From Theocolax elegans (Eukaryota > Arthropoda > Insecta > Hymenoptera > Cerocephalidae), in NCBI GenBank assembly GCA_026168455.1, contig CM047431.1, positions 11,443,703 to 11,507,702 of the forward strand: a DNA stretch of 64,000 bases, given 5' to 3'. Numbering within the stretch: the stretch's first letter is position 1; the number at the start of each line of letters is the position of its first letter. Below are positions 1-64,000 of the stretch, one piece after another. A program made the translations under genes and the position numbers. The notes under the pieces were generated by a model. It did no database searches. It was not told the DNA's origin and saw only the letters and a program-made list of their open reading frames with translations.

Positions 1-829
1 GTTTTAATATATGCCGTTACAATTACTCAATTTAATGGGAGCGGAATTAGTGTAGGGTGGAGACAATTAATCGGTACACACAATTTCTAGCACTGAATTT
101 AATATAGCTTATTTACACAGTAAGAAGATAACTATTTTACAATATTATGTACAACAAATAAGACTGTGCGCCAGAGCTGTGGCGAGCGCGCCAAGTTGCG
201 CTACGAGAAATCGGTATTGCGGTGCGCGAGGTGTCTCGGTTGAGAGTCGGGCACGAAGTGGGGTGAGAGACTAGAAGTCGGCGCGCGGCTCGAGAGTTTG
301 CTTGCGCGGCCGGCGCTCTCTCTCTGCTGTCGGTAAGGCGGGAGTCTGCGCTTGTGGCACAAGCTCGGCTTGGGGTGCCACAAATACATATGGAGAAATT
401 AATATGCACAAATGAATATTATTATTAATATTATATTGTTTATATATTGATGCAAGATTGTACCGATATGTACATTAAAATTTTAACTTGTATGAAATTG
501 TCCATATTTTTAAAAATATATTTATTCCATTAAAATTAATATCATTAAAATAAATTCTAACTGGGCTTTTTGAAACATCTACAAATATGTTTTTATTATC
601 TTTGTAACTGTACGTAGCATTGAGAATAGACTGAGATATGATTGATCATGAAAGTTAAGCAGAACTGATCGCGGTTAATAAGTGGATGGGTGAATAACTA
701 ACATTAACAGAAAAATATGTAATACTCTTTTTATTTATTTTATGTTTTTTTAACAATTTTATTTGTTTTTACCCAATTTTTTTAGAGAATTATACTACAT
801 ACCTTTCTCTTGGAAATTTACATGAATAC
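1..829. other. AT-rich stretch without a recognised gene
   Basis: I see no coding sequence I can support. A GC-rich patch at about 175-390, rich in GCGCG and CTCTCT, stands out from the AT-rich surroundings; reading frames through it are low-complexity and look like composition artefacts. Short T and A runs fill the rest. Confidence 0.5.
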
Positions 830-831
830 CC

Positions 832-1676
832 TACTAGCACACAACGTTGTAGTAACGTTGTGGCAACGTTGTTATAAACGTTTTTGAAACGTTGGAGCAA
901 CGTTGCTACAACGTGGGACATGTCCGCTAAGATTTATGTAAGTTGCCGCGATAGGTGGAAATAACGTTCTGATAACTTTTGAGCAACGTTGAAGATGCCT
1001 TTGAAAAATGTGTTTCATAGAAAAATTTAAAAAATGTCCTGGGCAAGCAAAAAAATACATTTTTAAATGCACAAAATTTTAACTAATAAAAAAAAAAAAA
1101 AAAAATTTTCAACCCCCGGGAATTGAACCTTGGATCTTTAAATCCGGAGGCTCACTCTCTACCAACTGAGCTATTTTGTTGTTCCTGTCATTAAATTAAC
1201 TTTTGGTTATAAACTACTATCAAAATATGCTCCGAAATTAATAATTTTCAATTACGTGTCAATTTTTTAGCTTAATTCTTAATGCCTGTGAAACTTTAAC
1301 AAAACTTAAATATTTCACATTGATCTACCAAAACAATTGTTCGTTTAAATAACGATTTGACTGTTTACCTCCAATTATTTTCGAGTTATGTCCTTCGGCT
1401 ATTCCTAACAGCATTCAACGTTGTGGAAACGTTGTGTCCACATTAATTTAGCAACATTCCAAAGTTGTTATGAAAGGTGCGGTAATGTTGGAGAAACGTT
1501 GCTGTAACGTGGGAAATTTCCGCTAATATTTTGTAAATTGCCGCGATGGAAACCAACGTTGAAACAACGTCTAAGTAACGTTGAAGAGCAACGAACATTT
1601 CCCACGTGGCAACTTTCATAACGTTGGAATGTTGCTAAAAGAACGTCGCCACAACGTTGTCACAACGTTGGCATTT
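832..1676. repeat. CAACGTTG-rich fold-back/MITE-like repeat
   Basis: The palindromic hexamer AACGTT/CAACGTTG recurs many times at both ends (832-990 and 1411-1676). The two ends share a diverged direct copy: a block near 885-950 containing AACGTGGGA, TCCGCTAA and TTGCCGCGAT recurs near 1490-1546. The 1411-1676 part is also inverted on itself: a segment at about 1451-1475 with TAGCAACATTCCAA returns as its reverse complement at about 1608-1635. This resembles a non-autonomous element built from short palindromic units. Its exact ends and target-site duplication are not clear. Confidence 0.55.
1108..1190 (-). pseudogene. tRNA-like segment (tRNA pseudogene or tRNA-derived SINE head)
   Basis: On the minus strand there is a good pol III box A (TAGCTCAGTTGG) and, about 37 nt later, a box B-like GGTTCAATTCC, at tRNA-like spacing. 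A long T run, a possible pol III terminator, follows at about 1086-1106. Acceptor and T stems do not pair well by eye and there is no clean anticodon loop, so this is not a functional tRNA. It lies inside the CAACGTTG repeat and could be the promoter of that element or an old SINE insertion. Confidence 0.45.
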
Positions 1677-1679
1677 TCG

Positions 1680-2372
1680 ATTTAATACTTAATTAAATAT
1701 TCCGCTGATAATAATTAAATTTCGTAAACGGTGTATTAATTAAATTTTTAACTATATTTTTGTTTCCAGTGCAACTAAATAGTTAGTTAAATATTCGGTT
1801 AAAAATATAGCTAATAATAACCAAATTATATAATTAAAAATTTGCATAATAATAGTTACATTTTCAATTAAATATTTAATTAACTGAATTTTCAACTGCA
1901 TTTTTGTTTTAAGGGCAACAAAACATTTACTTAAATATTCAGTTAAAAATATAGCTAATAATAATCAAATTTTTAGTTAAATATTATTCTGAAAAATTTG
2001 AATCCTTGTAATTGAAAATTTAACTGATAATAGCTACCTTTTTAACTAAATTTTTAAGTAAATGTTTTAGTTAAATTTTCAGTTATTTTTTTTCGACCGG
2101 GATATATTATATACATATACATATTTACGATCGATAGATTCAATTTATTGCATATAATTTATGTTGTTGATTTAATTTTATCACTCAGTGGTTTATTCAA
2201 TTAGGTTGAACAAAAGGAAATCAATGTGTTAATTATTTTACTCATACTTTCCTTTTTCACACTCAACCTAATTCACAAAATATAAATTTTATTTTTCTTA
2301 CAATAAATTAAAATTATAATATAGTATCTAAGAAGAAGTGCAATATAATCTTATCAAAAAAGTAAAAATAAA
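1680..2372. repeat. degenerate AT-rich tandem sequence
   Basis: From about 1680 to 2085 a loose motif resembling TTAAATATTCAGTTAAAAATATAGCTAATAATAA recurs several times with heavy divergence. From 2100 to 2372 the sequence is plain AT-rich. No gene is seen. Confidence 0.4.
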
Positions 2373-2728
2373 TAGTACATTACGATACAAGTGCGCAAAA
2401 TAGGTGGGAGTCACCTATGCGCACGTGTATCGTATACTATTTTTCCTAATGAATTGCGCAAAGATTTCATTTTGTGCTGACATTTGAGCGAGCGAGATAG
2501 TACATTGCTACAATAGTGGGTAAAATAAAATTTTCCTGCAACAGTACTCACAATTATAAGAGAAAAAATTATTTCACCCCGAACCGATGTTTGCGCCCGA
2601 GCAAAGCGAGGGTGAAAAGGTGGTACGGGGTTGAAATCACTTTGTCTCTGATAATTTTGAGCACTATTGCAGGAAAAGTTTATTTTGCGCACTAGTGCGG
2701 GAATGTACTATTTTGCGCACTCAAATGC
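2373..2728. repeat. MITE-like inverted-repeat element
   Basis: The left end (AATAGTACATTACGATACAA then GTGCGCAAAATA, 2373-2404) matches in inverted orientation the right end near 2686-2725 (GCGCACTAGTGCGG then AATGTACTATTTTGCGCAC). TTGCGCA motifs and their complements are repeated inside. A 93-codon open frame on the minus strand has no recognisable domain and looks incidental. No transposase is present, so this is probably non-autonomous. Confidence 0.45.
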
Positions 2729-2862
2729 GTGCGCAAAATCGAATTTTGCGCACGGAGTTAAGAATAATAAAATCCAAAAATACAAATAATAGAATAATTA
2801 TAAGTATTTAAACGAATTCTCTAAAACAAGGCTGGTATCATTGTCAATAGATAGATTATATA

Positions 2863-3360
2863 CAGGGTGTCCCAAAAGTATGGACACACCTGAATATCTC
2901 GGAAAATAAGGGTGCTAGGAAAAAAACTTTCAATATAAAAGCTTTAGGAAATCAAACGATGCATCTGATGGAGACCTTCAATTTGACCTTAAGCTTGACC
3001 TTCAAGGTTATTTGAAGGTCAAAGAGATTTTTTTAAATGGGAACCCCTATTTTTGACACCGGATTCAGAAAGAGCGAAAAATTTTACGTCCAAAGCGATG
3101 GTTTTCAATTTGTTAGAATGACCTTCAAAAGGTAAAATGAAGGTTAAATATTGAAAAATCGTAAACAAGCTATTTTCTTTGAACTTTTTCGGATTTGTGG
3201 GCGAATAAATGTCAGAGTAGATTTTGGGATTAACAACCTTGCGTATCTCGACCTTGGAGTTAATTTTCAAGGTCATTCAAAGGTCAAAGTAAATTTTTTA
3301 TGGACAGCCTTATTTCTGACACCGGATTCAAAGAGAGCGGAAAACGTAATACCAGAAATG
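2863..3360. repeat. left terminal inverted repeat of mariner
   Basis: Matches 5806-6302 in inverted orientation, including the segment ending CGTAATACCAGAAATG (right-arm equivalent has GCCAGAAATG). Short frames inside both arms translate alike only because they are copies of the same repeat. Confidence 0.9.
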
Positions 3361-3596
3361 ATATTTTACAGTTTTTCGTTGTGAACATGAGAAAGTTAAT
3401 TGAAGGTTAAATTTCATAAACACTTAGAAACTATTGTCGTAAATTTACTAACCTTACTTTTAGCGCTACCCAGAAACAACGACGTGGACGTAGTAAGTTC
3501 TGATTCCTTTGGGGTGCTTGATTAACGTGAGTCCCCTTGCCTCTCACGATGGGGAGCTTGCTTAACGTGAGTCCCCTTGCCTCTCACGATTGACGT

Positions 3597-3711
3597 GATG
3601 TCTAGCCGGTGAAGGCAAGACAGGCTGATGTCCGGCCGGTGAAGGCAAGACAGGCTGGTGTCCGGCCGTTAAAGGCAAGACAGGCTGGTGTCTGGCCTGT
3701 GAAGGCAAGAT
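3597..3711. repeat. 30-bp minisatellite inside mariner
   Basis: About 3.8 copies of a 30-bp unit containing GGCCGGTGAAGGCAAGACAGG. An inverted partial copy lies at 5456-5493, on the other side of the transposase gene. Confidence 0.75.
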
Positions 3712-3742
3712 GAAAATTCTTTCAGAAATCGTCAGTTACCAT

Positions 3743-4828
3743 TTAAAGTTCTTGCTCGAAATGCCCTCCATTTTTTAGTTGACAATGCCCCATGCGATCA
3801 TAAAATGATGAAACTGGTCTTTGAATCATTTTATTTGGGATTGCCTGTATCGTGTCAATAATACGTTGTCGTAATTCCTCCAAGTTTGCAGGTTTAGTAG
3901 CATACACTTTGTTTTTGACGTAGCCCCATAAAAAATAATCTAGTGGCGACATGTCAGGGGAACGAGGTGGCCACTCAATAGTTCCTCTACGCCCAATTAC
4001 TCGTCCTGGAAATGTTTCATCTAAATAATTACGCACGTTTATTGCATAATGAGGGGCCGCCCCATCTTGTTGAAAGTAAGTGGTGTTAAAATTGTCACCG
4101 ACAATCTCATTAACCGCAGGTACGATTTCATTCCTTAACATGTTTAGATACTTTTTTCCTGTCAAATTACCTTCTATAAAAAACGGCCCTACTATGCTAT
4201 TGTTTATGATACCTGCCCAAACATTTAGTTTTTGTGGATGTTGTGTATGTGATTCCAAAAACCAGTGTGGATTCTCTGATGCCCAGAACCTACAATTGTG
4301 ACGATTAACGTTGCCATCTAACCGAAAAGTACATTCATCGGAAAATACTATTTCGTTTAAAAAATTTTGCCGCGCATCTATACGGTTCATCATTAATTCG
4401 GCAAATTCCAGTCTTCGATCAAAATCATCCTTATTTAATTCTTGTACCAATTTGATTTTATATGGATGAAATTTCAACAGTTTCATAATTCTATGAACGG
4501 AAGTCCTATAAACATTTGTTTCCCGAGATACTTGCCTGATAGAGGTTCCAGGATTTTCAATGAATGATAATGCCACATTCAAAGAAGTTTCTTCATCAGT
4601 CGCAATCTTAGGCCTCCCACTTTTGGGGCAATCTTTGACACTACCAGTTTGCTCAAAACGAGAAATAGTTTTTCCAACTGTTTTTTGTGAAATTCCTGGT
4701 TGCAACGGTAAACGGTATTCTGCATTAAATAAAGCCGCAACTCGACGATATGACCTGACCATGTTACCCCATCCTCTCATCATGAGAATGGTTGTTCGTT
4801 CACGTTCTGAAAGACGATTCATATTCAA
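3743..4828 (-). CDS. mariner-like transposase (DD41D spacing), 361 aa
   Basis: A cut-and-paste transposase that would bind the TIRs and move the element at TA sites. Residues ~1-130 form the paired helix-turn-helix region, with the GRPKIATDEE linker between the two DNA-binding parts. The catalytic domain shows FSDECTF (first Asp), QQDGAAPHY (second Asp) and SPDMSPLDYFLWGY (third Asp). I count 41 residues between the second and third Asp, the spacing of the rosa-type DD41D group, rather than 34 as in classical mariners. An ATG start follows AT-rich sequence and the frame is uninterrupted at the usual ~345-360 aa length, so the protein may be functional. It lies alone between the two TIRs. Confidence 0.9.
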   Translation of the reverse strand: MNMNRLSERERTTILMMRGWGNMVRSYRRVAALFNAEYRLPLQPGISQKTVGKTISRFEQTGSVKDCPKSGRPKIATDEETSLNVALSFIENPGTSIRQVSRETNVYRTSVHRIMKLLKFHPYKIKLVQELNKDDFDRRLEFAELMMNRIDARQNFLNEIVFSDECTFRLDGNVNRHNCRFWASENPHWFLESHTQHPQKLNVWAGIINNSIVGPFFIEGNLTGKKYLNMLRNEIVPAVNEIVGDNFNTTYFQQDGAAPHYAINVRNYLDETFPGRVIGRRGTIEWPPRSPDMSPLDYFLWGYVKNKVYATKPANLEELRQRIIDTIQAIPNKMIQRPVSSFYDRMGHCQLKNGGHFEQEL

Positions 4829-5506
4829 ATGAATAAAAGAAATGAAGAATAAGTTGAGAATTGTAAAACAAAACTAATAATTGAAAACAGAATGAATGCT
4901 TTAATAGACCAAATTCAAACTTGTTCGTTGAAATTTTCAGAGTCACTGAAAACACTACCCACGAGGTTTTCGGGGTTGTTGTACACGAATATGGGCTCAG
5001 AATTTTAACTGGGTACCCCCGGTGTAACTCTTAAATGTTTGAATATCTGCACATTATTGCATATTTAAACATTTTCTCAAATTTGCAATCTTGCTGTTTT
5101 TTTATAAATTTGCTAGAATTAGTCGTGTTTATCTATTCCTTAAAACTGACGAAATCTTATTAGTTATACTCTTATTATAATAATGACACTAGCATTGAAA
5201 AAAAGTGGTCTATTCTGGGAACGAGACCTATGTATTCTTATGTATTTGACGTGCTGAATCCGAATCCAACGTAGCTTTTACTCAGGCATCCCCAAAAATT
5301 TTTTAAAGTTATAAAAAACCGTGAAAAAGGTGAATAAAATCCATATTAAAATGGTAAGATTCGGAGTAAAACAGTTTTTTATGAGTGTACGTGGTTTTTG
5401 TGTATTTTGACTTGCTAAACCCAAATCCACGGCTTATTTTACCCGGTTGGATCAGACTGTCTTGCCTTCACCGGCAGGACACCAGCCTGTCTTGCATTGT
5501 TGCAAA

Positions 5507-5726
5507 TTTTTCATTTTTTCAAATTTGTGAATTTTGCAAATTTTTCATTTTTGCAAATTTGTGAATTTTGCAAATTTTTTGTTTTTGCAAATTTGTGAAT
5601 TTTGCAAATTTTTTGTTTTTGCAAATTTTTCAATTTTGCAAATTTTTTGTTTTTGCAAATTTTTCAATTTTGCAAATTTTTTATTTTTGCAAATTTTCCA
5701 ATTTTGCAAATTTTTTAGTTTTACTT
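5507..5726. repeat. 17-bp GCAAATTTTT minisatellite
   Basis: About 13 units of a 17-bp repeat alternating GCAAATTTTTCAATTTT and GCAAATTTTTTGTTTTT. Open frames through it on both strands (Phe/Cys-rich or Lys/Asn-rich) only reflect the repeat period and are not genes. Confidence 0.85.
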
Positions 5727-5805
5727 TTTTACTTAAGCATTCCATCGTGAGAGACAAAGGAGAATCACGTTAAGCAAGCATCCCATCGTGAGAGGCAAGG
5801 CGACT

Positions 5806-6302
5806 CATTTCTGGCATTACGTTTTCCGCTCTCTTTGAATCCGGTGTCAGAAATAAGGCTGTCCATAAAAAATTTACTTTGACCTTTGAATGACCTTGAA
5901 AATTAACTCCACGGTCGAGATACTCAAGGTTGTTAATCCCAAAATCTACTCTGACATTTATTCGCCCACAAATCCGAAAAAGTTCAAAGAAAATAGCTTG
6001 TTTACGATTTTTCAATATTTAACCTTCATTTTACCTTTTGAAGGTCATTCTAACAAATTGAAAACCATCGCTTTGGACGTAAAATTTTTCGCTCTTTCTG
6101 AATCCGGTGTCAAAAATAGGGGTTCCCATTTAAAAAAATCTCTTTGACCTTCAAATAACCTTGAAGGTCAAGCTTAAGGTCAAATTGAAGGTCACCATCA
6201 GATGCATCATTTGATTTCCTAAAGCTTTTATATTGACAGTTTTTTCCTAGCACCCGTATTTTCCGAGATATTCAGGTGTGTCCATACTTTTGGGACACCC
6301 TG
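5806..6302. repeat. right terminal inverted repeat of mariner
   Basis: Reverse complement of 2863-3360 with a few substitutions and about one indel. It ends GGGACACCCTG next to TA at 6303-6304. Confidence 0.9.
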
Positions 6303-6304
6303 TA

Positions 6305-7084
6305 TAATTATTAATACTTAAATAATATATAGAAATGTTAAAAGTTTGGTTATGGGAGTCAGATAGACCTCTATAATCTATGTAAGTGTGAATGAATGGG
6401 TTTTGTGGAATGGTAGCGTCAAGAAACCAATTATGAATGAATGAAAAAGGATGAATGCTAAAAAATACGGCTTTATTGATCTCCACGAACCAAAATTTAT
6501 TTTTGCCGACGTTTCGGACGTATTGCTTCCCTTTTTAAGGAAATAAAAAAGGCGCAGAAATATTAATTTACATTCTGGAGAAACTATAGATCTTTATCTT
6601 ATCGCACACAAAAGTTTTCTTCGCAAACCAACCACTTAACATATCGAAAAACGAAGGGAGTCCTCTACACTAGTGAGACTTAATATATCAAACTTAAATA
6701 ATACCTATATCACGACATCGTTTAGCCGCCAACAATATATTCGAATGTATTAGAATATTTAATGATAATAAAAGAACTAGCTACCATTCCTCGGTCGCGA
6801 ACGCTCCCTCGGTCGAATAAAATTAATTAATCTCTCGGTAGAATATATCCTTAATTAATGCGATTTTCATTATGAAATTATAACTATTTTTGTACAGTAT
6901 ACATTACAGTAATAATGTATACATAATAATAATAATGTATAATAATTATTGTAATAATGTATTATTTTTGTAATTATACATCGTCAAACAATTTTTTTTA
7001 ATACATGATAATTATATTATATTTTTTGCTTAATTATATTATAATAATTATTGTTACAGTATACATTTTTATTTTTTACTAATT
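6305..7084. other. AT-rich spacer
   Basis: No gene is seen. It holds ATAATAAT microsatellite-like sequence at about 6895-7080. At 6790-6820 there is a short motif, ATTCCTCGGTCGCGAACGC followed by TCCCTCGGTCG, that recurs almost exactly at 23,308-23,334, so it is part of a dispersed repeat. Confidence 0.4.
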
Positions 7085-9990
7085 TGTGTCAGTAATAACA
7101 TAAAAAAACATAGTTACGCTTTAGAATATTATTCTTACAAATTTAGTATTCGAAACAATTTTAATCCTTGTTTACAATTAGGTAAAGTAAGTCTACAGTT
7201 TTGTGTTGATGCATGGTGTAAAGTAGAGGGTACTCGTTTGTTTTACATTCGTAAACAGCAATCATCCTTAAGAACAGAAATGTATCGTGGGTTAATAGAT
7301 TATGTACATAATAAAGCATTAGATAAAAATACAACTGTTGGTAAAATGGTTATTTTACCCTCTACTTTTATTGGCGGTCCTCGTGCTGTGCAACAAAATT
7401 ATATGGATGCAATGACTCTAGTTCAAACGTGTGGTAAACCCGACTTATTTATTACTAAATCGTGCAATCCAAAATGGTCGGAAATAGTCGAAAATTTACA
7501 GTTCAATGAAACTACTTTAGATCGACTTGATCTTGTGGCTCGAGTTTTCAATTGAAAAATAAAATCATTTTTAGAAGAATTATTAAAGGAAAACATATTT
7601 GGAAAAGTCGCAGCATACATTTATGTAATTGAGTTTCAAAAACATGGATTACCTCATATGCATTTATTGTTATATCTTGTTGATAATGATAAATTTTACA
7701 ATTCAGATCAAGTAGATAGTATAAGTGCTGAAATACCAGATAAGAATGTTAATCCAAAATTATATGAGCTTGTAAAGCAGCACAAGATCCATGGACCACA
7801 TGGAAAACAAAATTTAAATTCACCCTGTATGGACGAAAATAAAATAAAATGTACTAAAAATTTTCCTAAATCTTATAATAATAACACTAATTATAATGAT
7901 TACAATGGGTATCCTTTACATCGTCGTCGTAACAATGGGAGGGCAATTAAATATTCTTCTAACAGAATAGCAACTAATCAATATGTAGTTCCTTATAATC
8001 CTTACTTACTATTGAAATTCAATTGTCATATTAATGTTGAAATATGCAGCACAATTAAATCAATAAAGTATTTATTTAAATATTTATATAAAGGGCCTGA
8101 TTGTACTTTAGTCAGATTTAAAAGTGATACTAATGATTTAAATAATTTTAATAATAAAGATTCATCACATAAGAATGTATTTAATTACGATGAAATTGAT
8201 CAATACTTATCTACTCGATATGTATGTCCTCCTGAAGCAATGCATTGATTATTTCAATTCAAATTGTACAAACAATCACATGCTATTTAACGATTAGCAA
8301 TACATTTAGAAAACGAACAGTATGTATATTTCAAAGGAGGATCAGAAGAAAAATCGATTGATCGCAATGTTACAACCATACTTACTGCTTGGTTTCAATT
8401 AAATACGTATGATAATGCATCTAAAAATTTATTATATATTCAAATACCAAATTATTACGTATATGATGAAAATAAAAAAATTTACAAAGCCAATTTTAAG
8501 TAGAATGTATTACGTTAATCCTAAACAACCAGAATTATTTTATTTTAGAATGTTATTATTACATGTAACGAGCGCAACATCATTCACGGATGTAAGGTCC
8601 TTTAATAATATAATATATCCAACTTATTATGATGCAGTAACAGCCCGCGGATTGGTATCAGTAGATGAAGAATGGGATAATTGCTTACAAGAAGCAGTTA
8701 TATACCAATTTCCAAATGCTTTAATTCAATTATTTGCATTCATAATTATTTTTCATAAACCAAATAATATTCGAAATCTTTATGATAAGTACAAAAATTA
8801 TTTTTACAATCCAAAATTGAATGAAAAAGCAGCAGAAAAGATTGTTTTAAATAAATTAAATGATATTTTAATATTACACGGTTGCGCGTTGTATAAAAAT
8901 GATTTACCTTCAATAGATGAAATTAATGAAATATACACCGAAGATTTAAATGATTTTACTACATACTGTTCTTCTGTGAGTAATAACATAAGTTCTTTAT
9001 CTGAAATACAGATGAATATATTTAATGGCATTATAAATGCTATTCAAAATAATAATAAAGAAAGATTAATTTTTATTGACGGTCCTGAAGGTAGTGGTAA
9101 AAGTTATTTACATAATTATTTAATAGCATATTTAAAAAATTCGAATATAAATGTATTAGCAGTAGCTTGGACTGGCATTGCAGCTAATCTTTTAATCGAT
9201 GGAAAAACTGTACACACTGCATTTAAATTACCATTTAATTTAACAGAGCAATCTACTTGCAATGTAAAGTTAAAAACCGAATATAGACAATATTTAAAAG
9301 AAATAAAGGTTATAATTTGGGATGAAATATCTATGGCATCTAAATTTGCTTTTGATGCTGTTGATAGATTATTAAAAGAACTTCCGAACCATTTGGCGGT
9401 AAAATTGTAATATTATCTGGTGACTTTCGACAAATTTTATCAGTTGTACGTTTGGAAATAGAATTCAAATAATAGAATCTTGTGTTAAAAAAAGCAAACT
9501 ATGGAACATGTTTAATAATGTTTCATTACAAGGCAACAAAAGAATTAATAATAATGATAATATGTTCCAAGATTGGCTACTTAAAGTGGAGAACAACGTA
9601 GTGATGGTAGCGATTTTGAAAAAAATGATAATTTAATTCATTTACCGTCTAATCTTTTATCTCGCGGAGATTTAATTGCAGAAACTTTTGGCCCTTTAAT
9701 AAATTCTAATGACAACTCGCTATACAGTAAAGTAATATTAGCACCAACAAATAAAGATGTCTTAAAGATTAATAATGAAATATTAAATCGATTAAACGGA
9801 GAACCTAGGGAATATATTAGTGTTGATATAACGAATTTTGATAAAAATGAGGACATATATAGTACAATTCCAATAGACTTTTTTAATTTAATAACGCCTA
9901 ATGGCTTACCACCACATAAGTTAATTTTAAAAGTTGGCGCTATTGTAATTGCATCATCTACTAGGAGAACAACTACAATTATTTTGAAAA
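7085..9990 (+). pseudogene. Helitron Rep/helicase, decayed
   Basis: A rolling-circle transposon protein broken by stops and frameshifts. The N-terminal Helitron domain starts near 7121 and continues through a TGA at 7553-7555. The HUH nickase motif is visible as GLPHMHLLLYL near 7645-7675 and the two-tyrosine motif as KYLFKYLYKG near 8068-8097. Two more stops follow after 8245, then a frame change near 8460. The Pif1-like helicase (8409-9410) has Walker A GPEGSGKS, Walker B IIWDEIS and AVAWTGIAANLL. Another frameshift near 9390 leads to GDFRQ, and readable sequence ends at a GLPPHKL segment near 9930. Motifs V and VI are missing, so the 3' end is truncated. The copy at 56,170-58,323 supplies the missing comparison. 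Confidence 0.85.
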
Positions 9991-10112
9991 AAATGTCACT
10001 TCCTGTAGACGATGTCCAGGTCGCCATCCTGACCTCCAGGTCATCGAAGCATCATCTACTACGAGGACAACTACAATTATTTTTTAAAAAATGTCACTTC
10101 CTGTAGACGATG
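9951..10112. repeat. ~65-bp direct duplication at Helitron breakpoint
   Basis: A block starting GCATCATCTACTA and ending CTTCCTGTAGACGATGT occurs at about 9951-10015 and again at about 10,048-10,112, with a few differences. A small inverted pair (CCAGGTCGCCATCCTGACC then TCCAGG) lies between the copies. The block follows directly on the point where the helicase homology stops. Confidence 0.65.
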
Positions 10113-10136
10113 TGGCATCATCATTTACGTAACGAA

Positions 10137-10252
10137 ATAGCCGGAGAAAATTGACGTCATAGAAAGACCGGAGAAAAATTACGTCATAGAAAGACCGGAG
10201 AAAAATTACGTCACAGAAAGACCGGAGACTTCGCCCCTTAATTATTATATAG
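10137..10252 (-). mobile_element. Helitron-like 5' terminus in minus orientation
   Basis: Read on the minus strand the segment starts TCTATATAATAATTAAGGGG and continues CGAAGTCTCCGGTCTTTCTG, which resembles the TC...GGCGAAGTCT starts of many insect Helitrons. It contains three copies of a ~27-bp unit (GACCGGAGAAAAATTACGTC on the + strand). Its orientation is opposite to the helicase remnant, so it is probably a separate non-autonomous Helitron fragment. No 3' hairpin with CTRR end was identified. Confidence 0.4.
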
Positions 10253-10264
10253 AAGATTATACAA

Positions 10265-11369
10265 TTGATGAAACGAACGACTAGTCACGGTCGCCAGCCG
10301 CGTTCACGCGGCAATTTTATATATCTTTACTCGCGATTACCGCACACACACGCACAATTTCACAGCATATCCGGGAAGCTGGAAGAACGGGAAATTGAGG
10401 TAGGAATTCTCACCTGCAGAAGCTCGAAAAACAATTCAATCAACAATAACCACTCTCGGTAAATAATAACTAATTATAATATAAAACTGTCTCGCTCGAC
10501 GGCCCGACTCGGAATCACCGAGTTCGTCATGTTGAACCGATCAGCGAGTCCGCGCGCATGCGCCACGCGCAATAGTTGGCTCTCGTTCGCTTGACACGGC
10601 CGATCCGACGTATGTACAGTTTATGGGCAGTGAAAACCTCCGTCCCCGTGCACCGTCTCAGCTGCTGGATACTAACAACCCGGAGCCTCGTCAACAGGAA
10701 CAACGCCTACACTAGGTAAATACACTAGTTCCATGTCAATAAACTGTATTAATGTGAGTTCGTCCGAGTTTGTTTATATGTTTCAGGTGCGGCATGCGGG
10801 AACGACGACATCAACACTGCACCGGATATTTATTTCCTCAGCTAATTCTTCCTCACCAGGTTCCGAAGATGGCTGTTTTATCCTTACTTCAACATCGAGC
10901 TGGATTGTCCAAGGTAATGGTCTAAATAACGGTGTTTCTTTCTTCAAAATTAATATCTTGTAGAAGTAGTATCCTAACCTCAACTCAACTCTCCTTCTCC
11001 TTACCTGCAACTAGGTTTTGACAACCTACTGTTTTCCTCAACTCTGAATTCAATTCAGTATTATTTACTAATACTGTTGCAGGTACTCGAAGGAGGCTTT
11101 ATACCAATGGAGAACCACGAATACCTTTGAGGAGGCTGGATACGTCTTGACATCTTTCATGTACCTGTCCAAGGCTCTCTACGCTATCTCAGGTGCTACT
11201 TTATAAGATGATCTTCTGCGGGACATAATGTACAGGATTCACTGACAGGGACAGTGATTTTGTGCGTGTGCTTATGTGTCATTGGAATACGTACTCGTTC
11301 CTCACGGTCTAGACTAGCTGGATTCCGAGTGAGTTATAAATTAATTCCTATAAGCTACGGGGCTTTGGA
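10265..11369 (+). other. unassigned GC-richer region with exon-like signals
   Basis: No long frame. Splice-like junctions are visible: TTTCAG/GTGCGG near 10,788, an ATG at about 10,869 in a reasonable context followed by ~14 sense codons to CCAAG/GTAATG near 10,911, then TTGCAG/GTACTCG near 11,082, from which the frame could continue to a stop about 16 codons later. This could be untranslated or small exons of a host transcript or the leader of a mobile element. I do not recognise any product. Confidence 0.25.
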
Positions 11370-11458
11370 ATACAAATATAATACTACGCTAACTAAGTGA
11401 CATGCAGTTAGAACTGCCATGTCACAATCTATTAATGAAGCATCCGAAATTATTCCTA
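11370..11458 (+). pseudogene. gag: gag fragment of old retroelement (left of CACTA insert)
   Basis: A short reading containing MSQSINEASEIIPT aligns with the region just before the capsid-like domain of the gag at 37,410-39,098 (there LSIKDALELIPK). Its continuation lies on the far side of the CACTA element at 17,268. An in-frame stop lies upstream, and no LTR is found upstream, so the 5' end of the old copy is lost. Confidence 0.6.
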
Positions 11459-11627
11459 CACGGAAAAAGGAAAGCAGCAGCGACAGCGCTGCCGGCAGCG
11501 CCGAGAGAGCTGCCCATGGCAACCAAAAACGTACTACCGATCACAGCGTGGTGGGGGGGCCCGGCGCTAAATTCCGTTTTGTCTAGCAGCATGTGCGAAT
11601 CTACCCGGCACCTGCTTTTCCGTGCCG
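11459..11627. repeat. left TIR of CACTA element
   Basis: Begins CACGGAAAAAGGAAAGCAGC. GC-rich, with a G7 run. The inverted match is at 17,099-17,267. Confidence 0.85.
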
Positions 11628-11760
11628 CCGTGGGAAATGCACCGGCCTTTTTTTGCGTTCATTATGCAGTCATTACGAAACTAAAACCACTCCTTATTTT
11701 ATCAAAAAGTTATAAATAAAACCATTCATATTGAAGAAAATTTATTAAATATTGTTTATT

Positions 11761-12201
11761 AATTTATTAAATAATTTATAAAATATGCCTGCTGGCAACG
11801 TACAATCCCCTCCTTCTTCAAATAACAAGCACGGAATTTTATTTGCTAGTATAGTCGTAATTAACAGTACTTCTTTGGAATCTAAATAACATAACAATAT
11901 AGGCACAAAATAATCGGTAGCTAAACCGGGGACTAACTAATGCTGTGTAATTAAAATATCATTTTTATCACATAAATAATATAATTTATTAAATAATTTA
12001 TAAAATATGCCTGCTGGCAACGTACAAATCACCCTCTTCTTCAAATAACAAGCACGGAATTTTATTTGCTAGTATATCGTAATTAACAGTACATTCTTTG
12101 GAATCTAAATAACTAACAATATAGGCAAAATAATCGGTATTAAACCGGGTACTAACTAATGCTGTGTAATTAAATATAATTTTATCAGCATAAATAATTT
12201 T
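11761..12201. repeat. 222-bp tandem duplication of transposase 3' end
   Basis: The segment 11,983-12,201, which codes for the end of the transposase, is repeated at 11,761-11,982. The outer copy differs mainly by single-base insertions and deletions (for example GTACAATCCCCTCC against GTACAAATCACCCTC), whereas the inner copy is open. Such indel-type differences suggest either decay of a non-coding duplicate or assembly noise. Confidence 0.8.
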
Positions 12202-14083
12202 GTTGATTTTGCCAAATATTGGCATATTCTCTTTGTAGTCTACTACTATAATACTGTTTTTTTGTAGCAAAAACCATTAATTGTAACATTTTTAATTACA
12301 TTTTCGTTCGTGTTATCTGAGTAGATCGTTGGACCAAATGTTACATAATCATGTTCGTATCTTGAAAATTTTAAACCCATTTGCGATAACATATACCTTA
12401 AACTAATAGTTTTTAAAATTTGCTGATGTGAAAAGGAGTGCGATAAAATCAATTTTATTATTCGGTGGTAAGATTCGAATCTCATCGATGAGAATTTTGA
12501 AACTGGTCCATTTTTTAATATTTGTTTCGCATAGCGAATGAGTAAATGAAATTTCGGTTTTAAATTTCCAAAGAGCTGAATGTATGTATCATTTAATTCC
12601 GTAATTGAAGTTTCGATTTGCAGTATATGGGAATAAGTTAAAGATGGTGCAGTAAGCAAGTGAATTAACGTTCTTAATTTTTTATACAATGTCGAATATA
12701 CGTTGTCATAGTCTAAAACGCCGCCCAAAATTACGCCAAAATAACGAGTAAAAAATAAACTTTCGGCTGCCGACATTTTCAATTTGCGATTTTTTTTTAG
12801 ATAATCTAGGCTGATTGGGGGTGGTATATTGGAAGATTCAAAACCAAAATCTATAGATCGTAACCTGTAGTTAATGTAATCTAAATTAAGTATTTTATCT
12901 TCTACAACTAGTTTTAATAAAATTTCAGCCATGACGTAATTACAAACTCCTTCATATACATCGTGCATAACGTCTACACTTGAGTTTTCAATTACGTCAA
13001 AATCTTTTACGGCGTTAAAAATACATTCTTCTTTGATACCACTATCCGAAAAACGCATTATTTGAACATCTTCTTTGTATTTCGTGGTAGTCCTTAATAA
13101 ACTTTCATTTTCGCATACTAAAGTAGATATAACATCTGAGTTCGCGTAGCATATTCGACAACATGAAGTTTTTAAAAAAGACGATGTGAATCCAAAGATA
13201 CTATTAATTCCAAGATTGTCTCCGAGTATTAAACTAGTTATAAAATACACTTTTACGTTTCGCACTCCGTTTTTTTCTGTTATAACTAAATCAATTCCAT
13301 TGTTACGTAGATCATTAAGTTCTTCGATGAATGGTTTAAAAATAGCAGCGTTACCGTATTTTTTTCTATCGTTTGAGTAAAAAATGTCTGACAAAACAAT
13401 ACTTTCAAGTTTAGACGCAAAATTCGGCGGAAAGCAAGGTAATGTTACGTAGACTGCTCCGATTTCGTTATTTTTCGCATGGAAACCTAGGCTATTTCCT
13501 GTTTCCACATCATCGAAATATCCAAATAAAGGTAGAGTAACGCCAGTTTTACTAAATTTTGATTTCTGCTTTTGCCATAGCTGACCTTGAATAAAATTTG
13601 TAATGGGTGTTTTGTCATTGTTCAGAAATTCCATATACTCCGTAAGAGCATCATATGAGCCATCAATCTCAAGTAAACTCTTAAACGATTTTTTCAGAGA
13701 TATATGTATCATCACAACATTTTTGTCTTGAACAAGTAGTTTTTTTCCGTTCGATGTAATGATTTCTTTGGTGGCGATGGAACAGTATTCAGGCTCCGAA
13801 AGTAAGCCATTTTTTTTTTGTAGCACGTTAATCTTTTATCTTCACTACTAAGTTGTAAAAAGGCACTTTGCCACTTTTTAAATGTTTTTCTTATTTCTTC
13901 ATGAACTTCGTCATTAACAGCATTGTACAAATTATCAGATAATTTTTCATACAAAAATGGGTTGTAGATATCTGTAATTAAATTTTGCATCATGTCAATT
14001 ACAAATTGAACATCTGTTCTTGAAAAGTTCAAGTTGCTGTATAATTGACAAGTGATTTTTAGTATTTCTTTCTGAATATTCAT
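11998..14083 (-). pseudogene. CACTA/EnSpm transposase, nearly complete with two homopolymer frameshifts
   Basis: Three overlapping frames read in order on the minus strand: 14,083-13,712 (123 aa), 13,826-12,246 (526 aa) and 12,270-11,998 (90 aa). Each change of frame coincides with a T homopolymer (about 13,811-13,820 and 12,257-12,263), so the true gene is probably one frame or carries recent indels. Family features seen in the central part: LPLFGYFDDVETGNSLG, ILGDNLGINSIFGF followed by SCCRICYA, DVMHDVYEGVCNY, and GPVSKFSSMRFESYH near the C-terminus. These match my knowledge of animal EnSpm/CACTA transposases. The protein would bind the 169-bp TIRs and catalyse cut-and-paste movement. Confidence 0.7.
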
Positions 14084-14206
14084 TATACTATTGAATGTAT
14101 TAATTCTACAATTATTTATTAATCCTATAAATAATTTATTAATCTTCTAATTATAACATCTACGACTTTTATGTAACAAACATAACAACATATTGTTTAT
14201 AACAAA

Positions 14207-15974
14207 CTACGAAACTGTCAAAATAATTTCTAACTCGTTAACAAAATCATTAATTATTAGTCTTTCTTTATCTAATTTATACACGTAGCGTTGAAAAAAT
14301 GCCCATAAGTGAGCAGTCATAATAGGATAGTCAATTTTTAAACTAATAAACAATTTGAAAAGGAAGTCAATCGATTCAATACAACTTGTAAAGTGATAGC
14401 GATTTTCTCCGATTATTACGTGGCAACACTGTAAAGAGTCCAAACTACCGCAAAATACAGAATATGGTAAACTTCGTAAATAATCATCTGGAAAATTCGT
14501 ACGGTGTTGCTGTATCGAATCCTCAAAGTTTTCGTGAGCCTTTAAAATAATATCCAAAAATATAATAATCCAAGTTATAATAAAGATTCAAAATAAGATG
14601 AATAATTTTACCTCAATATTCTGTATATAAAATTGACTGATTTGTCCTCTCGTGACTGTCCAAGTACAATTTCGTGGTTTTCTGTACGGGTGTTTTAATA
14701 GCGAGACAAGTAGCAAAAATGCGAGAGCATTTTTATGCTCTGAAACGTAATTGGTTTTACACATAAGTTACGTATGTACAATGTGCACTTATAATTTAAA
14801 TGAAAATTAATATTTTCAATTACCGTCAGTACGCAAAGTTTCGTTAACTTTTAGCACTTGAAATAAATCGTTATAATCAGGAATAATCGTATCGGTTGAA
14901 TCCTTTTTACGTCTCCCTTGAAGAGCATTTTTTTTAGCAACTTCGATTATAACATTAGCTATTCTAGGCCAGTTTTGCTTCAATCGATTTGATATCAATA
15001 CCTGATTCTCTTTATCTTTATTTTCAAGAGTAACTTGATTTTCAAAATTCGAAGATATCTAAACGATAAATTAATGTGAATCAATTGATGATTGTATAAT
15101 TTCCAACTTAATGGGAAGTCAAACTCAAACTACAGAGATCAAAAGATAATTTTTTTAATCATAATTGAATAAATGGTTTTTAGTCGTTAATTATTAGTTA
15201 AAAAAGGCATAAACGCAAACATCGTAATTAAATTATCAATTTAAAAATCTGGAAATACTTGGGTGTAGTGTTTAAAACATGCCTGTGGGCATAACTTAAA
15301 AGATTTTTTCAAAAATCTATTCTCTTGTTTATTATTACAAAAATTATAAAAAATGACCATTTTCTGAGCCCGACATCCCCTTACTTTATAAAAACTTACT
15401 AGTTGCGGTGCTAATGAAGTTGTCAAAATTCCATACGTATTTATAATTTGTAGACCACTTTTATTTGTGTACACCGTTTTGAACCTGTGACTACCACTTT
15501 TTTTCCACACTTCCTTTATTTCGGTCTGTTCATGAACTTGTAAATCACTTGCTGTTGTATCTAATACGGACAGATCAAGTTCCGTGGTCGTTACTAAAAA
15601 TTATTTATTTTTTTAAGAGTTCAATATGTAGGATGTATAAAAAAATGAAATAATTTATTATTACCGTTGCTGTCAGAATTGGTTTTCTTTTGTACGTGAG
15701 TTACCTTAAAAAGATTAGCTTTACGCAAACGATCTTTCCATCGATCATGAGACTGGTGCAACAAACCACTAGCATTCTTTTTTTCAGTAATTTGTTTTCC
15801 ATTCACTACCCTGTGGGTTGTGTATCCTGATTCGTAATACAGTTCAGCTTTTTCTGACTTAAAAATATCTGTCACTGATGCGGCTAAATCGAGGTATTTC
15901 TCATTGTTTATGCTGCAAAAATTTTACGATATGTACATACATATGTGTGTGTGTGTGTGTGTGTGCGTGCGTGC

Positions 15975-16039
<65 letters not shown>

Positions 16040-16700
16040 TTCATTCGTCATAATGAGAATGCAATAAAGTGGTAATTGAAAAAAATCAATTTTATCAATT
16101 ATTCGTAAGTATATAATACTTTGTTTATCTATTTTAAGTATCATTTTTAATTATTTGACTGTTATAAAAGTAATGAAGCTTACGCCATCGGAACTTGAGA
16201 TTATAACGTTCCTAATAACTCATGCTCGATGATCATATCACTGATCGATTTTCGAAATAATACGAGCTGCTGATCTTCGGAGTATTTCAACAGTGCTAAT
16301 CGTCCCATTAAATTATTTTCAGTACTCAGTAATTTATACAGTGGCTTATTTCTCTGAACTAAAGTATAAAATTTAAAACAATAGTTTGTAATTGTACTTT
16401 CAACTAATGAATAAATTAATCAATAACGAAAAATTTACTTTGCGAGTAAAAGTGTTCGTAAGATTTGTTTCTTAATTTTTCTATAACAGCTTTGTCGATT
16501 TGAAAAACTCGTCTGGTATTTATTTCAAGATCATCGTCTTCTAATTCTTCAGTGACATTACTATGCTCTATTGTATTTACATTATTATTGTTATTCGTTT
16601 TCGAACAATTTGAGATATTTTGCAATGGTAATTTAATTGTATTATTGTTACACTGATCAGTAGCATTAAATTCAGGAAACCGCTTAAACATTTTATACAT
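14207..16700 (-). CDS. second CACTA gene(s), multi-exon, function unknown
   Basis: Several short frames on the minus strand are bounded by splice-like sites. An exon 16,700-16,443 (acidic, Asn-rich) with donor CGCAAA/GTAAAT joins in phase to an exon starting 16,358 (acceptor CTTTAG) that ends at a stop near 16,209. Further exons are likely at about 15,913-15,663 (acceptor TTTTTGCAG, donor AACG/GTAATA), about 15,597-15,408 (donor AACTA/GTAAGT), about 15,059-14,822 (donor GACG/GTAATT) and a terminal exon from about 14,545 (acceptor TTAAAG) to 14,207. Reading phases are consistent at the junctions I checked. Whether this is one gene or two is unclear and no catalytic domain is visible. Its position inside the TIRs suggests an accessory DNA-binding or transposition protein. 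Confidence 0.4.
15944..16034. repeat. (TG)n microsatellite
   Basis: About 90 bp of GT dinucleotides with a few GCGTGC interruptions, lying between putative exons of the CACTA gene. A His/Thr-repeat frame on the minus strand is an artefact of this tract. Confidence 0.95.
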
Positions 16701-17098
16701 GCTGCGAAACTAATCCTTCAATTCGCACTCTCCTGGCACTATATTATCAATATTATCATCGGTTAAAGACAAAAACTTTTCTTTATCAATTTTTTTCAAT
16801 GTAAAAATATTAATCAAAATCAAAATTGCTAGCTATACAAAATTAACTAAATCTGATACTATATACTATTATGTCTTTATTATGTCTTTGTTTTGTAGAT
16901 TGATATTAGTTAAATAAATATAAATACCCGTGAAAAAGTACAGAAGATCGGATAAATTCCAATTATTCAACGTCTTTTCTACATACTCGTCCATAACGCA
17001 GTTAAAATCCGTTGAAGTATCTGTTTGAAACTGCTAATACGAATTACGATTACGAAATTAATTATGTATAGTATACATTAGACTGCGTTGTTTGGATA
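16701..17098. other. CACTA internal spacer
   Basis: AT-rich sequence between the first exon and the right TIR. It probably holds the promoter of the CACTA gene, but no element is distinct enough to name. Confidence 0.4.
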
Positions 17099-17267
17099 CG
17101 GCACCGAAAAACAGGTGCCGGGCAGATTCGCAAATGCTGCTAGACAAAACGGAATTTAGCGCCGGGCCCCCCCACCACGCTGTAATCGGTAGTACGTTTT
17201 TGGTTGCCATGGGCAGCTCTCTCGGCGCTGCCGGCAACGTTGTCGCTGCTGCTTTCCTTTTTCCGTG
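17099..17267. repeat. right TIR of CACTA element
   Basis: Inverted copy of 11,459-11,627. It ends CTTTTTCCGTG, with TA immediately outside. Confidence 0.85.
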
Positions 17268-18120
17268 TAGATTCGATATAACTAATATACCCATGAGCAA
17301 ATTCACTAGTGCTTGTAGAGACGCTTTCTCTATGGTGACTGATATAAATTAAGAAAGCTTCACAAAATTGATTAAACTACAATTAACGGGTGACGCGTTA
17401 AACGTTTTTGAAGACAAAAATTTTATTACTATTGAAGAAATGATCGAATTTGCTAATAATATTTTCGGTACACCAAAATCGTACTTAAAACTAGCCGGAG
17501 AACTCGAGGTACTCGAACAGGAAAAATATGAAAGTATCTTAGCCTTCTCGAACAGAATCGAAGTTATAGCTAGAGACTACGAAATCGCATTAAATAAAGC
17601 TAATTGACTTCCCAGAAATTTCACCAAAAACTTTGAGAAAGACAAGATATTCATTTTTACACGCGGTCTATCCGATTTCATTAAATCTCGCGTCGGTTAA
17701 GATAAAACTTTTGATGACGCAATCGCCCAAGCAGTTAAATTAGAGTAAAAATACGGATATTATAAACCTCTGGACGCCACGCCTAAATTGAGGATTCACG
17801 TAGTTGAATCATAAAAGGTGGAACCTTGCAAGGTCTGCGGAAAAAATAACTACTCTACAGTTAGATGTTGGTTCCGTAAAGATGGCGAGAATCGAGGCAA
17901 CGCTCAACTTTCTCGACTAGTGACTGATGAGAGACGAGACGTCTATAAAAAATTTAATGACCGTATCGGAAACCCAAGACCCAGAGAAACTAATGATCCG
18001 GTTAAACACCAATCTCAAAGCTACTCTGACGAACACGAAAATTTCATCGACTCCTTTAACCCTTTCACTGGTGCAGCCTTTTTTACTGTACGTACCAAAA
18101 ATGGTAGGACAATAAACTAA
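17268..18120 (+). pseudogene. gag: gag remnant of old retroelement (right of CACTA insert)
   Basis: Readable in one main frame with stops at about 17,350, 17,605, 17,698, 17,745 and 17,812. It aligns along its length with the gag at 37,410-39,098: NIPMSKFTSACRDAF, then a FANNIFGTPKSYLKLAGEL segment, then FTRGLSDFIKSRVG, then a first zinc-knuckle start CKVCGKNNYSTVRCW near 17,825-17,870 in which the histidine of the knuckle is not seen. The element would have packaged its RNA with this protein; here it is dead. Confidence 0.75.
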
Positions 18121-18300
18121 AGAAATTATACGATTAACTATGAATATAAGTCATCTGGGGACGCAGAATCGATTTTGATGGTTATGTTTGCGTCATTTTG
18201 AATTTTTTAATTCTGACCTTAGATTCGTAATCAGCAAACCCCAAAACTCTTACACACCGAAGTTGAAATGAATTGACTGAAAAATGCAGCAGTTATTCAA

Positions 18301-18378
18301 TTTGATCATATATGATACATCGCCAGTTGTGGCACAACTTTTTTTTGATCATATATGATACATTGCCAGTGAAAGGGT
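18301..18378. repeat. short tandem duplication
   Basis: The phrase TTTGATCATATATGATACAT followed by GCCAGT occurs twice within 78 bp, once with CG and once with TG before the last motif. Confidence 0.7.
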
Positions 18379-18529
18379 TAACGAAAAAATATGCAATTGC
18401 AAAAATCGAGGTCACTGAAAACATGAATGCAGGAAATTAACTTTTCTCAATCTATATAAAACTGCTACAACTGCTACAGGAAAACGAGTATCTTTTGCGC
18501 CCCAGCTCGTCCAGAAGCCCACAATAACA

Positions 18530-18865
18530 AGATAATCAATTTTATTAAATTTACACGTTAAATCACCAACTATTATACTAGACTTGAAACATAAAACCCT
18601 TACCCTCGTGATAGATACAAGTGCCACGACTTCATTACTCAAAATCTCTAACAACCCAAAAAATAAAATGGTCGATAATAACTTTATTTTGGAGTTGGTC
18701 GGAGTAAATAGACATCGTGTTTACACACTCGGAAGAATATTTTTTAATTGTTGAAACATCGTATTTACCTTCCATTTAGTAGACGATAGTTTTCCTATCG
18801 AAGAAGCCGGGTTAATCGGAAATAATATATTTAAAGAATATAGCGAACTAATTGAGTACACTGAT
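18530..18865 (+). pseudogene. retropepsin remnant of old retroelement
   Basis: One frame reads KSPTIILDL, then LVIDTSATTSLLK, where the expected Asp-Ser/Thr-Gly-Ala active site has become DTSA. A VYTLGRIFF segment and GLIGNNIFKEYSE follow, matching the order in the protease at 36,990-37,440. At least one stop lies in the middle (near 18,752). The RT, RNase H and integrase that should follow are absent: the next retroviral homology is envelope at 19,713. Confidence 0.6.
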
Positions 18866-19239
18866 GATAAATACTGTGAATTATCGGTAATTTTTTACCA
18901 TTAATACAACATAACGCCTACTATAAACCTAAAAATAACCCCATTAATTGCGTCAATAATGATATTACAGATAATTATTCAAAAAATAATTTAAAAAACT
19001 TAAACGAAATCCAACATTATTTACGAAGTACGAAATCTGAAACATTAAATCCGAAATTAAAACTAGTTGAAACCAAAACCCGAGATTCGAACTCCAATAA
19101 TTTTAAATACGAAATCCGGCATATGCAAACAAATAAAAATAATGAACACGAAATTCGAAACACAAACTTCAACCAAGTAAAACATGAAAGTTATAATTCG
19201 AAAGTCGTAAAAATCAAGAATCGAAACTCGAAATTCGAA
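18866..19239. other. AT-rich degenerate sequence in old retroelement
   Basis: Several CGAAATTCGAA-like and CGAAACTCGAA-like phrases recur between about 19,070 and 19,250, forming a loose AAATTCGAA repeat. No coding homology is seen; pol sequence should be here but has been lost. Confidence 0.4.
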
Positions 19240-19705
19240 GTACGAAAACGGTAGACTGAATCTAGAAGAAAAATACAATGAGCATAAACGTCCAACAACG
19301 AGGGAGGATATGATAGGACGAATCCGTATAGCTTGCGCAGCGATTCCCCGAGAAAAATTGCTCAGGACTGTGGATAGTTTTGAAAGACGTACTGTGTCTC
19401 CAAGCCAACGGAGAAAACTTTGAACAATTTCTCCGTGGTTACACGATGGTGTCCACTCCGTGGACTCACGATAATCAAGCACCCCGGAGTAAACAGAACT
19501 TACGACGTCCTCGTCGTTGTTCAACATGGTTTATGAATGAAAAATGCGTTATGACCTTCAAAAGTTCTTGAAAATTGATGCCAAGGTCAAGCTAATCAAA
19601 GAGATTCAACCAAGGTCAAGTTAATCAAAGAGACTGAACCATTTTTTTGTAGATATCGTGGTTTAGAAGCAATTTGGGTCCATATATTAAAATGGGTCAC
19701 CCTGT
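19240..19705 (+). mobile_element. truncated mariner: transposase C-terminus plus one TIR
   Basis: A frame near 19,250-19,380 reads an alpha-helical tail (REDMIGRIRIACAAIPREKLL) and a second frame near 19,390-19,430 reads LQANGENFEQFL, the characteristic end of insect mariner transposases. About 270 bp downstream the sequence GGGTCACCCTG at about 19,695-19,705 followed by TATA looks like the mariner terminus. The 5' part is missing. It separates the protease remnant from the envelope remnant of the old retroelement. Confidence 0.6.
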
Positions 19706-19712
19706 ATATTGG

Positions 19713-20790
19713 AAACGGAAGAATTAACCTTCGCTTTTAAAGATTTCGGTAATATCTACGTATGCGGCAGTTCATTAATAAAAACCGAATACCCTATACT
19801 ATTCATTTTAGGAAATCCCGACGAAGAATTTTTCGCATAAAATTAAAATATTAATGTAAACAACATTGATCTTTTCGCCTACGTTAATTCCAAATTTGTT
19901 TTCATCTAAGGGGAAATAATTAAATTATATCATGATATATTAATGAAACAATGCGAAATGAAAAGGAAAATTATTGCAGATTCATTAAGTTTAGGAACCA
20001 TATCACCAGATTAATTAGCGTATCAAGTAAAATGCAGGGACCGGGTTTTACTAGTCTTCAAGTAGTTATTATTAAATGTTTGTGAGTCGATGTAGAAATA
20101 AGAATTATTTTTTAGCACCGCGTACCCATACCCTCAGAGAATACGGTACAAAAACAATTTGCGACACTATTATACCGGTCATGTTCAATTTCGGCTCTAC
20201 GCAGTACACACTACTACCAAAAATGACTTTCCAAGACTCGCCCGACATTATTAAACTACAAACTAAACAAACTTGAAATTATAGAAGTCCAGTCTACCTA
20301 GCAAATAGCGGTATTTATAACTATGGGAACATAGCAAAATTACGGACTTATATTTCTTTTCCCAACGAAAAGGTTGCCGTACAAAATCACATTGCATCAA
20401 CAGTAACCGCAAAATTAAAAAACATCAATGAAGATTTATTCTTCATGCACATGTTAGATGAAAATACATTAATGCAAATTGCAGATTCAACTTGGAATAA
20501 TGTATGGGGAAAGTTCATAACCTTTGGATCGACGAGCGCAGTCTTGTTAACGATATTATTTATACTTAATACAATCAAATTCACTATAGATAGATGGTCA
20601 ATAGCCACCATTTTCAAAATACGTTTTCCATGCTGCCCTTTCCAAAAAAATCGGTTCCAAGGAGGAAAACACGGAAAATATCGAACTAAGAAACTTAGAC
20701 AACGTGCAAATTAGAACTGCCAATAACTTGTACCCCACCTTAAGAGAGCCATACGTACCGTCTTTACGACAACAAGATAACTGAAACCTT
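19713..20790 (+). pseudogene. env: chuvirus-type glycoprotein remnant (old copy)
   Basis: Aligns piecewise, in several frames with many stops, to the protein at 29,519-30,859: an initial ELTFAFKDFG segment, IDLFAYVNSKFVF, a PRTHTLREYGT segment near 20,115-20,150, and a YINANCRFN-like/ELANNTW equivalent followed by a hydrophobic stretch near 20,510-20,590. The N-terminal half is missing because the mariner fragment and deletion abut it. It shows that the glycoprotein was part of the element lineage and was not inserted into only one copy. Confidence 0.7.
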
Positions 20791-20849
20791 TCATTTTCTT
20801 TTCCTTTCTTTATAATAACCGATTACTATGCTTTCATCTCAAAAACGTA

Positions 20850-21235
20850 GACATTTCTCAACAACTAATTGACCTTAACTTTCCGTTAACATGGACCGAT
20901 CAAAATCCTAATGAAAATTTACACGAATTTAGCGAGCGTATGCGACACCTATTAGACCAATACATCAAAGGCCCGCCTTAAAAGGAGTAGCCCAATTAGA
21001 ATTTAGCGAAGTAACCATGTCGACCCCAGAAAGGGAAAAGTTATATACAATATAGCCTTATATACATTCTGTTGAGTTATCAAACCTAAAATTAAACGCT
21101 ATATGTGTAAATACGATCATTATAATACTTTGAATAAAAAAATATCACACGCTAAACTCATCATTCAACGTTTAACCGACATAAAAAATTTAAAAAGATT
21201 ATCAGGCTTATTTGAAACTACAGAACTAATAACAT
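20850..21235 (+). pseudogene. small gag-like ORF remnant (old copy)
   Basis: Segments LTWTDQNPNENLHEFSERMR and, in another frame, PKIKRYMCKYDHYNTL match the 131-aa ORF at 29,056-29,451 in the same position downstream of the chuvirus-type glycoprotein. The frame is broken by stops and frameshifts. Confidence 0.6.
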
Positions 21236-22057
21236 AAAATCCATATTCGCATTCATTTATAGATTTCATGGAAACCTACACCGCAGTATGGGAAGTAGCC
21301 CAATTATACCTCGAAAATTGTATCTGCTTTCATAAAGAAGATTATCAAGAGTCAATATACATCAGTCAAGAACACTGCGGACTTTATTAAAAAAAGTGTT
21401 ATAACCGCACAGTCGTAGACCATTTAGCCTTGTACTTACAGTTTTATTTTCTATACACTTCAATAACGAAAAATAATGCTGCAGTAATTTTTCACGATAA
21501 ATGTAAATTTGCATAAAAACTTATCTATTCGCTCGAAATAGTTCTCAGTGCGGGATTTGCATAAATTAATATATAATTAAGAAGGCCAATTTTTCAGCAA
21601 ATCAAGGCACTTACTTCACATATAGTACAACATAAACTGCGAAATTATTCGAAATAAACGTCAAGATGAAACGAATATTATTTGTAAAATTTTTAATAAA
21701 TTTACACCGTTCGAATTTAAAGAGATACTCTACTTACGACACAGCGACCATTTCTATATTTCATTAATAAATTCGGCTGCAAATATATCTACTCAGTAAT
21801 TTATTAATAGTACAAATATTCACAACACTAACTCCGAGTTTAGACAGCTCTCTATTAATATAGATACTCTAAGCACTGAATCTGTAATTGCATCTACACT
21901 CGAAACAAACATCAACTTCGAAAACATAATAGATGAAGTATGTAACCCCGAGTCTCCGACTAAATATCAATAATAGCTAAAATCTTTAATCGAAGAACTG
22001 ACACAAATTATTAGTGATGATGATAAAGTCTGTAACAAATGATTATTATTTTATAGA
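21236..22057 (+). other. old retroelement, region between small gag-like ORF and F-type envelope
   Basis: By position this should hold the counterpart of the Cys-rich ORF at 28,116-28,604. One frame has several Cys and Trp residues (VWEVAQLYLENCICF near 21,290-21,335), but I cannot align it convincingly. The rest is AT-rich and full of stops. Confidence 0.35.
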
Positions 22058-23125
22058 ATGGACTTGAAACTGTGGTTTTTCAGCATCGCTTTCGCAATAC
22101 TTCAACCAATTCAAAAGGTATCGACTAATTACGAATTTCAAGAAATTCCAAAATACCCAGGTATAGCCTACTGTAAGGTTAAAGATATTTTAATTATGAT
22201 AAAATCCATAAACTTGCAACCTTATTTCATACGCCGAAATGCTCCCAGTCCTATAGGCTTTGAGTTATACTAGTCGAAAACTACCTTTTCGAAATACGGA
22301 TAACGCCATCCAAATCTCTTCACTAATAATCAAAGTACAACAATTAGATACTACGCGCAACCAAATTATCCTTTTATCTAAAAGTTCATTAATAGAAATA
22401 AACAACATGAGAAAACGAGCCTTAGAATTTGATGTCAGTCACAATAAAAATGTATTCTATTTTGAAAATAATATACATAGAAGAGGAAAAAATTTATAAG
22501 ACCCTTACAAATTTACCGCTAAATTAACATCATTCCAATTATCTGATAAGAAATACTTAAAAGGAAAAAATTATAAGCGATACCGCCAATGAACTTTAGA
22601 AAGGATTGTTATTAGTAGATCACGTATACAGTACTGCAACTAAAATGTTTAAAAAAAATTTTTATCGATCAATAGCGAAAATCTAATTTGTATTTAAACA
22701 ATTAAAATTTTCTACAAAATACAGTGTATCTGATCAAATACACATAATATCCTTAAAACAAACAATCCATTGTAACATAAAAATTATTGTTCCGCAAATG
22801 ATTGTTGAGTTTATTATACTATTATCAGATTCAAATACCTTTCAAACATGTAAAATGATACCATTATCCGCTTTGTGAATCAATAAAACATTCAATAATG
22901 TCGCTGCATTTATACAACTCAAACATGATTACATATCTATTAGTAAAAACTCGAATAAACATTTTTTTAGGCCAGTTTGATTTATTGCAATGCACGCAAA
23001 CCTATTCTCACTTCTTGTGTCCAAATTTCAATAAACTCAGACTCAACAATTCTTGTGAATCAGCAATTTTTTCAAATATACAAAATGTAAATCTATACAC
23101 TATAAAAGTACTTATCCTTCTAAGT
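22058..23125 (+). pseudogene. env: F-type envelope remnant (old copy)
   Basis: It starts with a hydrophobic signal-like N-terminus (22,058-22,130) and later shows CTQTYSHFLCPNF and NNSCESAIF in order, which match the Cys-rich middle of the envelope at 26,150-27,907. Several stops and frame changes are present. The C-terminal third, with the membrane anchor, is absent and the remnant runs directly into an LTR fragment at 23,129. The zinc-ribbon ORF found downstream of the envelope in the young copy is not present here, either deleted or never acquired. Confidence 0.65.
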
Positions 23126-23128
23126 GTC

Positions 23129-23300
23129 GCGTCATCATAGACGCAACGTACACACATACGCGTACACATACACACACATACGCACACACGTGTGCACGCA
23201 TTTAATACTTAAAGTAGGATGTGCTCGTCAAGACAGGAACCGCCTTAAATTCTAGCCAATAACTTAATATGACAAAGAATAAATTAATTAAGTACTAGCA
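23129..23300 (+). repeat. LTR fragment of old retroelement
   Basis: Begins TGTCGCGTCATCATAGACGC, the reverse complement of the end of the 762-bp LTRs, and follows them through the CA-rich tract and TCTAGCCAATAACTTAA to AGAATAAATTAATTAAGTA. It then breaks off. Orientation is opposite to the young element, so the old copy is in + orientation. Confidence 0.8.
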
Positions 23301-23665
23301 ACAATTCCTCGGTCGCTAACGCTCCCTCGGTCGAAAATGCACTAAACATATACTTATATTTATATTTTTTTTAATTTATAATTTTACAATTTAAATTAAT
23401 AAAAATGTAAAATATAATATAATGTGTAATTAATTAACCTAGTATTCAGTTACAAGCAATTTTTTTTAGTCAATAAAATAAAAATAACAGTGTATTATAT
23501 TTGCAACATTGTATATACTTATTTAATCTTAGTCAATTACACAAGAATTTGTAGATACTGAACATATTTCTACATAATACTGAAACAACTAAAAAAAATT
23601 AAAAATAATCGACATGATAAAACTTACACTGGAGCAAGGAATCTTAATTTTTCTTTTTAATACGT
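23301..23665. other. AT-rich spacer
   Basis: No gene seen. Contains the dispersed CCTCGGTCG...CTCCCTCGGTCG motif at 23,308-23,334, also present at 6790-6820. Confidence 0.4.
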
Positions 23666-23669
23666 AGTA

Positions 23670-23995
23670 TGTGACGGAAATCGTCACACAATCTATTCAC
23701 GACGAATAGAGTATTTAAATTCGCGAATTGTAAGTCGTCGGAGCCTTTCGTATGTCAAGGCCAACCGACGACACTTGTTTACTTTTCTACGAGTGTACAA
23801 TTACGCGCGCGACTATACGTAGGGATGGGAGCGCGAAAGAGTGTGTGAGTTTCCCCACTCCCATCCCTTTTTCGAGAAATTAGGCGATCGCCTAATCAGT
23901 GTGTAATGATCCGTCGATCGGGACGGATTATTATATTGTATACCCGAATTGTACTGCTCGTGAGTGCCGAGAGTACATACCACCCATCTCTGTAG
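23670..23995. repeat. solo LTR, left part (interrupted)
   Basis: Starts TGTGACGG at 23,670 after AGTA (23,666-23,669). The other part, 39,930-40,688, ends CGTCACA and is followed by AGTA. Joined without the insert and one GTAG, the LTR is about 1,085 bp with TG...CA ends and a 4-bp target duplication. No internal coding region of this family is present, so it is a solo LTR made by LTR-LTR recombination. Confidence 0.8.
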
Positions 23996-24757
23996 TGTTA
24001 CGTCCTAGGGTAGACGTAACGTAGAAAAATTAAATAGATTGAATTTAAATTAAAAATATAAGTTACCCGTTTTAGTACGCGTATAGCGTCAAGGATGGGT
24101 GGCAATTCTCCTCGGTATAGCACAGGTCATAGACCCTTCCGAATTTTACGTGCATGGGTAAGCCCGAGGTGCAACAATGAGTGAAGGCGAGGAAAGGAAA
24201 ACAACTAACCTTATCGGGCGGGAGATCTACGGTTGACCGGTGGCTTCAACTGCTCGGCTGTCTTTCTCGCTCTCGTTGATCCTCGATACAGAGACTCCCT
24301 TACAATAGAAATGCGGTATAGACTAATTTGGATTTTAAAGGGAATAGGAAAAAGACTGGTGTTTGAAGGTTTAAAGATACTGAACAATGACTTTCGATTT
24401 CTTGCTTTATTTCGCGTTAAGTTTTGGATACAGGAGTTTACCTTACTTGAGAAAAGACTAAAGAGCAAGAGCGCACACCCCTGTGCGACATCCCTATTTA
24501 TATCAAGGGTTTGGGGTGGAGTTTTGGTTCCTCTTGACCAATCAAATATTGTACATTTACTTAATTAATTTATTCTTGGTCATGCGTGACCTAATTAAGT
24601 TATTGGCTAGAATTTTTCAAGGCGGTTCCTGTCTTTGACGAGGACATCCTACTTTACGTATTAAATGTGTGCGCACGTGTGTGCGTATGTGTGTGTGCGT
24701 ATGTGTGTGTGTATGTGTACGCGCATGTGTGTACGTTGCGTCTATCATGACGCGACA
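23996..24757 (-). repeat. 3' LTR of the dual-envelope element
   Basis: 762 bp, identical to 39,164-39,925 except at about 24,246 (T versus G) and about 24,382 (A versus G). On the minus strand a TATA box (TATAAATA) lies at 24,495-24,502. The part nearest the PPT holds a CA-rich tract. Frames running through the LTR on either strand look incidental. Confidence 0.92.
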
Positions 24758-24768
24758 CCTCTCCCCTT
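24758..24768 (-). promoter_or_regulatory. polypurine tract
   Basis: On the minus strand AAGGGGAGAGG directly abuts the 3' LTR, as expected for the primer of plus-strand DNA synthesis. Confidence 0.85.
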
Positions 24769-25122
24769 AGAGAAGTTTAACGCCAGGCGTAAACGTCCAC
24801 ACGTTTGTTGTCTTGTTTGTTTGTTTTTTTTTTTTTTTTTGTTTGTTGTTTTTTTTTGTTTATTTGTTTGTTTATTATTTATTTATTTATTATTTTTTTT
24901 TTTCTTAAAAACTAGATATTACAATTATCGCTACATAAATTGGTATATAAATATATATATATATTATTGTATTTTGTTTATAAATACATATATGCATATG
25001 AATATTTTTTTTATTTTTCTTTCATTTGTGCATTTATTCTAGTAAATCTAAAAAGAGGAAGAAGGAGAGAAATGAGAATTAACATGAGGAAGGAAAAGCT
25101 AAAGGAAAAATTCATGCATTTG
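24769..25122. other. 3' non-coding region of retroelement
   Basis: Contains a long GTTTGTTTTT-type T-rich tract (24,810-24,900) and AT repeats. Near 25,035-25,041 the minus strand reads AATAAA, a plausible polyadenylation signal for the zinc-ribbon ORF that ends at 25,123. Confidence 0.55.
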
Positions 25123-25785
25123 TCAATACTCCTGTCCAGCTATCCTTCTTTGTCTTCTGAGGAGGTCGTATACTTCCTCCTTGCATGAGTCACAGACGTG
25201 GAGTGATAAGTCTCCGTATTCCCAGATGCACCAACAATTCAATCCTTGGTATCTGGGGATGTCGAATCGGCCAATGAACTCGCATCGCGGGCAATAATGC
25301 CGCGTGTTCTTCACCCTCAAACCGCATTCCACGCAACGAGCCGGTCGTTCGACTTCTTCCGTGCTGCCGTAATTTAAGAGGGATAATCCCTCTAGGTTTA
25401 GATCGCTGTCCCAATGGTTTGTTACTCCTGGCTCCAGTAATCCGTCCATTACCTTTTCCAGAAAACTACGATACTTCTGCCTGTGGTACCGTACCGTATT
25501 TGGATCCAAATCATTGCAGATCCTTTCTTGTACATGTTGTGTATGCCACCATTGGCTGGCTATTCTCTCATCAGCAGTGTATGCTGGGTAGTGGTGTCCG
25601 GCTATTCCTATCCGGGCACGAGTGGTTCGTCGTACTTGACCGTCTCTCATTATGTATACCCATAAAGAAAAATATTTTCTTAGAAACTGCCACAGGACTG
25701 TCGTTTTTCTTAAAGCACGTCGTTCCGTCATCCATCCCACTGACGAATCGAGTTCTATTTCCATATCCCAGTTGTCGTTGCTCAT
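25123..25785 (-). CDS. zinc-ribbon accessory protein, 220 aa, unknown function
   Basis: An open frame with an ATG start in a transcription unit of its own. The N-terminal ~110 residues are basic and Trp/Arg-rich without a recognised domain. The C-terminal part has paired cysteines: CVECGLRVKNTRHYCPRCE (two CxxC knuckles about 10 residues apart), then CWCIW and CDSC, which suggests one or two zinc-binding ribbons. Base composition is richer in G+C than the neighbouring AT-rich env and pol. It lies between the F-type envelope and the PPT, where retroviruses sometimes carry acquired genes. No signal peptide or membrane segment is seen. Nucleic-acid or protein binding is only a guess from the zinc ribbons. 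I do not recognise a family. Confidence 0.7.
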   Translation of the reverse strand: MSNDNWDMEIELDSSVGWMTERRALRKTTVLWQFLRKYFSLWVYIMRDGQVRRTTRARIGIAGHHYPAYTADERIASQWWHTQHVQERICNDLDPNTVRYHRQKYRSFLEKVMDGLLEPGVTNHWDSDLNLEGLSLLNYGSTEEVERPARCVECGLRVKNTRHYCPRCEFIGRFDIPRYQGLNCWCIWEYGDLSLHVCDSCKEEVYDLLRRQRRIAGQEY

Positions 25786-25862
25786 CTTGGTGTGTGAGGG
25801 TTGACGTGTGGCCGTGTTGTTGCTACAAGTAAGAATAGATTGTCAAGCGTGAAACCCCTCTA

Positions 25863-25870
25863 TTTATAGG
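25863..25870 (-). promoter_or_regulatory. TATA box upstream of zinc-ribbon ORF
   Basis: Minus-strand CCTATAAATAGAGGGG lies about 80 nt upstream of the ATG at 25,785, a spacing that allows a normal start site and a short 5' UTR. Together with the AATAAA near 25,038 it suggests an internal promoter independent of the LTR. Confidence 0.6.
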
Positions 25871-26149
25871 CTGGTACTGTTGGATTTTATGTTTTCTCCA
25901 CCCCCGTGACTTAATTATGATTCAGGGAAAGCCCTGGATTGGATAAAAAGGAATAGATAAAATCAAGGGTTTTTTTTTATAATCTACATCCTATTCATAT
26001 ACATATATTTACTTATTGCGCAAGTTCGAAAGTTATTATAATTTATTTATAAACAAGTATTTATATTTAAATGATAAGCGAGCATACTGTTTACATTATA
26101 TATTTTATTATAATAAGTAATTGTTAATTATAAGTCATTTTTAAATGCC
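25871..26149. other. intergenic region between F-type envelope and zinc-ribbon ORF
   Basis: AT-rich; contains an A-rich/T-rich patch near 25,970 and no coding homology. It would be the upstream part of the internal promoter. Confidence 0.4.
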
Positions 26150-27907
26150 TTAAACATTGTTACTTGGTTCAGTTTTCTCGGATAAAACTGGCGTGTTCGG
26201 AGGTGGTTCTGGTTCATACGTCTTGGGTGGTGTTCTCGGAGTTGCATATACGTGTTCTCGAGGTAAGAAATTCCATTGTATTGTCGGATCAACTGGTCGC
26301 ATTGGGACGTACTCTACTTTGTCTTTTCTTGATTTCCTAATACATTTTTGGAAAATATATCGACATAGTATTAAGCATCCGGCAAAAAGCATTAGTATAA
26401 TAACCATTCCATGTAAGTAAGCATCAGTTATTTGATTTTCAATTTTAACATTAATAGTTTTATCCGGTTTTAAATCGCTCGGAAGGTTTTTTCCTGCTCC
26501 GATCAACTGCAATGGTGGTAAATAGTACGTGTCCTTTTCTCTCACCAGCAGCTCTGAAGCGTAGTAGATGTTATCGTGAACCTTAAAGTGGCAGCCCGCT
26601 GAGAGGGAAATCGTTCCTGCTTGTTGAAAAGTGTATGTCTCCTCGAATCCTGGACAAAATACATTTACGAGTGTAGGCTTTGCGACTGAGTAAACATAGT
26701 ATCTTGGATGAGCAGTTTTAATGATGTATAAGTTCTTGCCTTTCATAAAATTAATTCTACATGAACTAAAAGTTGCATAGTCTTGTTCCAGTAATAATTT
26801 GCTTTCACACTCTCGTTGGAGATGCACAGGGTTTTCCCTTACGCATATATAATTCCTTTGTAATTTAATGCATCTCGACAGCTGTGTTGTACTTAAAAAG
26901 GTGTGTTTTTCCCCGTTGGGAAGAGAGGCTATAAAATCGTCCCTGGGTTGAATGTACGCTGCATTATGGATTAAATCCCCTTGTTGGAAAACTGGCACTG
27001 GTAGCATTTTGTACAAAGTGTGCGTTTCCTTTTCTACCATTGGCATTATTATTTGCATAATTATGTGATCTTTATAAATTGTTAATTCTCTTGGAGCGAA
27101 CTCGGCAATTATCGCCGCATTTATTTGTTCAATTTTTACCGGACTCTTGGTTTCGGATACTTTTTCTATCATTTTTAAAATAATTCTTAAATTTCTTGTA
27201 GCGCCGGAAAACTTTGTTGTTGACAATAAACTTGTTATCGTGTTGGCTATATCCAAGTAACTATCCAAATTTTGTAATGCTAGATTGATTGTTTCCTCAA
27301 CTCTTGATTTGTCAATATCTATTACTCCTTTTTCTCCTTGTAGTATTTGTAATATCGCTTCCAGTTGCTTCATTTCTACAGACATTTTTTCTAAAGTTTG
27401 CATGATTTCATTATCTATGTATGCCTTTGCTGTACCTCTTCCTAACATTGCTTCTCGAGAGTGATGTCTCATTTGCGTAATAATTGATACTATAGCTAGT
27501 GATGAATTTTTTGTAAATGCGTTTTCGTCCCCCCCCTTATCTAAAACTTCGTCTCCTGACGAATATGAAGTCGCTGAAGTGATATAAGCGTCTCTTATTC
27601 TAGAGAACTCGCGCATTTTTTCTTGTAATAAATAAATTCTGCTTATCGTTACCGCGTCCTTTAGCCTTGTATACGTGTCGGATTGTACAATATCTTGTAT
27701 TATTTTTGTAAAATTTTCTTGGATTCCAAAAACTTTCTGCGTGTCAATTGTAGTTATTATACACCATTCTTGTTTAATAAAGTCTATTTCTTGCAATCGA
27801 TTAAAAATGATGCCGGGGTTATTTCGCTCTGTTACAATTGCCTTATTTTGAGTCGTCGCAATCACAACGTGAAACACGATGAAAAATGCGCACATAATCT
27901 TCTCCAT
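26150..27907 (-). CDS. env: baculovirus-F-type (errantivirus) envelope protein, 585 aa
   Basis: A class I-like envelope glycoprotein of the kind carried by gypsy-group insect retroviruses, expected to mediate membrane fusion at the cell surface. A signal peptide is visible at residues ~1-18. The N-terminal EWCIITTID region and the central Cys-rich block (SRCIKLQRNYICVRE, then CESKLL, then a later CPGFEE and AGCHFKV) follow the order of the F/Env family. A single membrane anchor is clear at about 499-519, followed by a basic, Pro-rich 66-residue tail. I see no clear furin-type RXKR cleavage site, which is unusual for the family. The frame is complete. It is the downstream one of two envelope genes, and its expression probably needs splicing. 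Confidence 0.8.
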   Translation of the reverse strand: MEKIMCAFFIVFHVVIATTQNKAIVTERNNPGIIFNRLQEIDFIKQEWCIITTIDTQKVFGIQENFTKIIQDIVQSDTYTRLKDAVTISRIYLLQEKMREFSRIRDAYITSATSYSSGDEVLDKGGDENAFTKNSSLAIVSIITQMRHHSREAMLGRGTAKAYIDNEIMQTLEKMSVEMKQLEAILQILQGEKGVIDIDKSRVEETINLALQNLDSYLDIANTITSLLSTTKFSGATRNLRIILKMIEKVSETKSPVKIEQINAAIIAEFAPRELTIYKDHIIMQIIMPMVEKETHTLYKMLPVPVFQQGDLIHNAAYIQPRDDFIASLPNGEKHTFLSTTQLSRCIKLQRNYICVRENPVHLQRECESKLLLEQDYATFSSCRINFMKGKNLYIIKTAHPRYYVYSVAKPTLVNVFCPGFEETYTFQQAGTISLSAGCHFKVHDNIYYASELLVREKDTYYLPPLQLIGAGKNLPSDLKPDKTINVKIENQITDAYLHGMVIILMLFAGCLILCRYIFQKCIRKSRKDKVEYVPMRPVDPTIQWNFLPREHVYATPRTPPKTYEPEPPPNTPVLSEKTEPSNNV

Positions 27908-28115
27908 TTTGTCTGTAACATAATAATAAAAAACTTTATTATGTCCAACATATTGTTCCTTTATTTATGTGCGTTGTGTATATATATATTTTTTTTTAAC
28001 ATATTTTTCCTATGCGTTCCAATTTATCGTATTATGTTAATTACACATATTTTTATGTTTCTCTGAGATTTATTTCAATACGCGCTTAATATCATCGGTA
28101 TATGCATAATTTCTC

Positions 28116-28604
28116 TCATTCAGCTTCATTTTCTTTTTTCACCTCTTGAATCTTTGGATTTGTTGATTCCGCTCTACTGGTTGCTGTATGTTGGTCGATT
28201 CCTTTAGTGCTTCGTTTACATAATACTTTCGTGCTCTCTTCGAATAGAATACTATTTTGTTTATTTACTCGCGCTGGAGTCAAGAAATTCCATTTAAGTT
28301 GTTTTTGAGGTTGTAATTGCGATGTTATACATTCGTGTAGTCCACCATTTACGCGCGTTAGTACATATCCATTGCATTTAACTTCTTGCTCGATAAGACA
28401 ACTTTTGAAAGGAATTGGGAGTCCGCAACAAAAACATTTTAGATCAGTAAAAGTACAAATTAATTCGCGTATCGTTCGTGTAGCACTTAATGAAAACCGA
28501 ATTTTTTCTATGTGTGATAATTTTGTTGTATAACAATAATGACACAGGTATGTATTATGACAAAAATAGCAAAGTCGCTCCCAATTTCTTACTAAAACTG
28601 ACAT
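28116..28604 (-). CDS. Cys-rich accessory ORF, 162 aa, unknown
   Basis: An open frame with ATG start between the small gag-like ORF and the F-type envelope. The N-terminal half is rich in Cys/His: CYFCHNTYLCHYCY, then CTFTDLKCFCCG and KSC, suggesting a zinc-binding fold. The C-terminal half is polar and low in Cys. There is no signal peptide, so cytoplasmic or nuclear action is likely. I do not recognise a family. A weakly similar Cys-containing stretch occupies the same place in the old copy (near 21,290), so it may be conserved in the lineage. Confidence 0.5.
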   Translation of the reverse strand: MSVLVRNWERLCYFCHNTYLCHYCYTTKLSHIEKIRFSLSATRTIRELICTFTDLKCFCCGLPIPFKSCLIEQEVKCNGYVLTRVNGGLHECITSQLQPQKQLKWNFLTPARVNKQNSILFEESTKVLCKRSTKGIDQHTATSRAESTNPKIQEVKKENEAE

Positions 28605-29055
28605 TTTTTTTTTATTAATATAGTATACTGTTTAAACTTATAGAATATTCCTATACTGTCTAAATATAGGTATTATGTATATATATATCTTTAATTCTTA
28701 ATTAAAATTTTATATCGATAGGCAAACCGCAAACAGTAGCAAGTAAATAAATAATGAACTATATATATATATATATATATATATATTACGTTCCCTTATT
28801 TTACGTAATATTAATTTTTAGTCCTAAGATTAATTGATTCTTTTGTCCCTAAAGTACTTAGACAGATTTGCTAATAATATTTCATTAGTATTTATCGCAA
28901 AAGGTTACTATAATCTTGCGTAGAAAAGAACTGGATGCGGCAGAATTGGCCTGTAGCATGAAAGGTTTCGATTTTCCCATCGATCTACACCATCGTCCAT
29001 TCAATTCTGTATGGATAAAAAAAAGTCGATTATTTATTTTATGTATTTAAATTAA
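28605..29055. other. intergenic region with (TA)n tract
   Basis: Holds a TA dinucleotide run near 28,760-28,788 and AT-rich sequence; no coding homology seen. Confidence 0.5.
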
Positions 29056-29451
29056 TTACTGTAGAATAATCGAACATCGTTTTCTAAACATTCTCAAGTC
29101 ATCTAAATGATATTGAATGTTGCGCGCATGACGAATTGCATGGTCCAGATTTGTGTAGATTTCCGGTTTACAAATGTATCTTTTGACTTCCGGTCGAAGC
29201 CCATTTAAAAATGCCCTAAGTGCTAGATTTTCGCGTTGTAGGCATGAATCGGTTATTTCCCTGCATTCTTCTTGTGCTATTTCTCCCAATGTTTTATAAT
29301 TATGTAACATTCTTTCCATTCGTGCGCCGAATTGGAAAGTGCTTTCGTTTCGTTTTTGCGATGCCCATATAATTTGAATTCTCAAATTAATCAAAGCGCT
29401 CATAACATTATATCTTTGTACTTCTGCTAATGTATATATTTTTTTTTCCAT
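29056..29451 (-). CDS. small gag-like ORF, 131 aa
   Basis: Helix-rich protein with the pattern FGARMERMLHNY ... CLQRENLALRAFLNGLRPEV ... AIRHARNIQYHL, resembling the C-terminal half of a retrotransposon capsid domain (the part around FLNGL and the following A..A helix). It lies downstream of the chuvirus-type glycoprotein, not at the usual gag position, and no zinc knuckle follows. The old copy has its counterpart in the same place (20,850-21,235). It may be a second, captured gag fragment, perhaps modulating assembly as domesticated gag fragments can. That role is speculation. Confidence 0.6.
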   Translation of the reverse strand: MEKKIYTLAEVQRYNVMSALINLRIQIIWASQKRNESTFQFGARMERMLHNYKTLGEIAQEECREITDSCLQRENLALRAFLNGLRPEVKRYICKPEIYTNLDHAIRHARNIQYHLDDLRMFRKRCSIILQ

Positions 29452-29518
29452 TTTACAATTTTTTTATTTTATAAATGACACCTTTTATTTTCTTTTTGTT
29501 CTCTTGAAATAGCAAAAT

Positions 29519-30859
29519 TTACACGTTATCGAATTTGCGTTTTCTGCGTGGCGGTAGAGAAGATATATCCGGTTCTATAAATATTTGCGGATATAGATTA
29601 TTTTGAGCTCCGCAACTTACTATTTTACCCCCTCTTGACTCATTGACTCTTACCACAGTGGGTTGTGCCGTGTAGGTGCTAGGTTCGGGCGGGGCGAAAG
29701 GTACGTGCGAGTCCGAAAAATGTTCCGCTCGAGTGCCCGCTACTTCCGAAGGCGTAGCTTGTTCTTCCCTCTTTTTCCTTGCGTCACGCGTTGGTTTATC
29801 CCTTGCGACGTGCAGTAATAATTGAGTGACTGAATTCCAAATGGCTCCTATAATATGAAGTGACCACCCATATAAACTATACAAAGCATAACCATGTAAA
29901 ATGGTATCAACTAAAAATTTTATTAAACGCCCTATCATAAAAATGCCTATAATAGCTGCGCTAAATGATCCGAAAGTACATAATTGCCCCCAAATTTTCA
30001 TCCAAGTGTTATTGGCTAATTCTGTCAACGCTTCTTCATCGAATAATCGGGTAATAGACATACCGTTTTTATCTACCTTTTTCCCGGTCATTCCTAATGC
30101 AATTGTGTTCAACATGGCTGGCCTTTCTACGGGAAACATAAGGTGTTGTCTTAGTGCTTGGATCTCCGCTTGGGTGTAAATTCCGCTTTTTGCAAGTTCG
30201 GTTGGCTCTGTGTAATTCCAGTTATTTTTAGTAGTTGGTTTTAAAATGTCTGGTTTTACTCCCTTAGTTGTTCCTCTTGGTAAAATAGTAAACCAATCTT
30301 CCCCTAGTAAGAACATAGGAGGAATCAGAACACTGCAGGCAGCTTCGGTTCCATATTGTTTTAAAATATGTGTCCTTGGCGTCAAAAAATAATCTTTGCC
30401 GTCTTTGGTTACTGGTAACTCTTGGTAACATTTTGTAGTTTCTCTTCGTTGAACGTCAATTTGTACGCACTTCATTAAGTGCACAACTTCTCCGGCTACC
30501 AAGCCCATGTAACCACTTTTTTTCATAATTTGATATGCAAAAACGTCAGGTGCTGTTGCTGCAATGCTTAATGCATTTGATATAACTCTTCTTTCCAATT
30601 CGCATTTTTGCAAAATTAAATTGCGATATAATGTTTTTAATTGTCCTTTAATATGTTTTTCTACGTAAACGAATTTAGAGTTTACGTATGCAAAAATGTC
30701 GAGATTTTCTATTGACGGATTTCTTACGGCTTGGAAGGTTTCTGTTATTGGTCCTTCTAGAAAAAATAATTTTGGGTGCTCTGTTCTAATTAATTCATAC
30801 GAACACACCGGAATTTGTCCTAAAGTCGTAAAAGCAAAGGTTATCTCGCTCGATTCCAT
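29519..30859 (-). CDS. env: chuvirus-type glycoprotein, C-terminal ORF (446 aa)
   Basis: The larger part of a second envelope gene. It contains PRTHILKQYGTEAAC near residue 161 and GIYTQAEIQALRQHLMFP near 226, followed by hydrophobic segments at about 292-320 and 328-350 and a polar, Pro-rich tail of ~95 residues ending in a basic RRKRK. These features match my recollection of glycoproteins of Chuviridae (negative-strand RNA viruses), also seen as endogenous copies in arthropod genomes and in some LTR elements. The frame is -1/+1 relative to the upstream ORF at 30,933-31,634, and the sequence before this ATG remains open in this frame, so a single frameshift near 30,935-30,950 splits one gene. 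Unrelated to the F-type protein at 26,150-27,907. Confidence 0.65.
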   Translation of the reverse strand: MESSEITFAFTTLGQIPVCSYELIRTEHPKLFFLEGPITETFQAVRNPSIENLDIFAYVNSKFVYVEKHIKGQLKTLYRNLILQKCELERRVISNALSIAATAPDVFAYQIMKKSGYMGLVAGEVVHLMKCVQIDVQRRETTKCYQELPVTKDGKDYFLTPRTHILKQYGTEAACSVLIPPMFLLGEDWFTILPRGTTKGVKPDILKPTTKNNWNYTEPTELAKSGIYTQAEIQALRQHLMFPVERPAMLNTIALGMTGKKVDKNGMSITRLFDEEALTELANNTWMKIWGQLCTFGSFSAAIIGIFMIGRLIKFLVDTILHGYALYSLYGWSLHIIGAIWNSVTQLLLHVARDKPTRDARKKREEQATPSEVAGTRAEHFSDSHVPFAPPEPSTYTAQPTVVRVNESRGGKIVSCGAQNNLYPQIFIEPDISSLPPRRKRKFDNV

Positions 30860-30932
30860 TACATATACCGGATGTTGCTCATTGCCTTGTTCTACAACTT
30901 TATTAACATAACCCGCGTATAATTCTGAGTAT

Positions 30933-31634
30933 TTACTGCGTTCCTGCCTGTACTGGTAACCTATCCCAAAAGGCGTACCCTGCTTCTACGTCAATACAAT
31001 CATCTTGATTAAACTTACAGCGCGTACCGGATCGTAAAATAACCTCATTAGCATTTAAGTTTACCGGTGCATAGTAATCCCTTAAAGTAATGGTAACATA
31101 GCCCGTGACTATAGCATCGTCAAAAATACCATATGGATCCGCGTACATTCCTGCGTTACTACAATCTCCTGCTTGATCTACCTTTCCAACAAACGTCATT
31201 GGGTGGACAATCGATCCGTTCAGTTTTAAGTTACTTATTACTTCGTCTCGTACTCGGTGTGCGCGGTATACATGCATTCTATTACATTCTTCCCTAGAAA
31301 TTTCATCAATAAACTGAACCTCCCCTCTGTTTTTGTCTTTTCTATGCGAAAACGCGCCGCAGTATGTTACCGATCTTTTTATTTCTACTTTACAAAGCTT
31401 TACATGAGTGCTTGAAAAATCATTTAATTGTAATAGTCGTACATAAATTTTTGTTGTATTTACTACCGGTTCAGGTATGTCGCATTCTCCTACGTGAATT
31501 AACGAAAATGTTGTTAAATTTGAGACGTGCTGCGAACAGTCGTACCCTATGATTGCGTTAATATAGATTTTCCTTGGTATAATAGTTGTGAGATAAATGA
31601 TGGCCAATAGTGTTTTACAACTCATCTGCAACAT
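30933..31634 (-). CDS. env: chuvirus-type glycoprotein, N-terminal ORF (233 aa)
   Basis: The N-terminal ectodomain part, beginning with a hydrophobic signal-like stretch (residues ~1-27) and then a Cys-containing region (GYDCSQHVSNLTTFSLIHVG, CDIPEP, KLCKVEIKRSVTYCGAF). NLTT and other Asn-X-Ser/Thr sites would be glycosylated. It stops at 30,933 where the frame changes. Because the downstream ORF has no signal peptide, this copy as assembled would give only a secreted fragment. The gap of 247 bp after pol suggests expression from a spliced message. Whether the frameshift is real, a sequencing error, or a programmed event is unknown. Confidence 0.65.
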   Translation of the reverse strand: MLQMSCKTLLAIIYLTTIIPRKIYINAIIGYDCSQHVSNLTTFSLIHVGECDIPEPVVNTTKIYVRLLQLNDFSSTHVKLCKVEIKRSVTYCGAFSHRKDKNRGEVQFIDEISREECNRMHVYRAHRVRDEVISNLKLNGSIVHPMTFVGKVDQAGDCSNAGMYADPYGIFDDAIVTGYVTITLRDYYAPVNLNANEVILRSGTRCKFNQDDCIDVEAGYAFWDRLPVQAGTQ

Positions 31635-31881
31635 TAAATAAGTTCATGAAAGCGTTCTTTTTTTTTTTATTTATTTATAGAACCGTTGCAAAAATGCTTA
31701 GTTTTATCTTTCCGCTTTTTTTTTTTTAAATTATCAGAATCTATTGACTGATTCTTTATTGATTTCCTTAGCATTTTTGCATTTGTGAAAATACATATCA
31801 TTGTTAGAGTTTTGCTATATACATGGCTTATTTTTTTTTTATTTACATTCGTCATGCTCTTAAATTTAAATACCAACAAGC
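31635..31881. other. pol-env intergenic region
   Basis: AT-rich, with T-rich runs on the + strand (31,658-31,670, 31,720-31,730). On the minus strand it would contain the splice acceptor for envelope messages, but I cannot single one out. Confidence 0.4.
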
Positions 31882-34800
31882 TTATTCGGTTTCAATATGC
31901 GATTTGCGTAAGCGATTTATGTGCACTATTTTATTTTTATTTCCATTTATTTGAATTTTTACATTCCCATTGTCGGAAACGTCTAGAACTAAAAATGGAC
32001 CCGAGTATTGATCGTCAAATTTCTTAGGTTTTGGCCCCTTTTGCAGCCATACGTAATCACCGATTTGTAGTGTTAAAACGTTTACCTTACGATCGTAGTA
32101 TTTCTTGGCTCGAAGTTTTGCCTTTAAAAGGTTTTGTTGGGCTATGTTTTGTAGACTGTTTAGGCGCTTGACTAAATCTTCAAGATAACCATCGTATGTA
32201 GGCGCCAGGTCTTCTGTTTCGACCGGTGCGTTCGAGGGTGTGCGTGCCAGTCGGCCGAACACGAGTTCAAACGGCGTATGCCATGTAGACTCACTAATTC
32301 CCGTGTTAAAATTAAAGGTAGCCAAATCCAGGTAATCGTCCCAATCTGTTCGATTACTATGTACAAAAAATTTCAAGTATTCAATGAGACTTGAGTGCGA
32401 TCGCTCAAGTCCACCGTTTGATTGTGGGTGGAACGCCGTGGTTTTAGTTTGTTTAATTCTAAATATTTTTGCTATTCTTTTCATTAATTTACTCATGAAA
32501 TTCGTACCTTGATCCGTAAGGATTATTCGAGGTGCGCCAAATATGCATATGACTTTTCTTATTAAACCATTCGCTACATCCATGGCCGAAATTCGCGCCA
32601 AGGGCTCAGCTAATGCGAATTTAGTTAATAAGTCTTGGAAGGTTAAAATGTACTCGTTTCCCCGATTGGTTTTGCATAAGGGACCAACAATATCCATACT
32701 TATTCGGTCCATAGCGTGCGTTCCCGAGTTTGTAATAACCATTGGAGCTCTAGTTTTAACCCTAACCAATTTTTTTAATTGGCTATTCAAACATTTTCTT
32801 ATAAAATCTTGTACCTCTATCTTTAAATTCTCCCAGTTATAATTTTGTTTAATACGGTTATAGGTTTTTGTGACACCTCTATGTCCTCCTATAGCCGAAC
32901 AGTGAGCTTCTTCTATAATCGGAATTCGATCGTCTAGTGTCGGATATCGTATTAGACCTAAACAAACAATTAATTTTACCGTGCTTTGACTAAAAACTCC
33001 TTTTAGTTTTTCTAAAACTAATTCCCACTCTAAATTTTCAATTCTATCGGTTTTCGCTATACTTATTGATTTTATCTGTATAGTATCTAACGTTAAATAT
33101 AGATTTTCGCATAATAAATTTAGGTTATTATCAATTCCACTTAGCCCGATTAACGATTCTGTTCGTATCGGTAATGCTATATGAATTTTTGTATTTACAT
33201 TTATCAAAACTGGTATTCCAACCTGCATTTCCTTGAATCTTGGTAATTTATTCTGTAGTTTTAATTGCGAAGACCCATCGTCGCATGGTTCTCCTGTTGT
33301 AGTGACAAAATACATATAATTGTCCTTACGCATAAATAATTTTTCTCTGCATGTAATAATTACTTGTTGATCGTTAATTTGATTAAATTGTTCTTCATAG
33401 ATCGACGTCTCTTCGTTTATTTGATCAGGACTGAATTGCGGATCGTTTTCAAGTAATGATTCATTAACATGTTCAAGATCTTCGTGTAAGCGTAATCGCG
33501 CATTTTCCGAGTGAACGAGGGGTTCCGGCTCGAAAGTTTCCACCTCCGTATCGTCGTGCGTTCCTTCTCCACGGTCCGGTGATTGTTCGTTCGCTCGCCT
33601 CTCGTTTTTTCTTCCCCTTTGCGGGCGTAGAGCCTCTATCGCGTCTAAATATCGCTGGCCTACCTGGCGACCCGCCTTCGCTCTCGTGGTCATACCCCGC
33701 GGTGGTTCAACTAGGCTAGACTCGGGCTCATGACTTGCCGCTATTGCCTTGCTTCTCGTAATAACTAGGACCTTGTCTATGGGGTTTCTAGACAGTGCGT
33801 CTGCTACATTTAAACGACCCGGTCGGTATTTAATTTCGAAATCGTACTCCGCGAGCATAAGACGCCATCGCGTAACTCGTGAGTTCGGGTCCTTATGCGT
33901 TTGTAACCATACCAGTGGTTTATGATCTGTTATAAGATAAAATTTTCGTCCAAATAAATACGGTCGGAAATGCTTAATGCAAAATATTATTGCTAGTCCT
34001 TCTTTGTTAAACGTGTCCCAACGTTTTTCCACATCCGAAAGAACTCGAGAGACGTATGCAACGGGTTGATCTTTCCCTATCTCACCCTGACTTAAGACTC
34101 CAGCAATTGCATATCCCGAAGCGTCGGTCGTTAGATTGAAAGTAATTTCGAAATTTGGAAAAATTAATACCGGTTTTTCGCATAAACTAATGCGTAATGT
34201 CTCAAATGCCTTTTCTGTTTCTTCTGACCATTTAAATTGAACGTCCTTTTTTAATAAATCCGTTAAAGGTTTTGCAATTTTTGAAAATTGATAAATAAAT
34301 CTTCTATAGTAGCCCGCTAAACCCAAAAATTGCTTGATATTTTTAGCATTTTGAGGGCGTGGAAATTTTCGTACAGTTTCAATTTTCCGCGAATCTGGTT
34401 TAATTCCTTCTGCACTAATAACATGACCTAAATATGTAACTGTTGTTTTAAAAAATTCACATTTCTCTGGTTGTAATTTTAAAACCGCTTTTCGCAATCT
34501 AAGAAATAAATTCTCTAATGTTTTAATATGCTCTTGTAGAGTCTCCGAATAACATATAATATCATCAATGAAGCAAAAAAGTTCTTTATTGATAAGTCCA
34601 GCGAGTGCAATTGAAAGTGCTCTTGAGAATGTAGCCGGCATTGTTCGTAGTCCGAAGCTTCCTCGGTTAAAATGGTACAAATCTCCGTTTGTAACAAACG
34701 CGGTTTTGTGACGGTCTCGTTCGTCAATTTCTATTTGATGATACGAAGCCTTAAGATCAAAAGTTGAGAATTTTTTTGATCCGCCCAATTGGTCTATTAT

Positions 34801-35799
34801 TTCAGTTATATTCGGTAGCGGAAATTGGTCGTCTAAAGTTTTCGCATTTAATTTGCGATAGTCGATCACCATTCTGTATTGCTTGCGTCCTTGTATGTCC
34901 TCTTTCTTAGGAACTAGAAAACAAGGGCTTGAGTACGATGAGGTAGATGGTTCGATAATGCCGTCTTTTAATAAGTCTTGCACTTGTCTCGCTATTTCTT
35001 CTTTATGTACCGGAGGTAATCGGTATTGTTTTGAAGTTATTGGTACATCATCCGTTGTTGGAATTGTTAGTTTTAAAATATGTGTTGCTGTTAATTTTTC
35101 ACCCGGAAGGTAAAAGATGTCGCTATATTTCTCAATTAATTTTTCTATTTCTTCTCTTTCATCAGCAGCCAAATGGTCAAGTCGTAGTAATGATTTTACC
35201 TTTTCCGCTCTCCCTTTTGGTATGACACATGCTAAGCGATAAACTTTATGACTACCTTTTAGTTTCTTTCCGCCTTTTCCTTTTAAATTAATTCTTAATT
35301 TAAGTAAACCCTCTAATGTATCTTTAATAACATTTTTATGAGATTCTTCCCCAAAGGCATGTAGTTTTACATAATTTCCTAATTTATTTAGATTTTCTCT
35401 TAATTCCTTTGAGTTATTTGTTGAGTTGTCATGATACTTTATTTCCATTAGTAGATTACTTATTAACATTTCCATGTCTTGGTTATTATTCCACAGAATT
35501 CCATTATTCATTAAACCTTCCTCTAGAATTTTTTGTAACATGCGTGTCGAAATTAACAACCTTTCTTCATCGAATTCGTTTGCGTCTACATTTTCATTTT
35601 GTGCTAATGCCTTTTTATTTTTTGTATTATTATCGAGACCTACCATATCTTTTCTCTTTATCTCAAAATTAGAATATTTTTCATTACTTATTTCGTTCTC
35701 GTTTCTTGGATTTGGGTGCGCGCTTGATTTATTAGTTGCCTCATCACTTTCGAGTTCATTTAAGAGATTATTTTTTTTATTTGAGGAGTGCCTTTGCAA
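31882..35799 (-). CDS. pol: Ty3/gypsy pol: reverse transcriptase, RNase H, integrase
   Basis: A frame of 1,305 codons, in the same frame as the protease but separated from it by the TAA at 36,547. RT shows FSTFDLKASYHQI and CFIDDIICYS (catalytic Asp at about 412-413). RNase H shows TTDASG (Asp ~559) and later TDHKPL. Integrase has the HHCC finger (AHCSAIGGH) whose last Cys is Ser: KCLNSQ instead of CxxC, AGC for TGC at 32,782-32,784. The catalytic triad is Asp 1036 (SMDIVGPL), Asp 1096 (LTDQGTNF) and Glu 1132 (GGLERSH), a D-D35E arrangement, followed by YSGPF near the C-terminus. The first ~200 residues are polar linker. The first codon here is TTG, not a true start; the frame is open further upstream. 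Confidence 0.9.
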   Translation of the reverse strand: MQRHSSNKKNNLLNELESDEATNKSSAHPNPRNENEISNEKYSNFEIKRKDMVGLDNNTKNKKALAQNENVDANEFDEERLLISTRMLQKILEEGLMNNGILWNNNQDMEMLISNLLMEIKYHDNSTNNSKELRENLNKLGNYVKLHAFGEESHKNVIKDTLEGLLKLRINLKGKGGKKLKGSHKVYRLACVIPKGRAEKVKSLLRLDHLAADEREEIEKLIEKYSDIFYLPGEKLTATHILKLTIPTTDDVPITSKQYRLPPVHKEEIARQVQDLLKDGIIEPSTSSYSSPCFLVPKKEDIQGRKQYRMVIDYRKLNAKTLDDQFPLPNITEIIDQLGGSKKFSTFDLKASYHQIEIDERDRHKTAFVTNGDLYHFNRGSFGLRTMPATFSRALSIALAGLINKELFCFIDDIICYSETLQEHIKTLENLFLRLRKAVLKLQPEKCEFFKTTVTYLGHVISAEGIKPDSRKIETVRKFPRPQNAKNIKQFLGLAGYYRRFIYQFSKIAKPLTDLLKKDVQFKWSEETEKAFETLRISLCEKPVLIFPNFEITFNLTTDASGYAIAGVLSQGEIGKDQPVAYVSRVLSDVEKRWDTFNKEGLAIIFCIKHFRPYLFGRKFYLITDHKPLVWLQTHKDPNSRVTRWRLMLAEYDFEIKYRPGRLNVADALSRNPIDKVLVITRSKAIAASHEPESSLVEPPRGMTTRAKAGRQVGQRYLDAIEALRPQRGRKNERRANEQSPDRGEGTHDDTEVETFEPEPLVHSENARLRLHEDLEHVNESLLENDPQFSPDQINEETSIYEEQFNQINDQQVIITCREKLFMRKDNYMYFVTTTGEPCDDGSSQLKLQNKLPRFKEMQVGIPVLINVNTKIHIALPIRTESLIGLSGIDNNLNLLCENLYLTLDTIQIKSISIAKTDRIENLEWELVLEKLKGVFSQSTVKLIVCLGLIRYPTLDDRIPIIEEAHCSAIGGHRGVTKTYNRIKQNYNWENLKIEVQDFIRKCLNSQLKKLVRVKTRAPMVITNSGTHAMDRISMDIVGPLCKTNRGNEYILTFQDLLTKFALAEPLARISAMDVANGLIRKVICIFGAPRIILTDQGTNFMSKLMKRIAKIFRIKQTKTTAFHPQSNGGLERSHSSLIEYLKFFVHSNRTDWDDYLDLATFNFNTGISESTWHTPFELVFGRLARTPSNAPVETEDLAPTYDGYLEDLVKRLNSLQNIAQQNLLKAKLRAKKYYDRKVNVLTLQIGDYVWLQKGPKPKKFDDQYSGPFLVLDVSDNGNVKIQINGNKNKIVHINRLRKSHIETE

Positions 35800-36009
35800 T
35801 CTTTCTTTATTAATTTCATGATTAAAGTATTCTTCATCGTTCTCCCTTATTACTGGGTTCGATTTGGTATTTGTTTCTAATTTCTTAATGATTTTAATTT
35901 CTTGACTTGTCTCTTCGTTTCCTTGTTCGATTAATTTACATACATTAGGCTTACATACTGCCTTCGTACGTAAGACTTGATTTATGCTTGGAATTTCATT
36001 TAGACATCG

Positions 36010-36546
36010 ATATTGAGTTACTTTTGAACTCGATTTTAGATTTTGAATTTGATTTTGAATTTCATTTGAACTTGAATTTTGATATAGAATTTGATTTTGA
36101 ATTAAATTTGAACTTGAACTATGATTTTGATTTTGAATTTCATTTGAATTTGCATTTTGATTTAGAATTTGATTTTGAATTTCATTTGAATTTGAATTTT
36201 GATTTAGAATTTGATTTTGAATTTCATTTGAATTTGAATTTTGATTTAGAATTTGATTTTGAATTTCATTTGAATTTGAATTTTGATTTAGAATTTGATT
36301 TTGAATTTCATTTGAATTTGAATTTTGATTTAGAATTTGATTTTGACTTTCATTTGAATTTGAATTTTGATTTAGAATTTGATTTTGAATTTCATTTGAA
36401 CTTGAATTATGATTTTGATTTTGAATTTCATTTGAATTTGAATTTTGATTTAGAATTTGATTTTGAATTTCATTTGAATTTGAATTTTGATTTAGAATTT
36501 GATATTGAATTTCATTTAAACTTGCATTTTGATTAAGATTTCGATT
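36010..36546 (-). repeat. 42-bp repeat encoding Asn/Gln-rich linker between protease and RT
   Basis: About 12 units of 42 bp (14 codons) on the minus strand, consensus NEIQNQILNQNSNS, in frame with both the protease upstream and pol downstream. The + strand frame of Phe/Leu/Glu repeats over the same DNA is an antisense shadow. A 14-codon period that keeps the frame suggests the repeat expanded within a translated gene. Confidence 0.8.
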
Positions 36547-37440
36547 TTAAATTGGAATTTGATTTTGATTTCGCTTGGGATCTTGTATTTCCAATTTATT
36601 TTTACATTGAGATCGAATTTGAATATCTTTCTGATTTTTTAATTGACTTCGACTACCCGGTGGGTCCTGACTTTGAAATTTAATTAGAATTGACTCTTGC
36701 TTACGCGATGGGCTTATATGTCCTCGAATTCGCGTTTCTTCTACAAGATATACTTTCTCATTAATATGATCGACCTCTCGGGTCGACACCTCCCTTCGTT
36801 GAAAATTTTCATTAGCATAATTTGTTTTTCCTGTTTCCCCAAACGAATTCCTTTTAGGTGGTTTTATTACCTGTGTGATATGTTTTACGACTTCCTCACC
36901 CTCTCTTGCATTGACACTCATAGGGTTAGCGGAAATTCCCTTACGCGTTCCCGTTCTCTCGTTCAATATACTGTTACGTTTTTCTATGACATTAATCGTC
37001 GGGTCTTCATACCTTTCCTTTGTTTCGATCAATAATATGTTTTCTTCTACAAAAGGGATACAGACGTCTACAACTCTTAACATTCTTTTCGCATAATCAA
37101 TTTTTGCACCTAATTGACAGAAAAAATCGCTTCCCAGTAAACCATCTTCGATTATAGGCACGTTGTCATTTATTATATGGAATTCGATGTCAAACTTTGG
37201 AAAATTGATGTCAACTTTGCCTAAAGTGTAAATACTTTCTTCCGTGATTCCTTTTAATTCTAATATTTCATTTTTATTAATATTTTCGTCTTTTGGTATG
37301 TTTCGTAATTTTAGTAAATTGGGACCTGCTCCTGAATCTAAAATAAGAGTTATTTCCTCGTTGCTTCTCGGATTTTTAAGTTTAATAATTGGCGACTTGC
37401 AATTTTTACTTAATCGAACATATCTTTTGATGATGTGGGT
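36547..37440 (-). CDS. retropepsin (protease) region, -1 frame relative to gag
   Basis: The aspartic protease active site ILDSGAGPNLL is at about 37,318-37,344, and the GLLGSDFF motif that pairs with it lies near 37,123-37,146. The frame overlaps the end of gag (37,410) and is shifted by -1, as expected for gag-pro frameshifting. A six-A run in the overlap (minus strand TACAAAAAACAG, about 37,444-37,455) is a possible slippage site, though not a canonical heptamer. The frame ends at TAA 36,547-36,549. Beyond it the same frame stays open through the Asn/Gln repeats into RT, so the stop may be an inactivating mutation or a readthrough point. Confidence 0.8.
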   Translation of the reverse strand, partial: THIIKRYVRLSKNCKSPIIKLKNPRSNEEITLILDSGAGPNLLKLRNIPKDENINKNEILELKGITEESIYTLGKVDINFPKFDIEFHIINDNVPIIEDGLLGSDFFCQLGAKIDYAKRMLRVVDVCIPFVEENILLIETKERYEDPTINVIEKRNSILNERTGTRKGISANPMSVNAREGEEVVKHITQVIKPPKRNSFGETGKTNYANENFQRREVSTREVDHINEKVYLVEETRIRGHISPSRKQESILIKFQSQDPPGSRSQLKNQKDIQIRSQCKNKLEIQDPKRNQNQIPI

Positions 37441-39098
37441 TCCTGTTTTTTGTAACTCGGGCGCCTCGTGTACTCGGTCTCTCGTCTCGCGCCCTGTTGT
37501 CGGAGACCATTTTCGTTTTCCGATCGGTTTTCTCGATTTCGATTATTAAATTCCCGTTTTCTACATTCTTCTATAATATGGCCCTCTTTTTTGCAGTATC
37601 GGCATATCCTTTCTGTATTTGTATAATTTTGTTTTGGGAAGGTTGCATTTTGGCGACGAACATATTGATTTTCTTGCTGCTTAAATTCATTAGTCCGTTT
37701 TTCACCTGGCCATTGTTGCGGTCTGCGTGACTCTCGAGACTCCGCCCAGTCATTCGTAGGCCGTCTTTCCCTGGCTTGGGGTTGTCTCATTTTTTCTAAA
37801 TGCCAGCATTTCGGTGCCAGGTGGCCCTGTCTCCCGCAAAGTTGGCATTTATCGGTATATTTAGTCTCGGCAAAATGGACTTTTTGTATAGGATTTTTAT
37901 TTTCTGTTATGACTTTAATTGTTTCATTTAACTCTTCTACTTCATAGCATGCAAAATCTCTTTCGATTTCTATAGCTTCTGCAGTAGCTTCATCCAATTT
38001 ACACACTTGGCCCATTCGTGCTTTTATTACCCAATGTAAACCGCGAATAAAAAATTTTACTAAATCATTTTCTAAAGATCGATTGAAATTATTAGTTAAT
38101 CTTTTTTCTCTTCGAGCTGCTTCAGTGATTTCTTGCCCGATGGATCTAACCCTGTTTGAAAAAACTACGACACTCTCTTCCCTTTTCTGTTTTACGTTAG
38201 CTAATTCACCGTGTAATTGATGATAAGATTTCGCAGACCCAAAAATACTATCAAAAAAATTTGCAATATCTTCAATCGATTCAAAACTTTTTTTTGCTGC
38301 ACTCTTTAATGCTTCTCCATATAATCTCATTTTAATTAATTTCGCGAGGTCCGGTTCATATTGTTCATGTATTATGTTGCAAGCTTCCCTACATCCGTCA
38401 ACAAATTGACTCAATGGAATATTTACCCCATTATATTTTGGAATTAATTCAAGTGCGTCTTTTATAGAAAGGGGCCTCACTTGTCCCAAGGTTGAGTTTG
38501 TTAAATACGAATTTAATCTTGGCAATCTCTCCGATACTAAATTCATATTATTACAGTTATTTGGTAAAATTGGTGTGCTTGTAGTAAATCTGACATTATT
38601 ATCTCGTTTAACAATTTCAGGTTTCATTGGTTGTTCTGATGTTTTTGCATTTTTAATTGTTGTATTTTCTGCCGAAAAATAGGTTGTGTTATCGTCTGTT
38701 AGTTCGGGTTTAAAACCTATCCCATTTACTTCTACTTTTGTTTTTGCTTCTAAATTTCCGATAATATAATCGATTATTAATTTTGGATATACTCTTTTTT
38801 CTATAAAATCGCCTAAAGCTTCAATTAGATACTTATCTTCGCAAAATTCTATTATATCTTTTTTGTCTACGAATTCCTTTAACAAGTCAATTATTATAGG
38901 TATATTTTTATCGAGGCCTACCGCTTCATCTGACAAATGTATCCCGCTATCATGCCTATCTTTAAAAAATTTTAACAAACTAGCTAAAGATTTGTCCGGA
39001 TTTTCAACACAAAAATCTGGATTTATTTTAAGCGCCTGCTTAAGCAAAATTGAAGCCGCGTCTTTATTTCGAGAATTCTCTTTTTCATTGGTACCCAT
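37410..39098 (-). CDS. gag: gag polyprotein, ~562 aa
   Basis: Structural protein forming the particle and binding the RNA. I choose the first in-frame ATG, at 39,098, about 50 nt after the PBS; the frame is also open upstream from TTG at 39,122. A capsid-like helical domain spans about 210-400 (FFDSIFGSAKSYHQLHGEL near the middle, then FIRGLHW). Two CX2CX4HX4C zinc knuckles follow: CQLCGRQGHLAPKC at about 417-430 and CRYCKKEGHIIEEC at about 499-512, with a basic Arg/Gln-rich spacer. The old + strand gag remnant aligns over the capsid and first knuckle. The frame is intact. Confidence 0.9.
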   Translation of the reverse strand: MGTNEKENSRNKDAASILLKQALKINPDFCVENPDKSLASLLKFFKDRHDSGIHLSDEAVGLDKNIPIIIDLLKEFVDKKDIIEFCEDKYLIEALGDFIEKRVYPKLIIDYIIGNLEAKTKVEVNGIGFKPELTDDNTTYFSAENTTIKNAKTSEQPMKPEIVKRDNNVRFTTSTPILPNNCNNMNLVSERLPRLNSYLTNSTLGQVRPLSIKDALELIPKYNGVNIPLSQFVDGCREACNIIHEQYEPDLAKLIKMRLYGEALKSAAKKSFESIEDIANFFDSIFGSAKSYHQLHGELANVKQKREESVVVFSNRVRSIGQEITEAARREKRLTNNFNRSLENDLVKFFIRGLHWVIKARMGQVCKLDEATAEAIEIERDFACYEVEELNETIKVITENKNPIQKVHFAETKYTDKCQLCGRQGHLAPKCWHLEKMRQPQARERRPTNDWAESRESRRPQQWPGEKRTNEFKQQENQYVRRQNATFPKQNYTNTERICRYCKKEGHIIEECRKREFNNRNRENRSENENGLRQQGARRETEYTRRPSYKKQEPTSSKDMFD

Positions 39099-39148
39099 GA
39101 TCTGTGCTAATAAGGAAGACAATTGCTCTAATCCTTCTTTAATTTTTA

Positions 39149-39161
39149 GGACGAGCCCCCA
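39149..39161 (-). promoter_or_regulatory. primer-binding site, tRNA-Pro type
   Basis: Minus-strand TGGGGGCTCGTCC begins two bases inside the 5' LTR. It is identical over 13 nt to the tRNA-Pro PBS known from gammaretroviruses, then diverges. Confidence 0.85.
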
Positions 39162-39163
39162 CT

Positions 39164-39925
39164 TGTTACGTCCTAGGGTAGACGTAACGTAGAAAAATTA
39201 AATAGATTGAATTTAAATTAAAAATATAAGTTACCCGTTTTAGTACGCGTATAGCGTCAAGGATGGGTGGCAATTCTCCTCGGTATAGCACAGGTCATAG
39301 ACCCTTCCGAATTTTACGTGCATGGGTAAGCCCGAGGTGCAACAATGAGTGAAGGCGAGGAAAGGAAAACAACTAACCTTATCGGGCGGGAGATCTACGG
39401 TTGACCGGTGGCTGCAACTGCTCGGCTGTCTTTCTCGCTCTCGTTGATCCTCGATACAGAGACTCCCTTACAATAGAAATGCGGTATAGACTAATTTGGA
39501 TTTTAAAGGGAATAGGAAAAAGACTGGTGTTTGAAGGTTTAAAGATACTGAGCAATGACTTTCGATTTCTTGCTTTATTTCGCGTTAAGTTTTGGATACA
39601 GGAGTTTACCTTACTTGAGAAAAGACTAAAGAGCAAGAGCGCACACCCCTGTGCGACATCCCTATTTATATCAAGGGTTTGGGGTGGAGTTTTGGTTCCT
39701 CTTGACCAATCAAATATTGTACATTTACTTAATTAATTTATTCTTGGTCATGCGTGACCTAATTAAGTTATTGGCTAGAATTTTTCAAGGCGGTTCCTGT
39801 CTTTGACGAGGACATCCTACTTTACGTATTAAATGTGTGCGCACGTGTGTGCGTATGTGTGTGTGCGTATGTGTGTGTGTATGTGTACGCGCATGTGTGT
39901 ACGTTGCGTCTATCATGACGCGACA
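39164..39925 (-). repeat. 5' LTR of the dual-envelope element
   Basis: 762 bp, on the + strand TGTTACG...CGCGACA. The TATA box equivalent is at 39,663-39,670 on the minus strand. It would drive the full-length message. GTAG follows at 39,926-39,929, duplicating 23,992-23,995. Confidence 0.92.
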
Positions 39926-39929
39926 GTAG

Positions 39930-40688
39930 TAAGCTCTGTGAACGGTTGTTCCGGAGCAGAGCTAAGTGCGGAGACCCGGGTGGACACACGCGTGTCCCGT
40001 ATAGTTTTGTGTGTGTTTGTGTGTGTGTGTGTCAAGGACGGGGTCGTGCGCGGGTGATACTGCGGATCGCGACTCACTCGCCGCGGCAAGGGCCGCCTTC
40101 ACCACCTCAACCACCGGTCGTCCCCTTGTAAAGTAGGTCGACCAGTCGCCGAGGATCGGCTGGGCCATCCCCGAGGAGCGTCACCGGTAAGTGTTTTAGT
40201 TTACTATCGTGACCCTCCCCCCTCCCTTGTGTGTGTGTACATCGGGAGTATGTTCGGGTACAACGGTAGCCGAACAGCGGTTCCTGGGAGCGAAACCTGT
40301 CGCAGGCGAGGATCTCGATCTGACAGGCTTCCCGGGACTTCCGCCCGCGCGAAGCATCATTTGTCGCGGCACACGGCCTCAGTGGCCATTTTGTTAATTA
40401 ATACATTAAAATAAATGCTTCTTTTATTTTTATTTTAATTATTGTGTGTTATTTCGTTCTCCCCGCTCCCGCCGACATTCCAATAATTTACGTATCGTGT
40501 CGAGGCAAGGAGGATCGCCCGAATCCTCCACACCGTTAGTCCCAGCGAACTCGCGTTCCTGGCGACAGCCGCAGTTCGGAAAAACAAATGAATTAATTGT
40601 GTGCGCGGAATTGGGCAATGCGGCCCAACGGTTAATTTTAATTATTAAAAATAATTAAGTGTACCGGGTTCGCGAATACCACGTCACA
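39930..40688. repeat. solo LTR, right part
   Basis: GC-rich continuation of the LTR interrupted at 23,995. Contains a TG microsatellite near 40,004-40,032 and a splice-donor-like ACCG/GTAAGTG at about 40,186. It ends CGTCACA at 40,688, followed by AGTA. Short frames in it have no recognised domains. Confidence 0.8.
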
Positions 40689-40692
40689 AGTA

Positions 40693-41930
40693 ACACATAT
40701 ATATCAATACTTACAATATTTCCACACTTTTCCTGTAAGAAGCTACATCACTCTAGTAACAAATGTGTTATTTTTCTACCAGAATAATATTTTCAACAAC
40801 AAAAATTACTTTTTCATGATGTTTCACGGAAAGGAGATGAAGAATTTAAAATTTTCAAACAAATAATTATACATAATAATTGAATTAAAAAAATTTTTTT
40901 TCAGATTAAAATTCTGGCTAAAACATTTATTTTCACATTTTATTAATTTTGTTTTATTTTCAAAATCATTTATAAAAAAAAATATTAGTAATTGCAACCA
41001 AAAAATATAAATGATATTATACAATTACAATAATAAAAAATTGAATATTAATTATAAAAGTTATTTTAATATTACGTTTGGTATTACATTAGAAAAATCA
41101 AAGAAAAATATTTAAAATTTTTTAACCACCTTCCTCACGCATTTTACATCTTAGAAATAGGAGATGATGAAAAATGTTTGTAAAAAAAATCTATATAAAT
41201 GTAATACAAAAAATAAAACGTATCGTCAAATAAAATATATATTACATTAAATTATATATATTATATTATATATGTTATCAAAATTTATTAGAGTAATGGT
41301 ACTGTTTTTGTCAATGTTCGTATTACTGTGACCACTTTTTTTTACCGAAAACCCCTATAAAATATTTTTGGAATTTTTCTACTAAACCCTCCTCTTACCC
41401 CTTACCCCTCAATTATTACATGGGGGATAAATTAAGACTGGTTGTCGTATTCAATGTTGACCCTTCCTCCCACCTTTCTTCGATCTTTAAAATAGGGGAT
41501 ATAAAAGAGTGGTTGTCGTATTGTTATTAACCTGTACCGAAACCCCTAAATTATTTTTGGAATTTTTCTAATTTTATTTTCCCCCTCCCCTCTTGCCTCT
41601 CCTCCATCTAGCAATAAATGGCGGATAAATGAAGCGTGATTATCATATCGCTATTCACCGTAACCAAAAACATCATCTTAGTTTTTTTAGAATAAAAAAG
41701 AATGGTCGTCATATTCTAATTCACATATACCGATAACCCCTATAAAATATTTTAAAAATTTTCTAATTTTACCACCCCCCCCCCCTTATGACTCCTCCTG
41801 CACCTATCATTACATGTGAGATAAATGAAGAGTTGTTGTCGTATTCAGCGTTAACCCTTATCCACACATACGTGTAATTCTTGTAACTTTTGGGATACCG
41901 AACACCGGAGAACGGATGAATTTTGATATA
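40693..41930. repeat. AT-rich sequence with diverged ~180-bp tandem units
   Basis: 41,100-41,335 has a diverged direct copy at 46,075-46,285 on the other side of the palindrome (shared GATGAAAAATGT and GTATTACTGTGACCACTTT). From about 41,340 to 41,870 three degenerate units recur, each with ACCGAAAACCCCTA-like, AATTTTTCTAA, a C-rich patch and GTTGTCGTATTC. No gene is seen. Confidence 0.5.
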
Positions 41931-42634
41931 TACAGGGTGATCCAGAAACATAGGTAACATATATATATATTCCGATTCAGAAAATTAATTCGAGTATAAC
42001 CCCGTCGGAATTTTTAAAAAATATTAATTAGGCGAGGCGTAATTAATTTTTGAAATGGGCCAATCAGAGGCCGGATTAGGGAAGAAAGGTGAGCGGCGTT
42101 GCCGCGCGAGACTAATGCAACAGGTCAACGAGCGAAGCGGCCGAGGCGCCTGAACATAGCTAATGCGTATAGCAGAAGCGAAGATCGCGAAAGCGAATGA
42201 ATCGCAAAATATATTTTACGAGATTGATTGTATGAATAAAATGTACAATCAAGGAAATGATTTTTATTTAAGTTTGAATTAGACCGCAGACTAATAAATT
42301 CATTACTACTATTATTAATTTACTTACTAAATCTATAATACGCGTGCGTTATAAATATGAGATTATTACAGTTTTTAATCTCATCGTATTTACATTAATT
42401 TATTGAAACCTTTATGACGAATTTTAAGACAATAAAATTTTGAATTGAATTAAGTTTTGTGTACAATATAGCCAATAAATACGTTTACCATAAAGATATA
42501 TCGCTACATATTGGAAATATATTAATTAATTTTGCAAGTATATTGGCAATAATATTGATAGGTAAATAATTCCTAGTCCGTGTAAAATGAAATTTAGCTC
42601 AAGCCTCAATTCTCCGTTTAAAAAACATAATGCT

Positions 42635-42780
42635 ACCGCGAGCGCTCTCCGATGTTCGCGCACATCAAATTTTGTGCTCGCGGAGTAAGCCCGCCGCGGG
42701 CGCTCTCCGACGTTCGCGCTCATCAAATTTTGTACTCGCGGAGTAAGCCCGTCACGGACGCTCTCCGACGTCCGCACTGC
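42635..42780. repeat. ~57-bp GC-rich tandem repeat in left arm
   Basis: About 2.5 units containing GCGCTCTCCGA, GTTCGCGC and ATCAAATTTTGT then CTCGCGGAGTAAGCCCG. The mirror copy is at 45,172-45,317 in the right arm. Confidence 0.7.
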
Positions 42781-43359
42781 AAGAGCAAACGTGCTCGAAA
42801 AAAGTTACTTCGTTAAAATTACAATTCATTGTGTTTTAGACTTAATAAATATTTTGGAAAACTCGTTCCAAATGTTTAGCATATTAATAGCAATAGTCTG
42901 GCTGTTGAATTGAATTGAGTGTTCAATATACAAAATGCCAATGAATAACTTCCATAAATTCGTAATATATTGGTAATATATTAGCAATAATATTGCTAGT
43001 AAGTTAATTCCGAGTCCGTGTAAAATAAAATCTAGCTGAACCCTCGATGAAGTTTTATAATAGTCTGGGAATCATCTAGCTATAGTATATCTATAATATG
43101 TTTACGTTTACCAAATATTTTTAAACTGATTTTTTGTAATATATTAGTATATGCTGAACAAATCGATATCATTAAAATTAATTGGATCATATCTTTACTA
43201 AAAATCGGTATTATGAGAAATCGTGGATTTATGTCACGCATCTTAGTAATTATTCGGATGACCAAAGACAGACGTTCATTCACGTTTTCATCCACTTGAG
43301 GTAATAAAAGATCATCGATTCGTCGGTAGTATTAACAATTTGGAAGACACGAAACATAT

Positions 43360-43555
43360 TGGCGATATATTGATAATACTTTGGCAATATGTTGGCAACA
43401 TATTGGCAACATATTGGCAATACTTTGGCAACATATTGGCAACATATTGGCAATATATTGACAATATATTGGCAACATATTGGCAATACTTTGGCAACAT
43501 ATTGGCAATATATTGACAATACTTTGGCAACATATTGGCAATATATTGATAATAC
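43360..43555. repeat. 17-bp tandem repeat in left arm
   Basis: Units such as TTGGCAACATATTGGCA and TTGGCAATACTTTGGCA, also with GACAATA variants. Mirror copy at 44,397-44,592. Cys/Gln/Tyr-rich frames here come from the repeat and are not genes. Confidence 0.85.
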
Positions 43556-46016
43556 AAATAATAAATACCCGCGAAAAAAAATTAAAGTTTATATGAACTT
43601 TATATAAACTTTAGGTTTGGCTAAACTTGATATGGGGTTGGCCAACGAGACTGAGCCGAACTTGTGCAGTTGACTGTTCAAGTTTGGTGAAAATATATCA
43701 AATGTTCAGCTGAAATTCATATAAAGTTTTTATAAAGTTTTTTTACAATTACTGACAAATAAAATATAGTTTATACTAAGTTTAGCTGAACTCAATATTA
43801 ACGTGATAGCAAGTTCAGGTTTATAAAGTCATATAATGTTGATATCAACATACCCAAAGAAAAATTTTAAAAATCTTCTTTAACTGACATCAGTAAGAAT
43901 ACATCGGTTAGAAAACTGGTGAAAATAGATACATTGTGGTTTTTTAAATTTCTTTTTTCAGGTTATGTCTTCAAAACGAAGGAAATAGACAACACTTTTC
44001 AGTGACGGATTCGAATTTTTTGGAATATATCTCCGTTTTTCTAAGCGATGTATTCTTACTGATGTCAGTTAAAGAAGATTTTTAAAATTTTTCTTTGGGT
44101 ATGTTGATATCAACATTATATGACTTTATAAACCTGAACTTGCTATCACGTTAATATTGAGTTCAGCTAAACTTAGTATAAACTATATTTTATTTGTCAG
44201 TAATTGTAAAAAAACTTTATAAAAACTTTATATGAATTTCAGCTGAACATTTGATATATTTTCACCAAACTTGAACAGTCAACTGCACAAGTTCGGCTCA
44301 GTCTCGTTGGCCAACCCTATATCAAGTTTAGCCAAACCTAAAGTTTATATAAAGTTCATATAAACTTTAATTTTTTTTCGCGGGTATTTATTATTTGTAT
44401 TATCAATATATTGCCAATATGTTGCCAAAGTATTGTCAATATATTGCCAATATGTTGCCAAAGTATTGCCAATATGTTGCCAATATATTGTCAATATATT
44501 GCCAATATGTTGCCAATATGTTGCCAAAGTATTGCCAATATGTTGCCAATATGTTGCCAACATATTGCCAAAGTATTATCAATATATCGCCAATATGTTT
44601 CGTGTCTTCCAAATTGTTAATACTACCGACGAATCGATGATCTTTTATTACCTCAAGTGGATGAAAACGTGAATGAACGTCTGTCTTTGGTCATCCGAAT
44701 AATTACTAAGATGCGTGACATAAATCCACGATTTCTCATAATACCGATTTTTAGTAAAGATATGATCCAATTAATTTTAATGATATCGATTTGTTCAGCA
44801 TATACTAATATATTACAAAAAATCAGTTTAAAAATATTTGGTAAACGTAAACATATTATAGATATACTATAGCTAGATGATTCCCAGACTATTATAAAAC
44901 TTCATCGAGGGTTCAGCTAGATTTTATTTTACACGGACTCGGAATTAACTTACTAGCAATATTATTGCTAATATATTACCAATATATTACGAATTTATGG
45001 AAGTTATTCATTGGCATTTTGTATATTGAACACTCAATTCAATTCAACAGCCAGACTATTGCTATTAATATGCTAAACATTTGGAACGAGTTTTCCAAAA
45101 TATTTATTAAGTCTAAAACACAATGAATTGTAATTTTAACGAAGTAACTTTTTTCGAGCACGTTTGCTCTTGCAGTGCGGACGTCGGAGAGCGTCCGTGA
45201 CGGGCTTACTCCGCGAGTACAAAATTTGATGAGCGCGAACGTCGGAGAGCGCCCGCGGCGGGCTTACTCCGCGAGCACAAAATTTGATGTGCGCGAACAT
45301 CGGAGAGCGCTCGCGGTAGCATTATGTTTTTTAAACGGAGAATTGAGGCTTGAGCTAAATTTCATTTTACACGGACTAGGAATTATTTACCTATCAATAT
45401 TATTGCCAATATACTTGCAAAATTAATTAATATATTTCCAATATGTAGCGATATATCTTTATGGTAAACGTATTTATTGGCTATATTGTACACAAAACTT
45501 AATTCAATTCAAAATTTTATTGTCTTAAAATTCGTCATAAAGGTTTCAATAAATTAATGTAAATACGATGAGATTAAAAACTGTAATAATCTCATATTTA
45601 TAACGCACGCGTATTATAGATTTAGTAAGTAAATTAATAATAGTAGTAATGAATTTATTAGTCTGCGGTCTAATTCAAACTTAAATAAAAATCATTTCCT
45701 TGATTGTACATTTTATTCATACAATCAATCTCGTAAAATATATTTTGCGATTCATTCGCTTTCGCGATCTTCGCTTCTGCTATACGCATTAGCTATGTTC
45801 AGGCGCCTCGGCCGCTTCGCTCGTTGACCTGTTGCATTAGTCTCGCGCGGCAACGCCGCTCACCTTTCTTCCCTAATCCGGCCTCTGATTGGCCCATTTC
45901 AAAAATTAATTACGCCTCGCCTAATTAATATTTTTTAAAAATTCCGACGGGGTTATACTCGAATTAATTTTCTGAATCGGAATATATATATATGTTACCT
46001 ATGTTTCTGGATCACC

Positions 46017-46019
<3 letters not shown>

Positions 46020-46051
<32 letters not shown>

Positions 46052-46440
46052 TAATAAATCAAAAATAAAATTTTAATTTTTTTATCCACTTTTCTCACTC
46101 ATTTCACACCTTTGTAATAGAGTATGATGAAAAATGTGTGAAAACGTATATTTAAATGTGATAAAAAAGCAGATCGAATCATCAAATAATATATATATTA
46201 CATTAAAATATATTATTAATGTTATTAAAAATTATTTGACTGACAGTACTGATTTAGTCTATGTTAGTATTACTGTGACCACTTTATTTTAACATTATTT
46301 ATGTATGTAGTAACTATTATTTATTATTAATTACTTATAATATTACTTATAGGTATGTTCCTAATATAATAATTTAATTTGGTACAAAAATATACAAAAA
46401 TTGGAGTACTGGCAAAAGTACTGATACACTTTTTTAATAA
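46020..46440. other. (TA)n tract and AT-rich sequence
   Basis: A TA dinucleotide run at 46,020-46,048, then the diverged direct copy of 41,100-41,335 at about 46,075-46,285. No gene is seen. Confidence 0.5.
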
Positions 46441-47266
46441 TTTATCCTGTAATTAGTTGATTTATCCCGGAATACCTCAGCAATTCCTGAATATCCAGGT
46501 AAATCCCGTAATTAGTGGAGTTCTCCCGAAATACCTCAGAAATTCCCGAAATATTCAGGAAATCCCGTAATTGGTGGAGTTATTCCGGAATAGCTCAGAC
46601 ATTTCCAAAATATCCAGGAAATCCCGGAATTAGTGGAGTTATCCAGAAATAACTCAGAAATTCCTGAAATATCCAGGAAATCCCGTGATTAGTGGAGTTA
46701 TCACGGAATACCTCCGAAATTCCCGAAATATCGAGGAAATCCTATAATTAGTGCAGTTATCCCGAAATAACTCACATATTTCCGAAATATACAGGAAATC
46801 CCAAAATTAGTGAAGTTATCCGAGCATATATCAGAAATTCCTGAAATATCGAGGAAATCCCGTAATTAGTGGAGTTATCCCGGAATACCTCAAAAATTTC
46901 AGAAATATCGAGGAAATCCCGTAATTAGTGAAGTATCACGAAATAACTCACAACATTCCGAAATCTCCAGGAAATCCCAAAAATAGTGAAGTTATACCGG
47001 CATACCTCAGAAATTCCCGAAATATCGAGGAAATCCCGTAATTAGTGAAGATATCCCGACACATCCAGGAAATCCCAAAATTCGTGAAATTATCCCGGCA
47101 TACCTCAAAAATGACCGAAATATTAAGAAAATCTCGAAATTGGTGGAGTTATCCCGGAATACATAAAAAATTCCCGAAATATCCAGAAAATCCCGTAATT
47201 ACTGAAGTTATCCCGACATAACTCAGAAATTCCCAAAATATCCACTAAATCCCAAAATTAGTGAAG
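46441..47266. repeat. ~59-bp minisatellite, first block
   Basis: About 14 units with consensus phrases ATCCCGTAATTAGTGGAGTT, ATCCCGGAATACCTCAGAAA and TTCCCGAAATATCCAGGAA. TCCCG recurs about every 20 bp inside each unit, so the 59-bp unit is itself three diverged ~20-bp subunits. It continues at 49,513 after the inserted transposon. Confidence 0.9.
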
Positions 47267-47270
47267 TTAA

Positions 47271-49508
47271 GGGGTTATCCTGATTTAGAACGTTCAAAAA
47301 ATCGATTTTTTTATTGCTTAAATCTATTCCTTATATGTATAAGAACATATATCCGAAGTTATAGAGTCGGATTCGTAGTATTTCCGAAGATACAGCACTA
47401 AACTCCTCCCCTCGTCTCTAAACTCGAAACTATATACCTGAAAAGGTTCAACAGCTGTTCGAAATAATATTTTGCTGTCATAGAAGCGTCTTTCGAACCT
47501 TAGTATGTGTCATCGGTATATAATCTGTGTGTACCTGCTTCCTATAGAGCTGTTTGTGGCGTAACGTTTAGTTCAGCTCTGACTATTGACGAGTGCGCTT
47601 CAATATAATCATGTCTAGTTAGCCGAAAAGTGACAAATCGAGTAGTAATCGTGCTGCAAAATCACGGAAACGAAAAGTAATTAATATAATTTGCGTAATT
47701 TGCAGATCTTGCAAACAAAATATACAATTTTCAGAGAGCGGACATCGAGGCTTAGGTTTCAAAATTGTATTATCGTGTATGTGTGGTCATAGAGAAATAA
47801 ATTCAGGACCTTTAAAAACACTGGATTCGAAATAAATAGACGAATTGTTTTTGTTATGAGGCTTTTCGGTGTTGGACGAGAAGGTATCAATGTGTTTTGT
47901 GGACTTATGGATATATGTCAAGGTTTAGCAAAATCAACGTATGATCAAATTGTGCAGCATTTATATACAACGTCAAAATCAATGTTCAAAAGCGTTTGTG
48001 AAAAAGCTGTCAAAGAAGAGAAAGAAAAAAATATAGAACATGATAGATCTGCTGATTGTTTGAAAGTTTCTGGCGATGGACCCTGGAAAAAACGAGGTTT
48101 TACTTCATTGTTTGGTGTTACAACGCTCATTGCATATTACTTTGGCAAAGTAGTTGACCTTATTGTAAAAAGTACATATTGTCATTCATGTGCTTTACAA
48201 AAGAATATATTAGACGACGAAGAATTTGAAGAATGGTATAATGATCATAAAGAATCATGCTCTTCAAATCACGATGGTTCAGCAGGGAAGATGGAGGTAG
48301 AAAAAGGCGAAAAAGGCTGTGATGGCAACGCTGGATTATTATTTTTCAACTGATGAATCTCCTCGTCACGAGAATTGTCCGACAGGCACTGACAGCTGGT
48401 GTGAATGGCGTAAAGCCGAAACTACGAATAGTCTTGCATTCTTCAAACATTCTGCTCGATTGATAGACGAAAAAGTGGAGAAACATATTCATCCAATCTA
48501 CGAAGAACTTTCGAATGACGATCTCATGACGCGATGCTTAGGTGGACACACGCAAAATTTGAACGAATCGTTCAACTCCATTGTCTGGCGCATAACTCCG
48601 AAACATCTCAATTCTGGTCAAAAAATCGTAGAAATTGCTGCGTATATGGCTGCAGGAATTCAATGAAGGATATTCAGCAGTTCTGCATACCATGCAATTA
48701 CTCAATTTGAAAATTGGCCAGCAATGTAAAATGTTTGCGGATAATGTCGACATACAACGGATTGAACGAGAAAGACGACGTTCGTCTCTTTCCAGTAAGG
48801 AAGCTCGTATGGCCCGTAGACTTGAACAACTTCAACAAAATGAGTTCCATGAGGAAGCTGAAGGTCTATTGTATAGCGCAGGAATAGCTGATTAGCGAAT
48901 TATTGCCGTAAGTAGTCGAAAATTAACATTTTTCCAGTTCATAAACTTTAAAGCGCTTTTTCTCGAGTTTTTGTTTTTCCACTTTTTCTAAACTGGCGGT
49001 CATGTTTGCAAAAAAAATAAATAAGCCATCGTAACGATCCGAAGTTTTTTAGCTTCAGTTTTATCTACTCTTCAATATGAACCAAAAAGATTTTTGGAAA
49101 TAAATTTCTAAAAGACTTTTTCAGCACATTGAAGAGATTTTTTTTTCTCGTAAAAAGCACTTATCGCTTCAAATGCGAAAAAAATTTCAAATTTCACAAT
49201 TTCTTCGGATTTTTGTTGGTTTAAATAGAAAATACATGTATGAATATGAAATTTTTTTTTGACTTTCTGTTTCAGATCAAGATTAAGAGCTCTATCCCGC
49301 CAATAGAAGACTCGGATTATGGATTGCCCAACAAATGTGCCTAATAATCGGCTGCATTTTGATATTTTTATTTAAAAAAGTTTCTTTATAATGTTCAATT
49401 ATATAATAAAATATTCCTGAAAGTTCTCTGGAGTTGGTTATTTTTTACTATCTTAAAAAAATTCCCTAAAAAACGGGTTTTTTAGGCCTTTCAAAGCAGG
49501 ATACCCCC
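47271..49508 (+). mobile_element. Kolobok/Mutator-like DNA transposon inside the minisatellite
   Basis: Left end GGGGTTATCCTG, right end CAGGATACCCCC, an imperfect inverted pair with T/A-rich extension. Flanking TTAA (47,267-47,270) and TCAA (49,509-49,512) fit a Kolobok-type TTAA target with one change. Minisatellite lies on both sides. It carries a transposase pseudogene. Kolobok versus Mutator assignment rests on the TTAA-like flank and G-rich ends and needs database comparison. Confidence 0.6.
47607..48895 (+). pseudogene. Mutator-like transposase, internally deleted
   Basis: An N-terminal Cys-containing region (CVICRSCK, then CMCGH) begins near 47,610, with a stop near 47,835. The 47,856-48,353 frame has FCGLMDI, GDGPWKKRGFTSL, then CHSCAL and SSNHDGSAGKME, typical of the Mutator-like transposase domain found in many insect proteins. 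It then leads out of frame into 48,319-48,666 (ENCPTG, SWCEWRK, LSNDDLMTRCLGG, TQNLNESFNSIVW) and a third frame at 48,635-48,895. The stretch that normally lies between GS.G.ME and CP.G (over 100 residues, including a GDGD-like motif) is missing, so it cannot be active. Confidence 0.7.
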
Positions 49509-49512
49509 TCAA

Positions 49513-51105
49513 CCCGGCATACTTCAGAAATTATATAAATATTTAGAAAATCCAGAAATTAGTGGAGTTATCCCGAGAAATCCCAATATTAGTGAAGTTA
49601 TCCCTGTGTACCTCAGAAATTCCCGAAATATCAAAGGAATCCCGTAATTAGTGAACTTATCCCGACATATCCAGGTAAATCCCGTAATTAGTGGAGTTCT
49701 CCCGAAATACCTCAGAAATTCCCGAAATAGTCAGGAAATCCCATAATTAGTGAAGTTATCCCGACATATCCAGAAATCCCAAAATTAGTGAAGATATCCA
49801 GTCATACCTCAAAAATTACTGAAATTTTAAGAAAATCTCGTAATTGGTGGAGTTATCGCGGAATACATAAAAAATTTCCGAAATATCGAACAAATCGCGT
49901 AATTAGTAAAGTTATCCCGAAAAACCCTGGAAATCCCTCATTTAGTGAATTTATCCCGAAATACCATAGAAAATTCCGAAACAACCAGAGAATCCCGAAA
50001 TTGGTGGAGTTATCCGGGAATACGTCAGAAAATCCCGAAACATCCAGGAAATATCAAAATTAGGGAATTTATTCCGAAATACCACAGAAAATCCCGAAAC
50101 ATCGAGGTAATCCCTCAACAAGCGAATTTATCTCGAAATACCACAGAAAATACCGAAACATCCAGGAAATCCCTGAATAAGTTAATATATCCGGAAATAC
50201 CACAGAAAATCCTAAAATACCACATAAAAATCCCGAAATACCACAGAAAATCCTAAAACACCCAGAAAATCACGAAATTGGTGGAGCTATCCCGGAATAC
50301 CTCTGAAAATCCCGATACAACCAGGAAATCACGAAATTTGTGGATTTATTCCGGAAAACATCAGAAACTCCCGAAATACGACAGAAATTCCAAAACATCC
50401 AGGAAATCACGAAATTAGTGGAATTCTCCCGTAATACCACCGAAAATCCCGTAACATCCAGTATATCCCTGAATTAGTTAATATATTCGGAAATTTGTGG
50501 ATTTATCTCGGAAACCTTAGAAAATCCCGAAACACCCAGGTAATCCCTCAATTAGTGAATTTATCCCGAAATACCACAGAGAATCCCGAAACTTCCAGGA
50601 AATCCCTGAATTATTTAATATATCCGGAAATAACACCGATACTCCCGAAACATCCAGGAAATCACGAAATTAGTGGAGTTTTCCCGAAATACCACAGAAA
50701 ATCACGAAACATCCAGGATATCATAACATTATTATAGTTATCCCGGAATACCACAGAAAATCACGAAACATCCAAGAAATCCCGAAAGTGGTTGAGTTTT
50801 CCCGGAGTACGTCAGAAAATCCCGAAACATCCAAGAAATCCTGAAATTGGTGAACTTATTCCGAAATACCATAGAAAATACGAAAACATCCAGGAAATCC
50901 CGAAATTGGTGGATTTAATCCGGAATACCTCAGAAAATCTCTGAATTAGTTAATCTATCCGAAAATAACACCGAAAATTCCGAAACATCCAGGAAATCCT
51001 GAAATTAGGGTATTTATCCCAGAATAAGTAGAAACTCCCGATACATCCAGCATATTCCGAAATTAGTGGATTTTTCCCGAAATAACACAGAAATTCCCGA
51101 AAAGG
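49513..51105. repeat. ~59-bp minisatellite, second block
   Basis: About 27 more units of the same repeat, more variable, with many units reading CACAGAAAATCCCGAAACATC. A hydrophilic Asn/Arg/Lys-rich frame through it is an artefact of the period. Confidence 0.88.
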
Positions 51106-52290
51106 TGATAGTAAATGAGACAAAGCACATTATTAGGGATAACCAGGAAGGAGAGGATAGGACAGCAAAATAGGAAGAAAGAATTGTCAACAGGAGTTGA
51201 GAGTTTAGGGGAACACTAACCTTCCCAACTTTAAATAAAATAAACAGATAATAATAACCTCCTACGGCTTAACGACTTACCTGTAACAATTCCTCGGGAG
51301 CTCCAGGTCAATCCCACGGCAGGCCACCGTCGGAGGAGTTCCACTACGTCGGCAGTAGTCGGTTGAATCGTCTTCTTGACGGCTGGAAGAGAGACGCAGT
51401 CGTACGAAGACGGCCGATCGCACGGACAAACTATACGTGCTATTATTCGATCGTCTTTTCGATAATTCTTGGTGTGAGAGCAGAGCGTGGCAGCGAGTAG
51501 AGAATTTATCAATCGGCTGCAGTTTTGAAAGGTGAGTGCGTATTGTGCACTTTTCCCTTTTCTTTTATCGGTCGCGAATTCCCGGTCTGCGCGTGTGTGT
51601 GTGCACGTATTATTCCCCGCCATCTTACTGTTTTCGATTCTCTCCCGCGTTTTCCCTCTTTCCCCTACGCTACGCTAAGTGATTACATCACCCTAATTAA
51701 TTATTTGAGATTAGCAAGCGACTGGTGCCCGAATCCAGTTGTAAATCATTTTGTTATTTTTAGAATAAATATTATCATTAATTTTATAAGCTCCCCGTGT
51801 ATTTATTTTTTTATTTTATTTCTAATAAAAAAACTAGGAGATTTGGTTTCTTTGAGATTTATTTGGATTGTTGTGCAAATTTAATTTTACAAATTTATTT
51901 GCCTTCCCCCTCCTTAAAGGTAACTAATATGATTATACTTATATTGCTTATTTGCTTAAATTAACCATTTATTTTCGTTTTTACTTCCCTTGGACACTTA
52001 AATAAATTTAATCTAATTTATTGCTTATTTAACTAATACAATAAAATTAATTAATTAATATTTAGCTTTGAATAACCAATGCACCTCTGTTTTTTTTCTC
52101 TTTCTCTCTCTCGAAATACCTGCTTGTAAAATAAGTCTGTAAATTTTAAGTGAATTGGAAATAATTGAGCTGTAGTTAGTAATTAATTAAGTAATTAACC
52201 TCCTCTTGAAAGAATTACATACATTTAAGATATTCTTCTCTCCTGTTTAGAGTAAACAGTTATAAAAAAAAGGTATTATTCCCTATCCAC
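51106..52290 (+). other. probable 5' end (LTR and leader) of second gypsy element
   Basis: A GC-richer block (51,250-51,560) contains a strong splice-donor-like sequence GAAAG/GTGAGTGCG near 51,531. At about 51,722 TGGTGCCCGAATCC resembles a PBS, a few bases after TTAGCA that could be the LTR end. I could not define the LTR start or find a second LTR. The rest, to 52,290, is AT-rich leader. Confidence 0.35.
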
Positions 52291-54580
52291 AATGAACTCT
52301 TTAGGAACCCCCACTAGCAATTTAATGATGGTAGACTCCCAAGTTGGTATTAATTAAAATAATTAAAAGGAGTATTAATAATACCTCAGACGGCCACATT
52401 GTTCAATACGCATTACGCGCAAGATTGAACATAGATAGCGATGCAATGATTCTAAGAGATAGATTAGAAAGATATGAAATCAGGAAATATTTTGGCGAGG
52501 ACGCAGCAATATGGAATCCAAGATATGACGAGGTAGACCCCAATATAGAAATAGACCTCCACGAATTATCAGTGTCCAGAGCTACGAATATGAGTTCCCT
52601 AAGACAAATAGATGACTCAAGGAATTACAGAGACAGATCAAATCTCCCAACAGGACAAACACGAGGACCATTTAGAGATCCCATCTTGCTAAAGGAAGAA
52701 AATATTGGATGTAACCAAACAAATCGAGAACAAATTCCAGTAACAAGAAATAGTAGCAGGAATTCTCTAGAGGAAGAGATCCCGGAATTTAGGACGCGGC
52801 AAAATCTAATAGATCGTATTAGATTAATTAACCTTGAATCCCAGACCCTTTCACATCGACCCCAAGCTCAATCTACCCGTTACCAATTAAGTCCCATCTC
52901 AAGAAATGATATCTCCTCTCCAATGGACCTGACACATTCGGTAGCTCCAGAATTACAAGTTACGATGCCAAACTTATCAAGTACAACACTCGGGATAAAT
53001 TCAACTTCGTACTAGCCGATACAGACAATGGCAACATCCTATATAACAGGGGAACCACGGTCGAATAACCCGTTTATAAATCCAAGAGATCGACTGGAAA
53101 CGTGTTCCTCGACCACATTTGTACCGATATCAAGCTGTACGGTGCAACCTTCGCCTTTCAGACTGGTAACCCAGCAATCAAATGAACAGGGAAGTGGGAT
53201 TATAACAAGTAGACAAAGGAACCCGGATAACTCAAACCATACAAGGACGGTTCGTTAGGAAATCGAGCCAACGATACAGGAACAAGACGGAAGACTAACT
53301 AGTGAATAAGAGAGAACACGACAGCCAACCCACACACAAGTCCCAGATCCCAGTTATATACCAAATCCAAAACCAACGAAATTCCTAATTACCCTTATCC
53401 CCGCAACCCCTATATAAACCCATAACATCACACACCATCACAAATCCCCTTTGGCAGCTACTCCCAGGCAAGTTTTGAGAATGTAATGTTTATGAGGGAA
53501 AAACACACAGTAGATATTCTTTCTAGATGGCACATTCAATTTAAAGGATCCAAGAAGAACGAACCGGACATATTCCTAAGGAATATGGAGGATTGCATGG
53601 AGGCACATGGTTTTAGCCTAGACGAAATAATGAAGGCAATGCCATCAATTTTAGACGACGAAGCATGAGAGTGGTTTCGCAGAGAGAAAAAATATTGGAA
53701 TAATTTTGAGGACTTTGCAGAAGCTCTTCGTCTGCAGTATGGTGGGAAAGACACACAATCCCACATTAGACAGACAATTGAATTGCGCACACAAAGACCA
53801 AAGGAAGATATATTCACCTACCTAACTAAGTTGCGTGGACTCTTGGATCAAGTAAAACCCACAATGTCTATACAGGAACAATTGGACCGATCATATAGGA
53901 ATATGCATCCAATTTATAGACAACGTACTGAAAGACGCGATTTTTGTTCATTCACTGAACTACAAAAATTAGGGAAAAAGGATGAAGCACGAAGAATGTT
54001 GGATGAAGCATATAAGCCTCCGCCAATATTAAAAAACTACGGTCTGTCAAAGTACTCATATGTAGAACAAGAACAGAAATCTAAGAAATTGTCAGCAATA
54101 TTATCTACCCCACAAAAACCCCAAGAAAAACCCACCTATACCCAGAAACTATCCACACCCCCTCCCAGCCCCAAAACGAAAAGCAAAACCTACCCAAGCT
54201 CAACTCCTAATTATAGATCGGACGTGGATAAAAGAAAAATGGAAAAACAAAATATTCCCCAGAAAAATTACGGTCGCAGCTACAAAAACCAAAATTGGAC
54301 ACCTAAAACCTCGGAAAAAGAACAAGTTTATCCGAGAAAACCACTATCCCCACCATATAGAGGAAACTTCAACCCAAACCAAGAATACTCATGAAGGGCA
54401 AGGAACATAAGTCCCAGGAATAAAGTAAAAGATCCCTGCTTCAGATGTGAAAAAATGGGACATTGGGTAGCAGAATGCCCAGAACCAAGGAAATGTTTTG
54501 GTTGTGGCCAAACAGGTGTAAGCAGTAAATACTGCGAAAAATGCTACAATAATCAGGGAAACTTCAATCAGAGGAAATAG
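52291..54580 (+). pseudogene. gag: gag of second gypsy element, decayed
   Basis: An ATG at 52,291 begins a frame that shifts by 52,344. 52,344-53,015 and 53,028-53,258 are polar, Ser/Asn/Arg-rich N-terminal parts separated by a stop. A capsid-like region begins near 53,480 (FKGSKKNEPDIFLRNMEDCM), is broken by a TGA at 53,666, and continues at 53,783-54,394 (ELRTQRPKEDIFTYLTKLRG). Two zinc knuckles follow near 54,437-54,535: CFRCEKMGHWVAEC intact and CFGCGQTGVSSKYC with the His replaced. Several stops make it a pseudogene. Confidence 0.75.
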
Positions 54581-54659
54581 AGGGCCATATTTCCTCAACA
54601 TTTGCCCCACACAGAAGAATCCCATGAACCCCAATCTTTATATCTTTATTGTTATCTAA

Positions 54660-56168
54660 TTATACAAAAAAACCCCGGAGTTGATCCCAGACTGTTTTTT
54701 AACTTAGAATTAAACCGTAGACTATTGGTAGCTTTATTGGATAGTGGTTCAGTTCACTCATTCATCGGAAAGGGAATGAGTGAAATATTGGGAAGCAAAT
54801 TACAACCATCAAGGTGCACAAGTGTTAAGGTTGCAGATGGAACACAGGTTCCAATACAGGAGGTAGTAGATTTCAAGTTAAACTGGACGAGGAAGAAATC
54901 ACAATGTCCTTTCAGGTTGCTGATGGGTTGCATTATGATTGTATTTTGTGAATGGATTTCAAAAGGAAGGCTAATATGAAGATAGATTTTACAAATGATA
55001 CTTGGTGGACAAATAAAGGGATAATTCTCCAATTCTACCATCATGGCGAAGACCCCAGCTGTTTCCCCGCGATAGCTAGTATCGGTGGACTAGTTAGAGC
55101 AACCCCAAAACAAATTCAACAAACGGAACACAAATTGAAGAAGGTATTCCCAAAAGCGCTCAAGGCAGCCTACGAGGAAGTCGATAGGATGTTAAAAGAA
55201 GGAATAATAGAACCGTCGGATAGTCCTTGGTGTAGCTGCCCGGTTATAGTACCCAAGGCAAACGGGAAATAAATGTTCTGCATTGAGTATAGACAAGTCA
55301 GTAACTATAAAGTATGCTTATCCATTACGGAATATGGATGACATAGTGGATCAGCTTTGGGAAAGTAGATATATAACCAAACCCTATCTCTCGCAAGCCT
55401 ACCATCAAGTCCCCCTTGCCCCCGAAAGTCGAGAGATAACGGCGTTTGCGGTTCCCGGTCGCGGTCTATTTCAGTTTAAAAGAGACCCCTATAATGGATA
55501 AATTAATTAAGCCAGAATGGGAACCTCATGTCTTTGCCTATTTGGATGACATAATCATCACGGCCAAGACATTCGAGGAACACATACAGTGGATTAGAAT
55601 AGTCCTTACAGCGCTACGAATAGCAAACTTACAGATAAATTGGGAAAAATCTAAGTTCTGCTGCGCTGAAGTAACATATTTGGGTTACATAGTAAACGAA
55701 GATGGTTTAAAAACTAATAATGACAAAATTAAAACATTGGATTTACAGGGATGATATTCCAGATTTATTGATAGGTTAGCTGAGTACAAAGTACCGCTAA
55801 ACTACTTGACTCGGAAGGACGTAAGATGGCACTGGAAAGCCGAACAACAGGAAGCTTCTGAAAAGCTAAAACTTGCCCTAACCCAAGCGCCCGGTTTAGC
55901 CCGACCGGATCTATCCTTGTCCTTTACCTCGCAAACAGACGCGAGCGATTACGCTTTAGCGGGAGTGCTGACTCATGAAATTATCGGAGAGAAGCACCCC
56001 ATTTATTACGTCCGTCGGTCATTGACGAAAGCAGAAAGAAACTATACGGTCACTGAAAACGAGTGCTTGGCAGTCCTTTGGGCAGTGGAACGTTTACGAG
56101 GTTATCTTCAGGGTGAGGAATTCACCGTCATAACCGATCACCATAGTCTGAACAAATACATCTTGAAG
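54660..56168 (+). pseudogene. pol: pol of second gypsy element (protease, RT, RNase H), truncated
   Basis: Protease: LLVALLDSGSVHSFIG near 54,725-54,770. RT begins near 55,080, with EGIIEPSDSPWCSCPVIV, a stop at 55,270, frame changes, then FAYLDDIIITAK near 55,530-55,565 holding the Asp-Asp pair. After a stop at 55,752, RNase H reads SQTDASDYALAG near 55,930-55,965 and ends TVITDHHSLNKYIL at about 56,160. Integrase is missing because the sequence changes to Helitron at about 56,168. Sequence and PBS differ from the 15.9-kb element, so this is another gypsy family. Confidence 0.8.
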
Positions 56169-56169
56169 A

Positions 56170-58323
56170 TGAACAATTTGTCTATTTTAAAGAAGGATCT
56201 GAAGACAAATTAATTAATAAAAATTATCGAACAACATTAACAAGTTGGATTTTAGTAAATTTATCTGATGTGAAAGCCAAGAAGTATCTTTATGGTGAAA
56301 TTCCTCAATATTATGTTTACGACAAGATAAAAAAAGAATGGAACAAGCGAAAAAAGTTTAATAAAAACATTCTAGTCAGAATGTTTCATGTAAATCCTAA
56401 AGATCGAGAACGATTTTTTCTTAGATTATTATTACTTCATGTACGTGGGGCCGAATCTTTTGAAGATATACGCTCATACGAAGGCGTTGTTTATGATACA
56501 TTTTATGAAGCATGTATAGTTAGAAGTTTAATCACTACTGATAATGAATGGGATAAATGTTTAGAAGAAAATTGTAATTTTCAATTTCCACAGGCACTAT
56601 GTGAACTTTTCGCTTTCATTATATCATTTGATCACAATTTTAATGCCTTGAAACTTTATAATAAGTATCAAGAACATTTCTTTGATCTTAAATTACCTGA
56701 AATTTTAGGAGAACAAAAGGCTTTAAAAATTATAGACAACGTTTTATAACAACATAATTTAACATTGCAACAATTTAATTTACCATATATTGATAATATT
56801 GATAATGAAAATCACAATGATATGTTTTATAATGATATTATTGCAAATGAAGATAATGACATAGAAATATTGTTAAAATCTTTAACATTGGAACAAAAAA
56901 CAATATTTGATACAATAGTAGAAGCAGTTTACGATAATAAAAAAGAAAATTTATATTTTATAGATGGTCCTGGTGGTAGTGGAAAAAGTTATTTATTAAA
57001 TGCTATTATAAAATTTGTGAAATTAAACAAAATACCAGAGTTAGCAGTTGCTTGGACTGGTATTGCAGCAAATTTATTAATAGGTGGTAAAACTATCCAT
57101 TCAACATTTAAAATACCATTTAATTTAAACGAACAATCAACATGCAACATTTCACCAAATTCACAAATAGATCACATTTTAAAAAATATTAAATTAATAA
57201 TTTGGGATGAAATATCAATTACTTATAAATATGCATTAGAAGCTATAGATATTTTTTTCAGAGATTTACGTCGAAATAATAAACCGTTTGGTGGTAAAAT
57301 ATTAGTAACATCTGGCGATTTTCGACAAACACTTCCTATAGTTCGATACGGAAATAGAACTCAAATATTAGAATCATGTGTAAAAAGTAGTTCTTTATGG
57401 CAATTATTTCAAAAACTTACATTAAATAATAATTTAAGATTGGTCAATTCAAACAGTATGTTTAAAACGTGGTTATTAAATATTGGAGAAAATAAAAATA
57501 TTACAAAATTTCAAATTGATAATAACGTTATAAAAATTCCTTCAGAAGTTATTACATTTAATAATTTGATAGATGATATTTTTGGTAATAAAATAAATAT
57601 TGATGATTTACATTATCTCTTAAAGACAAAGTAATTCTTTCACCTATAAATAGTGATGTTTTAGCGATTAATAACGAAATAATTGAAAGAATTGAAGGAG
57701 ACGGTAAGACATATTTAAACATTGATAGTATTACTAATGATAAAAATAATAAGTTGGATGAAACAATAACAATAGATTTTATAAATTCATTAATACCAAA
57801 TGGTTTACCACCGCATAAATTAGTATTAAAAAAAGGAATGATCGTTATGTTACTTAGGAATTTGCATTTAGATGGAGGTTTATGTAATGGTACCAGGCTC
57901 ATGATTACAGAATTAAAACAGTACACTATATATGGAGAAATTATAACAGGTAAAAATTCAGGACAAATTGTGATGATTCCAAGAATAGATTTATGTCCAT
58001 CAAAGGATGATATATATTTCAATATGGTTAGACGACAATTTCCTATTAGACCAAGTTTCGCTATGACCATAAATAAACCACAAGGTCAATCATTTAAAAA
58101 AGTAGGTCTATATTTACCAAGACCTGTATTTAGTCATAGTCAATTATATGTTGCATTATCAAGAGTTACAGATGAAAAAAATCTAAAAATAAAATTTTCG
58201 AAATCGTCAATGATACTCACTAATACAGAAGGAGATATACTTAATATAAATGAGAGTAATTTAAATAATAATGTAATAATATATACAACGGATATAGTTT
58301 TTTCTGAAGTGTTTGATACTTAA
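56170..58323 (+). pseudogene. Helitron Pif1-like helicase, C-terminal part with two frame breaks
   Basis: It begins mid-protein: the segment aligns with NEQYVYFKGGSEE at about 8315-8350 in the first Helitron, so the Rep domain is missing. 56,270-56,749 is the pre-helicase region (RLLLLHVRGAESFEDIR). 56,765-57,634 holds Walker A GPGGSGKS, AVAWTGIAANLL, Walker B IIWDEIS and GDFRQTLPIV. After a frameshift near 57,620, 57,754-58,323 has GLPPHKL, FAMTINKPQGQSF and YVALSRVTD (motifs V and VI). A stop between the first two frames (56,747) also breaks it. Sequence similarity to the 7-10 kb copy is strong, but the two are clearly different members. Confidence 0.85.
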
Positions 58324-58527
58324 ATAGTTTTTTTTTATTTTTAAAAATCAATTTAAGGTCGACTTATTAGGCAAACGAATTATAAAATAATAAGATATAA
58401 GCATCAGACAAAATTTGTAGATAAAATTACGTATAATAAAGAATATTTTTCAAGTATACATTATTTACATCAAGCAACATTTCAATATATCATTACTTAA
58501 GAAATAAACAAATATTAAAATATTAGT

Positions 58528-58995
58528 TGTCTGCATTAAGCGACATTTTATTGGCAAAATTATTTATGAAATATATAAATTTTAAAATAATCAACTGTCT
58601 GCATCAAGCGACATTTTTTTACTAAAATACTGAAGAAATAAACAAATTTAAAATTCATTGTCTGCATCAAACGACATTTTTTTACTAAAATACTGAAGAA
58701 ATAAACAAATTAAAAATTTATTGTCTGCATCAAGTGACATTTTTTTACTAAAATACTGAAGAAATAAACAAATTTAAAATTCATTGTCTGCATCAAGCGA
58801 CATTTTTTTACTAAAATACTGAAGAAATAAACAAATTTAAAATTCATTGTCTGCATCAAGCGACATTTTTTTACTAAAATACTGAAGAATTAAACAAATT
58901 AATAAGTTATTGTCTGCATCAAGCGACATTTTTTTACTAAAATACTGAAGAAATAAACAAATTTAACAGTCATTGTCTGCATCAAACGACATTTT
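58528..58995. repeat. ~63-bp tandem repeat in Helitron tail
   Basis: About seven units containing ATTGTCTGCATCAAGCGACA then TTTTTTACTAAAATACTGAA and GAAATAAACAAATTTAAAAT. Units at the two ends are shorter and diverged. It begins about 200 bp after the helicase stop. 58,324-58,527 is AT-rich spacer with isolated copies of CATCAAGC. Confidence 0.88.
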
Positions 58996-59205
58996 ATTGA
59001 CAAAATTATTTATAAAATATACAAATTTTAAAATAATTAATTGTCTAATATAGCATTAATTAAATATCGGAACTTTTATAATGGTTATAGAAATAACTGT
59101 CAGACTCGAGTGACACTTGCAGGTATTCTTAGTTTTGTTAATTAATTATAAATGTTATTCATTGCTATTTTTCATGAAAGTATAGAACGAAGTTGTCTAT
59201 ACAGT

Positions 59206-60000
59206 AAGCTCCCCAATAGACATATGATTGCAAATTGACAGCAACTTTGCAAAAAAAATTTGTACCTGTTTATCCAAAATTTGCGTCAATGTAAGTCCTT
59301 ATTTATTATAAATTTGCTTCAAATCATTTACATGAAAATAGCGACAGCAAATTTATATAAAATTAAAGTCAATTGTTGCATAAAATTATTACTTTTTAAA
59401 TAGCAAGTATTGCTATAAATGTGCTTTTAATTTGTTGAAATAATATTTTAAGTAAATATAATAGAATACTTATATTATTTTTGTGCAACTAGATCGCACG
59501 TCGCATCGCCACAACTAGTAAATGTGTTAGACTCTTAAAATTGCAAAAAAAGTAACAAAACTTGAAATACTTCACAAAAACACAGATTTTCTTGAATAAA
59601 AAATACATTGAAATTATTATTTTCATGATTGCAAAATAGCAACAAATTATCATCAAATCTTGTTGCAATATACTGCACTATGTAAGTATTTACTGATTTA
59701 ATTTTGCTACCAATTTGCTGAAAAAGAATTTCTCAGATTATGATATATTTCTTAGCAAATATATACCAAAATTATATCAACTCGTGCAGCAGAGTTAAAT
59801 AACAAATTAAACTAAATCTGCGTCCTTATTTGTTAGCAAATTTATAGCAATTATTTGTTGCAACTTTTTTTAATAATTTTACATAAAATTTAGGTACACG
59901 TCACTATTATGTAATGTCTTGTTAGTTAGCAAGTTGTTTTCAAAAATTGTGTAGCAAGTTTTAACGAAGTTTTGTCTGTGCAACTCTGTCTATTGGGGCT
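59206..60000. repeat. MITE-like element with CCCCAATAGACA ends
   Basis: Left AGCTCCCCAATAGACA (59,207-59,222) and right TGTCTATTGGGGCT (about 59,987-60,000) form an inverted pair. TA occurs just outside the left end and two bases beyond the right end. The interior is AT-rich with recurring GCAAATTTGC/TTGCAACAAT-like phrases. No coding sequence. Confidence 0.5.
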
Positions 60001-60321
60001 ACTAATAAACAACAAAGAAATATTAAATGTAATTTTAAATAAACTTATCCAGTATAATAATTCTTATATGACGACTGATGCAAGTAAACTTTGTAAAATA
60101 TTTGTATACATTTGTATGTATTCTTTAATTAGTATACATTTGTTAGATAAGTTTTGCTTCGTTATTCTTTAAATAGTTAAATATAGTAACCTGACTATTA
60201 GAAAAAATATTTCAATTATACAATATTTCTATGTATTCTTAGTTTTGTGCCCTTTAGTTTCAAATTTTTTTCGTTAATATTCTTCATGCATATAATTATA
60301 GAAGTTTTTATTACAAACTAC
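60001..60321. other. AT-rich spacer
   Basis: Nothing recognisable; flanks the 5' LTR of the right-hand element. Confidence 0.5.
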
Positions 60322-61122
60322 TGTAACGAATCAATGTAATATTTGATTATATTACATTGCTCGTTACATTCTCTCTCTCTGTCTAGCCTGTGTATTAATA
60401 TTTACAGATGTTACAGGTCGACGTTCGACGATTTTCGGCGATTTTCGCGGACCTTCGTAAAGGTAAAAGTAGGGAAAGAGAGAGAGAGTTTTCGGTTCGT
60501 AAGTGCGAGAGCACTTAGATTAAACTCAACCGTGGAGCGACTAATCTCAACCGCCGAGAGATTAAAAGTCAACCGTGTGATTAATTGCCACTGACGTGAG
60601 AAACCTTGCGATTTGTTTTCTCCATATTTTGATCGCCCTGTGCTTGTGATCCTGGTGCTGTGCTGGTGATCCAGTGAAGTTGCAATAGTTTGTTTGGCGA
60701 CGACGCAGCCCAGGAAGCTAAAGAGTAGCGACTACGCAGACTTCACCTGGTTGTTTGACCATCGATCGCGTCTCAAGCACTGTAAGTGCCAGTCTTGTAG
60801 TCTCTCTCTCTCTCTTTCTCTCTTTATTTATCTCGCGTGTATACTGACCTGCGTTTCGCGCGCTGCGACGCGCCTGTATTATTGTTTTTCCCGAATACAT
60901 TTATTTCTGTTATTAATTAAATACTGCATTGTTGTTTATTTAATTGTTTACCCTCTTTTTCTCGCGTTTCGCTAAATAAAGATTACCGCCGCCTCCGCCT
61001 ATACGGCTTATTATAGTCGTATTATTACTGAGCGGCTGATCGCGTAAATGAGACTATTATTTTAACGGTTCTGAATTATTATTATCTTATTTATTGTTAT
61101 TAAAAATAGCAAAACCGTTACA
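60322..61122 (+). repeat. 5' LTR of third LTR retrotransposon
   Basis: Starts TGTAACGAATC and ends AACCGTTACA (801 bp), followed immediately by a PBS. It contains CT-rich microsatellites at about 60,370-60,380 and 60,800-60,825, and a splice-donor-like CACTG/TAAGTG near 60,782. The 3' LTR lies beyond the window, so the boundary rests on the TGTAACG/CGTTACA ends and the PBS. Confidence 0.8.
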
Positions 61123-61141
61123 TGGCGCCCAACGTGCATGG
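61123..61141 (+). promoter_or_regulatory. primer-binding site of third LTR element
   Basis: TGGCGCCCAACGTGCATGG directly follows the LTR. TGGCGCCCAACGTG is a common PBS core in Ty3/gypsy elements. The tRNA was not determined. Confidence 0.75.
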
Positions 61142-62107
61142 TAATTAGCGATACGCATATTATTGACAATTAATAGTCTCAAAATTTAATTTCTAATATT
61201 TAAAAATTTTCAATTCAGTCAATAGGCGTGTTAAATTAAGAGATCTTATTTCGAGCATTTCGAGAGCGAGCGAGCGCATTGTTTACGTTTCGCGGTGATT
61301 CGCGGTGTTTACGCTTCAAATAATATTCGAAGTGTGTAACTATCCTTTTCGAAAATATTCTTTCGTATCTTATATTATTTGAATCTTAAATCGAATTTTC
61401 TTTTCGTTTAATTTTAGCGTATTGCGAATTTAATTATTTCGTGCTTCTTTTATTATTTAATTGTTTATTTAAATAATTATTAACGACACCGCGGAAAATA
61501 AAATTATTGTTTTTTTTAATAATTTGTCGTAAACTGTATAATCGCAATTTAGGTTGAGTTAGTCTATTTTGCGTGCGTGTAAGTGTGTGTGTGATTTACG
61601 CGGTAAATATAAGTATTGTAGCGTATCGCGGTACATGTATGTAGGTGTATGTAAGCGTGTGCGCAAATAAAGTAAATTAATTTTTTTTTAATTTGAATTC
61701 AATTTAATTTTTTTTTGTTGTTATTATAAATTATTAAAATAATTTTTATAGCGTTTCTTCGCAATTTAAAATTTTGTCTTTTTTTAAATAATTATTATAT
61801 TTAAACAATTTATTTTAAATTCTTCAAATTTCTTGTATATTAAATTCGCTAATTCAATTTAATTCTATTTTTTTTTGTAAACAATTGAAAAATTTATTTT
61901 TAACAAATTACAGATTTGTAATATTTTGTTTTTTTTACAAAGTGGTTGATCTTAGTAAATTTAATTTGGTTAAGCGAATTTGCGCATAATTTGATAGCGA
62001 TTCGCAATTATTTTGTAATTTGTTTAATAAATTTTTTTTTAATTGTGAGAATTTATTTTGCCAATAAGGCCTAAAATTTAAATTTTATTTAATTTTTATA
62101 ATTCAAA
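61142..62107 (+). other. leader of third LTR element
   Basis: A ~970-bp AT-rich leader with many T-rich runs and no convincing frame before the gag ATG. Packaging or internal initiation signals could lie here, but none can be named. Confidence 0.6.
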
Positions 62108-64000
62108 ATGGCGTGTATGAACGAGTGTGATTTCGATCAAACGTACGGAGTTGAGATCCAAGGATGGATTTTGAATCTAACAAGCGATCAATTCGATTCG
62201 GTACTTGATCAGCTAGAATTGACGCGCGACGGTACGCCCTTTGTACGTGTAGACAGGTTATATAGGCGTTTACGCGGCGATTATACAGCCGCGGATTTCG
62301 TCCAGTCAACTAGTGACGATGATTTAGTTTCGCGGACTCGTCGTGAACAAAGACTCTGCACCGTTTTGAAACATGCGAAATTTAGCGAAGAAGCGCAAGT
62401 ACAGATTGCGCACAGACAATTTGAAAATCTCAATCGAGCGGATGAGAGCGGATTCTCTCCGCTTGCCAATAGCTCGAAGTCAAATGACGATCAACTTGCC
62501 GATTCCGATGCGGAATCGCAGCATAGCGAGGTTAACGCGGGAAATATCGCGGGGAACCTTGCGGAAAACGCGGCGGAAAACACCGCCGAAAATAATTTTA
62601 AATCAAATTTTGAATTGACTTCGATAAAAACGCTTAACACAACCATACCGGTAAGGCCAATTCCTACCATTTCGACCGCGATGATAACGACCGCTACTAC
62701 AACTACGTACTCGACGACGCAAGCAGCGAGTACGCATTTACAATCAAGAGGTGCGATACCAAAAACGGTATTTTCTTCAAAAGAAAATAATAAAATAGAT
62801 AATGATATCGTTTTATGTGCATTAGCTAATGGCGTAGTCTACAACGCTCCAAGGGGTTTAGCCCTGGAGTTGAGTAGAACGCAATCGCTTGCCTTTCAAC
62901 AAGAGAAGGAGTTGAATTATCTAAGGCAGCAATTAGCGGATTTTGCGACGAGTACGCAGCTTCCGACGCAAACGTCAATTGCGGCGGAAAAGCAGCGGAA
63001 AAATCGCAAAAGTGTTAATTTTCAAGATACTTTTAATTTAAATTATTTTGAAACGAATAAGCATCCTGAAGCACCTCAAGCGGTATTACACACGCAAACG
63101 GAAAAGTCGCTTGGATCGCGTTTAAACGCAAACGCGTTAAATTTTCCGACTCCTACGTCAAATTTCTCGTCTCTGCCAGCTCCTGCGGATTGGCAAGAGT
63201 CTGGAAGGGGGGAAAATGTGCCTGTAGTTACAAGCGATCAACTTACGCAAATCTTGTCGAATATGTCGACTAGAGCGCCTATACAGTCACATGACGTAGG
63301 TCGCACAGTTCGCCAGTGGAATATTAAGTTTTCCGGCGAAAAACGCGAAAGCATCGAAGAATTTATTCAGCGCGTGGAAGAATGTCGCAAGTTAGCGCAT
63401 ATTTCTGACACGGATTTGCTGAATGCTTTTTCGGAATTATTAACTGGCGTAGCGCTACATTGGTATCGCCAATCGCGGAAAGATTGGAATACTTGGGCTG
63501 ATTTTTGCAATGCTGCTCGACGATGTTATGGCGTTGAGCAGAACTTTCAGCAGCGCTTAATGGCGGAAGCGCAAGCACGCAAGCAGGGTAGAGAAGAGCC
63601 TGCTCGCGATTACATTTTCTGCTTGCTAACTATATTTAGCAGAATGAATGCGCCTCCAAGTACGCAGTTTCAGCTAGACATGTTGTATGCTAACATGTTG
63701 CCGTCTGTTCGGAAGTTAGTTCCGAAAGAAAAAGTTACAAGCGTCGATAGGCTTGTGCAGCTAGCTCGTCAGGCGGAAGAGCTTATCGAGGAAGAGCGGA
63801 ATTTTCCCGCGCCTCCGCCGCCAGAAAAGAGCGTTCTGCCTTCTGTGGCTTATAAGCAGCCAGATACCAGAGGTAAGAAGGGCGGAAAAGCTGCTAGCGA
63901 TGATGCTACGGTAAAAGTAGCGAGTATCGCAGAACCGACAATGGAAAATTTGGCCAAACTCTTAGAGAAGATGCTAGATGAAAGATTTAGCAAATATGCG
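62108..64000 (+). CDS. gag: gag of third LTR element, open to the window edge (631 codons)
   Basis: The ATG at 62,108 (context AAAATGG) starts a frame without stops to base 64,000, so the C-terminus is outside. The N-terminal ~70 residues (YGVEIQGWILNLTSDQFDSV, then VRVDRLYRRLRGDY) look like the N-terminal domain of animal gypsy gag. A long Ser/Thr/Asn-rich linker follows (~130-390). From ~395 a capsid domain is clear: WNIKFSGEKRESIEEFIQRV, GVALHWYRQSRKDW and FCNAARRCYG, then MLPSVRKLV. The end is Lys-rich and then helical (MENLAKLLEKMLDERF). Codon usage is richer in G+C than the decayed elements. A recent, possibly active element. Confidence 0.85.
   Translation, partial: MACMNECDFDQTYGVEIQGWILNLTSDQFDSVLDQLELTRDGTPFVRVDRLYRRLRGDYTAADFVQSTSDDDLVSRTRREQRLCTVLKHAKFSEEAQVQIAHRQFENLNRADESGFSPLANSSKSNDDQLADSDAESQHSEVNAGNIAGNLAENAAENTAENNFKSNFELTSIKTLNTTIPVRPIPTISTAMITTATTTTYSTTQAASTHLQSRGAIPKTVFSSKENNKIDNDIVLCALANGVVYNAPRGLALELSRTQSLAFQQEKELNYLRQQLADFATSTQLPTQTSIAAEKQRKNRKSVNFQDTFNLNYFETNKHPEAPQAVLHTQTEKSLGSRLNANALNFPTPTSNFSSLPAPADWQESGRGENVPVVTSDQLTQILSNMSTRAPIQSHDVGRTVRQWNIKFSGEKRESIEEFIQRVEECRKLAHISDTDLLNAFSELLTGVALHWYRQSRKDWNTWADFCNAARRCYGVEQNFQQRLMAEAQARKQGREEPARDYIFCLLTIFSRMNAPPSTQFQLDMLYANMLPSVRKLVPKEKVTSVDRLVQLARQAEELIEEERNFPAPPPPEKSVLPSVAYKQPDTRGKKGGKAASDDATVKVASIAEPTMENLAKLLEKMLDERFSKYA

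What the first reader, a model, noticed from the sequence alone, without database searches (positions are those of the whole stretch)
23996..39925. Ty3/gypsy endogenous retrovirus carrying two unrelated envelope genes
Seen: one 15.9-kb element bounded by 762-bp LTRs and a GTAG duplication contains, in one orientation, gag-pro-pol and two different glycoprotein ORFs. One, at 26,150-27,907, has the layout of baculovirus-F/errantivirus Env (signal peptide, Cys-rich centre, one anchor near 499-519). The other, split over 29,519-31,634, has features I associate with Chuviridae glycoproteins. Known: insect gypsy-group retroviruses normally carry only the F-type gene, and chuvirus glycoproteins have been reported in other LTR elements. 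Inference: a double capture gives a retrovirus able to use two entry routes or hosts.
Basis: partly seen in the sequence, partly recalled or inferred. Interest (0 to 1): 0.92.

Follow-up and report, generated by a model that had tools for sequence, protein, structure and literature searches.

The report
Insect retrovirus with two envelope genes
A multi-copy retrovirus-like element, probably in a wasp, ant or bee relative, carries two unrelated envelope genes, one of which seems to have lost its membrane-fusion trigger yet was kept by selection, much as in some baculoviruses that gained a new fusion protein.

Summary
A Ty3/gypsy provirus (minus strand, 23,996-39,925; LTRs 760/762 identical, GTAG duplication) encodes gag-pro-pol plus two unrelated glycoproteins: a chuvirus-type G (PF24664, E 5e-62 and 2e-139; frame broken here) and an F-type envelope (PF12259, E 9e-11; open). 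It is no nested insertion: in the host assembly 46 of 75 scored F loci have G upstream on the same strand, and the layout G / capsid-like ORF / ORF162 / F / ORF220 recurs. Its integrase is nearer to that of 12 G-carrying gypsy loci (47-56%) than to 10 F-only loci (38-45%), so G looks ancestral and F the later gain. F lacks the cleavage site and fusion-peptide block seen in nine other F envelopes of this genome; 20 sister copies lack the site too. Yet variants shared among copies show purifying selection (9 N: 12 S; neutral about 3.7:1). Best reading: G fuses, F is a retained, uncleaved accessory glycoprotein, as in group I baculoviruses (GP64 plus F-like protein). "Two entry routes" is not supported as worded. 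Eight literature searches (open-licence papers) showed no such dual-envelope element. Expression and fusion remain untested.

The parts
39164..39925 (-). 5' LTR (762 bp); TATAAATAG from 39,670; donor-like AAG|GTAAAC at about 39,609
23996..24757 (-). 3' LTR, 760/762 identical to the 5' LTR
23992..23995 (.). target-site duplication GTAG (other copy 39,926-39,929)
39149..39161 (-). primer-binding site TGGGGGCTCGTCC, two bases after the LTR; tRNA-Pro type is recalled, not tested
24758..24768 (-). polypurine tract AAGGGGAGAGG next to the 3' LTR
37410..39122 (-). gag (open frame from 39,197, first ATG 39,098; CCHC knuckle)
36547..37542 (-). protease open frame (DSGA motif), other frame than gag; one in-frame stop separates it from pol
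35893..36606 (-). tandem-repeat array (mostly 12/18-nt steps) at the pro-pol junction; further copies not listed by the tool
31882..36546 (-). pol: RT, RNase H, integrase; 1,554-aa open frame
30933..31634 (-). chuvirus-type G, N-terminal part (PF24664 positions 2-223); acceptor-like TTGCAG at 31,631-31,626, directly before an in-frame ATG
29519..30859 (-). chuvirus-type G, C-terminal part (PF24664 positions 254-634), in another frame; frame open from 30,985
29056..29451 (-). 131-aa capsid-C-terminus-like ORF, weakly similar to the element's own gag; 150 matches in the genome
28116..28604 (-). ORF162, Cys-rich (CxxC pairs), no known family; purifying selection
26150..27907 (-). F-type envelope (PF12259), no furin motif in the N-terminal half and no fusion-peptide block; acceptor-like TTACAG ending 5 bases before the ATG
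25860..25868 (-). TATAAATAG, starting 83 bases before the ORF220 ATG; same 9-mer as in the LTRs; present in 17 of 20 copies; candidate internal promoter
25123..25785 (-). ORF220, zinc-ribbon-like C-terminus (below Pfam cut-offs), no relative found in the protein set; purifying selection

Best explanation
This is one young copy of a multi-copy Ty3/gypsy endogenous retrovirus family (about 150 matches for its accessory ORFs) whose ancestor already used a chuvirus-type G as envelope. One lineage then gained a block downstream of G: a capsid-like fragment, a Cys-rich ORF, an F-type envelope and a zinc-ribbon-like ORF. G is inferred to be the fusogen. F is inferred to be a surface-anchored accessory glycoprotein that no longer fuses by furin activation but was kept by selection, for example for attachment, interference with other F-carrying retroviruses, or spread inside the host. 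Shown: co-residence, recurrence, absence of the cleavage and fusion-peptide motifs. Supported by counts: purifying selection on F, ORF162 and ORF220. Inferred: order of gain, division of labour, expression of G and F from spliced messages, an internal promoter for ORF220.
For: Families. One element. Recurrence: of the 20 best F copies after the window, 18 contain at least part of G upstream and 19 contain ORF220; 46 of 75 F loci have G upstream on the same strand within 12 kb, controls 0 (G downstream) and 1 (opposite strand). G ancestral: 12 of 12 fetched G loci of other families have gypsy integrase before G (47-56% identity to the window, two of them over about 100 residues only) and no F match within about 1.5 kb behind it; of 12 fetched F loci, 10 have integrase at 38-45%, 2 (L039, L040) gave no pol match. 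Cleavage site: of 9 other F proteins aligned (four lineages; L030, L032, L038 left out because of stops), 4 have R-x-[KR]-R and 5 have K-R directly before the conserved fusion-peptide block; the window has neither, nor do 20 of 20 copies, read by eye over residues 105-175. Selection: shared changes N:S 9:12 in F (binomial P 3e-4; Fisher against singletons P 0.006), 5:11 in ORF162 and 5:11 in ORF220 (P 5e-5 each); singletons 95:34, 25:10, 32:21. GP64/F-like precedent: passages of PMC4864199.
Against: Selection on G is unproven: Gn shared 0 N: 3 S (P 0.01), Gc 4 N: 2 S (P 0.39). The copies analysed were the best F matches, which biases against N changes in F. F may be dispensable for mobility: in 21 of 75 F loci the main row starts only at residue 117-124 (in the one examined, L053, a frame break at a homopolymer run explains it, and its G row is open), and 14 of the 41 best G rows have no scored F within 12 kb. 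Cleavage by another protease was not excluded. In the integrase tree the fork joining the window, the G group and one F group is open (support under 80), and the F rows need two changes. No expression data. The capsid-like ORF rests on 5 of 1000 shuffles; BLASTP was not significant and the structure model failed.
Confidence: 0.6

Rival explanations
1. Both glycoproteins are working fusogens, so particles have two entry routes or cell ranges.
For: Both genes can be open in one copy (4 of 46 G-F pairs by the tables and the pairing); F keeps hydrophobic N-terminus, Cys core and anchor and is under selection.
Against: F has no basic cleavage site or fusion-peptide block where the nine other F envelopes aligned have them; no basic site there in 20 of 20 copies.
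Confidence: 0.15
2. F is a passenger: a recombination scar from a deleted second retrovirus (capsid fragment, then F) carried along by G-driven copies, now decaying.
For: A capsid-like fragment stands before F; only 17 of 75 F loci (the window included) show F 1-585 without stops; 14 of the 41 best G rows have no scored F.
Against: Shared variants in F, ORF162 and ORF220 are mostly synonymous; singletons look nearly neutral in F and ORF162, as expected of decay after insertion (in ORF220 singletons too are constrained, P 0.0015).
Confidence: 0.17
3. F is a captured host gene (an Iris-like, envelope-derived defence gene) used against host defence or rival retroviruses.
For: Loss of fusion motifs with retained ectodomain and selection would fit; no close relative of F outside this family was found.
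Against: No single-copy host F gene was looked for; Iris is recalled, the paper was not held.
Confidence: 0.06
4. F lies in a separate nested element, or the pairing is an assembly artefact.
For: None found.
Against: Same order and strand, mostly similar spacing, in dozens of places; no inner LTR pair.
Confidence: 0.02

Closest known systems
Errantiviruses / insect ERVs (gypsy, ZAM, Idefix) with F-type Env
   Same: Ty3/gypsy gag-pro-pol, LTRs, F-type third ORF behind an acceptor-like site
   Different: Furin site and fusion peptide are among the most conserved motifs of their Env (passage of PMC12992720); here both are missing and a second, unrelated glycoprotein precedes F
Anakin (BEL/Pao element with chuvirus glycoprotein, mosquitoes; PMC7642597, passages)
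   Same: Chuvirus-type G as envelope of an LTR element
   Different: pol here is Ty3/gypsy-like, and there is an F envelope as well
Jingchuvirales glycoprotein EVEs near gypsy fragments in Hymenoptera (PMC10084718, passages); ant Mono-Chu glycoprotein EVEs (PMC6540820, passages)
   Same: Probably relatives of this G: the named database hits among the 120 listed are from ants, a wasp, a sawfly and a bee
   Different: PMC10084718 reported no clear evidence of capture by Gypsy; here gypsy integrase stands directly before G in several families
Group I alphabaculoviruses (GP64 plus F-like protein; PMC4864199, passages)
   Same: Two unrelated envelope proteins; F-like protein without furin site, kept although another protein fuses
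   Different: DNA virus; GP64 is not the chuvirus-type G; analogy only, no shared descent tested
Bdelloid rotifer LTR elements with extra ORFs (PMC5408684, passages)
   Same: Modular gain of extra ORFs after pol
   Different: No two-envelope element in the passages seen

Membership tests
Metaviridae (Ty3/gypsy) | LTRs with TG...CA ends and short target-site duplication | tested here: met
Metaviridae (Ty3/gypsy) | protease-RT-RNase H-integrase order | tested here: met
   RVT_1, RT_RNaseH, H2C2, rve; DSGA; that this order marks Ty3/gypsy is recalled
Errantivirus-type F envelope | Baculo_F profile match above cut-off | tested here: met
   41.4 bits vs 24.1; weaker than all 72 matches (59-159 bits)
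Errantivirus-type F envelope | furin cleavage site | tested here: not met
Errantivirus-type F envelope | fusion-peptide block after the cleavage site | tested here: not met
   alignment
Errantivirus-type F envelope | C-terminal membrane anchor | tested here: met
   (hydropathy only)
Chuvirus-type glycoprotein (Monjiviricetes_fusion) | profile match over nearly full length | tested here: met
   two pieces; four uninterrupted rows of this family, profile 2-634 of 653
Chuvirus-type glycoprotein (Monjiviricetes_fusion) | descent from Chuviridae rather than another jingchuvirus or mononegavirus | not tested
   no exogenous chuvirus sequences in hand; the name rests on PF24664 and on published work
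Chuvirus-type glycoprotein (Monjiviricetes_fusion) | class III fusion fold | not tested
   G was not folded; the broken copy was not joined
Anakin | BEL/Pao polymerase | tested here: not met
   (gypsy-like pol; no BEL/Pao sequence was compared)
Group I baculovirus-like two-envelope system (works like) | one glycoprotein fuses, the other is on the envelope but does not | not testable with these tools
   needs expression and fusion assays

The most novel reading that the evidence does not exclude
A complex insect retrovirus in which a class III-type G does the fusing while an uncleavable F was repurposed as a second surface protein, with Cys-rich accessory genes, one from an internal promoter: a retroviral parallel to the GP64/F replacement in baculoviruses, inside a host genome whose G-only and F-only relatives serve as controls.
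Probability: 0.45. Interest if true: 0.85.

Novelty: new variant of a known kind. Interest (0 to 1): 0.72.

Why it matters
Envelope exchange is how retroelements become viruses, but two unrelated envelopes in one element are rarely if ever described. This family preserves both, in a host that also holds G-only and F-only gypsy elements, so the order of gain, the loss of fusion activation and the later role of F can be tested. It also shows gypsy elements with chuvirus-type G directly behind integrase, for which the 2023 survey seen here reported no clear evidence, and three extra ORFs, two of them clearly under selection, that make the element unusually complex for an insect retrovirus.

Tried and rejected
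Nested insertion of F: rejected. Same-family glycoproteins: rejected. LTR-derived origin of the region before ORF220: local alignment score 22 against a shuffle mean of 22.4, no support; only the shared TATAAATAG remains, of which I estimate by hand, from base composition, about 0.35 by chance on the sense strand. Capsid-like ORF by structure: model pLDDT 41.7, not used; by PDB sequences nothing; ORF220 and ORF162 likewise. F and ORF220 in the 5.8-billion protein set: no hits; that search needs shared 5-residue words. Viral contigs: no relatives for F, Gc or ORF220. PHROGs: none for the three small ORFs. Other dual families: none of 72 F loci lies within 20 kb of any of 68 G loci, but this control is blind to weak F genes: 4 of those 68 G rows belong to this very family and their F was not in the list either, so other dual families are not excluded. 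The end of pol could not be used for the N:S counts (2 copies passed, no change). Iris paper not held. Host not named; Hymenoptera is inferred only; the telomere-pattern searches did not complete.

Full report
What is there. The element runs on the minus strand from 39,925 to 23,996, with 762-bp LTRs that differ at 2 positions, TG...CA ends, GTAG duplications, a primer-binding site two bases after the 5' LTR and a polypurine tract before the 3' LTR. In sense order it holds gag with a CCHC knuckle, protease with DSGA, a tandem-repeat stretch, RT-RNase H-integrase, a chuvirus-type glycoprotein G, a 131-aa ORF, ORF162, an F-type envelope and ORF220. In this copy G is broken by a frame shift and one in-frame stop separates protease from pol; F and the three small ORFs are open. 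Two LTR differences mean a young insertion; with an insect rate of about 3e-9 per site and year (recalled) that is roughly 0.4 million years.

Two families of glycoprotein. The G pieces match PF24664 at E 5.3e-62 and 1.9e-139, F matches PF12259 at E 9.4e-11, neither matching the other's family at E <= 1; BLASTP of the C-terminal G piece against F gives nothing (best E 2.0). Database relatives of that G piece (465 proteins at E <= 0.001, best 120 listed) are 42-54% identical among the 120; the named ones among the 120 come from ants, a pteromalid wasp, a sawfly and a bee, which makes a hymenopteran host likely but not proven. F (E <= 0.01) and ORF220 (E <= 1) found no relative there.

One element, many copies. 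The window lies in a 658-Mb assembly. Searches score only part of the candidates, so counts are lower bounds: F 81 rows (75 loci after merging; 75 of 668 candidates scored), G 99 rows (94 loci; 95 of 1273 scored), ORF220 156 matches, capsid-like ORF 150, ORF162 152. Of 75 F loci 46 have a G on the same strand upstream within 12 kb; none has one downstream and 1 has one on the other strand within 14 kb. 29 F loci and 48 of 94 G loci have no scored partner; of the 41 best G rows 27 have an F and 14 do not. Some of this is the scoring cap (two unpaired F loci, C3:45620792 and C4:42261291, do have G in the fetched DNA), some may be real loss. In 20 fetched copies (the 20 best after the window, not a random sample) G stands before F in 18; L024 and L027 show no G in the fetched stretch, L015 only its C-terminal part, and several have broken or interrupted G. 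By the tables, 16 G rows show a 708-aa frame without stops, 17 F loci (the window included) match residues 1-585 without stops, and 4 of the 46 pairs show both.

Order of gain. Profile searches scored 68 G loci (of 1602 candidates; 4 rows belong to this family) and 72 F loci (of 480; none of this family). The 12 G loci fetched all have gypsy-like integrase before G, at 47-56% identity to the window (the lowest and one other over about 100 residues); of the 12 F loci fetched, 10 have integrase at 38-45% and 2 gave no pol match. No F match was found within 1.5 kb behind those 12 G genes. No F of the 72 lies within 20 kb of any of the 68 G loci, but that list also misses the F genes of this family, so it cannot exclude other dual families. 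In the integrase tree (18 rows, 14 different) the window has its shortest paths to the G group, but the fork that joins window, G group and one F group is open, and the F rows fall in two places. So G as the older envelope of this lineage and F as the addition is likely, not proven. The donor of F is unknown: F is only 20-23% identical to the F proteins of L029-L040.

F looks unable to be activated in the usual way. Nine other F proteins from this genome (four lineages) were aligned; three fetched ones with stops were left out. Four of the nine have R-x-[KR]-R and five have K-R directly before a conserved hydrophobic, glycine-bearing block; the window has neither site, and its residues there do not follow the block. 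Read by eye over residues 105-175, none of 20 sister copies has a basic site there; the window's F has no R-x-[KR]-R anywhere and R-x-x-R only at 238 and 524. PMC12992720 (passage) lists furin site and fusion peptide among the most conserved motifs of errantiviral Env; PMC4864199 (passages) states that the F-like protein of group I baculoviruses lacks the furin site, lost fusion function, and is still associated with the virus membrane, with GP64 as fusion protein. PMC6085415 (passages) reports seven silkworm ERVs with env, of which only one has furin site and fusion peptide; so loss of these motifs is not unique, but those env genes had no full-length ORF.

F was nevertheless kept. Variants shared by two or more copies are N:S 9:12 in F, 5:11 in ORF162, 5:11 in ORF220 (20-21 copies each), 4:3 in the capsid-like ORF (19), 0:3 in Gn (14) and 4:2 in Gc (18), where about 3.6-4.0 N per S would be neutral; singletons are 95:34, 25:10, 32:21, 24:8, 23:10 and 63:21; one stop codon variant in ORF220 is shared. 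Codons with more than one change, matches under 90% identity and copies with 30% gaps or more were left out. Against the neutral ratio the shared sets give P 3e-4 (F), 5e-5 (ORF162, ORF220), 0.15, 0.01 and 0.39; singletons are near neutral except in ORF220 (P 0.0015). The result for G is thus weak, partly for lack of shared variants. The copies were chosen for likeness in F, which lowers N in F but not directly in the other ORFs; relatedness among copies was not modelled. Against necessity of F: in 21 of 75 F loci the main row starts at residue 117-124 (one of them has a second row for 1-85), and the one examined has a frame break at a homopolymer run while its G row is open.

How it may work. 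The LTR promoter would give the genomic RNA and, by splicing, G and F messages: acceptor-like sites stand before both (F in 17 of 20 copies; G in 12 of 20, where in the other 8 the G start was not in the fetched stretch or is missing), and a donor-like AAG|GTAAAC lies in the LTR downstream of the TATA box (it also occurs once in pol). ORF220 has the LTR's TATAAATAG 83 bases before its ATG, in 17 of 20 copies; one chance match is not unlikely. G would bring about entry. F would sit on the surface uncleaved; attachment aid, interference with F-using rivals, or a role in the host animal as for the baculovirus F-like protein are open. ORF162 and ORF220 look like metal-binding accessory proteins (Cys pairs; zinc-ribbon matches below cut-off for ORF220). 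The 131-aa ORF resembles the C-terminal capsid part of the element's own gag (5 of 1000 shuffles reach the score against whole gag, 4 of 1000 against the part; BLASTP not significant) and could be a regulatory capsid fragment or a scar of the recombination that brought F.

Novelty. Eight literature searches aimed at this (open-licence PMC papers only; listings and the passages cited) showed chuvirus-type G in BEL/Pao elements, G near gypsy pieces, and F-type Env in errantiviruses, but no element with both. PMC13172572 (passages) mentions mosquito gypsy elements with type III fusion glycoproteins, so a glycoprotein of that class in gypsy is in print; the pair was not seen. Subscription papers and most preprints were not searched, so this is no proof of absence.

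Noticed in passing
28116-28604 and 25123-25785 (-): Two Cys-rich ORFs beside the envelopes, without known family, under purifying selection, with about 150 matches each in the genome. Their dS among copies (0.048, 0.044) exceeds that of F (0.020) and Gc (0.011), which hints at a mosaic history.
   Followed up: partly
29056-29451 (-): Capsid-C-terminus-like ORF between the two envelopes; the matches listed are 55-100% identical to it and no more distant relative showed; might regulate assembly or be a recombination scar.
   Followed up: partly
F gene near residue 123 (window about 27,530); L053: In 21 of 75 F loci the main row starts at residue 117-124, and in another 8 at 91-94; in L053 a frame break at a homopolymer run explains it, the others were not looked at.
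   Followed up: partly
35893-36606: Tandem array, mostly in 12/18-nt steps, at the pro-pol junction with one in-frame stop; not compared among copies.
   Followed up: no
host genome: 1602 first-look candidates for chuvirus-type G; many of the 68 scored have open G frames, and L041-L045 have identical integrase pieces on four large contigs, suggesting recent activity.
   Followed up: partly
3743-4828 (-), 8409-9410 (+), 56270-58323 (+): A transposase-like ORF and helicase-like ORFs reminiscent of Helitrons (recalled, no family search made).
   Followed up: no
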